Numbered from the stretch's first letter, positions 1 to 45,464 are shown. The stretch is 45,464 nucleotides of DNA from an uncultured delta proteobacterium (GCA_903870415.1 CAIQDA010000218.1:1-45464), one strand, 5' to 3'. A program made the numbers and translations. Notes: generated by a model from the letters alone, not told the origin.

Positions 1-1983
1 CTCCTCACGAGCGAGACCGTTCGCGAAGACGGTTCGAAAGCCGTCTCCTTTGCTCCGGACGCCATCCCGTGTCCCGTCATTGACTCGATTCGCGCCCGCG
101 AGGAGTTTGCGATTCGCGTTCCCGGCGAGCGCGACAAGAAGCATCGCGGATACGACTTCGAGTTCTATTCGGGCGAAGTCTTTTTTCTCTACGGGCAGTT
201 CGAGGAGGCACGCGTGCGCTTCGAGCCGCTCTGGCAAGCCCACTGCGGCAAGGACGATTACGGATTTCGCGCGTGGGTGAAGCTCATCACGATGAGCAAC
301 CTCGAGCGAAACCTCGACGCGTCCGAACTCCTTGCGAAGGCTGAAAAAGAACACTCGTGCGCGATGACGCCCGAGCAGGTTGCTCAGCGCGATCTCATCG
401 TGAATCCGACGCTCCAAGAGGCTTCTTTCGAGCGCGCTCGCGTGAAGTTCAAGGCCGCCGAGGCTGCGGATGCGGGGCCCGAGAAGCTGAAATTCTACCG
501 CGAGGCTGCGGCGCTTTACGAAGCTGCGCTTCAAGCTGCACCTGACCGTGACGAGGCACCCGAAGCCGCGATGAATGCGGCCTACGCCTACAAACAGGTC
601 GGGGAGTTTGCGCGCGCGATTGCGAGCTACGAGCGCTTCATCGCGGCATACGGCAACGAGGCGAAACTCGGTACGCTTCAACGAGGCGACGCCAAGGCCA
701 AGACCGCGCCGGACCCGAAGAAATACGGGGAGCGTATGAAGTCGCTTGGCGACGCGTACGACGCACTTTCGACGTCGTATTTCGGATTCTTCAACTTTCA
801 GCGGGCCGCGGAAACCCTCGAAAGCATCGCGAAGAACCTGCGATTCGACGAGGCAAAGCGCCGTGGCGCCGCACTCAACGCGGTTCGCCTCTACGGCTCG
901 CTCGGGCAGCGCCCCAAGGGCGAAGAGATGCGCAAGCTTCTCACGAACCTTCACCCGACGACCGAGGACCTGGCGTCATCCGAGTACTTGCTCGCGAGCC
1001 TCGAATTCAATCGCTGGGATCCGACCCTCCCCGACACGGGCGCGAACCGCGAGACACGCCTTGCCGCAGACCGCGACTTGACAGCGTATTACACCGCGAA
1101 GTTCAAGACTCCCGCCTCGGCGGAGTTCGCTCTTGAGTCCGCCTACCGCGTCGCGAAGATGAAGCGAGAGGCCGGCGATGCGGGTTTCCGCAAGTGGTAC
1201 GAAATCACGACCGACGCGTGGAAGCGTTTCCGCGGACAGAACGCCGACAAGGCCGGGAAAGCCCCGTTCGCGGACTACGCGGCCGAGGGTGAGTACTTCT
1301 TCCTCGACGAAGAGCTCGCGAAGAACTTCGACTACGAGGCTGGTCACCACCACTACAAGGGCTCGTCCGAGGACGTGAAGAAGACCTTCGAGAAGGAGCT
1401 CAAGGACGCGGTCAAGTACAACGAGCGCATCGCCAAGCTCATCGAGACTTACGCGTCACCGCAATGGGTGCCTGCATTCTACGCGCGTCGCGGATCGATC
1501 TTCGACGGGCTGCGCACGGGCCTCTACAACGCGGTGCCGCCAAACGTGAAGCTCCTCTCGCCGAAGGTCGAAAAGCTGCTCAAGACCCTCGAGGACAGCG
1601 GTCGCGACGACCTGCAAGAGAAGGCCGACGACTTGCGCGCTCAAGTCAAAGAAGCCTGGCGCACGTGGAAAGAGACGAACCTCACGCAAGCCGATGAGGG
1701 TGCCGTCGCCGACTACCTGCGTGCCGTGTCGTTCGCGAAGATGTTCGGCGTGCGCAACTCCGGTGTTCAAAAAGCCATCGCCCGTCTCGCGTATCTGTCC
1801 GTCGTCATTCCCGACTCGTCGAAGCTCAAGGGCTACGTCGAGAAGGTCAACGACCCGACCGACCCCGAAAAGAAGCGCACGTTCACCTACGAAGACGGCA
1901 TGTTCCAGCGTGCCCGCTCCGGTCTCTTTGCCCTCCCGCCGGCCACCGGTCGCGATGAGGCCCGTCCAGGGAGCTCGAACTGA
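1..1983 (+). CDS. TPR-repeat protein, 5' truncated (GltD/AgnA-like candidate)
   Basis: The reading frame is open from base 1 to the TGA at 1981-1983, so about 660 C-terminal residues are visible and the start lies upstream of the window. The product is rich in charged helical repeats of TPR type, for example the Ala/Glu-rich hairpins encoded around 490-650 and 740-840. No membrane segment is visible in this part. Its stop overlaps the start of the next gene (TGATG), which implies translational coupling. In Myxococcus the gliding (Glt) and spore-coat (Nfs) machines include a large TPR protein (GltD/NfsD) encoded just before a TPR lipoprotein (GltE/NfsE), and the same order is seen here. The TPR character is seen; the GltD assignment is inference from synteny, because TPR proteins are hard to assign by sequence alone. 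Confidence 0.8.
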   Translation, partial: LLTSETVREDGSKAVSFAPDAIPCPVIDSIRAREEFAIRVPGERDKKHRGYDFEFYSGEVFFLYGQFEEARVRFEPLWQAHCGKDDYGFRAWVKLITMSNLERNLDASELLAKAEKEHSCAMTPEQVAQRDLIVNPTLQEASFERARVKFKAAEAADAGPEKLKFYREAAALYEAALQAAPDRDEAPEAAMNAAYAYKQVGEFARAIASYERFIAAYGNEAKLGTLQRGDAKAKTAPDPKKYGERMKSLGDAYDALSTSYFGFFNFQRAAETLESIAKNLRFDEAKRRGAALNAVRLYGSLGQRPKGEEMRKLLTNLHPTTEDLASSEYLLASLEFNRWDPTLPDTGANRETRLAADRDLTAYYTAKFKTPASAEFALESAYRVAKMKREAGDAGFRKWYEITTDAWKRFRGQNADKAGKAPFADYAAEGEYFFLDEELAKNFDYEAGHHHYKGSSEDVKKTFEKELKDAVKYNERIAKLIETYASPQWVPAFYARRGSIFDGLRTGLYNAVPPNVKLLSPKVEKLLKTLEDSGRDDLQEKADDLRAQVKEAWRTWKETNLTQADEGAVADYLRAVSFAKMFGVRNSGVQKAIARLAYLSVVIPDSSKLKGYVEKVNDPTDPEKKRTFTYEDGMFQRARSGLFALPPATGRDEARPGSSN

Positions 1984-3284
1984 TGGCTCGTCCGATGAAC
2001 CTGGCACTTGCGCTCACGGCGTCGCTGATTGCGGCCTCGCTCGTGGGCTGTGCGGGAGCAACACCCGCCGCCGAAGTGCCCACAAACGCCCCCGCTGCAC
2101 CCGTGCAGAATGCAGCCAAGCCCGCGGCGAACGCGCCCGACGCGAAGGCCGCTGACGCGAAGCCAAAGGCCGCCGACACGGTCAAGCCCGTCGTCGTGTC
2201 GTTCGAAAAGAAGGTGCCGCTCGTGGGCTCCGCGCGAAGCTCGTTCGAAGGCGGGACCAAAGCGTTCTCGGAGGGACGCCTCACGGACGCGAAGGCGGCT
2301 TTCGACAAAGCTTCTCGCGAAGCGCCGAACAGCTCGGTGCCGCTCGTGGGCATGGGCGCTGTTCTCGAACGTCTCGGTGACTCGCCAGGGGCCATCGACG
2401 TTTACAAGCGGGCTACCGCTCTCGAACCCGACGACGCGGATGCCGCGCGGGCTTGGGTGCTTGTACTCTGCAGCAATGCCCGGACCGCTGAAGCCGTCGA
2501 GTTCGCGAAAGCGCGTGCTGAAAAGTTCGTGAAGTCTGCACCTGCCGCGACGCTTCATTCCGAGGCTGCGTCGATGAGCGGCGACAGCGCAACGGCCCAG
2601 GCCGAAGCCCAACGAGCTCTGTCGCTCGACTCGTCGTATGTTCCCGCGATGCTCGCGGTTGCGCGTGATCATTATCGTGCTGGTCGCGTATCGATGACGG
2701 CTTACGCCCTCAATGCGTTGCTCGACGGCATCGACGAAGCGACCCCGCCGCGGGCGAAAGACAACCCCGAAGCGCTTCTCCTTCGGGCGCTCATCGACAG
2801 GCGAACTCCAGGTCGACGAGCCCAAGCCCTCGAGGCTTTCGCGAAGGTGTTCGCGGCGCGTCCTGACTTGACCGAGGCCGCACTCGCGCTCGGCATCATG
2901 AAGCTCGAAGCGGGCAACGCGGAAGAGGCCATCGTGTCGCTTGAGACGGCGGCGCGCTTTGCCCCAAAGAATGCCTTCGTGGCCACGGCCCTCGGCGACG
3001 CGTACCGATTGGCAGGCCGCTACCCGGAGGCGAAAGTCGCGCTCGAAAAAGCGTTGACCCTCGACGGCACGCTCTCCGCTCCGCACTACAACCTGGCGCT
3101 CCTCTTTCTGTACGCCGGCGACAAAGCGGGCCTCGGCCCCGAAGAGCGTTACACGGCGTCGCAGCGCGAAATGGAAGCGTACCTTGGCATTCGCGGTCCG
3201 AAAGCGCCGCCCGGTGTCGACGACGATGCCGACTCACTCCTCGCAACCGCGAAGCAAAAACTCGCCGAGGTTGGATCCAAATGA
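1983..3284 (+). CDS. TPR lipoprotein (GltE/AglT-like candidate)
   Basis: 433 residues. An N-terminal signal with lipobox LVGC (Cys23) predicts a lipoprotein. An Ala/Pro/Lys-rich linker (about 24-66) follows, then a run of TPR-like helical hairpins from about residue 80 to 400. One clear unit near 290-365 reads as successive repeats with the usual small and aromatic spacing. The gene overlaps its upstream neighbour by TGATG and its downstream neighbour by ATGA, so it sits inside one transcription unit. In the Glt/Nfs systems of Myxococcus a TPR lipoprotein (GltE, also AglT) follows the large TPR protein and contributes to the periplasmic/outer-membrane part. The lipoprotein and TPR calls are firm; the GltE equivalence rests on gene order. 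Confidence 0.85.
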   Translation: MARPMNLALALTASLIAASLVGCAGATPAAEVPTNAPAAPVQNAAKPAANAPDAKAADAKPKAADTVKPVVVSFEKKVPLVGSARSSFEGGTKAFSEGRLTDAKAAFDKASREAPNSSVPLVGMGAVLERLGDSPGAIDVYKRATALEPDDADAARAWVLVLCSNARTAEAVEFAKARAEKFVKSAPAATLHSEAASMSGDSATAQAEAQRALSLDSSYVPAMLAVARDHYRAGRVSMTAYALNALLDGIDEATPPRAKDNPEALLLRALIDRRTPGRRAQALEAFAKVFAARPDLTEAALALGIMKLEAGNAEEAIVSLETAARFAPKNAFVATALGDAYRLAGRYPEAKVALEKALTLDGTLSAPHYNLALLFLYAGDKAGLGPEERYTASQREMEAYLGIRGPKAPPGVDDDADSLLATAKQKLAEVGSK

Positions 3285-3541
3285 GCTCTACGCGTATGGT
3301 TTCCACCCTGGCCGCGTTCGCCGTGTTCGCCTCGCTCGCGTTCGTGAGTTCCGCTGAGGCGCAGTCCAAAGGCGGTCGGGGCAACGTCGTGGTCGTGCGC
3401 GAAACCACGGTCATCGGTCGCGTGCAAAAGCCGGTTGCCGCCCAAGAAATCGGAAAGCTTCCGACGCGGCTCCAGTCGAGCGATCCGAAAAAGAGCTTCC
3501 TCGATCGCATCGAAGGCGCGACCGGCTCCTCCCCGTTCTGA
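3281..3541 (+). CDS. Small exported protein of the Glt-like block
   Basis: 86 residues. A signal peptide is followed by a likely cleavage after Ala-Glu-Ala (about residue 27). The mature part has a pattern that looks conserved by eye: VIGRVQKP, then Ala/Ile, then KKSFLDRIEGA, ending in Ser-Pro-Phe. The start overlaps the upstream stop by ATGA and the stop overlaps the downstream start by TGATG, so it is locked between the TPR lipoprotein and a small membrane protein and is surely translated. The mature protein is only about 59 residues, too small for an enzyme, so a periplasmic linker or assembly peptide is plausible. I recall similar short motifs in proteins encoded with AgmX/TonB-like genes, but cannot verify this. 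Function unknown. Confidence 0.8.
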   Translation: MSSTRMVSTLAAFAVFASLAFVSSAEAQSKGGRGNVVVVRETTVIGRVQKPVAAQEIGKLPTRLQSSDPKKSFLDRIEGATGSSPF

Positions 3542-4101
3542 TGGCGTCCCTCGCGGTGCTTGGGGTCATCCTCGTGACCGTGCTCACGCTCGCGATTCGA
3601 ATGTGCACGCAAGGGATTCTTCGACTCGACCTCGACCCGATCGTGCTTCGGCCAAATGCGAAGCACCTTCGCGCGGTTCTCGTCGAGCCGCTTGCTTATG
3701 CGTTCGAGCCGCTTCGCGAAGCTCTTGACTCAAACACCGAGCGCGCGCGCAACCTGTGGATGGCCGAAGCCGACAGCGCCCTCCATCACGAGCTCCGTCC
3801 GCTGAACGCAGAGCTTCGGGCGTGCGCGCGCGTATCGACGTCGGCAAGCTTCTGCGCCGCGGCGTGGGCGTTGCGCGTGGGGCTGGCGAGCCACACGGAA
3901 TCGGACGCGATGGCTCTCGACGGGCCCATCGGCCACGGGATCGCGTGCATCGCGCTGGGCTTCCTCGCGACGGGCGCCGTATCGTCCGTGCATCGACGTG
4001 TGGAATTGAGGTTGCGCGAGGAGCGCTCGGCGTGCGCCGCGATCTTGGAAGCCGTCGACGAAAAAGAAAACGCGCCCGACGCGACCGAATCTCGCGCCTG
4101 A
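3541..4101 (+). CDS. Small inner-membrane protein, topology reminiscent of TolQ/ExbB
   Basis: 186 residues. A hydrophobic segment lies at about 3-19, an amphipathic soluble region at about 25-95, a weaker hydrophobic stretch at about 100-115, and a clear one at about 126-146 followed by a charged, probably cytoplasmic tail. One early membrane helix, a soluble loop and two later helices resembles TolQ/ExbB/MotA proton-channel subunits, but the family's conserved TM2/TM3 positions are not evident. It lies directly upstream of a TonB-like protein gene, where a GltF-type or motor-associated membrane protein might be expected. Translationally coupled to the preceding gene (TGATG). Membrane protein is confident; the motor-like idea is weak inference. 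Confidence 0.7.
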   Translation: MASLAVLGVILVTVLTLAIRMCTQGILRLDLDPIVLRPNAKHLRAVLVEPLAYAFEPLREALDSNTERARNLWMAEADSALHHELRPLNAELRACARVSTSASFCAAAWALRVGLASHTESDAMALDGPIGHGIACIALGFLATGAVSSVHRRVELRLREERSACAAILEAVDEKENAPDATESRA

Positions 4102-4162
4102 CGCTGCTGTTGTTGTAGACTCACTCGCCTAACATACGTTGGATCGTTGGAGGAATACGGGC

Positions 4163-5590
4163 ATGTCGCAGCCTTCCGTAGGAGGTCAGAACTCTGGTCG
4201 TACAGGTCAGATGACCGCAGTCATGCGGGCCATCCAGACCCAAAACGGGCCCAAGGTGCTCCGGATAGGCATCGTCGCGAAAGGCGGACGAGTTATCGAG
4301 GAGCGCATCATCAAGCAGCGCGGCCCGGTGACCATCGGCACGAGCGAAAAGGCCACGTTCACCATCGGCTCGGACTTTCTCCCCGACCGCTTCACGCTCT
4401 TTGAGCTTTCCGGCAACGATTACGCGCTCAACTTCATCGACGGCATGTCGGGGCGCCTGGCGTTGTCGACGGGCATTTCGGACTTGTCGGCGCTTCGCGG
4501 TACCGCGAAGAAGAACGGCGCGATCTACCAGGTTCGCCTCACCGAAGACACGCGAGGGCGCGTGGTGGTCGGCGAGACGACGATCCTCTTTCAGTTCGTT
4601 ACGCCTCCGCCTCCGCAGCCGAAGCCTCAGATTCCGCTCTCCATTCAGGGCGGCCTCTCGAGCACCATCGACTGGAACCTCGCGATTATCGCAGCGTTCT
4701 CGTTCTTGCTTCACTTCGGATTTATCGGTGCAATGTACACCGATTGGTTCGATCCGGTGCACGACGAAGACGAGGCCTTCCAGGGCCTCCTCGAATCGGT
4801 GAAGAACATTCCGCAGCCTGTCGTTGAGCAGAAGGAAGAGAAGACCGAAGAGGACAAGGCCAAGAAGGAAGAGAAGAAGCCCGCGGAATCGAAGCAGGCG
4901 GCTCCTTCCAGCGCGGCGCCCAAGACTCCAGGCGGAGCGGGCAAGCCAAAGGTTTCCGACAAGCAAGCGGCGGCGCTTTCGGCTCAGGCTGACGCGCTCA
5001 TGACCGCGACGCTCGCAGCACTTGGCGGCACCGGTCCTACAGTGGCTGGCGCGTTGAAGGCTGGCGAAGTCCCCGGCGGAGACGTTTCCAAGCTTGCCGC
5101 GTCAAGCGCAGGCGCCCAAGCGGGTGCTGGCGGAGACTTGAAGCTCGGCACCGGAGGCGGCGGTCCCGTTCGTCCCGGCGGCGGTGGCGGTGGACTTGCG
5201 GGCATCGGTGGTGGTACCGGAGGTTCGGGTACCGGCGGTTCCGCGGGTGCGGTGGCGGTTGCCGGTCCTAAGGGCGACATTCAAATCGGCAAGGCGACGT
5301 CTTCCGTACAAATCGATAACCTCGAAGCGACGGTTAACAAGCTGAAGCCAGGCTATCGCCAATGTTACAACAAGGGCCTCGAGCAGGACCCCTCCATGAG
5401 CGGGCGTGCCGTTTTCGTGGCAAACGTTGGTCCTAACGGCGAAGTAGCCGGGGTCGATGTTCGCGAAAACTCCGGCCTAAGTGACTTCGTTTTGGAGTGT
5501 ATCAAAAAGAAGATCCGAAACGCGGAATTTGCACCGCCAGGCGGTGGTGGTACAGCCGTTCAACTGCCCGTTAACTTCATCAAACAGTGA
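4163..5590 (+). CDS. FHA-like/TonB-like trans-envelope protein with AgmX/PglI C-terminal domain (GltG-like)
   Basis: ATG 4163 is chosen because GGAGG (4149-4153) lies 9 nt upstream; an in-frame TTG at 4139 lacks such a site. The product is 475 residues. A cytoplasmic N-terminal beta-rich domain (about 33-148) resembles an FHA fold. One membrane helix spans about 171-191. A Glu/Lys-rich stretch (200-245), an Ala-rich region and a Gly-rich linker (316-360) follow, and a TonB-like C-terminal domain (about 378-475) contains Cys401 in RQCYNKGL and Cys446 in LECIKKK, as in the AgmX/PglI C-terminal family. GltG of Myxococcus has the same order (FHA, TM, TonB-like domain) and links inner-membrane energy to the envelope. 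The FHA-like domain lacks the usual Gly-Arg and Ser-x-x-His, so phosphothreonine binding is doubtful. Architecture firm; the GltG name is homology by memory. Confidence 0.85.
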   Translation: MSQPSVGGQNSGRTGQMTAVMRAIQTQNGPKVLRIGIVAKGGRVIEERIIKQRGPVTIGTSEKATFTIGSDFLPDRFTLFELSGNDYALNFIDGMSGRLALSTGISDLSALRGTAKKNGAIYQVRLTEDTRGRVVVGETTILFQFVTPPPPQPKPQIPLSIQGGLSSTIDWNLAIIAAFSFLLHFGFIGAMYTDWFDPVHDEDEAFQGLLESVKNIPQPVVEQKEEKTEEDKAKKEEKKPAESKQAAPSSAAPKTPGGAGKPKVSDKQAAALSAQADALMTATLAALGGTGPTVAGALKAGEVPGGDVSKLAASSAGAQAGAGGDLKLGTGGGGPVRPGGGGGGLAGIGGGTGGSGTGGSAGAVAVAGPKGDIQIGKATSSVQIDNLEATVNKLKPGYRQCYNKGLEQDPSMSGRAVFVANVGPNGEVAGVDVRENSGLSDFVLECIKKKIRNAEFAPPGGGGTAVQLPVNFIKQ

Positions 5591-5653
5591 CCCGCTCAAT
5601 CAACGATTGACGATTTCTGTTCGACCTACGATACTGACGTTTAGAGGTCTCCT

Positions 5654-6316
5654 ATGCGTTCTCGAACTTGGCTCTTTGTTGTCGCTCTTGGCGCGCTTCC
5701 CATCGGCTCTGCGCTCGCGCAGAGTGACATGCAGCGTGACAACGGTGCCCCACAGCCCACATGCGTAGAGGGTGGCGCCGAGCTTTTTGCGAAGGCCGAC
5801 GCCGTCGTCGAACGCTTGCAGAGTGCAGTGACTTCGATTCAGCGTCAGCTCGACGTCGCACGCTCGCAGCGTGACGTCGTAAAGGTGCTTTTTCTCAGCG
5901 AAAAGCTGTCGCAGGCGAACGCGTCGCTTCGGTCCGCCGTTGAACGCCGCGCGTCCGTGAAGGCGGCAATCGAGCGTGGGGACTGCGCTTCGGCAAAGCA
6001 GGACGCCGAAGTGCTCACCATCATTGGCGAGCGCGGCGACGAGTATCTGAACGCGACCAGCCAAGCCGTTGGCGAGGGCACGCGCATGCAGGAGCAGGCC
6101 ACGGTCAACATCGTGACCGACCCCGGTACGCCAACCACGATCCAGACGTCTGAGTACCCCGCGGTTGACCCGCTCACGGGAGCGGCGGACTCGAACGGGC
6201 GACAGTCTTCAAGTCAGGTCGGCGGAACGCCCTCCGGCACCGCTGATGCGCCGACAACCAATCCAAACGTTTTGCCAACGTCGCCGGTGATTCCGGTTTC
6301 GACGTCAGCGAAGTAG
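5654..6316 (+). CDS. Periplasmic coiled-coil protein of the Glt-like block
   Basis: 220 residues. AGAGG (5643-5647) precedes ATG 5654. A signal peptide ends at Ala-Leu-Ala (about residue 22). A probable alpha-helical coiled-coil region spans about 45-110, with Cys37 before it and Cys117 after it, possibly disulfide-bonded. The C-terminal 70 residues are Ser/Thr/Pro/Gly-rich and look disordered. I do not recognise the family. It lies between the GltG-like gene (63-nt gap) and an outer-membrane barrel gene (about 40-nt gap), in the same direction, which suggests a periplasmic or outer-membrane-associated part of the same apparatus. Confidence 0.75.
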   Translation: MRSRTWLFVVALGALPIGSALAQSDMQRDNGAPQPTCVEGGAELFAKADAVVERLQSAVTSIQRQLDVARSQRDVVKVLFLSEKLSQANASLRSAVERRASVKAAIERGDCASAKQDAEVLTIIGERGDEYLNATSQAVGEGTRMQEQATVNIVTDPGTPTTIQTSEYPAVDPLTGAADSNGRQSSSQVGGTPSGTADAPTTNPNVLPTSPVIPVSTSAK

Positions 6317-6355
6317 CCGGTGGAGTTGGGGGCAACTTTGGTTATCGAGATGAAC

Positions 6356-7729
6356 ATGCGTCGAACAATTGGGGTGGCGAGCTTTCTCGCCTTGCTTATT
6401 CCGGCTAACGCGCACGCGCAGGCATGGCTGAAGGACCGGGCCGCTTCGGAGGGTTCCGGCATCAAAACCGGCAATCTCGAGGTTCACCCGGGAATCGGCA
6501 CGGAAGTCGGTTACGACTCCAACTGGTTTCTCCGGTCGTCGTCAACGGACCGCCTCGTTCTCAACGGCGAGGTCAACGGCCTTCCCGTCGTCGGCCTTCC
6601 TGTTCTGCGCATTACGCCGTCCATCTCGCTCAGCACGCTTTCTGGCGATCGCATCGGCGGCATCCCCGGCGACCCGCCCAAGTTCAAATTCCGCGTTTCG
6701 GGCGCTGCGACCTACCGCGAGTACCTCTCGGGTGATTGGAGCAACCAGCGAAACGTCGCCGGCGCATTGAACGCCGATCTCCAAATCGCTCCGCAGCAGC
6801 CGTTTGGCGGGGTTATCGGAGCGAGTTACCTGCGCACGGTCAACGCCACGGCCAGCGGCGATCCGAACCTTGCGTTCGTGCGAAACGACGTGTTGGCGAA
6901 CGGCGAGCTCGTTTACAGCCCGGGCGGCGGAACCCTTGAGTTTCGCGCAGGTTACCGCGGCCGTTTCACGCTTTTCGACAACAATGCGAGCTCCAACCAG
7001 ACCGAGCACACGGGCACCGCTCGCGCCCGCTGGCTGTTTCGTCCCCGAAACGCGTTGTTTCTCGACGCCGCCTACGGCGTGCTTGGGTATTCGACCAACA
7101 CGGCGGACACGCGCGACCTCGCGCCTCTCCGCGTCAAGCTCGGCACGTCGGGACTTCTGACGCCGCGCATTGGCATCCTTCTCGCGGGCGGCTACGGCTC
7201 TTCCGGCGTTCAGGACGGTCCAGGTCGGACTCCGAGCGATTTCGCGAGTGTTATCGGTCAGGCCGAAGTTCGCTATTTCTTCGACGCCGCGGCGTTGCCC
7301 GACTCCGCAAGCTCCGACGGCGCATCGACGAACGTACTCGCGGTCGGCCTCCTTCGTGACTTCCAGCCGAGCATGCTCGGTAGCGTTTTCTCGATGACCC
7401 GCGGTTACGCACGCGCAACCTACCTTTGGCAAGGCAAGGTGTTTACGTCGATCGAAGGCGGCGTGAGCAGCATCGCCTACAACGCGCTCACGTTCACGAG
7501 CGGTGCGAGCGCCGGGCAAACCCGCGCAGACGCCTTCTCGAACATCCGACCGGATGTCACCGCTTTCGGTGAGTACCGCCTGTCGAACGCGCTCGGGATC
7601 AACGCGACGTTGAAGTACTCGTCGAACTCAAGCGACCGCGGTTTGAAGCAAGACCTCACGAGCGGCAGTTACGTGGACCTCAACTGGACGCGGTTCGAGG
7701 CCTTTGCAGGCGTTCGTTACGCGCTCTGA
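6356..7729 (+). CDS. Outer-membrane beta-barrel protein (GltH-like position)
   Basis: ATG 6356 is preferred: GAG lies 6 nt upstream and the following residues form a clean signal peptide with cleavage after Ala-His-Ala. ATG 6350 and GTG 6320 are in-frame alternatives. The mature protein of about 435 residues shows alternating polar/hydrophobic strands, many Gly/Tyr/Arg pairs (for example FRAGYRGRFTLF) and ends in Tyr-Ala-Leu, all typical of outer-membrane barrels. Repeated strand-turn units such as YGVLGYSTN and LLAGGYGSSG recur along the chain. In Myxococcus the gltG neighbourhood encodes an outer-membrane protein, GltH, so this may be its counterpart. Barrel call by pattern; orthology is inferred. 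Confidence 0.8.
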   Translation: MRRTIGVASFLALLIPANAHAQAWLKDRAASEGSGIKTGNLEVHPGIGTEVGYDSNWFLRSSSTDRLVLNGEVNGLPVVGLPVLRITPSISLSTLSGDRIGGIPGDPPKFKFRVSGAATYREYLSGDWSNQRNVAGALNADLQIAPQQPFGGVIGASYLRTVNATASGDPNLAFVRNDVLANGELVYSPGGGTLEFRAGYRGRFTLFDNNASSNQTEHTGTARARWLFRPRNALFLDAAYGVLGYSTNTADTRDLAPLRVKLGTSGLLTPRIGILLAGGYGSSGVQDGPGRTPSDFASVIGQAEVRYFFDAAALPDSASSDGASTNVLAVGLLRDFQPSMLGSVFSMTRGYARATYLWQGKVFTSIEGGVSSIAYNALTFTSGASAGQTRADAFSNIRPDVTAFGEYRLSNALGINATLKYSSNSSDRGLKQDLTSGSYVDLNWTRFEAFAGVRYAL

Positions 7730-7739
7730 GGCCGTTTCC

Positions 7740-8339
7740 ATGATGTTGCGCCGTTGGCCCCTCGCGTTGGGGCTCGCGTTGATGCTCGGCGCGTGCACAA
7801 GGCACAACGCGTCGCGAGTTTCCGTGTTGCCGCCCAACGAGACCAGCACGACTCTCGGTGCGGGAGACGTCTTTCTGATGTCGATCGTCGGAGAGAAAGA
7901 TCTGCCGAACGAGTTTCGTGTGCAGCCGGACGGCAGCGTCGACTTTCCGTACGTGAAGCGCATGAAAGTGGCCGGTCTTGAGCCGCAAGAAGTTGTCGAC
8001 GTTGTTCGTCAAAGACTGATTGAAGAGCGCATCTACACCGATCCGCAAGTTTCGTTGTTTATCAAGCAGTACAACTCGAAGAAGGTCAACGTTCTCGGGC
8101 AGGTTGCGAAGCCTGGTACGCTTTCGTGGACGGACGGAATGCGTCTCGTTGAAGTTATTTCGCAAGCCGGCGGATTCACCGCGATTGCGGATCGCGACAA
8201 CGTCGTCCTCATGCGGGTCGATCGAACCGGGCACGTGGTCACCGTGAGTCTGAGCGTCGACGACATCACCGAGGGCCGCGAGCCGAACCCGATGTTGCAG
8301 GCGGGCGATACGGTGCGCGTGGACCAGCGTTCGTTCTGA
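7740..8339 (+). CDS. Wza-type polysaccharide export lipoprotein
   Basis: GAGG (7728-7731), overlapping the upstream stop, sits 8 nt before ATG 7740. The product is 199 residues, with lipobox LGAC (Cys19), a polysaccharide export (Poly_export) domain from about 36 to 115 (GDVFLMSIVGEKDLPNEF, then QPDGSVDFPYV) and one SLBB domain at about 118-180 (KVNVLGQVAKPG ... SQAGGFT). Wza-family proteins form outer-membrane or periplasmic channels for capsule and exopolysaccharide; at about 200 residues this is the short form lacking the C-terminal helix of E. coli Wza. It starts 10 nt after the barrel gene, so it is the last gene of the Glt-like block, tying that machine to a glycan. No polysaccharide co-polymerase or flippase gene lies nearby. 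Confidence 0.92.
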   Translation: MMLRRWPLALGLALMLGACTRHNASRVSVLPPNETSTTLGAGDVFLMSIVGEKDLPNEFRVQPDGSVDFPYVKRMKVAGLEPQEVVDVVRQRLIEERIYTDPQVSLFIKQYNSKKVNVLGQVAKPGTLSWTDGMRLVEVISQAGGFTAIADRDNVVLMRVDRTGHVVTVSLSVDDITEGREPNPMLQAGDTVRVDQRSF

Positions 8340-8367
8340 CCGCGCGCTCCGAACGGGGCGAATTGCT

Positions 8368-8390
8368 GCGTTGGCGCAACGCGTTAGTTT
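8368..8390 (+). terminator. Weak hairpin after the Glt-like/Wza block
   Basis: GCGTT (8368-8372) and AACGC (8378-8382) form a 5-bp stem with loop GGCGC. The sequence GTTAGTTT follows. It lies about 30 nt after the wza-like stop. The stem is short and the T tract interrupted, so this is only a candidate. Confidence 0.3.
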
Positions 8391-8428
8391 GTGTTGCTTC
8401 CCGTCGGCCACCGCGTCAAGATGGGCGG

Positions 8429-9079
8429 ATGTCTCGACTTTATCACTTCCCCACGTCGCCTTTTTCCGCGCGCGTGCGCATTGCCCTTGGGATGAAGAGT
8501 GTCCCGGTCGAACTCGTCGACTGCCGTGCGGATGGGGCCAGGCTCGCACAGGCCAGGCAGCTTGCGCCCACGGGCACCATTCCGGTGCTCGTCGCGGGTG
8601 ACGGTCAGGTTCTGGTCGATTCGGTCTCCATTTGCCGCTGGCTCGACGCGTCTTTTCCGTCGCCGCGCCTCTTTCCGGTCGGGCCTTCGGAGCTTTCCAC
8701 AACGTTGCGTGTCTGCGATCATGTCGACGCCGTTCTCAACGTCGTTGTGGATCTCGGCACCCGTTCGTTCGCCTTGCGCGATTCGGCGGGATGGGACGCG
8801 TTCGTCGCGGAACGTCTCGGTCGAGCGCATCAGACCCTCGACAAGCTTTCGGAGGATCTGGCGGCGCTCGGTCGTCCGACGATTGGGCCGGACGGGATCA
8901 ACGCGGCGGACATCTGGGTCGCGACGATGGTTCGTTGGTACGAAAATCTTCCCGGCCGCGCGCCGACGACGCCCGCAGCGGCGCAAATTCTCACGTTGGG
9001 TTGGCGGATTCCCGAGCCGATTCTGGCGTTCGCCGCACCGATTCACGCGCACCCCGTCCTCAAGCGCTGGGGCCTCTAA
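8429..9079 (+). CDS. Glutathione S-transferase-like protein
   Basis: 216 residues from ATG 8429. This start places the thioredoxin-fold N-terminus (MSRLYHFPTSPFSARV) at the protein start; longer in-frame starts add an unlikely Arg-rich leader. The N-terminal fold reads beta-alpha-beta with the cis-Pro region GTIPVLV, then DSVSICRWLD, which matches the GST N-terminal glutathione-binding motif. The all-helical C-terminal domain includes the INAADIWVATM motif equivalent to the family's conserved Asp. It may act in glutathione conjugation or reduction of an electrophile; the substrate is not predictable. It stands alone, between the Wza-like gene and a convergent exporter operon. Family call confident. 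Confidence 0.85.
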   Translation: MSRLYHFPTSPFSARVRIALGMKSVPVELVDCRADGARLAQARQLAPTGTIPVLVAGDGQVLVDSVSICRWLDASFPSPRLFPVGPSELSTTLRVCDHVDAVLNVVVDLGTRSFALRDSAGWDAFVAERLGRAHQTLDKLSEDLAALGRPTIGPDGINAADIWVATMVRWYENLPGRAPTTPAAAQILTLGWRIPEPILAFAAPIHAHPVLKRWGL

Positions 9080-9131
9080 CGGTGCGTGTAAAGTGCATGC
9101 GGTTCTTGTGAACCTCGAATCGGTCAACGCG

Positions 9132-9167
9132 AAAGAGCCCTCGCTCGCGTGATGCGGGAGACGGCTC
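9132..9167 (-). terminator. Hairpin ending the minus-strand exporter operon
   Basis: Read on the minus strand, GAGCC (9167-9163) pairs with GGCTC (9139-9135), and the inner CTC/GCG segments extend the stem with small bulges. TTTC follows. It lies about 38 nt past the stop of the membrane fusion gene, in the convergent space with the GST gene. The short T run makes it a moderate candidate. Confidence 0.4.
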
Positions 9168-9204
9168 AATCGTCGAATCGGCTCCGGGGCCGCCCTCGCA
9201 AACG

Positions 9205-10305
9205 TCAGGGTTTCGTCGAGATGTAGCCCGTCACGCGCTCGCCAGGGACGAGCGGTTTGGTGTCTTCGAGCTGAAGCACGACCTCGAGGATCTTCGTGTC
9301 GATGCGCTCGTTCGGATCATCCGTTCGGATGTTCTTTCGACCCATGCGTCGGCCGATTTCGAGGACCTTGGCTTTGAACTTCTGATCGCGGAAAGCCTCG
9401 GTCGTGACGAGGGCGCCGGCCCCAACTTTCACGCGGCCGATGTCACGCTCGTCGAGGTCGACGCGCACGCGGAGCGAACGGGTGTCGCCGAGGATGAGGA
9501 GCGGGTCGGCGAGGACGTTGTAATATTCGCCGGCGCGGGCCTTCACCTGGAGGATCTCACCGGCTTGCGGGGCCTGCACGGTGAGGCGGTCGACTTGTGC
9601 TTGCGCTTGTTCACGGTGCGCACGCGCGAGTTCCAAGCGAGCTTTTGCGGCGAGCACGTCTTCCGCTCGCGAGCCTGCGAGGGCGGCGCGACGACGGGCG
9701 TCGGACGCGCGGGCAAGAGACTCGTCGCTTGCGGCGTTCTGGCGGGCGCGGTCGAGTTCGTCGACGGACACGCCTCCTGATTTGTTCAACGCCTCCAAGC
9801 GTTGCAGCGACGTCTTTGAAAGGTCGGCGCGTGCCCGGCTTGAGTTCGCTTCATCAATGGCGGCGTCGATGTCTTCGCGACGCAGGCCGTGGCTCACGCG
9901 CTCGTACTCGGCTTGTGCGGCTTGCACCTCGGCTTCGGTCGCACGAAGGGCTGCGCGCTCGACCATGGATTCGAGCTCCACGAGAGGGGCGCCCGTCTCG
10001 ACGAAATCGCCCTCTTTCACGAGGATGCGCGCGATGCGGCCAGGTTGCGCGGCGGCGACGCGAATTTCGCGGCCGTTCGGTTCGACGATGCCATTGCCCG
10101 CGACGTAATCGCCATCGGGTGCGACGGGACCGCGCTCGTCTTTTCCGCCGCTCATCGGCACGGCATCACGCTTGGCCTTCTCGACGTCCGACGCGCGCGC
10201 GATGTTGGGTGGACCGTCGGCAACGCCACGAAGGATCACACCGAAGAGCGTGAGGGCCCCGAACACGAGGCCGACGTGGATAGGGCGGATGCGGCGAGCA
10301 CTCAT
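9205..10305 (-). CDS. ABC exporter membrane fusion protein (HlyD/DevB family)
   Basis: 366 residues. A signal-anchor helix lies at about 10-28. A first biotinyl-lipoyl half (about 75-113, with VKEGDFVETGAPL), a long Arg/Ala/Glu-rich alpha-helical hairpin (about 115-238), a second lipoyl half (about 240-275, with APQAGEILQVKARAGE) and a beta-barrel domain follow. This is the adaptor joining an inner-membrane ABC transporter to a TolC channel. It overlaps the ATPase gene by 4 nt and is the last gene of a TolC-permease-ATPase-adaptor operon. The arrangement matches DevBCA/MacAB-type exporters of glycolipids, peptides, siderophores or drugs. Substrate unknown. Confidence 0.92.
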   Translation of the reverse strand: MSARRIRPIHVGLVFGALTLFGVILRGVADGPPNIARASDVEKAKRDAVPMSGGKDERGPVAPDGDYVAGNGIVEPNGREIRVAAAQPGRIARILVKEGDFVETGAPLVELESMVERAALRATEAEVQAAQAEYERVSHGLRREDIDAAIDEANSSRARADLSKTSLQRLEALNKSGGVSVDELDRARQNAASDESLARASDARRRAALAGSRAEDVLAAKARLELARAHREQAQAQVDRLTVQAPQAGEILQVKARAGEYYNVLADPLLILGDTRSLRVRVDLDERDIGRVKVGAGALVTTEAFRDQKFKAKVLEIGRRMGRKNIRTDDPNERIDTKILEVVLQLEDTKPLVPGERVTGYISTKP

Positions 10306-11018
10306 GGGTGGCTGTCTTTCTTCTCGTCGATGATGAGGCCGTCTTCGATGTGAACGATGCGATCGGCGAAGTGATAAATGCGGTTGTCGTGGGTCACGGT
10401 GATGACCGTGTGGCCGCGCTTTTTAGCGATGTTGTGCAGGACTTCGGTGACGAGCTGCCCTGTTTGCGCGTCGAGGCTCGCGGTGGGTTCGTCGGCGAGG
10501 ACGATGGGCGGATTGCCGGCGATGCAGCGTGCGATCGACACGCGCTGACGTTGCCCGCCGCTGAGGTCCGCCGGAAGGCTCTCAATCTTATCGCTGAGCT
10601 CCACGAGCGAGAGCAGTCGCGCGGCTTCCTTCTTCGCGTCGATAGAGTTCCATCCGCGGAGCGCGAGCATGATGGCGACGTTCTCTTGCGCCGACATCGA
10701 CGCGATGAGGTTGTGGCCTTGGAAGATGAACCCGATGTACGCGAGGCGCAGCTTCGGCAGGTCCGACTCGGGCGCTGCGGTGATGACATCGTCGAGGACG
10801 CGCACGTGCCCCGCGGTTGCGGAAAGTACGCAGCCAAGAATGGAAATGAGCGTCGTTTTTCCGCTTCCGCTTGGGCCGGAGAGAATGACGAACTCGCCCT
10901 CGTCCGCGTGAAAGTCGACGCCCTTCAACGCCCGAAATGCGGTGGCGCCATCGCCGTAATCTTTCACGACGCCCGTCGCTTCGACGACGCGCTTGGGTTT
11001 CGAAACGGACCCGATCAT
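10302..11018 (-). CDS. ABC exporter ATPase (MacB/LolD/DevA type)
   Basis: 238 residues. Walker A is GPSGSGKT (48-55), the Q-loop is in GFIFQGHNL (about 97), the ABC signature is LSGGQ (152-156) and Walker B is IVLADE (172-177), followed by PTASLD and the switch His in VTHD. All catalytic elements are intact. It resembles the ATPases of the MacB/LolD/DevA group, which drive mechanotransmission rather than substrate passage through the membrane. It overlaps the permease gene by 4 nt upstream and the membrane fusion gene by 4 nt downstream. Confidence 0.95.
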   Translation of the reverse strand: MIGSVSKPKRVVEATGVVKDYGDGATAFRALKGVDFHADEGEFVILSGPSGSGKTTLISILGCVLSATAGHVRVLDDVITAAPESDLPKLRLAYIGFIFQGHNLIASMSAQENVAIMLALRGWNSIDAKKEAARLLSLVELSDKIESLPADLSGGQRQRVSIARCIAGNPPIVLADEPTASLDAQTGQLVTEVLHNIAKKRGHTVITVTHDNRIYHFADRIVHIEDGLIIDEKKDSHP

Positions 11019-12235
11019 CGGAACACCATTCCCGGTTCGACTTTACGCAGACGCAGGAGCGCGAGCGCCGAAGCGGCCACACACATGCCGATCATGATGA
11101 ACGTTGTTCCGACGAGCATCTGCGTGGGCAGGAGTACGCCGAGTTTGGGAGACCGGATGGCGGCCGCGATGCGCGTGATGGCGGCGAGCCCAATGAGCGA
11201 GCCCATGAGCGCGAACGTGATCGATTGCGTGATCACGATCTTCGCCAAGTCTCCGTTCGTGGCGCCGATCGCTTTCAGGGTGCCGAACTCGCGGATGTTG
11301 TCGACGACGGCGGAGAACATCGACAACGAGACGATGACGAATCCGACGATGAGCGCGAAGACCGTGGAGGTTCCGAAGGTGATTCCGATCGGCGTGCGGC
11401 GCAAAAGGAACGACACGATCATGCTGCGAAACTCCTCGCGTCCGACGACCTTCACCTCGGGTGCGCGTTCCATGATCGCCTTCTTCACGGCCTCGGGGTT
11501 CGCGCCGGGTTCAAGGCCGATGAGCACGAAGTGCGTTTGGTCCGAGTCGATCTTGAGCATGCGTCGCGCGAGCTCGTATTCGGCGAACGCGAACGACGGA
11601 CCGAAGGGCAGAAGCCCCCAGGTGATGCCGCCGACGTTCACTTTGAAGCCGTTCACTTCGCGGATGCTTCCAACGTTGAGCCCGCCGAGTCGCTCGCGTT
11701 CCGAGTCTTCAAAGATCATCGTGTTGGGACGCTCGAGGGCGCTCTTCGAGCCCGCGACGACGTTCCAAGGTCCGCCCGCGTAACGTGGTGCGGCGGTGCC
11801 GACGAACTGAATTGGCTCGGTGCCGCCCGCGGGAAGTTGAATCGATGCGCCGCCGTAGAGGAGGGGCTCGGCCCACGCGACGCCCTTCGTGGAACGCGCC
11901 GTGTACAGCGCCGAGATGCCCATGGGCTTCGTGGCCTGGAGCGTGAGCGTCGACGGCGAAACGATCCACAAGTCGGCGCCCGAGTAGTCCACGAACATCG
12001 TGTTCTTCTTGATGAGCCCGAGAAACGTGCCCGCTTGCTGGTTCGAGAGCACGACGGCGAACACGACGCCGATCAGCGTGCCGGCCATCTTCAGCTTGTT
12101 GTGGAACATCATGCGCCAGGCGATGGTCACCATCATGCGCCAGCGGATGCCGCTCGGTGCGTAGGCCTTGGTGGGGGTGATGTGCGTTTCGCTGCTCGCG
12201 AGCGCGCCGTCGAGGGGGGCCGTGTCGGTGCTCAT
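11015..12235 (-). CDS. FtsX/MacB-type ABC permease (DevC-like)
   Basis: 406 residues. One N-terminal membrane helix (about 45-66), a large periplasmic domain (about 70-275) and three C-terminal helices (about 282-306, 333-357 and 370-395) form the standard FtsX/MacB topology. The motif REFGTLKAIGATNGDL before the third helix is the family's coupling-helix region. It partners the downstream ATPase and, through the fusion protein, the upstream TolC-like protein. It overlaps both neighbours by 4 nt. Confidence 0.93.
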   Translation of the reverse strand: MSTDTAPLDGALASSETHITPTKAYAPSGIRWRMMVTIAWRMMFHNKLKMAGTLIGVVFAVVLSNQQAGTFLGLIKKNTMFVDYSGADLWIVSPSTLTLQATKPMGISALYTARSTKGVAWAEPLLYGGASIQLPAGGTEPIQFVGTAAPRYAGGPWNVVAGSKSALERPNTMIFEDSERERLGGLNVGSIREVNGFKVNVGGITWGLLPFGPSFAFAEYELARRMLKIDSDQTHFVLIGLEPGANPEAVKKAIMERAPEVKVVGREEFRSMIVSFLLRRTPIGITFGTSTVFALIVGFVIVSLSMFSAVVDNIREFGTLKAIGATNGDLAKIVITQSITFALMGSLIGLAAITRIAAAIRSPKLGVLLPTQMLVGTTFIMIGMCVAASALALLRLRKVEPGMVFR

Positions 12236-13548
12236 CGGTTCGTCTCTTTGGTCGAGGTTGCCGCGAGGGTCTCACCGGAAGCAGACCGGAGCCATACGCG
12301 GGCATACGCGAGATCGGCATCGGCTTGAATACGGCTTACGGTGGCGTCGAACGCGTCGCGGTCCGCTTGGACGACCTCAAGTTGCGTGGCGCGTCCTTGC
12401 GTGTATCGCTCATGGGCAAGGCGCGCAGCCTCGTCCGTTGCGTCGACTTGCGAACGCGAAGCGCGTGCCTTCGCTGTGAGCGACTCGACCTGGGCCCATG
12501 CCTGAAACACTTGGTCTTTTGCAGCGCGCATCGCTCGTTCTCGGCGCACAGAGGCCGCGGTCTCGGCGGCTTCGAGCGACTTGACGCCTGCCCACGCCCC
12601 CGCATCGAGACGCCACGTTGCCGTAACGCCCGCCGCGTAGACTTGGCTTTGGCCCGCAAAGCCGGTCGCGTTCGTGAAGCGCTCGGTGAAGTTCGCAGCC
12701 AGGCTCGGTGCAAGGGCACCCCACGCGGCGTTCACATTCGCGTGCGCACCTTTCTCGTCACTCTCGGCGGCGAGCACGGAGGGAAGCGACGTTGTCTTCT
12801 CCTCGAACGCGCGCACGGGAGCTTCGGCGTGAAGGTCATCGGAGAGCGACGGAGCGCCCTCGGCCGGCGTGACCGTCGTCAGCGTTTCGAGATTGCGGCG
12901 GGTGACGACGAGGATGTATTTTGCATCAGCGGCTTGCTGCTTTGCGCGCTCAACTTCGGCGCTCGCGCGACGCACGTCGAGGTCGGTTGCGAGGCCTGCC
13001 GATTGGCGGTTCACGACAAGTTCGTGGTTTTGAAGGGCGACGCGCAACGACTTGTCCGTCGCCTGCAGGAGTGCCTCACCACCGATGACGCTGAAGTACG
13101 CGCGCGCCACTTGCTTGTCGAGCTCAAGCCCGGTCTGCACGCCGCGTTTCACCGTGGCCGCTTCTGCGTGTTTGGCGGCGCTCACGAGCCCCCACTTTGA
13201 AAGGTCCACGAGCGGAACGTCGAGCACGAGGAACGCGTCGAACTGATCTTCGGGAATGATCGTGATGGTGCGTGCGGCGGCTCCGGTCGACGGGTTCGCG
13301 GGGACGAGCGACGACGCGGGGTATTGGTTTCGCGTGTAAGCTGCACGCGTCGTCAACGTAGGAATCAGTGCCGACCACGCGCGGGTGGTTTCTTCGGCGT
13401 GCTGCCGCTCCGTGGCCGTTGCCTCGCGCGCATCGAAGGACGACTTTCGCGCGGCGTCGACGAAGTGCTCAAGGGGCTGAAGGGCATGGGCGGCCGAGGC
13501 GAAAAGAAGCAGCAGGCCAGCGCTACGGAAGATGACGGGAATGCGCAT
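12232..13548 (-). CDS. TolC-family outer membrane efflux protein
   Basis: 438 residues. A signal peptide ends after Ala-His-Ala (about residue 22). Two tandem OEP repeats of long amphipathic helices follow, with the typical segments NQYPASSLV (strand region), VARAYFSVIGGEALLQA and, in the second half, AWAQVESLTAKARASR plus ARLAHERYTQGRATQLEVVQ. The last is the classic TolC-family motif preceding the second coiled coil. First gene of the exporter operon; the overlap with the permease start is 4 nt. It provides the outer-membrane exit channel. Confidence 0.93.
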   Translation of the reverse strand: MRIPVIFRSAGLLLLFASAAHALQPLEHFVDAARKSSFDAREATATERQHAEETTRAWSALIPTLTTRAAYTRNQYPASSLVPANPSTGAAARTITIIPEDQFDAFLVLDVPLVDLSKWGLVSAAKHAEAATVKRGVQTGLELDKQVARAYFSVIGGEALLQATDKSLRVALQNHELVVNRQSAGLATDLDVRRASAEVERAKQQAADAKYILVVTRRNLETLTTVTPAEGAPSLSDDLHAEAPVRAFEEKTTSLPSVLAAESDEKGAHANVNAAWGALAPSLAANFTERFTNATGFAGQSQVYAAGVTATWRLDAGAWAGVKSLEAAETAASVRRERAMRAAKDQVFQAWAQVESLTAKARASRSQVDATDEAARLAHERYTQGRATQLEVVQADRDAFDATVSRIQADADLAYARVWLRSASGETLAATSTKETNR

Positions 13549-13890
13549 GCGAAGAACTCGTGGGCAAAAGACAGTCGCGGCTCATCGGATGCCGCAACGG
13601 GACCCTGGGATGCGCCCGCGCGCAAACGTTGTGGTTTGGCGGGGCGATCGAACGCTCAATCCGCCTTCAAGCACGACTGGCGAAAGAAAAGGGAACCATC
13701 AAAACATGCGGAAACCTCGTCGCGAACCCCGGGCAGATGAGGCGCATCGCGAAGGTTTGGCCGCCGCGACAGTGCTTGGGTCTCCGTGGCGCGAGAAGAC
13801 GAAAATTCCGACCCACGAAACCTTCGCCGCCCGAAGACGAAACATTTCGAACATCGAAGCCGAGCAACCTCGTGTCTTGAAGGAGGTCCC
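13549..13890 (+). other. Divergent intergenic region, exporter operon / porin
   Basis: 342 bases with no convincing gene; open frames here are short and Arg-rich, and one runs into the porin only as an upstream extension. It must hold the promoters of both divergent units, but I cannot pick -35/-10 boxes with confidence. A small inverted repeat, CGAAACATTTCG (13838-13849), lies about 40 bases upstream of the porin start and could be an operator. AGGAGG (13881-13886) is the porin ribosome-binding site. Confidence 0.5.
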
Positions 13891-15078
13891 ATGACCCAGT
13901 CTGCGATCCGTAAGTCTCTCTCGGCCTTTGCCCTCGTTGCGGTTTCGTTCTCGGCCGAGCGCCTCGCCCACGCGGACGACGTCGTCGCCGCGGCCCCCGC
14001 AGGTCCCGAAGTGAAAATCAGCGGGTGGATCGAGACCTATTACCTCTCGAACTTCAACGGCCCTTCGAACGGCATCAACTCCGTGAGGGCTTTCGACTTC
14101 CACGATGGCTTCAACCTGCAGAATGCAGCGGTCGACGTGGACATCAAGAAGGGGGCTGACTCCCTCAAGGTGACGCTTCAATCCGGCAACCTTGGCGTCA
14201 ACACGTACGACCCGCTCGAACCCGGCTCTCACGGCACCGCGTACACCGCCGCGACGGGCCCGAGCACGCTCCGCTATGTGCAACAGGCCTATGCGACGCA
14301 CGCGTTCGAGAATGGGCTCACGGTCACCGGAGGCCTCTTCGCGACACCGGTGGGCTTCGAGGGCTACAACGTCAAAGACAACTGGAACTGGTCGCGCGCC
14401 AATACGTTCTATATGCTTACGTATTACCACGTAGGTGCTAAGGCTGCGTACTCGCTGTCAAAGGAGTTCACGGCCACGGCTTACGTGATGAACGGCTGGA
14501 ACAACGGCTTTGAAACGAACGCGACTCCGAGTGGCGCGGCGCAGATTTCCTACGACAATGGTGCTGGGACGACGGCGAGCCTCGTCTACCTCGTCGGCAA
14601 CGAGCGCAAGCGAAGCGATGCAGCGGACTTCGGCAAGCCTCTGCGCCACCTCGTCGACGCCTGGGTCAGCGTTCCGGTCAACGACACGCTCTCGCTCGGT
14701 CTCCACGGCGACGTGGGCATGGAGAAGAACAAGAAAGGTGACTACTCGTGGCTTGCGGCCGCGGCGTACGCACGGGCCAAAGTTGCCTCGTGGGCTTACC
14801 TCGCCGCGCGCGCGGACTACTTCAAGGAGTCCATGGGCGACGCGACTTCGCCGATCTTCTTCCTCTCCGCGAACGGGACGAAGGCCATCGGGTCGGGCAC
14901 GTTGACGCTCGACCTGCGTCCGACAGAGAGCACGAGCTTTCGCCTCGAAGCGCGCCACGACGTGGCCGACGGCGAGGTGTTCTTCAAAGGCACCGTGGCC
15001 CAAGACTCGCTCGGCAACGACGTGTTCAACGCGAAGAACCAGACGACGTTGACCCTCGGCATGAACACCGTCTTCTGA
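13891..15078 (+). CDS. Outer-membrane beta-barrel porin (BBP2-like)
   Basis: ATG 13891 is fixed by a perfect AGGAGG (13881-13886) with 4-nt spacing; an in-frame start at 13786 would add 35 Arg-rich residues and bury the signal peptide. 395 residues. The signal ends near Ala-His-Ala (about 29). The mature start VKISGWIETYYLSNFN is typical of proteobacterial barrel proteins of the BBP2/OmpL47-like group. Strands such as LTVTGGLFATPVGFEGYN and TSFRLEARHDVADG alternate along the chain, and it ends in an aromatic (MNTVF), the usual BAM recognition feature. Probably a channel for small solutes; substrate unknown. A strong terminator follows, so it is monocistronic. Confidence 0.85.
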   Translation: MTQSAIRKSLSAFALVAVSFSAERLAHADDVVAAAPAGPEVKISGWIETYYLSNFNGPSNGINSVRAFDFHDGFNLQNAAVDVDIKKGADSLKVTLQSGNLGVNTYDPLEPGSHGTAYTAATGPSTLRYVQQAYATHAFENGLTVTGGLFATPVGFEGYNVKDNWNWSRANTFYMLTYYHVGAKAAYSLSKEFTATAYVMNGWNNGFETNATPSGAAQISYDNGAGTTASLVYLVGNERKRSDAADFGKPLRHLVDAWVSVPVNDTLSLGLHGDVGMEKNKKGDYSWLAAAAYARAKVASWAYLAARADYFKESMGDATSPIFFLSANGTKAIGSGTLTLDLRPTESTSFRLEARHDVADGEVFFKGTVAQDSLGNDVFNAKNQTTLTLGMNTVF

Positions 15079-15102
15079 TTCTGACCTGCATGCAGAATGC
15101 AT

Positions 15103-15137
15103 AAACCCCGCTTCGCGTGTGCGAAGTGGGGTTTTTT
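15103..15137 (+). terminator. Rho-independent terminator of the porin gene
   Basis: AAACCCCGCTTCGC (15103-15116) pairs with GCGAAGTGGGGTTT (15121-15134), giving a 14-bp stem with one G-T pair and loop GTGT. Together with the arm's final T's, six T's end the element (15132-15137). It lies 25 nt after the porin stop. Confidence 0.92.
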
Positions 15138-15178
15138 ACTGACGAGGCTGCGGTTCGTCGCGAGCTGAGCCGGCTAGC

Positions 15179-15571
15179 TCACGGCAGGTGGGCGATGCCT
15201 TCGAGTTCGACGAGCGCCGAAGGTTCGATGAGGGCGCTCACGGCGACGAGCGTCATGGCGGGGTAGTAATTGCCGAAGCGTGCTTTCCACACCTCACGAA
15301 GGTCGCGTGTGCACTCGCGGTATTTCCCGATATCGGTCACGTAGGCGACGAGCTTGACGACGTTTTCAGAGCCGCCGCCCGCGGTGCGTACGACCGTGAG
15401 CACGTTGTCGATGCACTGAGCGAATTGTGCCGCAAACTCCGAGCTGACCATGCGGCCCGTCGTGTCGTGGGCGACTTGACCCGCCACGTAGAGCACCGTG
15501 CCAGTCGTCGAGACGCCATGGGAATAGCCACGGGGCTTCGGGAGGATCGAGGGGGTGATGGTGCGGTTCAT
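15179..15571 (-). CDS. RidA/YjgF-family protein lacking the catalytic Arg
   Basis: 130 residues, full family length. GVSTTGTVLYVAGQVAHD and the C-terminal VELEGIAHLP are typical YjgF signatures, and the conserved Glu of the E. coli E-I-E-A-I-A motif is kept (ELEGIA). In E. coli RidA an Arg in the sequence PARS binds the imine substrate carboxylate; the equivalent position here is Met (YPAMTLVAV). Classical 2-imino-acid deaminase activity is therefore unlikely, as in several Rid subfamilies with other roles. It may be the last gene of the minus-strand group starting at 21485; a 33-nt gap separates it from the kinase gene. Confidence 0.88.
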   Translation of the reverse strand: MNRTITPSILPKPRGYSHGVSTTGTVLYVAGQVAHDTTGRMVSSEFAAQFAQCIDNVLTVVRTAGGGSENVVKLVAYVTDIGKYRECTRDLREVWKARFGNYYPAMTLVAVSALIEPSALVELEGIAHLP

Positions 15572-15604
15572 CGAGCGACATCGTCCGCGATTGTGACGGG
15601 CTCG

Positions 15605-17470
15605 TCAACGCAGCGCCGCACGAAGCGCGTCTGCAGCGCTGCGGCACGTGGCAAAGCGAGCATCGACGGTCTTGGCGAGCATGCGGTGCACGACACGTTC
15701 GAGGCGTTTTCCCAGTTCTGCGTCTTCGAGGACGAGCGCAGGTACCGGCGCGAGCGCGTGGAGCCCAAGGAGCTCGGGCACCGTGTCCGCGTGAAAGGGC
15801 AGGCGTCCTGTGAGGAGTTCGAAGGTCACGACCCCGAGGGCGTACTGATCGGCTGCGGGGGCAAGGTGCTCGAACGTCGACGAGTGCTCCGGTGCCATGT
15901 AGTGCGGGCTCCCTTGCGCGGACGCTCGCCCCTTCGGTTCGGAGACGAGCACGGGCTGGCTCGCATGGTTTCGAGGCGCGTCGTTAAAGCTTCGTGCGAC
16001 TCCGAAGTCGGTGAGTTTCACGACGCCATCGCTCGTGACGAAGAGGTTGTCGGGCTTCACGTCACGGTGAACGATGCCGTGATCGTGGGCAAATTGCAGC
16101 CCTTCGCACGCCTGCGCGATGATGTTCACCGCCTCGTCGGGTTGCATGGGGTCGAGCATGCGGTCGCGAAGCATCTGTCCTTCGAGGAGCTCCATCTTGA
16201 TGAGGAAGAGCCCTTCGTGAACGACGAAGTCCCAGACGTTGACGATGTTGGGGTGCGCCAGGCGACGGGCGAGCGCCACCTCGCGCTTGAGGCTCGCTTG
16301 CCCTTGTTCGTTGTCGTTGCTGTCGAGAACCTTGATGGCGAGCGGTGTGTCGAGTTCGAGATCGTATGCACGATACACGCTTGCAAAGCCGCCTCGTCCG
16401 ATGCGTTTTTCCAAGCGAAATCGATCGGCGAGTACCGTGCCCGCCGCAATGAGTTCCGAGGCGCGCAGCATGCTCTCGGGCTTTGCCGGAGCAGGAAGGG
16501 CCACGGAGCTCATCGCGTCGAACGGTTGCCCTTGAGGGTCGCGCCCCGCGTTTGCGCGCACACGTGAGGCGACGAGCCTGACGGCGGGCTTGTCCCCGTA
16601 ACGGCTCTCGAGCGCTTCGATTCGCGCGAGCGCGTGGGCCCTGTGTCCGAAGCGAAACTCGAGTTCGGCGAAGACGAGCATCGCGGCGAGCTCATCGTCG
16701 GTTTCGGGCAGTGCCGACACGAACGAGCCGACGAGAACGAGCAACCGATCCGGGAGACGATCGAAGCGGCTTGCCAAGTGAATCGCATGGCGACACGCGC
16801 TTCGGTAGCGAACGTTCGCGACGTCGACAGACACGAGCGCGTCGAAACAGCGGGCTTCATCGTTGCCCTTCGAGAACGAGACCGCGGCCTCCCATGGAAG
16901 GCCCGCGTCGAGAAACGCGCGACCCGCCGTGGCGAAGTCTCCGCGGAGGTAGGCGGCCTTCGCTCGCCCCTCGACCGTTTGAACCTCGAGTGGTGCAGCG
17001 ACGGGCATCGGTTGAAGCGACGGTACCCGCGAGGTCTGGTGCGTGGCGGTCACGTCCGACGATACGGCGCGCGCTTGGGGTGCTCGTCCGTGAAGCCGTT
17101 GCCGCAGCCTCTCGGCGGTGTGCGTATCGCCAGCTTTTTCGTAACAATGGGCGGCGCGTTCGAGGTCCCCAAGGCTGCCGTAAAGCTCCCCGGCTCGCCC
17201 CCAATCTTCGGCCTGAGAGAGCAGCACCGCGGCTTTGCGCGCATGGCGTCGGCCTGCGTCGTCGAGAGCCCCCGCGTTCTTCACGTCGATCGAAAACTCA
17301 CGAAGCACGAGCTCTGCGGCTTCGCGCACGCGCCCGAGTGCCGAGAGAATGCGCGCCGCATCGTCGACGGACTCCGCCTTTAGGTACGCTCGCCACGCGC
17401 CTTCATGATCGCCCGCCCGTTCGAGGGAGCGTGCGTTCGCTACCTGTCGATTGCGGGTCGCGTCATCCAC
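15605..17470 (-). CDS. Ser/Thr protein kinase with N-terminal TPR-like half
   Basis: 621 residues. Residues 1-310 are helical TPR-like repeats (for example GDHEGAWRAYLKAESVDDAA and GDLERAAHCYEKAGD). A Hanks-type kinase domain occupies about 348-621: glycine loop GRGGFASVY (358-366), Lys380 in AIKV, Glu397, HRDVKPDN (468-475), DFG (488-490) and APE (526-528). All catalytic residues are present, so it should be active. No membrane helix is seen, so it is cytoplasmic. The activation segment (490-526) has an insert rich in Ser, Pro and Asn. Repeats usually follow the kinase in bacteria; here they precede it. It starts 12 nt after the Xaa-Pro dipeptidase stop. Confidence 0.93.
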   Translation of the reverse strand: MDDATRNRQVANARSLERAGDHEGAWRAYLKAESVDDAARILSALGRVREAAELVLREFSIDVKNAGALDDAGRRHARKAAVLLSQAEDWGRAGELYGSLGDLERAAHCYEKAGDTHTAERLRQRLHGRAPQARAVSSDVTATHQTSRVPSLQPMPVAAPLEVQTVEGRAKAAYLRGDFATAGRAFLDAGLPWEAAVSFSKGNDEARCFDALVSVDVANVRYRSACRHAIHLASRFDRLPDRLLVLVGSFVSALPETDDELAAMLVFAELEFRFGHRAHALARIEALESRYGDKPAVRLVASRVRANAGRDPQGQPFDAMSSVALPAPAKPESMLRASELIAAGTVLADRFRLEKRIGRGGFASVYRAYDLELDTPLAIKVLDSNDNEQGQASLKREVALARRLAHPNIVNVWDFVVHEGLFLIKMELLEGQMLRDRMLDPMQPDEAVNIIAQACEGLQFAHDHGIVHRDVKPDNLFVTSDGVVKLTDFGVARSFNDAPRNHASQPVLVSEPKGRASAQGSPHYMAPEHSSTFEHLAPAADQYALGVVTFELLTGRLPFHADTVPELLGLHALAPVPALVLEDAELGKRLERVVHRMLAKTVDARFATCRSAADALRAALR

Positions 17471-17482
17471 GGAAGCTTGATG

Positions 17483-18850
17483 CTACGCGAGGAATACGGC
17501 TCCGTCACGCGCCGCTGCGCCTTTGGGGGACGACACGAAATGCGGGCGCGTGAGGTTCCGGCAGGCCCCGGTGCTCTCCACGACGAGGTCGTCTTCGACA
17601 CGGATTCCGCCGAACGGCGAAAGCGCGTCGAGGAGCTTCCAGTTGACGAGTGCACCGATGGCGGCGTGTGCGCGGAACGGAGCGAGGAGCCGTTCGATCA
17701 CGTAGATGCCTGGCTCGATCGTGAAGCACTGGTCGGGCGCGATGATGGATGTATTGCGCAAGAAGGGGTTGTCGGCGCGAGGTGTTATCGATGCGCACCC
17801 GACGTCGTGGCACTGAAGCCCGAGCGAATGACCGAGGCCGTGAGGCAAGAGGGCGCGCGTGAGGCCCGAGGAAACCGCGAGTTCCGCGTCGCCGTGAAAG
17901 AGCTTGCTGTCGACGAGGAGCGAGGCGAGAAGCGCGTGCGATTCGTCGTGCAAACTCTCGTAGGGGAGGCCTGCGACTGCGCGGTCGATGAGGATTTGTT
18001 GAAAGCGATCGACGCCCTCAATGAGCGCCCGAAACGTCGCGGCAAGGTCGCCGGAGCCGCGCACATGCGTTCGGGTGATGTCGCTGCAATAGCCTCGAAA
18101 GCACGCGCCGGCGTCGACGAGAAGCGAGTCGGTTCCCTGCACGCGGCGCCCATGATCGTAGCGCACGTAGTGAAGCGTCGCGCCCGCAGCACCGAGGGCA
18201 ACGATGTTCTTGTACGGCGTCTCCGCGTCGTCCTGACCGGTGGCGCGAAGGTAGGCGAGGTGAAGCTCGAGCTCGCTGAAGTCGCCGGTCGCAAACTGGT
18301 CACCGACGGCCTGGTGACCGAGGCATGCCCGTCGATTCGCTTCGGCGAGGCAAGCGATTTCGTAAGGCGTTTTCCTCACGCGAAGCGCGTCGACCGCCGC
18401 GAGAAGGTCCGCGTTCGCATCCGCACGCCCGAGGCCGAGGCTCGCCGCAACCGCGTCGTCTTCGCCGAGAAAGAGTCCGCGCTCACCCGCCTCGCGCACG
18501 CTCGCAAAAGGCAGTGGGCCATCGACTTCGTGCACCTCGAACGGTTCGAAGATCGAACGCTCGATGCGCGCGGCAGCCTCCCAAAAGTCAAAGGCCGTGG
18601 ACCGCCAAAGCACAGGCTTCTTGCTCGGGCGCAGCGCCAATAACGCTCCGGCCTCTTCGAGAGGCAGCCAATGCTGAAAGTGCGGGTTCGGCCGCAACGG
18701 CCAATACTGGTCGTCGTAGCGCGTCTTCTTTTGCTGCGTTCCCGCGTGCACGACGAGAACGTCGAGCGCGAAGCGTTCGAAAAGCGGGGCGTAGCGGCGC
18801 TCAAGCTCCGCGACGTGAAGGCGATGCAAGGCGGTGATCGAATCGGTCAT
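17483..18850 (-). CDS. pepQ: Xaa-Pro dipeptidase (M24, PepQ type)
   Basis: 455 residues from ATG 18850, which has AGGAGAG just upstream (complement of 18855-18861); an upstream in-frame start at 18871 would include that site. A substrate-binding N-terminal domain (to about 155) precedes a pita-bread M24 domain whose five metal ligands are all visible: Asp246 (LLVDAGA), Asp257 (YCSDITRT), His341 (HGLGHSLG), Glu379 (FTIEPGIY) and Glu419 (GGIRVEDD). It is a dinuclear-metal enzyme that cleaves X-Pro dipeptides in the cytoplasm. The N-terminal DDQYWPLRPNPHFQHW segment is characteristic of bacterial PepQ. Flanked closely by Dus (30 nt) and the kinase (12 nt). Confidence 0.93.
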   Translation of the reverse strand: MTDSITALHRLHVAELERRYAPLFERFALDVLVVHAGTQQKKTRYDDQYWPLRPNPHFQHWLPLEEAGALLALRPSKKPVLWRSTAFDFWEAAARIERSIFEPFEVHEVDGPLPFASVREAGERGLFLGEDDAVAASLGLGRADANADLLAAVDALRVRKTPYEIACLAEANRRACLGHQAVGDQFATGDFSELELHLAYLRATGQDDAETPYKNIVALGAAGATLHYVRYDHGRRVQGTDSLLVDAGACFRGYCSDITRTHVRGSGDLAATFRALIEGVDRFQQILIDRAVAGLPYESLHDESHALLASLLVDSKLFHGDAELAVSSGLTRALLPHGLGHSLGLQCHDVGCASITPRADNPFLRNTSIIAPDQCFTIEPGIYVIERLLAPFRAHAAIGALVNWKLLDALSPFGGIRVEDDLVVESTGACRNLTRPHFVSSPKGAAARDGAVFLA

Positions 18851-18880
18851 GCATCTCTCCTGCGGTAGCAAATGGCGGCC

Positions 18881-19930
18881 CTACGCGGCGGCGGTGCGGC
18901 AATCGCTCTCGACGGGAGAACGTACGCCAAAGCCGTCGAAGCCTTCGACGTAACGGACTTCGCCAACCGCCGAATCGAGAAGGGCAAGGCAGCCTTCGAT
19001 GTCGGGCGTGTTCAGAAGCGTTTGCCGAAGCGCCGCGGCTCCGGCGAGGCCTCGAAGGTAGCCTGCAAGGTGCCGGCGCGTGACTTGAACGCCATGCTTT
19101 TCGCCGCGTTCGGCGACATTCGCGACGAGGTGGACGCGGCACAGTTCGATGCGTTCTGCAGGTGTTGGCGGAACGACGGGCTCACCGGCGAGTCTCGCGC
19201 GCGCCTCGCGAAATACCCACGGGTGCTCGATGGCACGGCGGCCAATCATCACGCCTTCGCATCCTGTTTCGCGAATGGCTCGCTCGGCATCGTCGGCGGA
19301 ACGTACGTCGCCATTGACGATGACGGGCATCGTGACGACAGCGCGCGCCTTCTGGGCCCAGCTCCATTCGGCTCCGCCGCTGTGCCCTTGTTTGGCGGTG
19401 CGGCAGTGCAGCGTGAGGGCCTCGACTCCGACGTCCTCGAGGCGGCGCGCAAGGTCCACGATGGGCATGTGGGACTCAGGGCCGAGGCCGATGCGCGTTT
19501 TCACCGTGACCGGAGCTCGCCCAGCGACCCGCTCCACGACGAGCTTGGCCATCGCCACCATGGCTTCTGGATCACGAAGCCAGCCGGCTCCTGCGCCACG
19601 TCCGGCGATCTTGGGAACCCAGCAGCCGCAGTTCACGTCGACGAACGAGGGTTGCGCGTCTGCTGCGATTTCAGCGGCTTCCGCGAGGCGAGCCGGGTCG
19701 GATCCATAAATTTGGATTGCCGTCGGCGTGTCCGTCGCTTCGATACGAATCTTGCGCTTCGCATGGCGGCAACCGCGAAGGAGCCCTTCGACGTTCACGA
19801 ACTCGGTGACGCAGATGTCGGCGCCGACCGTGCGTGAAAGCGTGCGGAACACCGCATCGGTCACGTCTTCCATCGGGGCGAGGACCACGGCTCGTCCGTC
19901 GTACAGACTGCGCATGCGGGATGAACTCAT
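18881..19930 (-). CDS. tRNA-dihydrouridine synthase
   Basis: 349 residues. A TIM-barrel FMN domain begins with VLAPMEDVTDAVFR, the Dus N-terminal signature. The catalytic Cys is in FVDVNCGCWVPKIAG (Cys103, where the family usually reads N-x-G-C-P). The barrel continues with VTVKTRIGLG, ALTLHCRTAKQG, PVIVNGDV and GVMIGRRAIEHPW, all standard flavin- and tRNA-binding motifs. A small helical C-terminal domain follows. It reduces uridine to dihydrouridine in tRNA D-loops with NADPH. DusA, DusB or DusC subtype cannot be fixed by eye. The unusual N-C-G-C-W in place of N-M-G-C-P is noteworthy. Confidence 0.93.
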   Translation of the reverse strand: MSSSRMRSLYDGRAVVLAPMEDVTDAVFRTLSRTVGADICVTEFVNVEGLLRGCRHAKRKIRIEATDTPTAIQIYGSDPARLAEAAEIAADAQPSFVDVNCGCWVPKIAGRGAGAGWLRDPEAMVAMAKLVVERVAGRAPVTVKTRIGLGPESHMPIVDLARRLEDVGVEALTLHCRTAKQGHSGGAEWSWAQKARAVVTMPVIVNGDVRSADDAERAIRETGCEGVMIGRRAIEHPWVFREARARLAGEPVVPPTPAERIELCRVHLVANVAERGEKHGVQVTRRHLAGYLRGLAGAAALRQTLLNTPDIEGCLALLDSAVGEVRYVEGFDGFGVRSPVESDCRTAAA

Positions 19931-20021
19931 CGTGGCGGCGGCCTAGCCTGGAATCGCCCTCTCGGCCACCAAGCGCATTCGACGAAGGAAAAACCAGCGA
20001 AATGCCGCGTCGATTCCGACG

Positions 20022-21485
20022 TCAGCTGTCCTTGGTCCAGCGTTCGGGCCCGTTCCCAGGAACCCAGCGACGAAGTTCTCCGCGCGCCGTGTCGAGGCCT
20101 TCGACGACGAAGTGCGTGCGTGGGGCAGGCGGCGTGACAAGGCCTCGCTCGTCGGCCTCTTCGGCCCACGTTCCCGTATTGATGTAGACTGCATCGACCG
20201 AGAGAGCGCGTTCGACGGGCATGTGCGTGTGGCCCATGACGACGAAGGCCGCGGGGAAAAGTCGTGCGACGTCTTTTGCGCGTCTCTCCATGCGTTCGGC
20301 GGCGTCGAGCGCCCGTAGGGTGACGAGTTTTTCGTGGAGGATACGTGCGAGCAGCACGAACGCGAGCGCGCCGGAAAAGCGCGCGAGCATGGATGCGGGG
20401 ATGAAGAACGTCGCGAGCACGAAGATTGGCGTGACGCTGAAGAGGGCCAAGCGATCGAGAAGCAGCGTCGAAAAAATCGCGTGGAGACTCGCGATGCTCG
20501 GCTTCACGGCGAGGGCGTCGAAGGCACGAAGCTTGTGCCACCCGATGCGACGAAACGCAGCGAAGCGCCGCAGTCGTCGGAGATGCAAACGGCGAAGCGA
20601 GCGAAGGCCCCCGCGCATCAGCTGCCACCACGTCACGACCGCCACGGTGATCGCGTGGAAGAACGCGCGTGCGAGGTTGCCGACCCCACGAAGGCCCGTC
20701 CGCACGATGAGGCGCCGGTAGTAGTCGAGGCCCTCGTTCTCATGCCCGTGCTCGTCGATGGTGTCCACGCGACGCACGATGAGCCGAAGGAGCACATCGG
20801 AAAGCGTCGGGAGCATTCGGTGCCGCGCGACGGGATTGTGCGGCGCGAAGGTGGCAACGCCAACGCAGGTGGGGTCGTAGCGATGACCGTGCTCGACGAA
20901 GAGCGTGCCTTCGGCCCAAAAGAAAATAGGTTCAATCTGCACGCGTGCGCCGAGCTGCTCGCGAAGCGCTGGAGCGACGCGTTTCAGCACGGACTCGCGC
21001 AGGGCTTGCTGCACGTCGGGCCAGTGAAGCTCAAGGTCGTGGTTGCCGATCACGAACGTGAGCGAGTGGTCGGACTCCACAAATCGCCCAAGAGCGTCGA
21101 ACACGGTGGGGTGCCGCTCGGCCGCCCGGGCGAGCTTGCGAAGGGCCATGGACGACGCGCTCCCAAGGCCAGCGTCCCCGGAGAGGTCGTCCTCGGTCTC
21201 GCCGGTGTCGCTCACGAGCATGCCCACGAAGTCGATGAAGTCGCCCGCGATGACGAGGTGCCAGCGACGGGAGCTGCTCTCGGACGGCGTCACCCGGTAG
21301 TGATCGAGGAGCGCCACGAGGTCATCGTCAAGGTTTTCCGGGCGATGGCGAACGCGCGGCGTCAGCTCATTTACGTCACTTCCGAGGTGCACGTCCGAGA
21401 AGACGAGGTACCCGACCTCGCTCGACGTTCGCGCTTTTGCGTGAGCAATCCTCATCATGGACCATGGACCGTGCACTGCCGGCAC
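20022..21485 (-). CDS. Metallophosphoesterase with membrane-spanning insert
   Basis: 487 residues from ATG 21485; ATG 21458 or 21455 are shorter alternatives and no clear Shine-Dalgarno decides. The calcineurin-type metal motifs are in order: Asp31-x-His33 (FSDVHLGSD), Gly-Asp at 81-82 (VIAGDFIDF), GNHD at 147-150, HGH at 199-201 and GHTH at 418-421. Between HGH and GHTH lies an insert of over 200 residues holding a helix at about 275-292, an Arg-rich patch (RRLHLRRLRRF) and one or two hydrophobic segments at about 344-385. The enzyme is thus probably anchored to the inner membrane with its active site in the cytoplasm. An LpxH-like or lipid phosphoesterase role is possible but unproven. Confidence 0.85.
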   Translation of the reverse strand: MPAVHGPWSMMRIAHAKARTSSEVGYLVFSDVHLGSDVNELTPRVRHRPENLDDDLVALLDHYRVTPSESSSRRWHLVIAGDFIDFVGMLVSDTGETEDDLSGDAGLGSASSMALRKLARAAERHPTVFDALGRFVESDHSLTFVIGNHDLELHWPDVQQALRESVLKRVAPALREQLGARVQIEPIFFWAEGTLFVEHGHRYDPTCVGVATFAPHNPVARHRMLPTLSDVLLRLIVRRVDTIDEHGHENEGLDYYRRLIVRTGLRGVGNLARAFFHAITVAVVTWWQLMRGGLRSLRRLHLRRLRRFAAFRRIGWHKLRAFDALAVKPSIASLHAIFSTLLLDRLALFSVTPIFVLATFFIPASMLARFSGALAFVLLARILHEKLVTLRALDAAERMERRAKDVARLFPAAFVVMGHTHMPVERALSVDAVYINTGTWAEEADERGLVTPPAPRTHFVVEGLDTARGELRRWVPGNGPERWTKDS

Positions 21486-21587
21486 GCCAAGGGAAAGAGC
21501 GTGTGAGAAGACGGACCGCTTTTCATCGACGGCGTTTCAACGATAAGCTCACCGCACGGGGGCTCTTGCCTTCCGACGGAGACGACT

Positions 21588-21983
21588 ATGGCAGCGGAAA
21601 AGATGCGCGTGCTCATCGCGGAGGACAGCTCGATTATCCGTTCGCTGTACGTCGCGTGCCTGGAGAATGCCGGGTTCGAGGTGCACCAGTCGACGGACGG
21701 CAAACGCGCCCTCGCAATGGTTGCGGTCCTGAAGCCTGACCTGCTTCTCGCGGACATCACGATGCCGGGCATCGACGGAATTTCGCTCATTCAGCGCATG
21801 CGTGCGCACGAAGACGAAATGGTTCGAAAGATCCCCGTCATCCTTGTCACCGCGTCCGAAGACAGCCAGTCGCGCCAGCAAGCCGCTCTCGTCGGGGCCG
21901 CGCGATTTTTGAACAAGCCCGTCACCGCGGCGCAACTTCTCGAAGCGATCCTGCAAGTCGTTCCTGCTGCCGCCAAGCGCTAG
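21588..21983 (+). CDS. Stand-alone response regulator receiver
   Basis: 131 residues, one receiver domain and nothing else. Acidic pocket Glu12/Asp13 (IAEDSS), phosphoacceptor Asp56 (LLLADITMPG), Thr88 (LVTAS) and Lys110 (FLNKPV) are all present, so it should be phosphorylated. GGAGA about 9 nt before ATG 21588 is the ribosome-binding site. It may serve as a phosphate relay or diffusible regulator. No kinase gene is adjacent; the CheA-like kinase at 28623 is the nearest candidate partner in this window, which is speculation. Confidence 0.93.
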   Translation: MAAEKMRVLIAEDSSIIRSLYVACLENAGFEVHQSTDGKRALAMVAVLKPDLLLADITMPGIDGISLIQRMRAHEDEMVRKIPVILVTASEDSQSRQQAALVGAARFLNKPVTAAQLLEAILQVVPAAAKR

Positions 21984-21984
21984 A

Positions 21985-22011
21985 GACCTGCTCGACCTGC
22001 TCGGCCTGCTC
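21985..22011 (+). repeat. Three tandem 9-bp repeats
   Basis: GACCTGCTC, GACCTGCTC and GGCCTGCTC lie head to tail right after the receiver gene stop (21981-21983). The repeat is short and untranslated; it may be slippage. Confidence 0.7.
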
Positions 22012-22042
22012 AAATAGGCATCACGGATGGCTCGAATGATAC

Positions 22043-22079
22043 GACGTATTCCCGCGTATGTGCGGCGGATACGTCTTTT
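22043..22079 (+). terminator. Candidate terminator after the receiver gene
   Basis: GACGTAT (22043-22049) pairs perfectly with ATACGTC (22069-22075). The interior contains CCGC and GCGG, which may extend the stem. TTTT (22076-22079) follows. It sits 59 nt after the receiver stop and before trpS. Confidence 0.6.
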
Positions 22080-22183
22080 CATTGGCGAGGTGTGATGGCG
22101 TGTTCGCACGCGCGGTCAGTCGTCACGCGAACACGAAGCATTCGCGGTCGCCGCCGATCGCACTTTTGCGCTAGCCGCATGGC

Positions 22184-23206
22184 ATGCGCATCCTCTCCGG
22201 TGTCCAGTCGTCCGGGAAGCTCCACCTCGGCAACTACTTCGGTGCCATCAAGCAGTTCATCGAGCTGCAGCACCAAGGCGACGCGTTCTACTTCATCGCG
22301 AACTTGCACGCGCTCACGACGGTGCGCGACGGGCAGAAGTTGCGGGATCTGACGCGCGATGTCGCCTTGGATTTTCTGGCACTTGGTCTCGACCCTGCGA
22401 AGGCCACGCTCTTTCGTCAGTCGGACGTGCCCGAGGTGACGGAGCTCTTCTGGATTCTCTCGTCGCTCACGCCGCTCGGCCTCCTTGAGCGTGCCCATTC
22501 GTTCAAAGACAAGACGGCGCGCGGCATCTCGGCGGACCTCGGTCTCTTCAGTTACCCGGTGCTCATGGCCGCGGACATCTTGCTCTACGGCGCCGACGTC
22601 GTCCCCGTGGGTCGCGATCAAGTGCAGCACTTGGAGATGACCCGCGACATCGCCACCAAGTTCAATCTCGCGTTCGTGCCCAAGTGGGACGCGAAGGACC
22701 CGGACGGATTGAAAGGCGGAACGCCAGGCATTCTCAAGCTGCCACGCGCGATGGTGCAGGAGAGCTCGGCGGTGGTGCCGGGCATCGATGGTCAGAAGAT
22801 GAGCAAGTCCTACGGCAACGCGATCGATCTCTTCGACGAGGACGGACCCACCAAGAAGCGCATCATGAGCATCAAGAGCGACTCGACTCCCCTCGAAGCT
22901 CCGAAGGATCGCGACGCCACGCCGATATATGCACTCCTCAAGCTTTTCGCTTCGCCGAGCGACATGAACGAGATTGAGCGCACCTTCGACGAGGGCGGCA
23001 AAGGTTGGGGCCACTACAAGCAGCAACTCGCGGACCTCTTCGTGGCCACGTTTGGTCCTGCGCGCGCGCGTCGCAAAGAGCTCGCGGCCGATCACGCCTT
23101 CGTCGAGAGCGTTCTCGTCGCGGGAGCCGATCGCGCGAGGGCCGCAGCGGCACCGGTCATCGAGAAGGTGCGCGCGGCATCGGGCATCGTGGTGGCTCGA
23201 CGTTGA
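22184..23206 (+). CDS. trpS: Tryptophanyl-tRNA synthetase
   Basis: 340 residues, usual bacterial length. The HIGH-like motif is SSGKLHLGNYFGA (about 9-21) and KMSKS is at 205-209 (GQKMSKSYGN). The Rossmann core includes FYFIANLHALT and YPVLMAADILLYGADVVPVG, which is highly typical of TrpRS. The C-terminal anticodon-binding helices follow. It charges tRNA-Trp. The start ATG 22184 matches the family N-terminus (MRILSGVQ). A single-gene unit, with about 110 nt to the SDR gene. No tryptophan leader peptide or attenuator is evident upstream. Confidence 0.97.
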   Translation: MRILSGVQSSGKLHLGNYFGAIKQFIELQHQGDAFYFIANLHALTTVRDGQKLRDLTRDVALDFLALGLDPAKATLFRQSDVPEVTELFWILSSLTPLGLLERAHSFKDKTARGISADLGLFSYPVLMAADILLYGADVVPVGRDQVQHLEMTRDIATKFNLAFVPKWDAKDPDGLKGGTPGILKLPRAMVQESSAVVPGIDGQKMSKSYGNAIDLFDEDGPTKKRIMSIKSDSTPLEAPKDRDATPIYALLKLFASPSDMNEIERTFDEGGKGWGHYKQQLADLFVATFGPARARRKELAADHAFVESVLVAGADRARAAAAPVIEKVRAASGIVVARR

Positions 23207-23317
23207 GGCGCGCGAGGTGAAATGACGCGACACAGCGAAACGCCGTGACGCCTCGCTTTCCCAGACTAAGGTGCGAGAGCTGCCCGCTTGGGTGGCCTCG
23301 TTGTCCAGGAGTTTCCC

Positions 23318-24184
23318 ATGAAAAACGTGCGCGGTCGGGTCGTTCTCATCACTGGAGCTGGCGGCGGCATCGGTCGCCTCATGAGCCTCGAGTTCGCGAA
23401 ACTTGGAGCGAAGCTCGTGGTCGTCGACAAGGACGGAAAGGCCGCGGAGGAGACCGCTTCCATCGCGCGCAGCCTCGGCGTTGAGGCGCGTGGATTCGAA
23501 GTCGACGTGACGGACAGGCCCGCGATTCTCGCGCTGCGCGAAGTGATTCATCGCGACTTCGGACGCGTTGCGGTCCTCGTGAACAACGCGGGCGTGGTCT
23601 TCGGCGGTCCGCTTACGAAGACCCCATGGGAGCGCCACAAGCTCACGTTCGACGTGAACGTGTTTGGCGTCGTCGCCTTCACGCATGCGTTCCTCGACGA
23701 CATGGTTTCAGAGCCCGAGGGACACCTCGTCAACATCGCGAGCGCGTCGGGCTTCATTGGCTTGCCCTTCGGCAGCACCTACGCGGCGAGCAAGTGGGCG
23801 GTCATCGGCTTCTCCGAGTCGGTACGCCAAGAACTTCTCACGGACGGATCGGCCCACGTGAAGGTCACGACCGTGTGCCCCAGCTACATTGCCACAGGCA
23901 TGTTCGATGGCGTCAAGGGGCCGTTTCTCACGCCGATTCTCAAGCCTCAAGCTATCGTCGACAAGGTGATGGCGGCCGTGAAGAACGACCGCGCGTGGGT
24001 CCTCGAGCCCTTCATGGTGAAGCTCACACCGTTTCTCCGCGGCGTTCTTCCCACGTCGATCTTCGACTGGGCGGGCAAGCTCTTTGGCGTCTCGACGTCC
24101 ATGATGCATTGGCGCGGTCACAACGAGTCGCCGTCTGTCCCGAAGCCCTCTGCGGGCATGTCGGCGGCCTCGCTTCCGAACTGA
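23318..24184 (+). CDS. Short-chain dehydrogenase/reductase
   Basis: 288 residues from ATG 23318, which has AGGAG (23307-23311) 6 nt upstream; an in-frame ATG at 23288 lacks one. Rossmann TGAGGGIG (12-19), NNAG (89-92) and the catalytic Ser142, Tyr155 and Lys159 (TYAASKWAV) mark a classical SDR. VVVDKDGKAAEE after beta-2 has an acidic residue, favouring NAD(H), though this is only a rule of thumb. The C-terminal hydrophobic stretch (about 225-260) could contact membranes, as in lipid-modifying SDRs. Substrate not predictable. A terminator hairpin follows. Confidence 0.92.
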   Translation: MKNVRGRVVLITGAGGGIGRLMSLEFAKLGAKLVVVDKDGKAAEETASIARSLGVEARGFEVDVTDRPAILALREVIHRDFGRVAVLVNNAGVVFGGPLTKTPWERHKLTFDVNVFGVVAFTHAFLDDMVSEPEGHLVNIASASGFIGLPFGSTYAASKWAVIGFSESVRQELLTDGSAHVKVTTVCPSYIATGMFDGVKGPFLTPILKPQAIVDKVMAAVKNDRAWVLEPFMVKLTPFLRGVLPTSIFDWAGKLFGVSTSMMHWRGHNESPSVPKPSAGMSAASLPN

Positions 24185-24207
24185 CACGCACGTCGTCGTG
24201 TGATGCC

Positions 24208-24247
24208 AAAGCCCCGTGCCGCGCCTTCGAGGAGCGGGCGGGGCTTT
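24208..24247 (+). terminator. Terminator after the SDR gene
   Basis: AAAGCCCCG (24208-24216) is perfectly complementary to CGGGGCTTT (24239-24247), with a 22-nt interior. The T tract is just the three T of the arm, then CGTTCGT. It is placed 23 nt after the SDR stop. Confidence 0.6.
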
Positions 24248-24288
24248 CGTTCGTCGTGAATTATTGTCGCGCGCTGGCCAATGGCTGC

Positions 24289-25734
24289 ATGTATCCTGCA
24301 CGAAGCGAAATGGCGGAGGACAGGGACGGCAGCGGCAACGGTAAAGCGAAAGGCTCCAGCGACGAGCCCCTTTCCGGTGCGCCTTTGTCGAGCCAATTCC
24401 CGACGACGGACAGTGTTCCGCGCATCCCCGTCGCCTCGCCGTCGAGCCCGTGGCTTAGCTACAAAGAGCACGTGGCGCGCCTGGCGGGTCGCATCGTCGA
24501 GGCGCAGAAGCCCATCCGAATCTTGAACGCGATCAAGTGGGAGGCGCCGCACGAAGAGCGTTTTTTCAAGAGCCGCTTCAAGGACCTTCCTGTCATCGGC
24601 GCCGAGGCTTACGCGAACGTGGAGCTTGGTTTCGACCCGCGCTCGAAGGCCGAAGAGTTCGAAGAGATCGCCCGCGACGTCGAAGAGGTGCTCGGTCCCG
24701 ACGACGATATCGGGCGCATCTTGCTGGCGACAGCTCTCGAATACCGCGACGTCGTGCGAATGCTGGCAGCCCGCGGAACCCCGCTTTTTTACGCATATTC
24801 GCGTCGCCTCTACGGTTCCACGAAGGACGTCTTTCCCGACGGAAAAACCACGCTTCGCGACCTCGGACGCTTGCTCTACGGCATCTTCTCTCGCGTCGAT
24901 GCAGGGCGTCTCGGTGGGTCGTTCGAACGCGTGCATGATGCACAGACTGCAGCCGCCATCTTGGGCGACCGCTTCACGCGCTACTTCACAGACGACCCGG
25001 TGCGCGTGGAGCTCGACGACGGCATTCTCGCCGACGCCGCTGCGGGCAGCGACTACGTGAAGCTGCGCAGCGCCGCGCGGTTTTCCGATCGCGACCTCGA
25101 CATTCTCGAGGTGCATGAAGGCTGGGTGCACGTGGCGACGAGCATCAACGGGCAGAAGCAACCGGTTGCAAAATGGCTGGCGAAAGGTCCGCCGCGCACG
25201 ACCACGGTGCAAGAGGGCCTCGCGGCGCTCGTTGAGCTCTTCACGTACCGCACGTACCCGCGTCGAGCGCGTCGCCTGAACGATCGCGTCATCGCCGTCG
25301 ACAAAGCCGAAGACGGCGCGAACTTCATCGAGGTCTTCGACTGGTTTCGCACCGAGGGTTACGACGAGCAAGAGTGCTTCGACATGACGAAGCGCATCTT
25401 TCGGGGCGGCGTCATGGAGGGCGGCGGCCCGTTCACGAAGGACGCTTGCTACTGCCGGGGCATCGTCCTGAACTTCGCGTTTATCCAGGCCGCCATCGCG
25501 CAAAACAAGGCCGAGCTCATTCCGTATCTCTTCGTCGGAAAGGTCGCGCACGAGGACGTACCCGTGCTGCATCGGCACGTGAGCGACGGGGTCGTGAAGC
25601 CGCCGCACTACCTGCCACCGATGTTCCGCGACTTGAACGCGCTCGCGATTTGGATGGCCTTCTCGTCGTTCTTCTCGCGCCTCGAGGCGAACGAAACTGA
25701 AAAGTATTACGAGCGCCTGTTCGCCCGCATGTGA
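24289..25734 (+). CDS. QEGLA-motif (DUF1704/MATCAP-like) putative metallopeptidase
   Basis: 481 residues from ATG 24289 (ATG 24310 is possible). The open frame runs far upstream over the SDR gene, but that part is a shadow. The N-terminus is a Ser/Pro-rich tail of about 50 residues. IRILNAIKW and a long helical core match DUF1704 proteins. HEGWVH is an HExxxH motif, and VQEGLAALVE follows 26 residues later; the Glu of QEGLA is a plausible third zinc ligand. Eukaryotic MATCAP enzymes, tubulin tyrosine carboxypeptidases of this family, use such an HExxxH site. The bacterial name, flavohaemoglobin expression-modulating QEGLA-motif protein, is historical. Family firm; a peptidase role is inference. 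Confidence 0.87.
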   Translation: MYPARSEMAEDRDGSGNGKAKGSSDEPLSGAPLSSQFPTTDSVPRIPVASPSSPWLSYKEHVARLAGRIVEAQKPIRILNAIKWEAPHEERFFKSRFKDLPVIGAEAYANVELGFDPRSKAEEFEEIARDVEEVLGPDDDIGRILLATALEYRDVVRMLAARGTPLFYAYSRRLYGSTKDVFPDGKTTLRDLGRLLYGIFSRVDAGRLGGSFERVHDAQTAAAILGDRFTRYFTDDPVRVELDDGILADAAAGSDYVKLRSAARFSDRDLDILEVHEGWVHVATSINGQKQPVAKWLAKGPPRTTTVQEGLAALVELFTYRTYPRRARRLNDRVIAVDKAEDGANFIEVFDWFRTEGYDEQECFDMTKRIFRGGVMEGGGPFTKDACYCRGIVLNFAFIQAAIAQNKAELIPYLFVGKVAHEDVPVLHRHVSDGVVKPPHYLPPMFRDLNALAIWMAFSSFFSRLEANETEKYYERLFARM

Positions 25735-25794
25735 AGGCTCGGACGGGCACGGAGTGGGGGCGCTGCATGCGCCTCGCACCGGCTGCTACTGGGT

Positions 25795-26706
25795 TCAGAG
25801 CTCGTCGAAGCGAAACGCAACCACGTCGTTGATCGACGAAAGTCCGAGGGCGAGGGCCACGAGCCGGTCGAGGCCAACGGCGTTTCCCGCGCACGGAGGC
25901 AGGCCTTTTTCCAGGGCGGCGATGAAGCGCTCGTCGATCGGGTAGACGTCCTTGGCGAAGCGTCGTCGATCGTCCGCGTCTTTCACGAGACGGCGCCTTT
26001 GCTCACCGGGGTCGGTCAGTTCGCCGAAGCCGTTGCAGAGTTCGACGCCGGCGACCCAGAGCTCGAAGCGTTCCGCAAAGCGCGCGTCGTCAGGGCAGGG
26101 GCGCGCGAGCGACGCTTGCTCGATCGGGTAACGGTGCACGAGAAGCGGTCGATCGATCCGCGCGAGAGCGGGTTCCACGGTCTCGACGAGGACGCGATAA
26201 AAGCGATCTTCGTCGTGGGCAGCCCAGTGCAAAACCTCGTCGACGGAAACGTGTGCAAACTGCACAAAGGCGTCCACGATGCTCACGCGCTCGAAGGGCG
26301 GAAGCATGGGAATGCGGCGGTCGCCAAGGCGCACGAGGCCGCCGGTTACGCGGGAAACGAGCTGTTCCGTGTCGGCGATCACGTCGTCGATGCTGCCCGG
26401 CGCGCGGTACCATTCGAGCATCGTGAACTCGGGGTTGTGACGCTCGCCGAACTCGCCCGCACGAAAGACGCGACTCACTTGGTGAATGCGCCGATGCCCC
26501 TCTGCGAGCAGGCGCTTCATTTGGTATTCCGGGCTCGTGGCCAGGTAGAGTTCGCGCGCGCCCGAGAGACGAAACGCGTCGAGATGCAGGTCACTTCCCG
26601 GCGAGGGAACCGCGATCGGCGTCTCGACTTCGAGGAAGCCGCGAGAGTCGAAGAACGCGCGCGCTTCGCGAACGATTCGGGCGCGATCGACGAGACGTTT
26701 GCTCAT
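25795..26706 (-). CDS. epmA: EF-P lysine ligase-like protein EpmA (GenX/PoxA)
   Basis: 303 residues, the length of EpmA, which is a lysyl-tRNA synthetase catalytic core without the anticodon domain. Class II motifs are visible: motif 1 near FLEVETPIAVPSPGSD, motif 2 VSRVFRAGEFGERHNPEF, then TMLEWYRAP, and motif 3 GLDRLVALALG. Also typical is HLDAFRLSGARELYLATSPEYQMKR-like sequence at about 40-65. EpmA activates lysine or beta-lysine and ligates it to a lysine of elongation factor P. Neither EF-P nor EpmB (the lysine aminomutase) lies in the window. It overlaps the TetR gene by ATGA, so both are co-transcribed. Confidence 0.92.
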   Translation of the reverse strand: MSKRLVDRARIVREARAFFDSRGFLEVETPIAVPSPGSDLHLDAFRLSGARELYLATSPEYQMKRLLAEGHRRIHQVSRVFRAGEFGERHNPEFTMLEWYRAPGSIDDVIADTEQLVSRVTGGLVRLGDRRIPMLPPFERVSIVDAFVQFAHVSVDEVLHWAAHDEDRFYRVLVETVEPALARIDRPLLVHRYPIEQASLARPCPDDARFAERFELWVAGVELCNGFGELTDPGEQRRRLVKDADDRRRFAKDVYPIDERFIAALEKGLPPCAGNAVGLDRLVALALGLSSINDVVAFRFDEL

Positions 26707-27386
26707 GGACTCGTGCGTTCGCTCGAGCGAATGCCGCCAAGAATCAGCGCGGAAAGTTGCGACGCCGAGCGTTTGAGCGCGCCGACCTCGGGCTTACCAA
26801 GGGCCCACGTCAACGCGATGCCGTCGAGGGCACCGAAGACCGCACGCGCGACGAGGTGAGGCGAAACGTCGCTGCGAAATGTTCCCTCGCGTTGGCCCTC
26901 TGCGACGACCGAGGCGATGGCATCGAGGTAAGCGAGGAACTTGGGTGCCGCATGCTCGCGAAGGAGCGTGTTCGACTGGCGCACGATGATGGTCACGACT
27001 TCGGCGAGCTCGCGTTCACCGTCGAGGAGCCCGAGCTGGAGTTCGATGATCCGGCGGAGCTTCTCCTCGGGGCTCGCGAGGGCTGCGATCTCCTTCGCGA
27101 GGAACGTGAGCAGCTTCTCGATGCGGTCCTCGAAAAGCGAAAGCAGCAGCTGATCTTTCGAGTCGAAGTACAGGTAGATGGTGCCGTCGGCGACCCCGGC
27201 CGCCTTCGCGACCTCGCTTACGCGGGTTTTGTAGAAGCCTTGGCGTGCGAACACCTCGACTGCGGCGCGCAAAATGCGCTCGCGTTTGTCGCCAGTGCGC
27301 TTGAGCCCGCCCGCTTCCGCATCGTCAACCGCGCGAACGGACTGCTTTTTTGCTGCTCGGGGCTTGCTGAATGAACCTTCACTCAT
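26703..27386 (-). CDS. TetR/AcrR-family transcriptional regulator
   Basis: 227 residues from ATG 27386; the open frame extends to 27554 but that part overlaps the ParA gene start and looks unlike protein. A basic leader of about 30 residues precedes the HTH: RERILRAAVEVFARQGFYKTRVSEVAKAAGV-type sequence (about 31-62), then DGTIYLYFDSKDQLL, the TetR signature. The C-terminal ligand domain is all-helical, similar to FadR-like TetRs. It overlaps epmA by 4 nt (ATGA) and is divergent from the ParA gene, 91 nt away, so it may control either unit. Effector unknown. Confidence 0.93.
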   Translation of the reverse strand: MSEGSFSKPRAAKKQSVRAVDDAEAGGLKRTGDKRERILRAAVEVFARQGFYKTRVSEVAKAAGVADGTIYLYFDSKDQLLLSLFEDRIEKLLTFLAKEIAALASPEEKLRRIIELQLGLLDGERELAEVVTIIVRQSNTLLREHAAPKFLAYLDAIASVVAEGQREGTFRSDVSPHLVARAVFGALDGIALTWALGKPEVGALKRSASQLSALILGGIRSSERTSP

Positions 27387-27477
27387 TCTTCCGCGAGCAC
27401 ACCACGCGTCCGGCGAGCGGTCAAGGCATGACGCAAAAATTTGGCCCGGTGCGTCGTGGTGTGGTGACCGAGGAGGC

Positions 27478-28161
27478 ATGATCATCGCGATGACGGGCCA
27501 GAAGGGCGGAGTGGGCAAGAGCACGACGGCGATTTGCCTCGCGGTCGCGGCCATGGATCGAGGCCGTCGCGTCCTTCTCGTGGACGCGGACCCGCAAGGA
27601 ACCGCGCGAACGTGGGGCGACGTGGCTGCCGAGCAGGGGCATCACGTGCCCACGGTCATCGCCATGGGCGCGCACATGCACAAGCCTGGCCAGCTCAAGG
27701 CCATGGCCGAGGCGTACGACGACGTCTTCATCGACTGCCCGCCGCGCGTTGGCGATGTGCAGCGTTCGGCGCTTCTTGTGGCCGACGTGGCGCTCTTTCC
27801 GTGCGGCGCCTCGGCTGCTGACGCGTGGGCTCTCGCCGCATCGATCGAGGTGCTCGCCGAGGTTCGCGCGTACCGCGAAAACCTTCGCGCCGCCGTGGTC
27901 ATCACCCGCAAGCAAGGCCGTACAGCCCTCGCCCGCAGCGCTCGCGCGGTGCTCGAAGAGAGCGGATTGCCTGTATTGCGCACGGAACTTGGCGCCCGCG
28001 TGGCCTACCAAGAAGCCATTGCCGTGGGCCTCGGCCCCACCCGTTTTTCGCCCCGCGACCCCGCGGCACGCGAAGTGTTTGCCCTCTTTGACGACGTGGA
28101 GGAACTCGCCCATGGCACGCAAGAACGTGACGGTCTCGCTTCGCAAGCCGCCGCCAGCTGA
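27478..28161 (+). CDS. ParA-family ATPase (small, type Ib-like)
   Basis: 227 residues. The deviant Walker A GQKGGVGKSTT starts at about 7, Walker A' is VLLVDADPQG and Walker B is DVFIDCPPRV. It lacks the N-terminal HTH of plasmid type Ia ParA, so it fits the short type Ib/MinD-like group. AGGAGG (27471-27476) ends 1 nt before ATG 27478 and 13 nt before ATG 27490; the family N-terminus (M-I-I-A) favours the first, though spacing is poor. The next gene overlaps it by 50 nt. Such ATPases position plasmids, chromosomes or protein cargo on the nucleoid. Confidence 0.93.
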   Translation: MIIAMTGQKGGVGKSTTAICLAVAAMDRGRRVLLVDADPQGTARTWGDVAAEQGHHVPTVIAMGAHMHKPGQLKAMAEAYDDVFIDCPPRVGDVQRSALLVADVALFPCGASAADAWALAASIEVLAEVRAYRENLRAAVVITRKQGRTALARSARAVLEESGLPVLRTELGARVAYQEAIAVGLGPTRFSPRDPAAREVFALFDDVEELAHGTQERDGLASQAAAS

Positions 28162-28513
28162 ATCGCTTTCCCTCGTTTCCGACGAAATGCCCACGGCGCT
28201 CGCGCCGGAAGCCGCGGAAAAAGCTTCGTGGATCGCTCCACGCTCGCCGCATTTTTGGGGCGAGCAAGTGGCCGGCGGCGCCGGTCGAAGCTTTCAAGAG
28301 TGCACGCTCCACTTGGAGCCTGAGCTCGCGCGGAAACTCGCGATGCGCTGCATTGAAGAAGACCGCAACCCAAGCAAGTTCGTTGCGGACGCCATTGGCT
28401 CCGCGCTCGGTCGCGAGCGGCCACCGGCAAGCTTCGTCGTGCGTGTCGCCCGAACGGTCGTGCGTTTCGTTCGCGATTCCTCGCCGACGTTTGCCGCCGT
28501 TCTTGACGTGTGA
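28112..28513 (+). CDS. Ribbon-helix-helix partner of the ParA protein
   Basis: 133 residues; its start at 28112 lies inside the ParA gene (50-nt overlap) in another frame, with GGAGGA (28098-28103) 8 nt upstream. The N-terminal half (1-58) is Pro/Ala-rich and probably disordered. Residues about 61-102 read as beta strand FQECTLHLEP followed by two helices (ELARKLAMRCIEED, NPSKFVADAIGSALG), which is the ribbon-helix-helix pattern. Type Ib plasmid systems pair a short ParA with an RHH ParG protein; this looks alike, with the disordered N-terminus as a possible ATPase-stimulating arm. The C-terminal tail is basic, then Ser/Pro-rich. No family name assigned. Confidence 0.8.
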   Translation: MARKNVTVSLRKPPPAESLSLVSDEMPTALAPEAAEKASWIAPRSPHFWGEQVAGGAGRSFQECTLHLEPELARKLAMRCIEEDRNPSKFVADAIGSALGRERPPASFVVRVARTVVRFVRDSSPTFAAVLDV

Positions 28514-28582
28514 TTCAGCGAAGAGTGCGTTGCTGAAGAACACGCTGGTCACCCGCCTAGCGCGTACGTAACCTCGGTCCTT

Positions 28583-28600
28583 GGACGATTTGTTTCGTCC
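28583..28600 (+). promoter_or_regulatory. Leader hairpin before the CheA-like kinase
   Basis: GGACGA (28583-28588), loop TTTGTT and TCGTCC (28595-28600) form a perfect 6-bp hairpin, 22 nt upstream of ATG 28623. No T tract follows, so it is not a typical terminator. It may protect mRNA or affect ribosome access. Confidence 0.35.
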
Positions 28601-28622
28601 GGGTCATCGAGGAGCGGGCGCT

Positions 28623-30833
28623 ATGGGTGAATCAAAGTCGTCGGGGCCGGTCATCTCGATCGGGGCGAAGCTAACGCTAGCGACCATCGTCGTGCTCGTG
28701 GCTGCGATGACGCTTTTGTTCTTCCAGCTCTCGGCACGCGAGCGCCGCAACTCGCTCGAGGCGAAGGAAAAAGCTGCCATCGCTGTGGCTGAGCTCTTCG
28801 CCGAAGGCATGAGCGCGCCCCTCGACTTTGACGATGAAGACAGCGGCAAGACCGCGCTGCACAACCTGACGGGAAACCCGGAGATCATCGCGGCTGCCGT
28901 ATGGAAAGTGAAAGACGGCGACTTGTATGTGTCTTACGCAATCAAGCCCGACGGTGAAATCTCGAAACCGGCGACGAACGCTCCGATGGTGCAGGCTCTG
29001 CCGCTAGGCGATCCGATGTTCGTCCGGGTGGCGCGACCGGTGCTCAAAGGCGACGAAGGGTCGGTGAAGAAAGAGATCGGCTTCACGGTCGTGGACTTCT
29101 CGCTCGAGAAGGAAAACGCGGCGTTCATTCAAGGGCGCAAGAGCCTCTTCACGATGTCGGTGAGCCTTGCTGCGGGTCTTATTCTCGTGCTTGCCGCCAT
29201 CGCACGCCTGCAAATCGTCAACCCGCTTGCCCGTCTCACCGAGGCTGCGAAACGTGTGGAACGCGGGGAGCACGCGCACGTCGACGTTTCCTCGCGCGAC
29301 GAAATCGGTGTCCTCGGCGTTGCGTTCAACGGCATGGCCGGGGCCATCGTCGATCGCGAAGAAAGGCTCGCGGCCATCAACCGGTCGATGCAGCAGCTCT
29401 TCGACAACATGCGCCAGGCCATCTTCGCGTTCGGTCCCGAGCTTCGTGTGGTGGGCCAGCACTCGAAACAGGCCGAGGCGCTCTTCGGCGACGGCATCGA
29501 AGGACAACCGGTCTTCGCGCTGATGTTTTCGACGTGCCCCGACTGGGACGATTCGCGGCGCGCGTTCGAAATGTGGTCGGCGTGCATCTTCAATCAGCCT
29601 GCCAGCGAGTGGGACGAATGGGCAATGCTCGCGCCGACGGAGGTCACGATGAGCCCGATGACCGACGACGAGCGGAACGTCACGCTCGAGTTCCGGCCGA
29701 TCATCGAAGGCGACAAGATTCTCCGCATCATGCTGCTCGCGACCGACGAGACCGAGAAGCGTCGACTTGAGGCGCAGATCAACGCTCAGTCGCAAGCGCA
29801 CGAACAGCAGATGGCCCTCATGAAGAAGCTCCTCGCCGGCGGGGCGCAGCTCTTCATCGGCTTCATGCGAAGCGCAAACGATCGCCTTTCGGCCTTCGAA
29901 GACGAGCTTGGGCACGAGGAAAAAGACTTGAAGGGATTCGAGATCGAGAGCCTCTTCCAGCATGCGCACACCGTGAAGGGCGAGGCGCGCGCGTTCGAGC
30001 TCGAGAGCCTCGAAGACGTTTGCGCGAACATGGAGAACCGTCTCTCCGAGCTCCGTGGAGCGGCGGAAGCAAACGGTTCGACGCCGGTCGGTTCCTCGCT
30101 CGAAGAGCTGCACCAAGGCATTGCCGACGCGCGCCAAGCCCTCGACGAAGTTCGCCTCACGTTCGTGCAGGCGTCGCCCATCGGCGAAGCGATTCTCGAT
30201 CAAACGACCGTCAACCGCGCGGACATCGATCGACTGCTCGCCGCGGTGGGTGATCGAGAAGGCATCGTGTCGGAAATTGCTGCCCGTCTCGCCTCGCGCC
30301 CCTTCGGCGAGTCGGTTGGACGTCTCGTCGAGGGCACGCCCGTGTGGGCGGAGCAGCTTGGCAAACGTGCGACGCTCGTGGTCGAGGGGCGCGACGTGCT
30401 CATTCCGCCGAAGCTCGCCAAAGTGCTCAGCGGCTCACTCGTTCACATGGTGCGAAATTCGATCGCGCATGGCATCGAGGCACCGGAGGCGCGTGAAGAG
30501 AACGGCAAAGAACCCATCGGCATCGTTCGCCTGGCCGGGGAGATCGATGGCGCAAACGTCGTCATTCGCATCGGCGACGACGGGGCCGGTCTGAACATCG
30601 GTGCGCTGCGCCGCAAGGCGGAATCCATGGGATTGGCGGTTCAGCCAGGCCGCGAGTGGGAGCTCATTTTCGCCTCAGGCGTCTCGACCACCGAGGTCGT
30701 CGATTCGATCAGCGGTCGCGGCGTGGGCATGGCGGCCGTCAAGGGCGACATCGAATCGGCGGGGTATAAGCTCGACGTGACGACCGAATCGGGCAAAGGT
30801 ACGACCTTCATCATTCGCAGTGCGGCATCCTGA
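28623..30833 (+). CDS. Membrane CheA-like histidine kinase with Hpt and HATPase
   Basis: 736 residues from ATG 28623 (GAGGAG at 28609-28614). Order: TM1 (about 15-36), a periplasmic sensor domain (37-176), TM2 (about 177-197), a HAMP domain (198-250, with VNPLARLTEAAKRVERGE), a PAS-like region (about 255-375), a helical/Hpt domain with phosphorylatable His449 (HAHTVKGEARAF), and a CheA-type HATPase with N-box HMVRNSIAHGIE (608-619), GDDGAG (651-656) and GRGVGM (698-703). Like CheA it has Hpt and ATPase, but no CheW-like domain, and the Hpt lies after the transmembrane sensor. Such kinases are often encoded next to a YfiR-family protein and a TonB-dependent receptor, as here. Response regulator not adjacent. 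Confidence 0.92.
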   Translation: MGESKSSGPVISIGAKLTLATIVVLVAAMTLLFFQLSARERRNSLEAKEKAAIAVAELFAEGMSAPLDFDDEDSGKTALHNLTGNPEIIAAAVWKVKDGDLYVSYAIKPDGEISKPATNAPMVQALPLGDPMFVRVARPVLKGDEGSVKKEIGFTVVDFSLEKENAAFIQGRKSLFTMSVSLAAGLILVLAAIARLQIVNPLARLTEAAKRVERGEHAHVDVSSRDEIGVLGVAFNGMAGAIVDREERLAAINRSMQQLFDNMRQAIFAFGPELRVVGQHSKQAEALFGDGIEGQPVFALMFSTCPDWDDSRRAFEMWSACIFNQPASEWDEWAMLAPTEVTMSPMTDDERNVTLEFRPIIEGDKILRIMLLATDETEKRRLEAQINAQSQAHEQQMALMKKLLAGGAQLFIGFMRSANDRLSAFEDELGHEEKDLKGFEIESLFQHAHTVKGEARAFELESLEDVCANMENRLSELRGAAEANGSTPVGSSLEELHQGIADARQALDEVRLTFVQASPIGEAILDQTTVNRADIDRLLAAVGDREGIVSEIAARLASRPFGESVGRLVEGTPVWAEQLGKRATLVVEGRDVLIPPKLAKVLSGSLVHMVRNSIAHGIEAPEAREENGKEPIGIVRLAGEIDGANVVIRIGDDGAGLNIGALRRKAESMGLAVQPGREWELIFASGVSTTEVVDSISGRGVGMAAVKGDIESAGYKLDVTTESGKGTTFIIRSAAS

Positions 30834-30895
30834 AGCTTGCTCGTTCACGGCTGCCGCGAGAGAGTGCCGAAGGCCTGAGCCTGAGAGTGGAGCCG

Positions 30896-31474
30896 ATGAC
30901 GTTGCGAACGAGTCTCAAATCGACGTGTATGGGGGTAGCCATCGCTCTGATCGCGAACGCGATCGGTGCGGAGGAACCCGCGGTTCCCGTGGGCCTTCAG
31001 GTGGAACTCACCGCAAAAATCGCAGGGTATGACCGAAACTATGCGCCTCGTGCCGGTGCGCGCGCGAAGGTGTTCATCGTGTCGAAGCCGGGCGACGCGG
31101 AGTCGACGAAAGTCGCCAATCAGGCCCGCGCTGCGTTCGGTGGCCTCGCGGAAATCGGCGGAGTTGCCCACGAAGAGATCGCGATGTCGTTCGCTGGAGC
31201 CAAGGGGCTTGCGGACGAGGTGACGAAGCAGAAGCCTGCACTCATCTACATCTCGAGTGGTCTCTCGTCCGACGTGGCGGCCATCGCCGATGCGCTCAAC
31301 GGAAAAGACGTCGTGACCATTGCGGCGATCGCAGGCGACGTGTCGAAGGGCGCGGTCCTTGGATTCGACCTCGTGTCGGGCAAGCCGAAGCTCCTCGTGC
31401 ATCTGACCCAAGCGAAGAAACAAAATGCCGCGTTCAAGGCTGAAGCCCTGAAGCTCATGAAGGTGTTCGAATGA
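30896..31474 (+). CDS. YfiR-family (DUF4154-like) periplasmic protein
   Basis: 192 residues from ATG 30896; GTG 30887 or a later ATG are alternatives. A signal peptide ends at about Ala-Ile-Gly-Ala. LQVELTAKIAGYDRN opens the mature part, and GKPKLLVHLTQAKKQNAAF near the C-terminus matches the conserved block of YfiR proteins, where a Lys-Pro strand precedes the final helix. YfiR of Pseudomonas is a periplasmic repressor of the diguanylate cyclase YfiN. Here no GGDEF domain is present; the protein follows a CheA-like kinase by 62 nt and may regulate its periplasmic sensor domain. The stop overlaps the start of the TonB receptor (ATGA). Confidence 0.75.
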   Translation: MTLRTSLKSTCMGVAIALIANAIGAEEPAVPVGLQVELTAKIAGYDRNYAPRAGARAKVFIVSKPGDAESTKVANQARAAFGGLAEIGGVAHEEIAMSFAGAKGLADEVTKQKPALIYISSGLSSDVAAIADALNGKDVVTIAAIAGDVSKGAVLGFDLVSGKPKLLVHLTQAKKQNAAFKAEALKLMKVFE

Positions 31475-34128
31475 TTCGCCCTGTTTTTTTGCTGGTTCTC
31501 GCTACCGCCGCCACGTCTTTTGTGGCCGACGCAACCCAAGCCGAGGCGGCCACTCGCCCGGGCATGGGCAAAGTCGTGGCGCAAAAGAAGAAAAAGAAGC
31601 CCGCGGACGCTCCGCCGCCGGCTGCGAAAGACGCTGCTGCGGTGAAGCCCGCGTCTCCTGCTCCTGCTCCTGTGTCCAAGGCGGACGAGCCTGCTGCCGT
31701 TGGGACCGAAGTTGCGACGCCTCCTGCGCCTGACGCGCCGGCCCCTGCCGTGACGCCTACGGCACCCGCGGTGGTGGGTGAGCCAGCTCCTGCACCGGTC
31801 GTGCCTGCCGCTGCGACGCCCGCCGCTGAAGCGAGCGCACCCGCATCCGCAACGCCTCCATCTGCGGACGCGACGACGACGCCGCCGACGCCCCCGGTCG
31901 CCGAGACCGTACCCGTGGTGGACGCGCCATCGGACTCAACGGACCTCGAAGCGCTCCTCGATTCGAACGTCGTTTCCGGCGCTTCACGCACCGCGGAAAA
32001 GGCCGACGACGCTCCCGCGACGACCACGACGGTCACCGCGGACGACATGCGCCGTTACGGGCTTCGGACCCTCGCCGAGGCGCTCAATTTCCTCTCCGTC
32101 GGCATGTACTCGCAAGACCCGCTTCACGCGGTCGAAGTCGGCGCGCGCGGCGTGCTGCTCTCGGGCGATTACGGCAACCACGTGCTTCTCGTCGTCGATG
32201 GAAACATCATGAACGAGCCGTGGAACGGCACTGCGTATTTCGAACAGGGGGCCGGCATCCCGATCGAAATGATCGACCACATCGAGGTCATCACGGGTGC
32301 GGGCTCGGTGCTCTACGGCTCGTACGCGATGCTCGGCGTCATCAACGTGGTCACGAAGGGCGCGAAGGACAGCAAGGGTGTTCACGGCGTTCTCGAGGTC
32401 TCGGCTTCGCCGCCGGTGAACTCGTCAGGGCAAGCCGTTCTCAGCGCGGACGGCGCCGGCGGTACCGCGCGCATCGGTGTGAACGCGGCGCAGCAGTTTA
32501 TGCTCGCCGACAAGCCCGGTGAATACGCCATCGGGTTCGAGTATTACCGCCAAGGCGGCCCCGCGTTTGGCTTTGCGCCGCAGTACAATCCCGCCGACCT
32601 TTCGGGAGCGGGTTGCGCCAGCGGAACGCCGAACTACGGACCGAAGAGCTACCTTCCGTGCGTCTGGGGCGGACGTGCCACAGAGGCCCATTGGGCCGAG
32701 GTTCCCTCGCTCCTCGCGAAAGCGCGTTGGGGCGACTACAGCGCGTTCCTCAAGGCCACGCAGTACTCGCGCAGCCAACCGGCTCGCGGCGTTTTCGGAA
32801 TCACGTCGGGCGACTTCAACTCGCCGGACTCCTTCGAGCGCGACCGAACCCTCATCGGTGAGCTCAAGTGGCAGAAAACGCTGACTGAGCGCGTGTCCGG
32901 GATGGCGCGCCTCTATGGCGGCACCTACGACTACCGCATCGATACGTTCAGCCACGACTGGGCGAGCGACGGCTCAGGCGACGCGACGAACGTGCCGACG
33001 CCCGGTGACACGAGCCAAGGCTTCTTCATCCAGCGCCAAGTGGGCGTGTCCCAGTGGGGCGGTCTTGAGCTGCAGTCGACCTACGACTTCACCGAAGACG
33101 GTCGCTTTCCGCTCCTTGTGGGTCTCGACTCGCGCATGCGCCGCATCGGGTCCATCAACGACTTTCGCGATGTCTCGACAGACAAGAGCTACGGAAGCTC
33201 GGGACGTTACGACCGCCTTGAATGGCTCGTTGCTCCCTACGTGCAGCAGCGCGCGAAGCTCGACAAAGAGTGGCAGCTGAACGCCGGCGTGCGCATCGAC
33301 GCGCAGACGGATTTTTCCCCCGCGCTGTCTCCCCGCATCGCAGCGGTTTGGACGCGGCCAAGCGTTGGCATCGTGAAGGCGGTCTTCTCGTCGGCGTTCC
33401 GTACGCCCACCGGCTACGAGCGCTTCACGCAGATTCCGGGCGAGCAAATCCAGAACCCGAACCTCTCGCCGGAGCGCGTGTACACCGGCGAGGTTTCCTA
33501 CGAACGTCGCTTCGGAAAGAACCGAGCGCTCGGCGGCCTCTTCGTCAGCCGCTTCACGGACATGGTCGCGTTCGGTTCGTCGACGACCACGGTCGCGGGG
33601 CAGCCACTTTCGTGGTTCGCGAACGGCAACGGCATCACGAACTTCGGATTCAACGGGCTCTTCGAAGGCAGCGAATCGCAATTTCGCTACGGCGCAACGC
33701 TCACGGTCGCCTCGACCAAAGCGGACACGGCGGACGGCTCGCGTGACCTCACGCTGTCGCCCACGTATTTCGGAAACATGCACGGCGGTTACGAGTTCCC
33801 GAAGCCGTTCCCCGTTGTCTCGGGCGCGATTGCGTTCATCGGTTCGCGCAGCGCCGATGGCACATACGCGAACGGCGCTTCGGCGGTTTGGCGCGACGGT
33901 GCGCTCGCTCCGCCACAAGTCGACGCGCGCTTCACAGCGGTTGGCGACGTTCCCAACATGAAGGGGCTCTCGTACCGCGTGATGATGAACATCGCGATGC
34001 ACAACCGGATGCCATACGTCGTTGGCCCACAACAAGAGCCCGCGACGGCCACGAGCGTTCCAGCGCTTTCGCCGGTCAACCGCTTCACGTTGATGTTCGG
34101 CGCTCAGTACGATCTCGATGTTCTCTGA
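31471..34128 (+). CDS. TonB-dependent outer-membrane receptor with long Pro/Ala-rich N-terminus
   Basis: 885 residues. The signal peptide ends near Ala-Glu-Ala (about 26). Then comes KKKKKPADAPPP (about 39-50) and a Pro/Ala-rich stretch to about residue 150. A plug domain (about 168-300) holds DDMRRYGLRTLAEAL, then EVGARGVLLSGDYGNHVLLVVDG and IEMIDHIEVITGAGSVLYGS, the classic plug motifs. The remainder is a 22-strand-like barrel, with PNLSPERVYTGEVSYERRF as the conserved late-barrel motif. It ends in Gln-Tyr-Asp-Leu-Asp-Val-Leu. Translationally coupled to the YfiR-like gene by a 4-nt overlap. Ligand unknown. The long linker before the plug is unusual and may span periplasm or peptidoglycan. 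Confidence 0.93.
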   Translation: MIRPVFLLVLATAATSFVADATQAEAATRPGMGKVVAQKKKKKPADAPPPAAKDAAAVKPASPAPAPVSKADEPAAVGTEVATPPAPDAPAPAVTPTAPAVVGEPAPAPVVPAAATPAAEASAPASATPPSADATTTPPTPPVAETVPVVDAPSDSTDLEALLDSNVVSGASRTAEKADDAPATTTTVTADDMRRYGLRTLAEALNFLSVGMYSQDPLHAVEVGARGVLLSGDYGNHVLLVVDGNIMNEPWNGTAYFEQGAGIPIEMIDHIEVITGAGSVLYGSYAMLGVINVVTKGAKDSKGVHGVLEVSASPPVNSSGQAVLSADGAGGTARIGVNAAQQFMLADKPGEYAIGFEYYRQGGPAFGFAPQYNPADLSGAGCASGTPNYGPKSYLPCVWGGRATEAHWAEVPSLLAKARWGDYSAFLKATQYSRSQPARGVFGITSGDFNSPDSFERDRTLIGELKWQKTLTERVSGMARLYGGTYDYRIDTFSHDWASDGSGDATNVPTPGDTSQGFFIQRQVGVSQWGGLELQSTYDFTEDGRFPLLVGLDSRMRRIGSINDFRDVSTDKSYGSSGRYDRLEWLVAPYVQQRAKLDKEWQLNAGVRIDAQTDFSPALSPRIAAVWTRPSVGIVKAVFSSAFRTPTGYERFTQIPGEQIQNPNLSPERVYTGEVSYERRFGKNRALGGLFVSRFTDMVAFGSSTTTVAGQPLSWFANGNGITNFGFNGLFEGSESQFRYGATLTVASTKADTADGSRDLTLSPTYFGNMHGGYEFPKPFPVVSGAIAFIGSRSADGTYANGASAVWRDGALAPPQVDARFTAVGDVPNMKGLSYRVMMNIAMHNRMPYVVGPQQEPATATSVPALSPVNRFTLMFGAQYDLDVL

Positions 34129-34267
34129 TCGCCTCCGTGAACTCGAAAGCGTGAAGACTGCATGTCGAGTATCGATCACCCGGGACGCGCCAAGCTCGAC
34201 TGCGCGTTCCGGATCGACACCACCAAACGCCACGTGAGCGCTCCGCGCTTCGCTCGCTAAGGACTGA

Positions 34268-34798
34268 ATGGCTGCCGCGCTTTCGACCACAGACAAGCTC
34301 ATACAACTTCGTTCGCTCCCGGCGTTTCGCCTCGTCACTCTCGACGATCTGCGTGCGCTCGCTGAACGATGCCAAGAGAAGTCGTATCGCGCCGGCGATC
34401 GCATTTTCACCGAAGGCGAACTTGGGTCGAGCCTGTTCATCATTCTTCGCGGCACCGTGGCCATTTCGCAGGGCACCGGGACTCGCATGAGCGAGGTCGC
34501 GCGGCTTGGTCCGAGTTCGTACTTTGGCGAGCTGGCGATCTTCGATGGCGGGCCGCGCACGGCAACCGCAAGCGCGACCGAAGCGGGAGCCACGCTCCTT
34601 GTGCTCGATCGCCAGACGTTCATTCAGTTCGGCGAAAAGAACCCGAAGGTCCTCCTTGAGGTCATCCGTGGTCTTACGCGAAGCATACGCCGCATGACCG
34701 ACCAGCTTCGCGTGGTGAAGGTGCCAACGCCGCACGCCGCGGACGACGACGACGAATTGTCCGATGGCGATCTGCCGCCACGCTCGCGGCGCCTCTAG
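34268..34798 (+). CDS. Cyclic nucleotide-binding domain protein without DNA-binding domain
   Basis: 176 residues. A Crp-type cNMP domain occupies about 20-130: EKSYRAGDRIFTEGELGSSL, then the phosphate-binding cassette FGELAIFDGGPRTATA, which matches the canonical cassette with its conserved Arg. A short C-terminal helix and an acidic Asp-rich tail (about 157-166) follow, with no HTH, so it does not bind DNA by itself. It may regulate a partner protein. It lies 139 nt after the TonB receptor gene in the same direction. Which cyclic nucleotide binds is not clear. Confidence 0.9.
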   Translation: MAAALSTTDKLIQLRSLPAFRLVTLDDLRALAERCQEKSYRAGDRIFTEGELGSSLFIILRGTVAISQGTGTRMSEVARLGPSSYFGELAIFDGGPRTATASATEAGATLLVLDRQTFIQFGEKNPKVLLEVIRGLTRSIRRMTDQLRVVKVPTPHAADDDDELSDGDLPPRSRRL

Positions 34799-34834
34799 CG
34801 ACGCCTTCCCACTCGGGCGGCGCGGGGTTCGATC

Positions 34835-36091
34835 GTGAACTCGGTTCCTCTCGTTGCGGACGAGCGTCGCGCGCTCCACGCGGAGGCGCTGGGCATCGCC
34901 CTTGTTTCCGCCGCTTCGGTTCCGCTGCCGCTCGTTGTCGCCCTTGCGGTTGCCGCGTGGATTCGCGGTCACGGGGTCGCCGTCGTCGTCGCAGTTGCTT
35001 CGCCGTTGATCGCCCTAGCGGGTCCGAGTCCCGACGCGTGGAGTTCGTTCGGCGCTCTCGAGGCTGCGGCCGCGTTTCTCGGCGTGCACAGCGTTCTTGT
35101 GGCGATCGCGAACGGCGGTCATCACCCGGCGCAGCGCGGTTCGTTTCGATCCGTGTCCATTCCGGCCCTCGGGGCCGTCGCCTCGGCGCTCCTCGTTCAC
35201 GCGCAAGTCGTCCTCGGTGCTGGTCGCGATGTGCGGTTGCTCGCCACGCTGGCCTCGCCGCTGCTCGTTGCGTGGGTGGCCGGGTCGACGTCACGGGCTA
35301 CACGCGCCTTTCGCCACGAGCTCCGCGAAGCCATCTTTTTCGCGCTCGCGCTCGCGGTCGTCGCACGCGCGGGAAGTGAGTTCGTGCCCGTCGCGGGTTT
35401 CGCGTTCGTGCTTGGCGGCTATGGCGCGGCGTTGCCCGCAGGGGCCGGGTTCTTCTTTTTTGTCTGTGCATGTTGCATGCGTCTTGCGAATGCGTTCGTC
35501 GTGACGCCTGCCGCCGTCGTCGCCGTTTCGGTTGTGCTTGGTGCGGCGCAAAACACGTTGAGGTCGTTTGCGCATCCGCGGTTCGGTGTGCGATTTCGCA
35601 GCATTTCGAGTGCAGTCGAACGCCTTGCGCGCCGGGGCTCACGACGAACCCACCGCGTTGGTGTCGCGCTCGCCGAGGCTCGAGGGACGAGCTTTCTCAT
35701 CGACTGGCATCGGCCCGCAGCTCAGCTCGTGGTCGATCGCATCGGCGTGCTTCGGCGTACGTCTGCGCTTCCCGCACCGGAGCTGGTCGCGGCACTTCAG
35801 GCGGCCCCCGACGAGGTGCTCGCGGCGGATGATCTTCATCCGTACGTCGTCGGTGCAGCCGACGTTCAAGGAGCCTCGCGATGTCTCGCGGTGCGTGGTG
35901 CCTGTGCGGCGGCGCTTTTGCGAGAGGATGAAAGCGGCGAGGTGTGCGGTGTTCTCTACGTCGTCGACGGCCCGCGCGATCCGCTCGATGCGCAAGAAGC
36001 CGCAGCGCTTCGTCGCCTCGCGGACGTGGTGAGCGCGTCGATCACGCAAGGGAGCGAGCCCGCGATTGCCGCGCGCATGAACGAGCCGTGA
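34835..36091 (+). CDS. Polytopic membrane protein with C-terminal GAF-like domain
   Basis: 418 residues from GTG 34835, the only good start near the open frame's beginning. About six hydrophobic segments fill residues 20-240, including FFALALAVVARAGSEF and AAVVAVSVVLGAAQ. A cytoplasmic C-terminal part (about 255-410) reads like a GAF domain: beta strands flank FLIDWHRPAAQLVVD, DVQGASRCLAVRG and GVLYVVDGPRDPLDAQEA, followed by a final helix, typical of GAF-type sensors (GVLYV then F-x-x-x-D-x-x-L-L). No kinase, cyclase or output domain follows. It may be a membrane sensor acting by protein contact. Family name not assigned. Confidence 0.75.
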   Translation: MNSVPLVADERRALHAEALGIALVSAASVPLPLVVALAVAAWIRGHGVAVVVAVASPLIALAGPSPDAWSSFGALEAAAAFLGVHSVLVAIANGGHHPAQRGSFRSVSIPALGAVASALLVHAQVVLGAGRDVRLLATLASPLLVAWVAGSTSRATRAFRHELREAIFFALALAVVARAGSEFVPVAGFAFVLGGYGAALPAGAGFFFFVCACCMRLANAFVVTPAAVVAVSVVLGAAQNTLRSFAHPRFGVRFRSISSAVERLARRGSRRTHRVGVALAEARGTSFLIDWHRPAAQLVVDRIGVLRRTSALPAPELVAALQAAPDEVLAADDLHPYVVGAADVQGASRCLAVRGACAAALLREDESGEVCGVLYVVDGPRDPLDAQEAAALRRLADVVSASITQGSEPAIAARMNEP

Positions 36092-36101
36092 CGGGCCGCG
36101 G

Positions 36102-36830
36102 TCAGAGGCCCAAGTACGCGAGCAGGTCGCTCAGGTCCGTGTCGCCCATCGCCTCGAGTCCGTACGGGGGCATGTCGCCGCCGTAGCCGAGGAAGCTTCC
36201 ATGGCGCACCTTCTCGATGAAGATGAGGCGTCGTTCGGCGGGCGTATAGGTGGCGTGTGCGCGTTGAAAGTCGGCTCGAAGCGAGGGGATTCGCACGCTC
36301 AAACGATCGTGGCCATCCGCATCGCCATGGCACCGGCTGCATGCTGCAACCATCACGGACTCGCCGCGCGTGGCGTCGCCGTTCGCGACGTTTGTGATCG
36401 TTGTGACCACGGAGAACGGTTGCGGCGAGACGGACCCGCCCGAGCTGAGCAGGTACGCGGTCAAGTCGAGGGCATCGCGATCGGTCGACGCGTAGTCTTG
36501 CGACGCTCCCATGAAACCGCGCCGACACTGGTTCAGCCCGCGCAGGTAGTCGACCTCGGTACCGCCCCAAAACGACGGGCGATTCGGCGCGCCGAGGAGC
36601 GAGGAGCCCGTGTCGAACCTGCGCTGCGCCGTTGTGCCGTGGCAGGTTGCGCAGGCGAAAACGTTGCCCGGCGCATCGCTCGCGACGGCGCTTTGAAAGA
36701 GCATTTCTCCTCGCTCTTCGGCCGTCCGCGTTCGCGCATCGTCCCCGCAGCCAAGGAGCGCGGCGCTGACCGCAGCAAGAACGGCCCTCGCCACGAACCG
36801 CCCGCCCGCGGATTTCGGTGCGCGCGTCAT
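36102..36830 (-). CDS. Dihaem cytochrome c lipoprotein
   Basis: 242 residues; ATG 36830 overlaps the upstream gene's TGA by 4 nt, which decides the start over ATG 36836. Lipobox LLGC (Cys28) marks a lipoprotein. Two haem c motifs are present: CATCH (60-64) and CSRCH (164-168). A likely Met axial ligand for the second haem is Met220 (GGDMPPYG); for the first haem Met107 is possible. Two cytochrome-c domains thus lie in tandem. Role probably electron transfer at the periplasm or outer membrane. It is the last of three overlapping lipoprotein genes. Confidence 0.9.
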   Translation of the reverse strand: MTRAPKSAGGRFVARAVLAAVSAALLGCGDDARTRTAEERGEMLFQSAVASDAPGNVFACATCHGTTAQRRFDTGSSLLGAPNRPSFWGGTEVDYLRGLNQCRRGFMGASQDYASTDRDALDLTAYLLSSGGSVSPQPFSVVTTITNVANGDATRGESVMVAACSRCHGDADGHDRLSVRIPSLRADFQRAHATYTPAERRLIFIEKVRHGSFLGYGGDMPPYGLEAMGDTDLSDLLAYLGL

Positions 36831-38035
36831 GGCCATCGCAGGGGCACCATGCGGTCCGGATAAACACCCACGGGCACCGACGTGGTGAGGGCCATGTCCG
36901 TGAAGAATGCAATCGTTCCTGAAGCCACGTGGTCGCCTTCGCAAACAACCGCCATCGACGCGCCGTCGAGCGGATGCACCTCGTGAGGCTTCAAGCACCG
37001 TTCATCGAGGCGGATGGTCGGGCGGCGCACAAACACGTTCGCAGAAGCTTCATCGAACAGGAGCACTTCGTCGGGCGCTTGCACCGGAACGGCGAGCGCG
37101 GCGCCTGCCACCTCCCATCGAGGAAAGAACGCAGCCCCGTCTGTCGGCAGCGTTGCGAGGAGTCTCCCGGAACTCGCGTCGAGCATGCGAACGTCCTTCG
37201 AATCGGTACAGCCGACGGCTAGGCGCAAACCATCTGGCGACAATGCGACGGAATACGGACCATAGGTGACGCGTCCCACGAGCGTTCCTGAGCCCACGGG
37301 CCACAGGGCGAGCACTTCGAACGACGTCGCGCTGACTTTGGCGACCGCGTCATCGCCGTAGCAAGCGACGAAAAATGAGAGGCCATCGGCGCTTCCGACG
37401 AGACCGTGTGGAGCGCGGCACGTCGGCACCTTGGCGGGGGAAGGGAGGGGCGTGCCCGCTTCGGTCGGTACCTGAAACCATGCGAGTGTTCCGCGGGTTT
37501 CACCAGCGTCTCGAGCAAATGCCGCGGTGAGATTGAAGTGCGACACCACGAGCGTTCGCGTGCGCGCGTCGAAGATCACGTCGCCCGGGTTGGGGTCAAT
37601 GCGCTGTTCGCCGAGGATGGCGAGGTCGCGCAGGCGAAGGCGTTGCACGTATCCGGAGCGCTCGCTTGACGCGTGTGCCGCATGAAGGCCGGGGGATGCG
37701 GTCGCTGCGGGGTACGAGAGCGGGACGAGGAGTTCGCCGCGTGCCTCGTCGATGGCGAGGTGATGGGGGCCGTCCACGTCCACGGCGCTTCGACCGACCG
37801 GGCGCTGCGCAACGACGCTTCGCGTCTCGAGATCGACGACGGAGATGGTGTCCGAAAAGCTGTTCGTGACGAACGCCACGAGCGCGCCGGACCGGATGGG
37901 GAGTGGCGCAAATCCGCTGGGAATCGCACCGTCCCATGGGGTGTCGACGATGGTCGTTTCGCCGCAACCGAGCGGGAGGGCCGCGACGGATGCTGCAAGG
38001 ATCGACGAAAGGACGAGGGCGCGCGAGCAGATCAA
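36827..38035 (-). CDS. Beta-propeller (YVTN/YncE-type) lipoprotein
   Basis: 402 residues. Start TTG 38035 overlaps the upstream stop (TTGA); the following signal and lipobox PLGC (Cys24) support it. Repeated blade motifs appear: FSDTISVVDLETRSVVAQRPVG, then YGPYSVALSPDGLRLAVGC, DVRMLDASSGRLLATLP and ADGLSFFVACYGDDAVAKVS-like units, as in YVTN/YncE propellers. It is probably exported and membrane-anchored. The next gene is a dihaem cytochrome lipoprotein, a pairing seen with some periplasmic redox or binding systems. Ligand or substrate unknown. Confidence 0.85.
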   Translation of the reverse strand: MICSRALVLSSILAASVAALPLGCGETTIVDTPWDGAIPSGFAPLPIRSGALVAFVTNSFSDTISVVDLETRSVVAQRPVGRSAVDVDGPHHLAIDEARGELLVPLSYPAATASPGLHAAHASSERSGYVQRLRLRDLAILGEQRIDPNPGDVIFDARTRTLVVSHFNLTAAFARDAGETRGTLAWFQVPTEAGTPLPSPAKVPTCRAPHGLVGSADGLSFFVACYGDDAVAKVSATSFEVLALWPVGSGTLVGRVTYGPYSVALSPDGLRLAVGCTDSKDVRMLDASSGRLLATLPTDGAAFFPRWEVAGAALAVPVQAPDEVLLFDEASANVFVRRPTIRLDERCLKPHEVHPLDGASMAVVCEGDHVASGTIAFFTDMALTTSVPVGVYPDRMVPLRWP

Positions 38036-38607
38036 GGGACGAGCGTGAACGTAACCGTCGGCGCGCGAAATGGCCCCTCAATCACGCGGTCGTCTTCGAA
38101 GCGTGCGGAGGTGAGTTCGACGGAGCCGCGTGCGCCCGCACCCTTGGTCGCGAAGAACGAGGCCAGAGCCGCCTTCTCCACTTCGGAGAGGCTGTACCCT
38201 GCAGACGTCGTGAACGCGGCGACGATTGGGCTGCCTGCGTCGTCGAGCAGTCGCATGTAGGTTGCACTTCCCGTCACCGGGGTGCCGTGCGCGAAGGCTA
38301 CGGCGCCAAAGAACGACGGGTATGCGCGCGGAATCGCCGCGAGGGTGCCGACACTCCAGCCAAGCGCAGGGGGCGAAGAGACCGAGAAGGTCGTGGCGGT
38401 GGGCGTAAGCAGGGCCACGGTTCCGCCGGTTTTGACCGCGGTGCCGAGGAGCATGCCGAGGGCCTCGTCGTTGGTTTCGACGTAAGTCACGTTGTCGGGA
38501 ACGGCCATGGCCATGGTGCTCGACGACGAAGACCCGCAGGCGCTTGTGACGAGTGCCGGCGCAACGAGCGCGAGGGCGGTGACGAGAGGAAGCAGAGGCA
38601 GTCGCAT
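38032..38607 (-). CDS. Lipoprotein of unknown function
   Basis: 191 residues from ATG 38607, chosen by AGAGGA just upstream; the open frame to 38808 is longer but has no plausible N-terminus. Signal and lipobox TSAC (Cys24) are followed by a Ser-rich stretch. The rest has alternating strands and helices with LGWSVGTLAAIPRAYP and SLSEVEKAALASFFATKG, reminiscent of a sandwich or spermidine-like fold, but no family is recognised. First gene of a three-lipoprotein operon with 4-nt overlap to the propeller gene. Confidence 0.75.
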   Translation of the reverse strand: MRLPLLPLVTALALVAPALVTSACGSSSSSTMAMAVPDNVTYVETNDEALGMLLGTAVKTGGTVALLTPTATTFSVSSPPALGWSVGTLAAIPRAYPSFFGAVAFAHGTPVTGSATYMRLLDDAGSPIVAAFTTSAGYSLSEVEKAALASFFATKGAGARGSVELTSARFEDDRVIEGPFRAPTVTFTLVP

Positions 38608-39064
38608 GGTTCCTCTCCTACCGTGCGTCCTTCCCCCATCACGGCTCGAGTGACCTGCTGCGACAGCATGCCGCAGGCGCTGGTGTGGACAGCCCTCGAG
38701 TGTCGACCAAGACGGGTTCCCGTGGAGCGTCGGCGCGGGCACCGTGAACGACCAGCTCCAGTTCCAAGCCTCGGGCGATGCGCGGCTGAAGATGTGGAGG
38801 CTCGTCATCGGGCAATATGTGCAGAATGCAAACGATACCCCGACGACGATCGTGAAGCAATCGACGGGCGAGCGGACCTACGTGCTTGGCGTTTGGTCGG
38901 ACACGGGCGCAGCGCAACGCTATTCCGTGACGCTCACGAAGTAGCGACCGTGACGCGGCGCACGCGGGCGATGAACCTTGGCGCGGAGGCCCTGCAAAAC
39001 TCCTTGCGAGGATGCGATGCGGGAAACGATGGAGCCCGTTCGCCGACGCTGGTAGTCGAGACGT
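38608..39064 (+). other. Intergenic region with an orphan coding-like stretch
   Basis: 457 bases between the lipoprotein operon and proC. The left part carries the divergent start region of the lipoprotein operon. The right part (38945-39064) holds nothing I can name. Within it, 38654-38944 reads as an open, protein-like frame, listed separately. No clear promoter boxes could be chosen. Confidence 0.5.
38654..38944 (+). pseudogene. Open frame without good start, possible gene remnant
   Basis: In-frame from a TGA at 38651-38653 to the TAG at 38942-38944, about 96 residues. The segment from 38702 on (VDQDGFPWSVGAGTVNDQLQ, then GDARLKMWRLVIGQYVQNAN and SDTGAAQRYSVTLTK) looks like a beta-rich secreted domain, but the only start is GTG 38744, which has no Shine-Dalgarno and would cut the domain. 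It could be the C-terminal remnant of a lost exported protein. A small functional gene cannot be excluded. Domain not recognised. Confidence 0.35.
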
Positions 39065-39913
39065 ATGGATCTCGGCACCATTGGGTTTATCGGCGGCGGA
39101 AACATGGCGGGCGCGCTCATCCGCGGTCTCGTCGAAGGCGGAAGCGTGGCGAAGGACCGCATCGTGGCGAGCGATGTGAAAGCGGAGCGCCTTGCCTGGC
39201 TCGAAGAGCATTACGGAATTCGCACGACGCTCGACAACCATGCGCTCGCACGCGAAGTCGACATCCTGGTCGTGTCGGTCAAGCCGCAAGTCGTGGGCAA
39301 AGTGCTCTCGCCGCTTCGTGCCGATCTGAAGCCGGGCGCGGTCGTTGTCTCGGTCGCGGCAGGTGTGAGCATCGCCGCGCTCGAAACATTTTTCCCTGAT
39401 GGAACGCGAGTCATTCGCACCATGCCGAACACGCCGGCGATCGTGCGCGCAGGGGCCACGGCCATCGCTCCGGGAACACACGCGACAGGCGACGACCTCG
39501 CGCGAGCCAAGGCGCTTTTTGAGGCGGTGGGCCGTGCGGTCATCCTCGACGAGTCGTTGCTCGATGCGGTCACGGGCATGTCGGGCAGTGGGCCGGCGTA
39601 CCTCATGCTCATCATCGAGGCGCTTGCCGACGGTGGCGTGAAGGTGGGCCTGCACCGCGACACCTCGCTCATGCTCGCGGCGCAAACGGTTTACGGATCG
39701 GCCAAGCTGCTTCTCGAAACCGGCGAGCATCCGGGGCGCTTGAAGGACATGGTCACGAGTCCCGGCGGAACGGCGATCGCCGGGCTGCACACGCTCGAAA
39801 GCGGCGGTCTCCGCAGGACGCTCATGGACGCGGTCGAGTCGGCCACGCGCAGGGCCACGGAGCTCGGGGCAGAACTCGACAAGAAGCTCGGCGTCGTGCG
39901 CGACGACCGCTGA
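39065..39913 (+). CDS. proC: Pyrroline-5-carboxylate reductase
   Basis: 282 residues. N-terminal IGFIGGGNMAGALIRG is the NADPH-binding motif of ProC, VVSVKPQVV and RTMPNTPAIV are the conserved Rossmann-end and substrate motifs, and the C-terminal dimerisation domain holds the P5CR signature DAVTGMSGSGPAYL plus VTSPGGTAIAGL. It catalyses the last step of proline synthesis, reducing 1-pyrroline-5-carboxylate with NAD(P)H. No proA or proB lies nearby. Monocistronic by spacing (90 nt to the next gene). Confidence 0.96.
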   Translation: MDLGTIGFIGGGNMAGALIRGLVEGGSVAKDRIVASDVKAERLAWLEEHYGIRTTLDNHALAREVDILVVSVKPQVVGKVLSPLRADLKPGAVVVSVAAGVSIAALETFFPDGTRVIRTMPNTPAIVRAGATAIAPGTHATGDDLARAKALFEAVGRAVILDESLLDAVTGMSGSGPAYLMLIIEALADGGVKVGLHRDTSLMLAAQTVYGSAKLLLETGEHPGRLKDMVTSPGGTAIAGLHTLESGGLRRTLMDAVESATRRATELGAELDKKLGVVRDDR

Positions 39914-40003
39914 TCGAATCCGAAGCGAGGTCGTTTTCTTCTCCTCCGGCACGCGGGCGGATGCTCCCGCGCTTCATTCGCGATCGATAGGAAGACAGCG
40001 TCG

Positions 40004-41377
40004 ATGCTCGGACCTCGTCGTGCGCCCGCGGGCTACGTTGCAAGCGTTGGCGTGGCACTCGCTCTCGGCCTTGGGACCGCCATCAACAACGGAGACTTTT
40101 CCCACGACGGGCTCGTGTACGTCGCGCTTGCGCTCGCATGCGCAGGCTGGGGAATATTTTCGTCGTGGCGTGGACGAAGCATTCGCGTCGCGGACGCGGG
40201 TCTCTTGCTTTGGGGCGGCCTTGTGGCGTTCGTCTTCATCGGGTGGCTCGACCACCACGGAATTGGAAGCGAAACGGCCGCGTGGACGAGGCGCAACGCG
40301 GAGATGTGGTGCGCGCTCATCGTCGTGTGCGCCTACGCGCCTTCAGCCGCAGGCATGCGCGAGCCACGTGTCATCGCGGAGGCTCGCTTCCTTCTCGTCA
40401 TGGCCCTCGCGCTTCGCATGGGCGTCGACGTCATCGCCTCGTCGCCGGAGCCACGCATCGATGTGTTTCAGCTCCTTCGAAGCGGCGCGCAGGCGCTTCA
40501 TCGAGGTGAAAACCCGTATGCGGTTGTGAGTGTTCCTGCGACGGGCGGGCCCGCGCCCACGGTTCCGTACGCGTACCCGCCAGGGTCGCTTCTCGCGTCG
40601 TGGCTGACGTTCGAAGCGTTTGGAGACGTGCGCTACGCCGCGCTCGGAAGCGTTCTCGTGGCGGGCGTGCTCGCGCGAGCGACAGCGAAACACTTGAGCC
40701 CGGAGCTGCCCGCGCTGCACCACGACGGCGCCGCGCTGCTGATGGTCCTGTTTCCGAAGTGGCCGATGATTGTTCAGCGCGCGTGGGTCGACCCCATCTC
40801 GCTCGGGCTGCTCGCGTACGTCGGCTACGCGAGTGTTCGAGGCCATCGCATGCGCGCGGCGGTGGCGCTTGGCCTGGCCATCTCGACGAAGCAGCCGATG
40901 TTCTTCTTTGGCTTTCTCGCGATGGCGCTTCTGCGCTGGCGCTGGCGAGACGGTTTTCTATGCGCAGCGGTGGCGGCGGCGGTGTGTCTGCCCTTCGCTC
41001 TCGCGAACCCGGCGGCGTTCTGGTTTGCAAACTACACGTTTCACGCGGCGCTTCCTCCGCGGCCCGATTCGTTGAGCATGGCGGCGCTCCTCGCTGAAAT
41101 GGGGGGCATCGTCGTGCCAACGCTCGTTCCGTTTGCCCTCGCCGCATCGGTCGTGGCTCTTGCCGCAACGAAGCTGCGTGATCGATCGACGCTGTACTTT
41201 CTGTCGGCGGCGTTGCTCTTTCTGGTGTTCTTCACCTTCGGCAAGCAGGCCTTCGTGAACTACCACTTCTTCATCGCGGGCCTCGCGGCGCTGTCGATGC
41301 CTCTCCTCTCGCAACGAGCGGTCGCGAGCGCCGACGGAATTCGTTCCCGCGCCCGTCGAAACGGAGTCGCGCGCTGA
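40004..41377 (+). CDS. Polytopic GT-C-type glycosyltransferase-like protein
   Basis: 457 residues; AGGA (39989-39992) lies 11 nt upstream. About 10-11 hydrophobic helices are visible. The loop PRIDVFQLLRSGAQALHRGE followed by NPY resembles the DxD-like first periplasmic loop of GT87/DUF2029 mannosyltransferases, which use lipid-phosphate sugars. LAISTKQPMFFFGFL and NYHFFIAGLAAL are also reminiscent of those families. Probably transfers a sugar from a polyprenyl-phosphate donor on the periplasmic side. Ends 2 nt before the next GT gene. Donor and acceptor unknown. Confidence 0.75.
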   Translation: MLGPRRAPAGYVASVGVALALGLGTAINNGDFSHDGLVYVALALACAGWGIFSSWRGRSIRVADAGLLLWGGLVAFVFIGWLDHHGIGSETAAWTRRNAEMWCALIVVCAYAPSAAGMREPRVIAEARFLLVMALALRMGVDVIASSPEPRIDVFQLLRSGAQALHRGENPYAVVSVPATGGPAPTVPYAYPPGSLLASWLTFEAFGDVRYAALGSVLVAGVLARATAKHLSPELPALHHDGAALLMVLFPKWPMIVQRAWVDPISLGLLAYVGYASVRGHRMRAAVALGLAISTKQPMFFFGFLAMALLRWRWRDGFLCAAVAAAVCLPFALANPAAFWFANYTFHAALPPRPDSLSMAALLAEMGGIVVPTLVPFALAASVVALAATKLRDRSTLYFLSAALLFLVFFTFGKQAFVNYHFFIAGLAALSMPLLSQRAVASADGIRSRARRNGVAR

Positions 41378-41379
41378 CG

Positions 41380-43266
41380 ATGGGATTCGTGCTGTGGGCG
41401 CTTCTTTCGCTGGGTGTCGCAACGTCGTCGTACGTGGCCGCGGCGCTCGTTGCCGAAAAACGTTCTTCGCTCGAGCGCGTGATCGCAGCGATGGTCTTCG
41501 GGACGGCGTGCGTCCTTGTGCTCACGATGGGGCTCGCACTTGCGGGCGTGTTTTCGCGCGGGGTTCTTGCGGCCGTCGCGCTCGTCGTCATCGCTCTTCC
41601 CGTCGTTCACGTTTGGCGCAGTGTCGACGCTCGCGGTCGCCTTGAACGCTCGTGGCGTGAGGACTGGGACGCGCCGTTTCGCGTCCTTCACGATGCGTGG
41701 CGATCGCGGGAAGTCGCCGTCGCCGTCGTGCCCCTCGCGTTCGGCATTGTCGCGCTCTCGTGCTGGTGCGCGTGGGTTCTGCCTTCGTGGTCGTGGGACT
41801 GCGTTTGGTACCACACGGCGATGACCCACACCGTCGTTCAGAGCGGCGCGCTGCGATGGGAACCCACGCACGTGGCCTACGTGAACGCGTATCCGCGCGC
41901 GGTCGAAATGCTCGGCGCGTGGCACGTGCTCTTGCAAGGAACCAAACGCCTCGACGACGTCGCGCAAATTCCGTTCGCGTTTCTCGGTGCGGCCGCCGTG
42001 GCTGCATTCGCTCGCCGTCTTGCGGTGCCGCGTGCGATGAGCGCGGCCCTTGGGGCGGCGTGGGTTGCGCTTCCATCGGTGGCACTGGAGCTTCACACGA
42101 CGCACGCCGACGTGGCTGCCGGCAGCTTGTTTCTCGTCGCCGCGTATCACCTCAGTGCTCGACGCTTCGATGCGCACGCGCTGCTCGTTGGCGCCCTCGC
42201 CCTCGGCCTCTACATCGCGACGAAGGTCACGGGGCTGTTCCACGCGGTCATCGTCTTGCCCGTGATTCTCGTTCGCGCCACGGCCTACGTGCATGCGGCA
42301 CGAGGAGCGCGGCGATGGCCAGCGGTGCTCGAGCTGTGCGGTGCGACCTTCCTTGTCGCGGCGCTCGGGGCGTTCACGCCTCTGCGCAACATGCTTCACG
42401 AGCACAACCCCTTCTGGCCGGCACGCATCACTGTGCCGTTCGTGAATGCCACGCTTCCTGGCGTGATCGACGCGGCCGACATTGCGGGACCCCCTGCGTT
42501 CTTCGGCGCGCCAGGCGCATTCATGCGTATGGTGGACAGCTGGTTCTCGTATTCTGAAATACAGTTTCCAGATGTGCGAACGGGCGGGTTCGGTCTGCTG
42601 TTCCCGTACCTGACGTTGCCTACGCTCGTGCTTGCGACCGTGCTCATGCCGTTTCGTCGTGGCCGCGCTCAGGTGGTTACCCTCGTGGCGGTGGCGCTCG
42701 TGGCGGTGCTCGTGCCCGCGGCGTGGTGGGGGCGCTTCACGCTTGGCCTTCCGGCGATGGCGCTCGTGGCGTTCGGACTCCTCCATCGACGCGTGCCCTT
42801 CGCGTTTGCGCGCACCGTTGCCTCGCTCGTTTTCGTTGCGTTGGCCGCGATGGGGTACGCCCGTGCGTGGCCTGGGTACCGCGTGATTCCCCGTTGGTCC
42901 GAAACCGCGCGAGATGCCGAGACGCGCCTTCGTTCGCTCCACTCGTGGATGTGGCCCATGGACGCGCGGCAAACCTTCCTCGCCGAGGTCCGCAAGGGTG
43001 ATGTGCTTGCGTACGATGAGTCGATCGGTTTTCTCGACGACCTTTGGTCCGACGACCTGAGCAATCGGGCAACGCCTGTGCGTTACGTCGGCGACGCGGA
43101 CGCGTACCTCGCGACCTTGGTCCGCGAGCGCGTGCGATGGGTGGCGGTGGGGCAAGGGTCCACCGCTGCGCTGCTCCTGTCGGCGCACTCGCATCTGTTT
43201 CGCCGCGCGTTCGAAATTCCCTACGACCGAGCGGTCATGTTTGTTCGGACTGACGGCGCTCTTTAG
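41380..43266 (+). CDS. Polytopic GT-C-type glycosyltransferase-like protein
   Basis: 628 residues, with many hydrophobic helices in the first 490. The region WSWDCVWYHTAMTHTVV near the first large loop is Asp/His-bearing, as in GT39/ArnT-like proteins, followed by YVNAYPRAVEMLGAWHVLL. The C-terminal 140 residues (from about 500) are soluble, probably periplasmic, with RWSETARDAETRLR. It starts 2 nt after the preceding GT gene, so it is in the same operon. Some enzyme of glycan assembly is likely; exact family uncertain, and the catalytic Asp is not assigned. Confidence 0.7.
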   Translation: MGFVLWALLSLGVATSSYVAAALVAEKRSSLERVIAAMVFGTACVLVLTMGLALAGVFSRGVLAAVALVVIALPVVHVWRSVDARGRLERSWREDWDAPFRVLHDAWRSREVAVAVVPLAFGIVALSCWCAWVLPSWSWDCVWYHTAMTHTVVQSGALRWEPTHVAYVNAYPRAVEMLGAWHVLLQGTKRLDDVAQIPFAFLGAAAVAAFARRLAVPRAMSAALGAAWVALPSVALELHTTHADVAAGSLFLVAAYHLSARRFDAHALLVGALALGLYIATKVTGLFHAVIVLPVILVRATAYVHAARGARRWPAVLELCGATFLVAALGAFTPLRNMLHEHNPFWPARITVPFVNATLPGVIDAADIAGPPAFFGAPGAFMRMVDSWFSYSEIQFPDVRTGGFGLLFPYLTLPTLVLATVLMPFRRGRAQVVTLVAVALVAVLVPAAWWGRFTLGLPAMALVAFGLLHRRVPFAFARTVASLVFVALAAMGYARAWPGYRVIPRWSETARDAETRLRSLHSWMWPMDARQTFLAEVRKGDVLAYDESIGFLDDLWSDDLSNRATPVRYVGDADAYLATLVRERVRWVAVGQGSTAALLLSAHSHLFRRAFEIPYDRAVMFVRTDGAL

Positions 43267-43388
43267 GAGTCCGCTGCACCCTTCGCGGTGAGGGAAGGGG
43301 CGTCGGGCTGCCCTTCAGCTGCTCGCGAGGTTCGAGATTCGGGCGCGAGCCTTGCCTCGGCTGGGTGTGCTCGGCATAGTGCGGAACG

Positions 43389-44534
43389 ATGGCACCCGCC
43401 CCTCGTCGAGGATTTCGCGCCTCCTTCCGAGAGGTACTTCCGGTTTGGGCCGTGCTCCGCGGGGCGTTGTTTCTTGTGCTGTATTATGCACGCATCTCAT
43501 TCGGAGAGCGCTTCGGTCCCACGTCGAAACCCTGGGTCGCGTTCCCGCAGAACCGCTTTCTCGACTCGCTCGCGCGCTGGGATTCCGGCTGGTACTCGAC
43601 CATCGTCGAGAACGGTTACAGCTATTCCGGGCCGATGCGCGAGAGCAACGTGGCGTTCTTTCCTGCGTATCCGATGCTCGCAAAGGCTTTGGCGCCGCTC
43701 TTCCCGAACCACTTTGCCGCGGGCCTCTTTGTCTCGAACGTGGCGTTTCTGCTCGGGCTCGTCGTGCTTCATCGGTGGGTCGAAGAGAGTTTCGATGCGC
43801 GGCATGCACGGCGCGCTGTGCTCCTCATGTTGCTCTACCCGACGACGGTATTCTTCTCTGCATATTACACGGAGTCGCTCTTTTTGCTCGAGGCCGTGAC
43901 GGCCTTCTATTGCTATTCGCGAGAAAATTACCTGGGTGCGGGCCTCGCTGGAGCCTTCGCTTCGGGCACGCGCTCGACGGGAATCATGCTCCTGCCGGCC
44001 TTCGCGCTCGGCGAGATCGTCAAGCTCGTGCGTGCGCGTCGATGGCCGACTCTCAGGTGGACGGGGGCACGGCTGCCTCTGCTGCTCATTCCCGTTGGGC
44101 TTGTACTGTACATGCTTTTCTTGAAGCAGAAGTTTGGGGACCCGCTCGTCTTCTCGAAGGTCCAAGCTGCGTGGGGTCGCACCTTCGGGAATAACCCGCT
44201 GTCGGTCCTCCAGGCCCAATGGCTTCGCTTCGAGAATGAGCCATGGGAGCGCGGCGAGGTCGTGGGGTCCGCGCTCTGCGTCGCGGTGCTCGTTTTGTCG
44301 GTTCCGAAGCTCGACGCGGCGGGTCTGTTCTTCGCATCGGTCGGCACGCTTTTGCCGCTCACGACCGGGATGGTGGCCTCGGAGCTTCGTTACTTTTCGA
44401 CCGCGATTCCGCTTCTGCCGCTGCTTGCGGTCTACACGCGCCATCCTGGGGTGCGCTTCACGGTGTACGCGCTGTTTGGAGCGATGGCGGCGCTCACGAC
44501 TGCTCGATTCGCGCTTTGGTTCTGGGCGGGTTGA
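43389..44534 (+). CDS. PIG-V-like mannosyltransferase (GT-C, GT76-type)
   Basis: 381 residues. LARWDSGWYSTIVENGY and AFFPAYPMLAKAL match the signature of bacterial and eukaryotic PIG-V mannosyltransferases, whose first loop has the RWDxxxY motif and FFPxYP. About 8-9 hydrophobic helices follow, with LLYPTTVFFSAYYTESLFLL and GTRSTGIMLLP as further family hallmarks. It should use dolichyl/polyprenyl-phosphate mannose at the membrane. It lies 122 nt after the GT-C pair; a small hairpin in that gap may end their transcript. Confidence 0.87.
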   Translation: MAPAPRRGFRASFREVLPVWAVLRGALFLVLYYARISFGERFGPTSKPWVAFPQNRFLDSLARWDSGWYSTIVENGYSYSGPMRESNVAFFPAYPMLAKALAPLFPNHFAAGLFVSNVAFLLGLVVLHRWVEESFDARHARRAVLLMLLYPTTVFFSAYYTESLFLLEAVTAFYCYSRENYLGAGLAGAFASGTRSTGIMLLPAFALGEIVKLVRARRWPTLRWTGARLPLLLIPVGLVLYMLFLKQKFGDPLVFSKVQAAWGRTFGNNPLSVLQAQWLRFENEPWERGEVVGSALCVAVLVLSVPKLDAAGLFFASVGTLLPLTTGMVASELRYFSTAIPLLPLLAVYTRHPGVRFTVYALFGAMAALTTARFALWFWAG

Positions 44535-44591
44535 GCCCGGCGCGCGCTTTCCATTCGCGCCCAAAAACGGCTTCGACTACCCGGAAGGGCG

Positions 44592-45293
44592 ATGTCCGCG
44601 CGCCCGTCTTTCGATCCGCAGAACCAGGCCGAGTTTGATGCTGTCGCGGGCGATTACGATCGCATCCATCGCGAGAACATCAAGCTGAGCGGCGAGGACC
44701 CGGAGTACTTCGCTCGCTACAAACTCGAGGTGCTCAAGCGCATTCTCGGCGAAGGGTTCTCGTCGCCCGTGCTCGATTTCGGCTGCGGCATCGGCAACCT
44801 CACGAAGTTTCTCGTCGAAGCGTTTCCTGTCGTGCACGGCTACGACCCGTCGTCCGAGAGCGTAAAGATGGCGAAGGAGCGAGCGTCGGCAGCGGCGTTC
44901 ACCTTCGACGAAGACGAGGTTCGTGCGGGGTACTTCGGCGCCATTGTGATCGCGAACGTGCTCCATCACGTGCCGCCCGCCGATCGTGAGGCGCTTCTCG
45001 CGCGTGTCGTGACGAAGCTCGCTCCCGGCGGCAAGCTCGTGGTCTTCGAGCACAACCCTTGGAATCCGCTTACGCGCAAGGTCGTTTCCGAGTGCGCCTT
45101 CGATGCGGACGCCGTGCTCTTGCCGCCGACCGAGATTCAGTCGCGCATGAAGGTCGCTGGGCTCACGAACGTCACGACGAAGTACATCGTCTTCTTTCCG
45201 CGAGCCCTCGCGGCGTTGCGCGGAATCGAGCCAGGGCTTTCGTGGCTGCCCATCGGCGCGCAAGTCGCCATCACCGCCGAGCGAGCCTCCTAA
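44592..45293 (+). CDS. Class I SAM-dependent methyltransferase
   Basis: 233 residues, with GGAAGGG 5' of ATG 44592. The SAM-binding motif I is VLDFGCGIGNLTKFLVE (about 58-74), followed by acidic YDPSSESV (motif II) and VIANVLHHVPPADREALL (motif IV/V). PGGKLVVFEHNPWNPL is characteristic of methyltransferases acting near sugars or lipids. Substrate unknown. Convergent with the partial GT2 gene (33-nt gap). Confidence 0.9.
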   Translation: MSARPSFDPQNQAEFDAVAGDYDRIHRENIKLSGEDPEYFARYKLEVLKRILGEGFSSPVLDFGCGIGNLTKFLVEAFPVVHGYDPSSESVKMAKERASAAAFTFDEDEVRAGYFGAIVIANVLHHVPPADREALLARVVTKLAPGGKLVVFEHNPWNPLTRKVVSECAFDADAVLLPPTEIQSRMKVAGLTNVTTKYIVFFPRALAALRGIEPGLSWLPIGAQVAITAERAS

Positions 45294-45326
45294 CGCAGCA
45301 CAAGGCAACGCTCGCGAGAGCCGGAC

Positions 45327-45464
45327 TCAGGAAGGCGTGTCGGCGGGGTCATCGAGGTCGTCGTTGTCGGCGTTGCGGCTCATGTTGAGAACCTCGCCAA
45401 CGAGGTACAGCGGGCGACCCTTCACCTGCTCGTAGATGCGGCCCACGTACTCGCCGAGGATGCC
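45327..45464 (-). CDS. C-terminus of a GtrB/ArnC-type family 2 glycosyltransferase (partial)
   Basis: 46 codons to a TGA at 45329-45327; the gene continues past the window edge. [20 protein letters not shown] is the conserved end of GT2 enzymes with two C-terminal TM helices, which make polyprenyl-phosphate sugars (ArnC, GtrB, dolichol-phosphate mannose synthase group). An acidic tail ([15 protein letters not shown]) follows. It would supply the lipid-linked donor for the neighbouring GT-C enzymes. Only the tail is visible, so the sugar is unknown. Confidence 0.85.

Follow-up and report, generated by a model that had tools for sequence, protein, structure and literature searches.

A conserved operon linking Glt/Nfs-type core genes to an OPX/barrel port in Polyangiales: a candidate second trans-envelope machine for surface polysaccharide

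An operon located at the start of a contig from an uncultured delta proteobacterium was found to join homologues of the gliding-machine proteins GltD, GltE and GltG to a short OPX lipoprotein and a predicted outer-membrane barrel. We consider it reasonably probable that the operon encodes a second, non-gliding, proton-driven trans-envelope machine of the Agl-Glt/Nfs class, dedicated to a surface polysaccharide that is exported via the operon's own OPX/barrel port.

Operon structure and gene content

The window, i.e. the whole stretch of 45,464 nucleotides that was analysed, is the entire contig C218 of a draft genome (4.69 Mb, 98% complete, 511 contigs). Positions 1-8339 of the + strand hold eight genes. 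All eight frames are open and display a coding-type codon-position G+C, showing that the genes proposed in an earlier reading of this DNA (the sequence-only reading) are real. The genes lie on the same strand, overlapping or almost touching, and form one operon that is truncated at base 1. Domain searches agree with that reading: TPR was found in genes 1 and 2, similarity to GltG and a C-terminal AgmX/PglI domain in gene 5, and Poly_export plus SLBB in gene 8. The genes are designated as follows:

D, 1-1983, + strand: GltD-like TPR protein, C-terminal 660 aa; profile match to the canonical GltD type 98.6%, E 6e-16
E, 1983-3284, + strand: GltE-like TPR lipoprotein; TPR matches; profile match to canonical E 99.9%
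F, 3281-3541, + strand: 86-aa exported protein at the GltF position, with an N-terminal hydrophobic segment
X, 3541-4101, + strand: divergent membrane protein of the AglR/TolQ/ExbB family, as judged from profile matches
G, 4139-5590, + strand: GltG-like putative inner-membrane force transducer, likely start ~4163; FHA-like N-terminal domain, one TM helix (residues 181-199) and TonB-like C-terminal domain
Y, 5654-6316, + strand: exported coiled-coil-type protein, port unit
H, 6320-7729, + strand: predicted beta-barrel of the outer membrane, putative pore paired with Z
Z, 7740-8339, + strand (likely start ~7740): short D1D2-type OPX lipoprotein with Poly_export and SLBB domains

Since base 1 is the end of the contig, gene 1 (D) is only a fragment. 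Its complete orthologue in L046, from a close relative of the same genus, is 1,475 aa long. Upstream of it stand C, which encodes an 811-aa TPR protein, and B0, for a 286-aa protein of the exported type; at least these two operon genes lie beyond the edge of contig C218. The end of the block was set at 8339 because the GST gene that follows (8363-9079) is not at that place in relatives. Among the window genes scanned, none was found to belong to a sugar-polymer pathway.

Conservation of the gene order

From most of 57 genomes belonging to the order, the locus around the orthologue of G was retrieved and screened with cluster-derived profiles. Some of these loci also went into the profiles, and the E-values for their genes are not independent evidence, whereas the order of the genes is. 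The full order in relatives was B0-C-D-E-F-X-G-Y-H-Z on one strand, which was found in dozens of Polyangiales genomes, and the same operon occurs in more divergent form in other Myxococcota, including other classes. This recurrence therefore represents more than chance adjacency. C, D and E were each present in 39 of the 40 loci with at least 8 kb upstream of G, and F in 36 of them. Among the 39 loci with at least 4.5 kb downstream of G, Y, H and Z were present in 30, 32 and 30, respectively. B0 preceded C in 22 of the searched loci.

Y-H-Z did not adjoin G in L058, L059, L241, L252, L257 and L263, and the genome from which L059 derives (G012) carries a solitary Y-H-Z unit elsewhere (L309). 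Some genomes thus keep C-D-E-F-X-G without an adjoining Y-H-Z, and the two modules are therefore separable. The cases of L058, L059 and L309 would fit an association by shared transcription only, with Y-H-Z as an ordinary OPX/barrel port co-expressed with a Glt-type machine that has another cargo. We regard this as unlikely, since the joint order is kept over many families and several classes, and since the Nfs machine of Myxococcus xanthus acts on a polymer exported via an OPX protein.

Relation to Glt and Nfs

Window-type and canonical families were compared by hhalign, in which unrelated pairs gave values below 4%. The match was 99.7% for C (run on orthologues, as C lies outside contig C218), 98.6% for D, 99.9% for E, whose profile scores against canonical E are inflated by the TPR repeats, and 99.9% for G. 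F matched canonical F with 72% (E 3e-5), and its position is conserved. These profile matches make C, D, E and G homologues of GltC, GltD, GltE and GltG. The common origin with Glt/Nfs put forward in the sequence-only reading, for which the TPR, TonB-like and barrel proteins were to be compared, is thus supported for C, D, E and G (98.6-99.9%), and not for the barrel as GltH.

Comparison with the NCBIfam models allowed the assignments to be refined. E matched the GltE model with 5.6e-06, below the cut-off. G scored 102.5 bits against GltG over model positions 198-638 (equivalog cut-off 650), and its tail falls in the AgmX/PglI C-terminal family, above the cut-off. In a quick tree, the window-type G and the G of motor-containing operons formed one clade, separate from canonical GltG (100% SH-aLRT). 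G as a true GltG was rejected because of the score below the equivalog cut-off and the separate clade; it is a GltG homologue. The same genomes carry a further cluster elsewhere, in the order C-D-E-F-G-TPR-GltI-like, whose GltG is full-length; in the genome studied here, the canonical glt genes were found as fragments only, on other contigs (C377, possibly C154). The separate G clade and the canonical cluster in the same genomes therefore indicate that the operon is an old paralogue of glt, and not glt itself. No GltI/J-type gene was found in the cluster.

The port genes Y, H and Z

Z matched Pfam Poly_export (1e-16) and SLBB, the domains ending at residue 206 of 211. The protein has an LGAC lipobox and, as read from its sequence, stops directly after SLBB, without the C-terminal helix domain of Wza. 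Its matches in the PDB include Wza and other OPX chains. H, encoded directly before Z in the window and in relatives, displayed 17 conserved amphipathic-strand peaks, compared to 9.0 +/- 2.6 after column shuffling, according to a home-made score. A single-sequence AlphaFold model of H (no alignment) had a pLDDT of 31.5, too low for use, and the search of the H profile against PDB sequences gave no meaningful match. Y showed no Pfam or NCBIfam family; it is co-located with H and Z, also where these are apart from G (L309).

The identification of H as GltH was rejected on position and length: H adjoins Z, travels with Y-H-Z and, with 469 aa, is twice as long as the published GltH (209 aa, PMC3169522). 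The D1D2-OPX proteins EpsY, ExoA and WzaB are each encoded next to the gene of an 18-stranded barrel, and EpsY/EpsX, ExoA/ExoB and WzaB/WzpB constitute D1D2-OPX/beta-barrel translocons of OPX class 3 (PMC9601211, PMC9603273). H and Z are best read as a polysaccharide translocon of this D1D2-type OPX/beta-barrel kind, with a predicted barrel. The block had previously been described as following in outline the Glt order D-E-G-H and ending in a Wza-type exporter gene. In this description the homologues of GltD, GltE and GltG stand, and in place of GltH we read a predicted barrel partner of Z; the last gene does belong to the Wza family, and is best read as a short D1D2-type OPX instead of Wza. 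Its linkage to the core, which had also been pointed out, is conserved in Polyangiales and in other lineages.

Outside Polyangiales, a Wzc-type PCP gene directly follows Z in L317, L319 and L320 (the call in L319 is based on the start of the sequence alone). A PCP gene is located nearby in L316 and L318, and a Wzy_C gene follows Z in L313. Three proteins with a Poly_export domain are encoded in the genome studied here, as well as a single PCP of the Wzz family, which lies on another contig.

X and the AglR-type motor

No Pfam match was obtained for X. An AglR profile from which X had been excluded recovered X from several families of Polyangiales, with E between 2e-14 and 5e-3. By hhalign, X of other families matched AglR with 98.8%, X of the window's own branch matched X of other families with 95%, and X of the own branch matched AglR with 48% (E 2e-4). 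A three-TM layout as in TolQ/ExbB is seen in the majority of X proteins from other families, and the window's own X displays two clear TM segments by hydropathy. At the same place, between F and G, L310-L312 (from G188, G129 and G063), L318, L321, L322 and L324 carry a gene of the AglR/MotA type and, after it, two of the ExbD type, as was confirmed by Pfam for the motor genes of L311. In Polyangiales, X stands there alone and no ExbD gene is present. X as an unrelated small protein was rejected after the AglR profile matches at this place. Via these intermediates, X is identified as a divergent AglR (TolQ/ExbB-family) protein, the direct score of the window's own X being borderline; it had been taken before for a small membrane protein of the Glt/Nfs envelope part.

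A search for AglRQS-like motor genes had been proposed together with the sequence-only reading. Polyangiales carry two divergent AglRQS-type triplets side by side, which in this genome were found on contig C494 near mreB; nearly all of the Polyangiales genomes have retained the second one. Neither of the outcomes that would have spoken against the sequence-only reading, a lack of profile similarity to Glt/Nfs or a genome lacking such a motor, was obtained. In the AglR tree, type 1 groups with GltG-linked AglR (100%), while type 2 forms a separate clade (96%) to which X is attracted on a very long branch; the two clade tests are affected by L285_531, a type-2 sequence that was labelled type 1. 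The operonic AglR proteins form a third clade, and the tree, with its long branches, does not resolve the branching order of the three clades. It does not show type 2 to be a relocated operonic motor. AglR of M. xanthus binds both GltG and NfsG (PMC3858216). By homology, the type-2 AglRQS probably drives G, and the distribution of the genes lends support.

With respect to this distribution, two of the 57 Polyangiales genomes (G026 and G055) have neither the window-type G, nor H, nor type-2 AglR, and retain type-1 AglR and canonical GltG. In G026 the type-1 triplet lies in its mreB context and the type-2 triplet is missing between (L331 versus L333 and L334). Other genomes of the genus of G026 and G055 keep the operon, type 2, or both. 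This co-loss, a single evolutionary event in two small genomes, counts as support, not proof, for the pairing of the operon with type 2. In G010, G046 and G301, G is present and a type-2 match is absent. The missing matches perhaps result from contig breaks; the type-1 genes of G010 and G301 are located at most ~1.2 kb from a contig end. In G338, type 2 was found and no G, with 14 of its 114 candidates scored.

Alternatively, the C-D-E-F-G proteins and X could act as a passive scaffold that bridges a wide periplasm and joins an inner-membrane co-polymerase to the short OPX/barrel port, with no proton-driven force. Short OPX proteins leave the periplasm partly unspanned, and in the Polyangiales operon, where no ExbD gene remains, the one AglR-family protein still present, X, has diverged strongly; both observations are in line with a scaffold. 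However, other lineages have complete motor genes at the F-G place, G has retained its TM helix and TonB-like end, and the second AglRQS triplet is retained in nearly all these genomes, which makes a passive role improbable. A gliding-motility machine, suggested by the homology to GltC, GltD, GltE, GltG and AglRQS, is very improbable, given that the same genomes hold a canonical-type glt cluster together with type-1 AglRQS, which groups with GltG-linked AglR, and that the operon contains no GltI/J-type gene.

Proposed machine

The energised machine for surface polysaccharide is considered the best explanation because C, D, E and G show homology at the profile level, G matches the GltG model and the order C-D-E-F-X-G-Y-H-Z is conserved in dozens of genomes. 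It is further favoured by the AglR-ExbD-ExbD genes between F and G and the Wzc-type PCP at or near Z in other lineages, by the resemblance of the short OPX and its adjoining barrel to EpsY/EpsX, and by the loss of the operon together with type-2 AglR in G026 and G055. In M. xanthus, AglR binds NfsG and GltG, and Nfs acts on the spore-coat polymer, which it moves after export; this export requires the Wza homologue ExoA (PMC3858216). On the other hand, the lack of sugar-polymer genes among the scanned window genes, the separability of the modules, the AglR tree and the single co-loss event count against this explanation, as do the occurrence of G without a type-2 match in G010, G046 and G301 and the predicted nature of the H fold.

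From the homology of C, D, E, G and Z (of X via intermediates) and their linkage, we infer the function of the machine, including the identity of the motor, the contact between G and Y-H-Z, the force on the glycan and the identity of the polymer. In the inner membrane, a proton channel of the AglRQS type, most likely the type-2 triplet on C494 and possibly joined by X as a further AglR-like subunit, would act on the one TM helix that G possesses. With its TonB-like end in the periplasm, G would pass the force to the TPR proteins C, D and E and the small F, which in turn would contact the outer-membrane Y-H-Z port; through them, G would act on the port or on its polymer. In this port, Z would line the periplasmic side and H would be the pore. 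The motor may thereby move, spread or help to extrude the polymer. That the machine moves or anchors a glycan, as already suggested in the sequence-only reading, is the inference that we favour.

Comparison with known systems

The operon resembles Agl-Nfs of M. xanthus (NfsA-H + AglRQS) in that the relatives of C, D, E and G are clustered in the same relative order, an AglRQS-type motor is encoded elsewhere and the machine would work with an OPX-exported polysaccharide. In contrast, the OPX/barrel genes are inside the operon here, whereas they occupy a separate exo locus in M. xanthus. X and Y are extra, and no NfsA/B-type barrel pair was identified, the Nfs proteins being compared by description.

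A core complex of aglRQS and gltCDEG, of unassigned function, was described in 2011 by Luciano et al. (PMC3169522). The operon has the same core genes, and in other lineages it includes the motor, as in the published core. It differs from Agl-Glt in the paralogue clade apart from canonical GltG, in being without GltI/J and in being joined to an export port. As in the D1D2-OPX/beta-barrel translocons, a short Poly_export + SLBB lipoprotein gene adjoins a predicted barrel gene, with a PCP nearby in some genomes; unlike in those, a motor/transducer module is linked, and no biosynthesis cluster is linked in this genome. No published report of the core joined to an OPX/barrel pair was found in our literature search; the 2015 article on a capsule origin, which possibly mentions related clusters, lay outside that search.

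Implications

Gliding machines were reportedly proposed by Agrebi et al. in 2015 to derive from capsule assembly systems. The gene linkage described here supports such an origin, and it suggests, short of proof, that machines of this kind were at first used for exporting or moving surface polysaccharide. It is conceivable, albeit doubtful, that the Agl-Glt machine originated as a proton-driven exporter of polysaccharide, in which the AglRQS motor, acting via G on an OPX/barrel port, extruded or reeled out a glycan; gliding and spore-coat rotation would have arisen later and the port would have been shed.

Many short OPX proteins have no assigned pathway (PMC9601211), and the operon offers a possible energised partner for them. 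By joining the core to a polysaccharide port, with the motor still inside in some lineages, it provides a direct test of the function of the core.

ExbD subunits and related Glt-like clusters

In the relatives, a gene for an exported-type protein (B0, 250-290 aa) was always found directly ahead of gene C of the operon. It matched no Pfam family. Although it lies off the window's contig, B0 is probably a member of the operon. The copy in a close relative of the same genus was located as follows.

L046 14024-14884, minus strand: B0, exported-type protein

The motor encoded within the operon in other lineages comprises two ExbD-type subunits. In one of them the expected proton-binding Asp was replaced by Asn (MNM/MNL; L310 5337-6005 and L318 1290-2105), while the other retained the Asp. 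In the type-2 AglRQS-like triplet of this genome, the Asp was retained in both ExbD subunits.

A C-D-E-F-G cluster of a third kind was observed at L114 (G054:C35:292000-311900), with a G protein of 450 aa and two exported proteins encoded upstream. This cluster, nearer to the window type than to canonical glt, is possibly Nfs-like. A further frame of this genome, 602 aa in length (L001, G000:C5:19509-20057), displayed strong similarity to the C-terminal half of GltG (119.5 bits).

Other genes of the window

9205-13548, minus strand: ABC exporter unit, made up of an adaptor of the HlyD type, an ATPase, an FtsX/MacB permease and an efflux protein of the outer membrane
25795-26706, minus strand: stand-alone class II tRNA-synthetase-like protein, 303 aa
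28581-34128, all on one strand: genes for a sensor kinase with HAMP, Hpt and HATPase domains, a YfiR/HmsC-like protein and a TonB-dependent receptor

The synthetase-like product is of the EpmA/GenX style. The genes at 28581-34128 may constitute a receptor-linked signalling unit.
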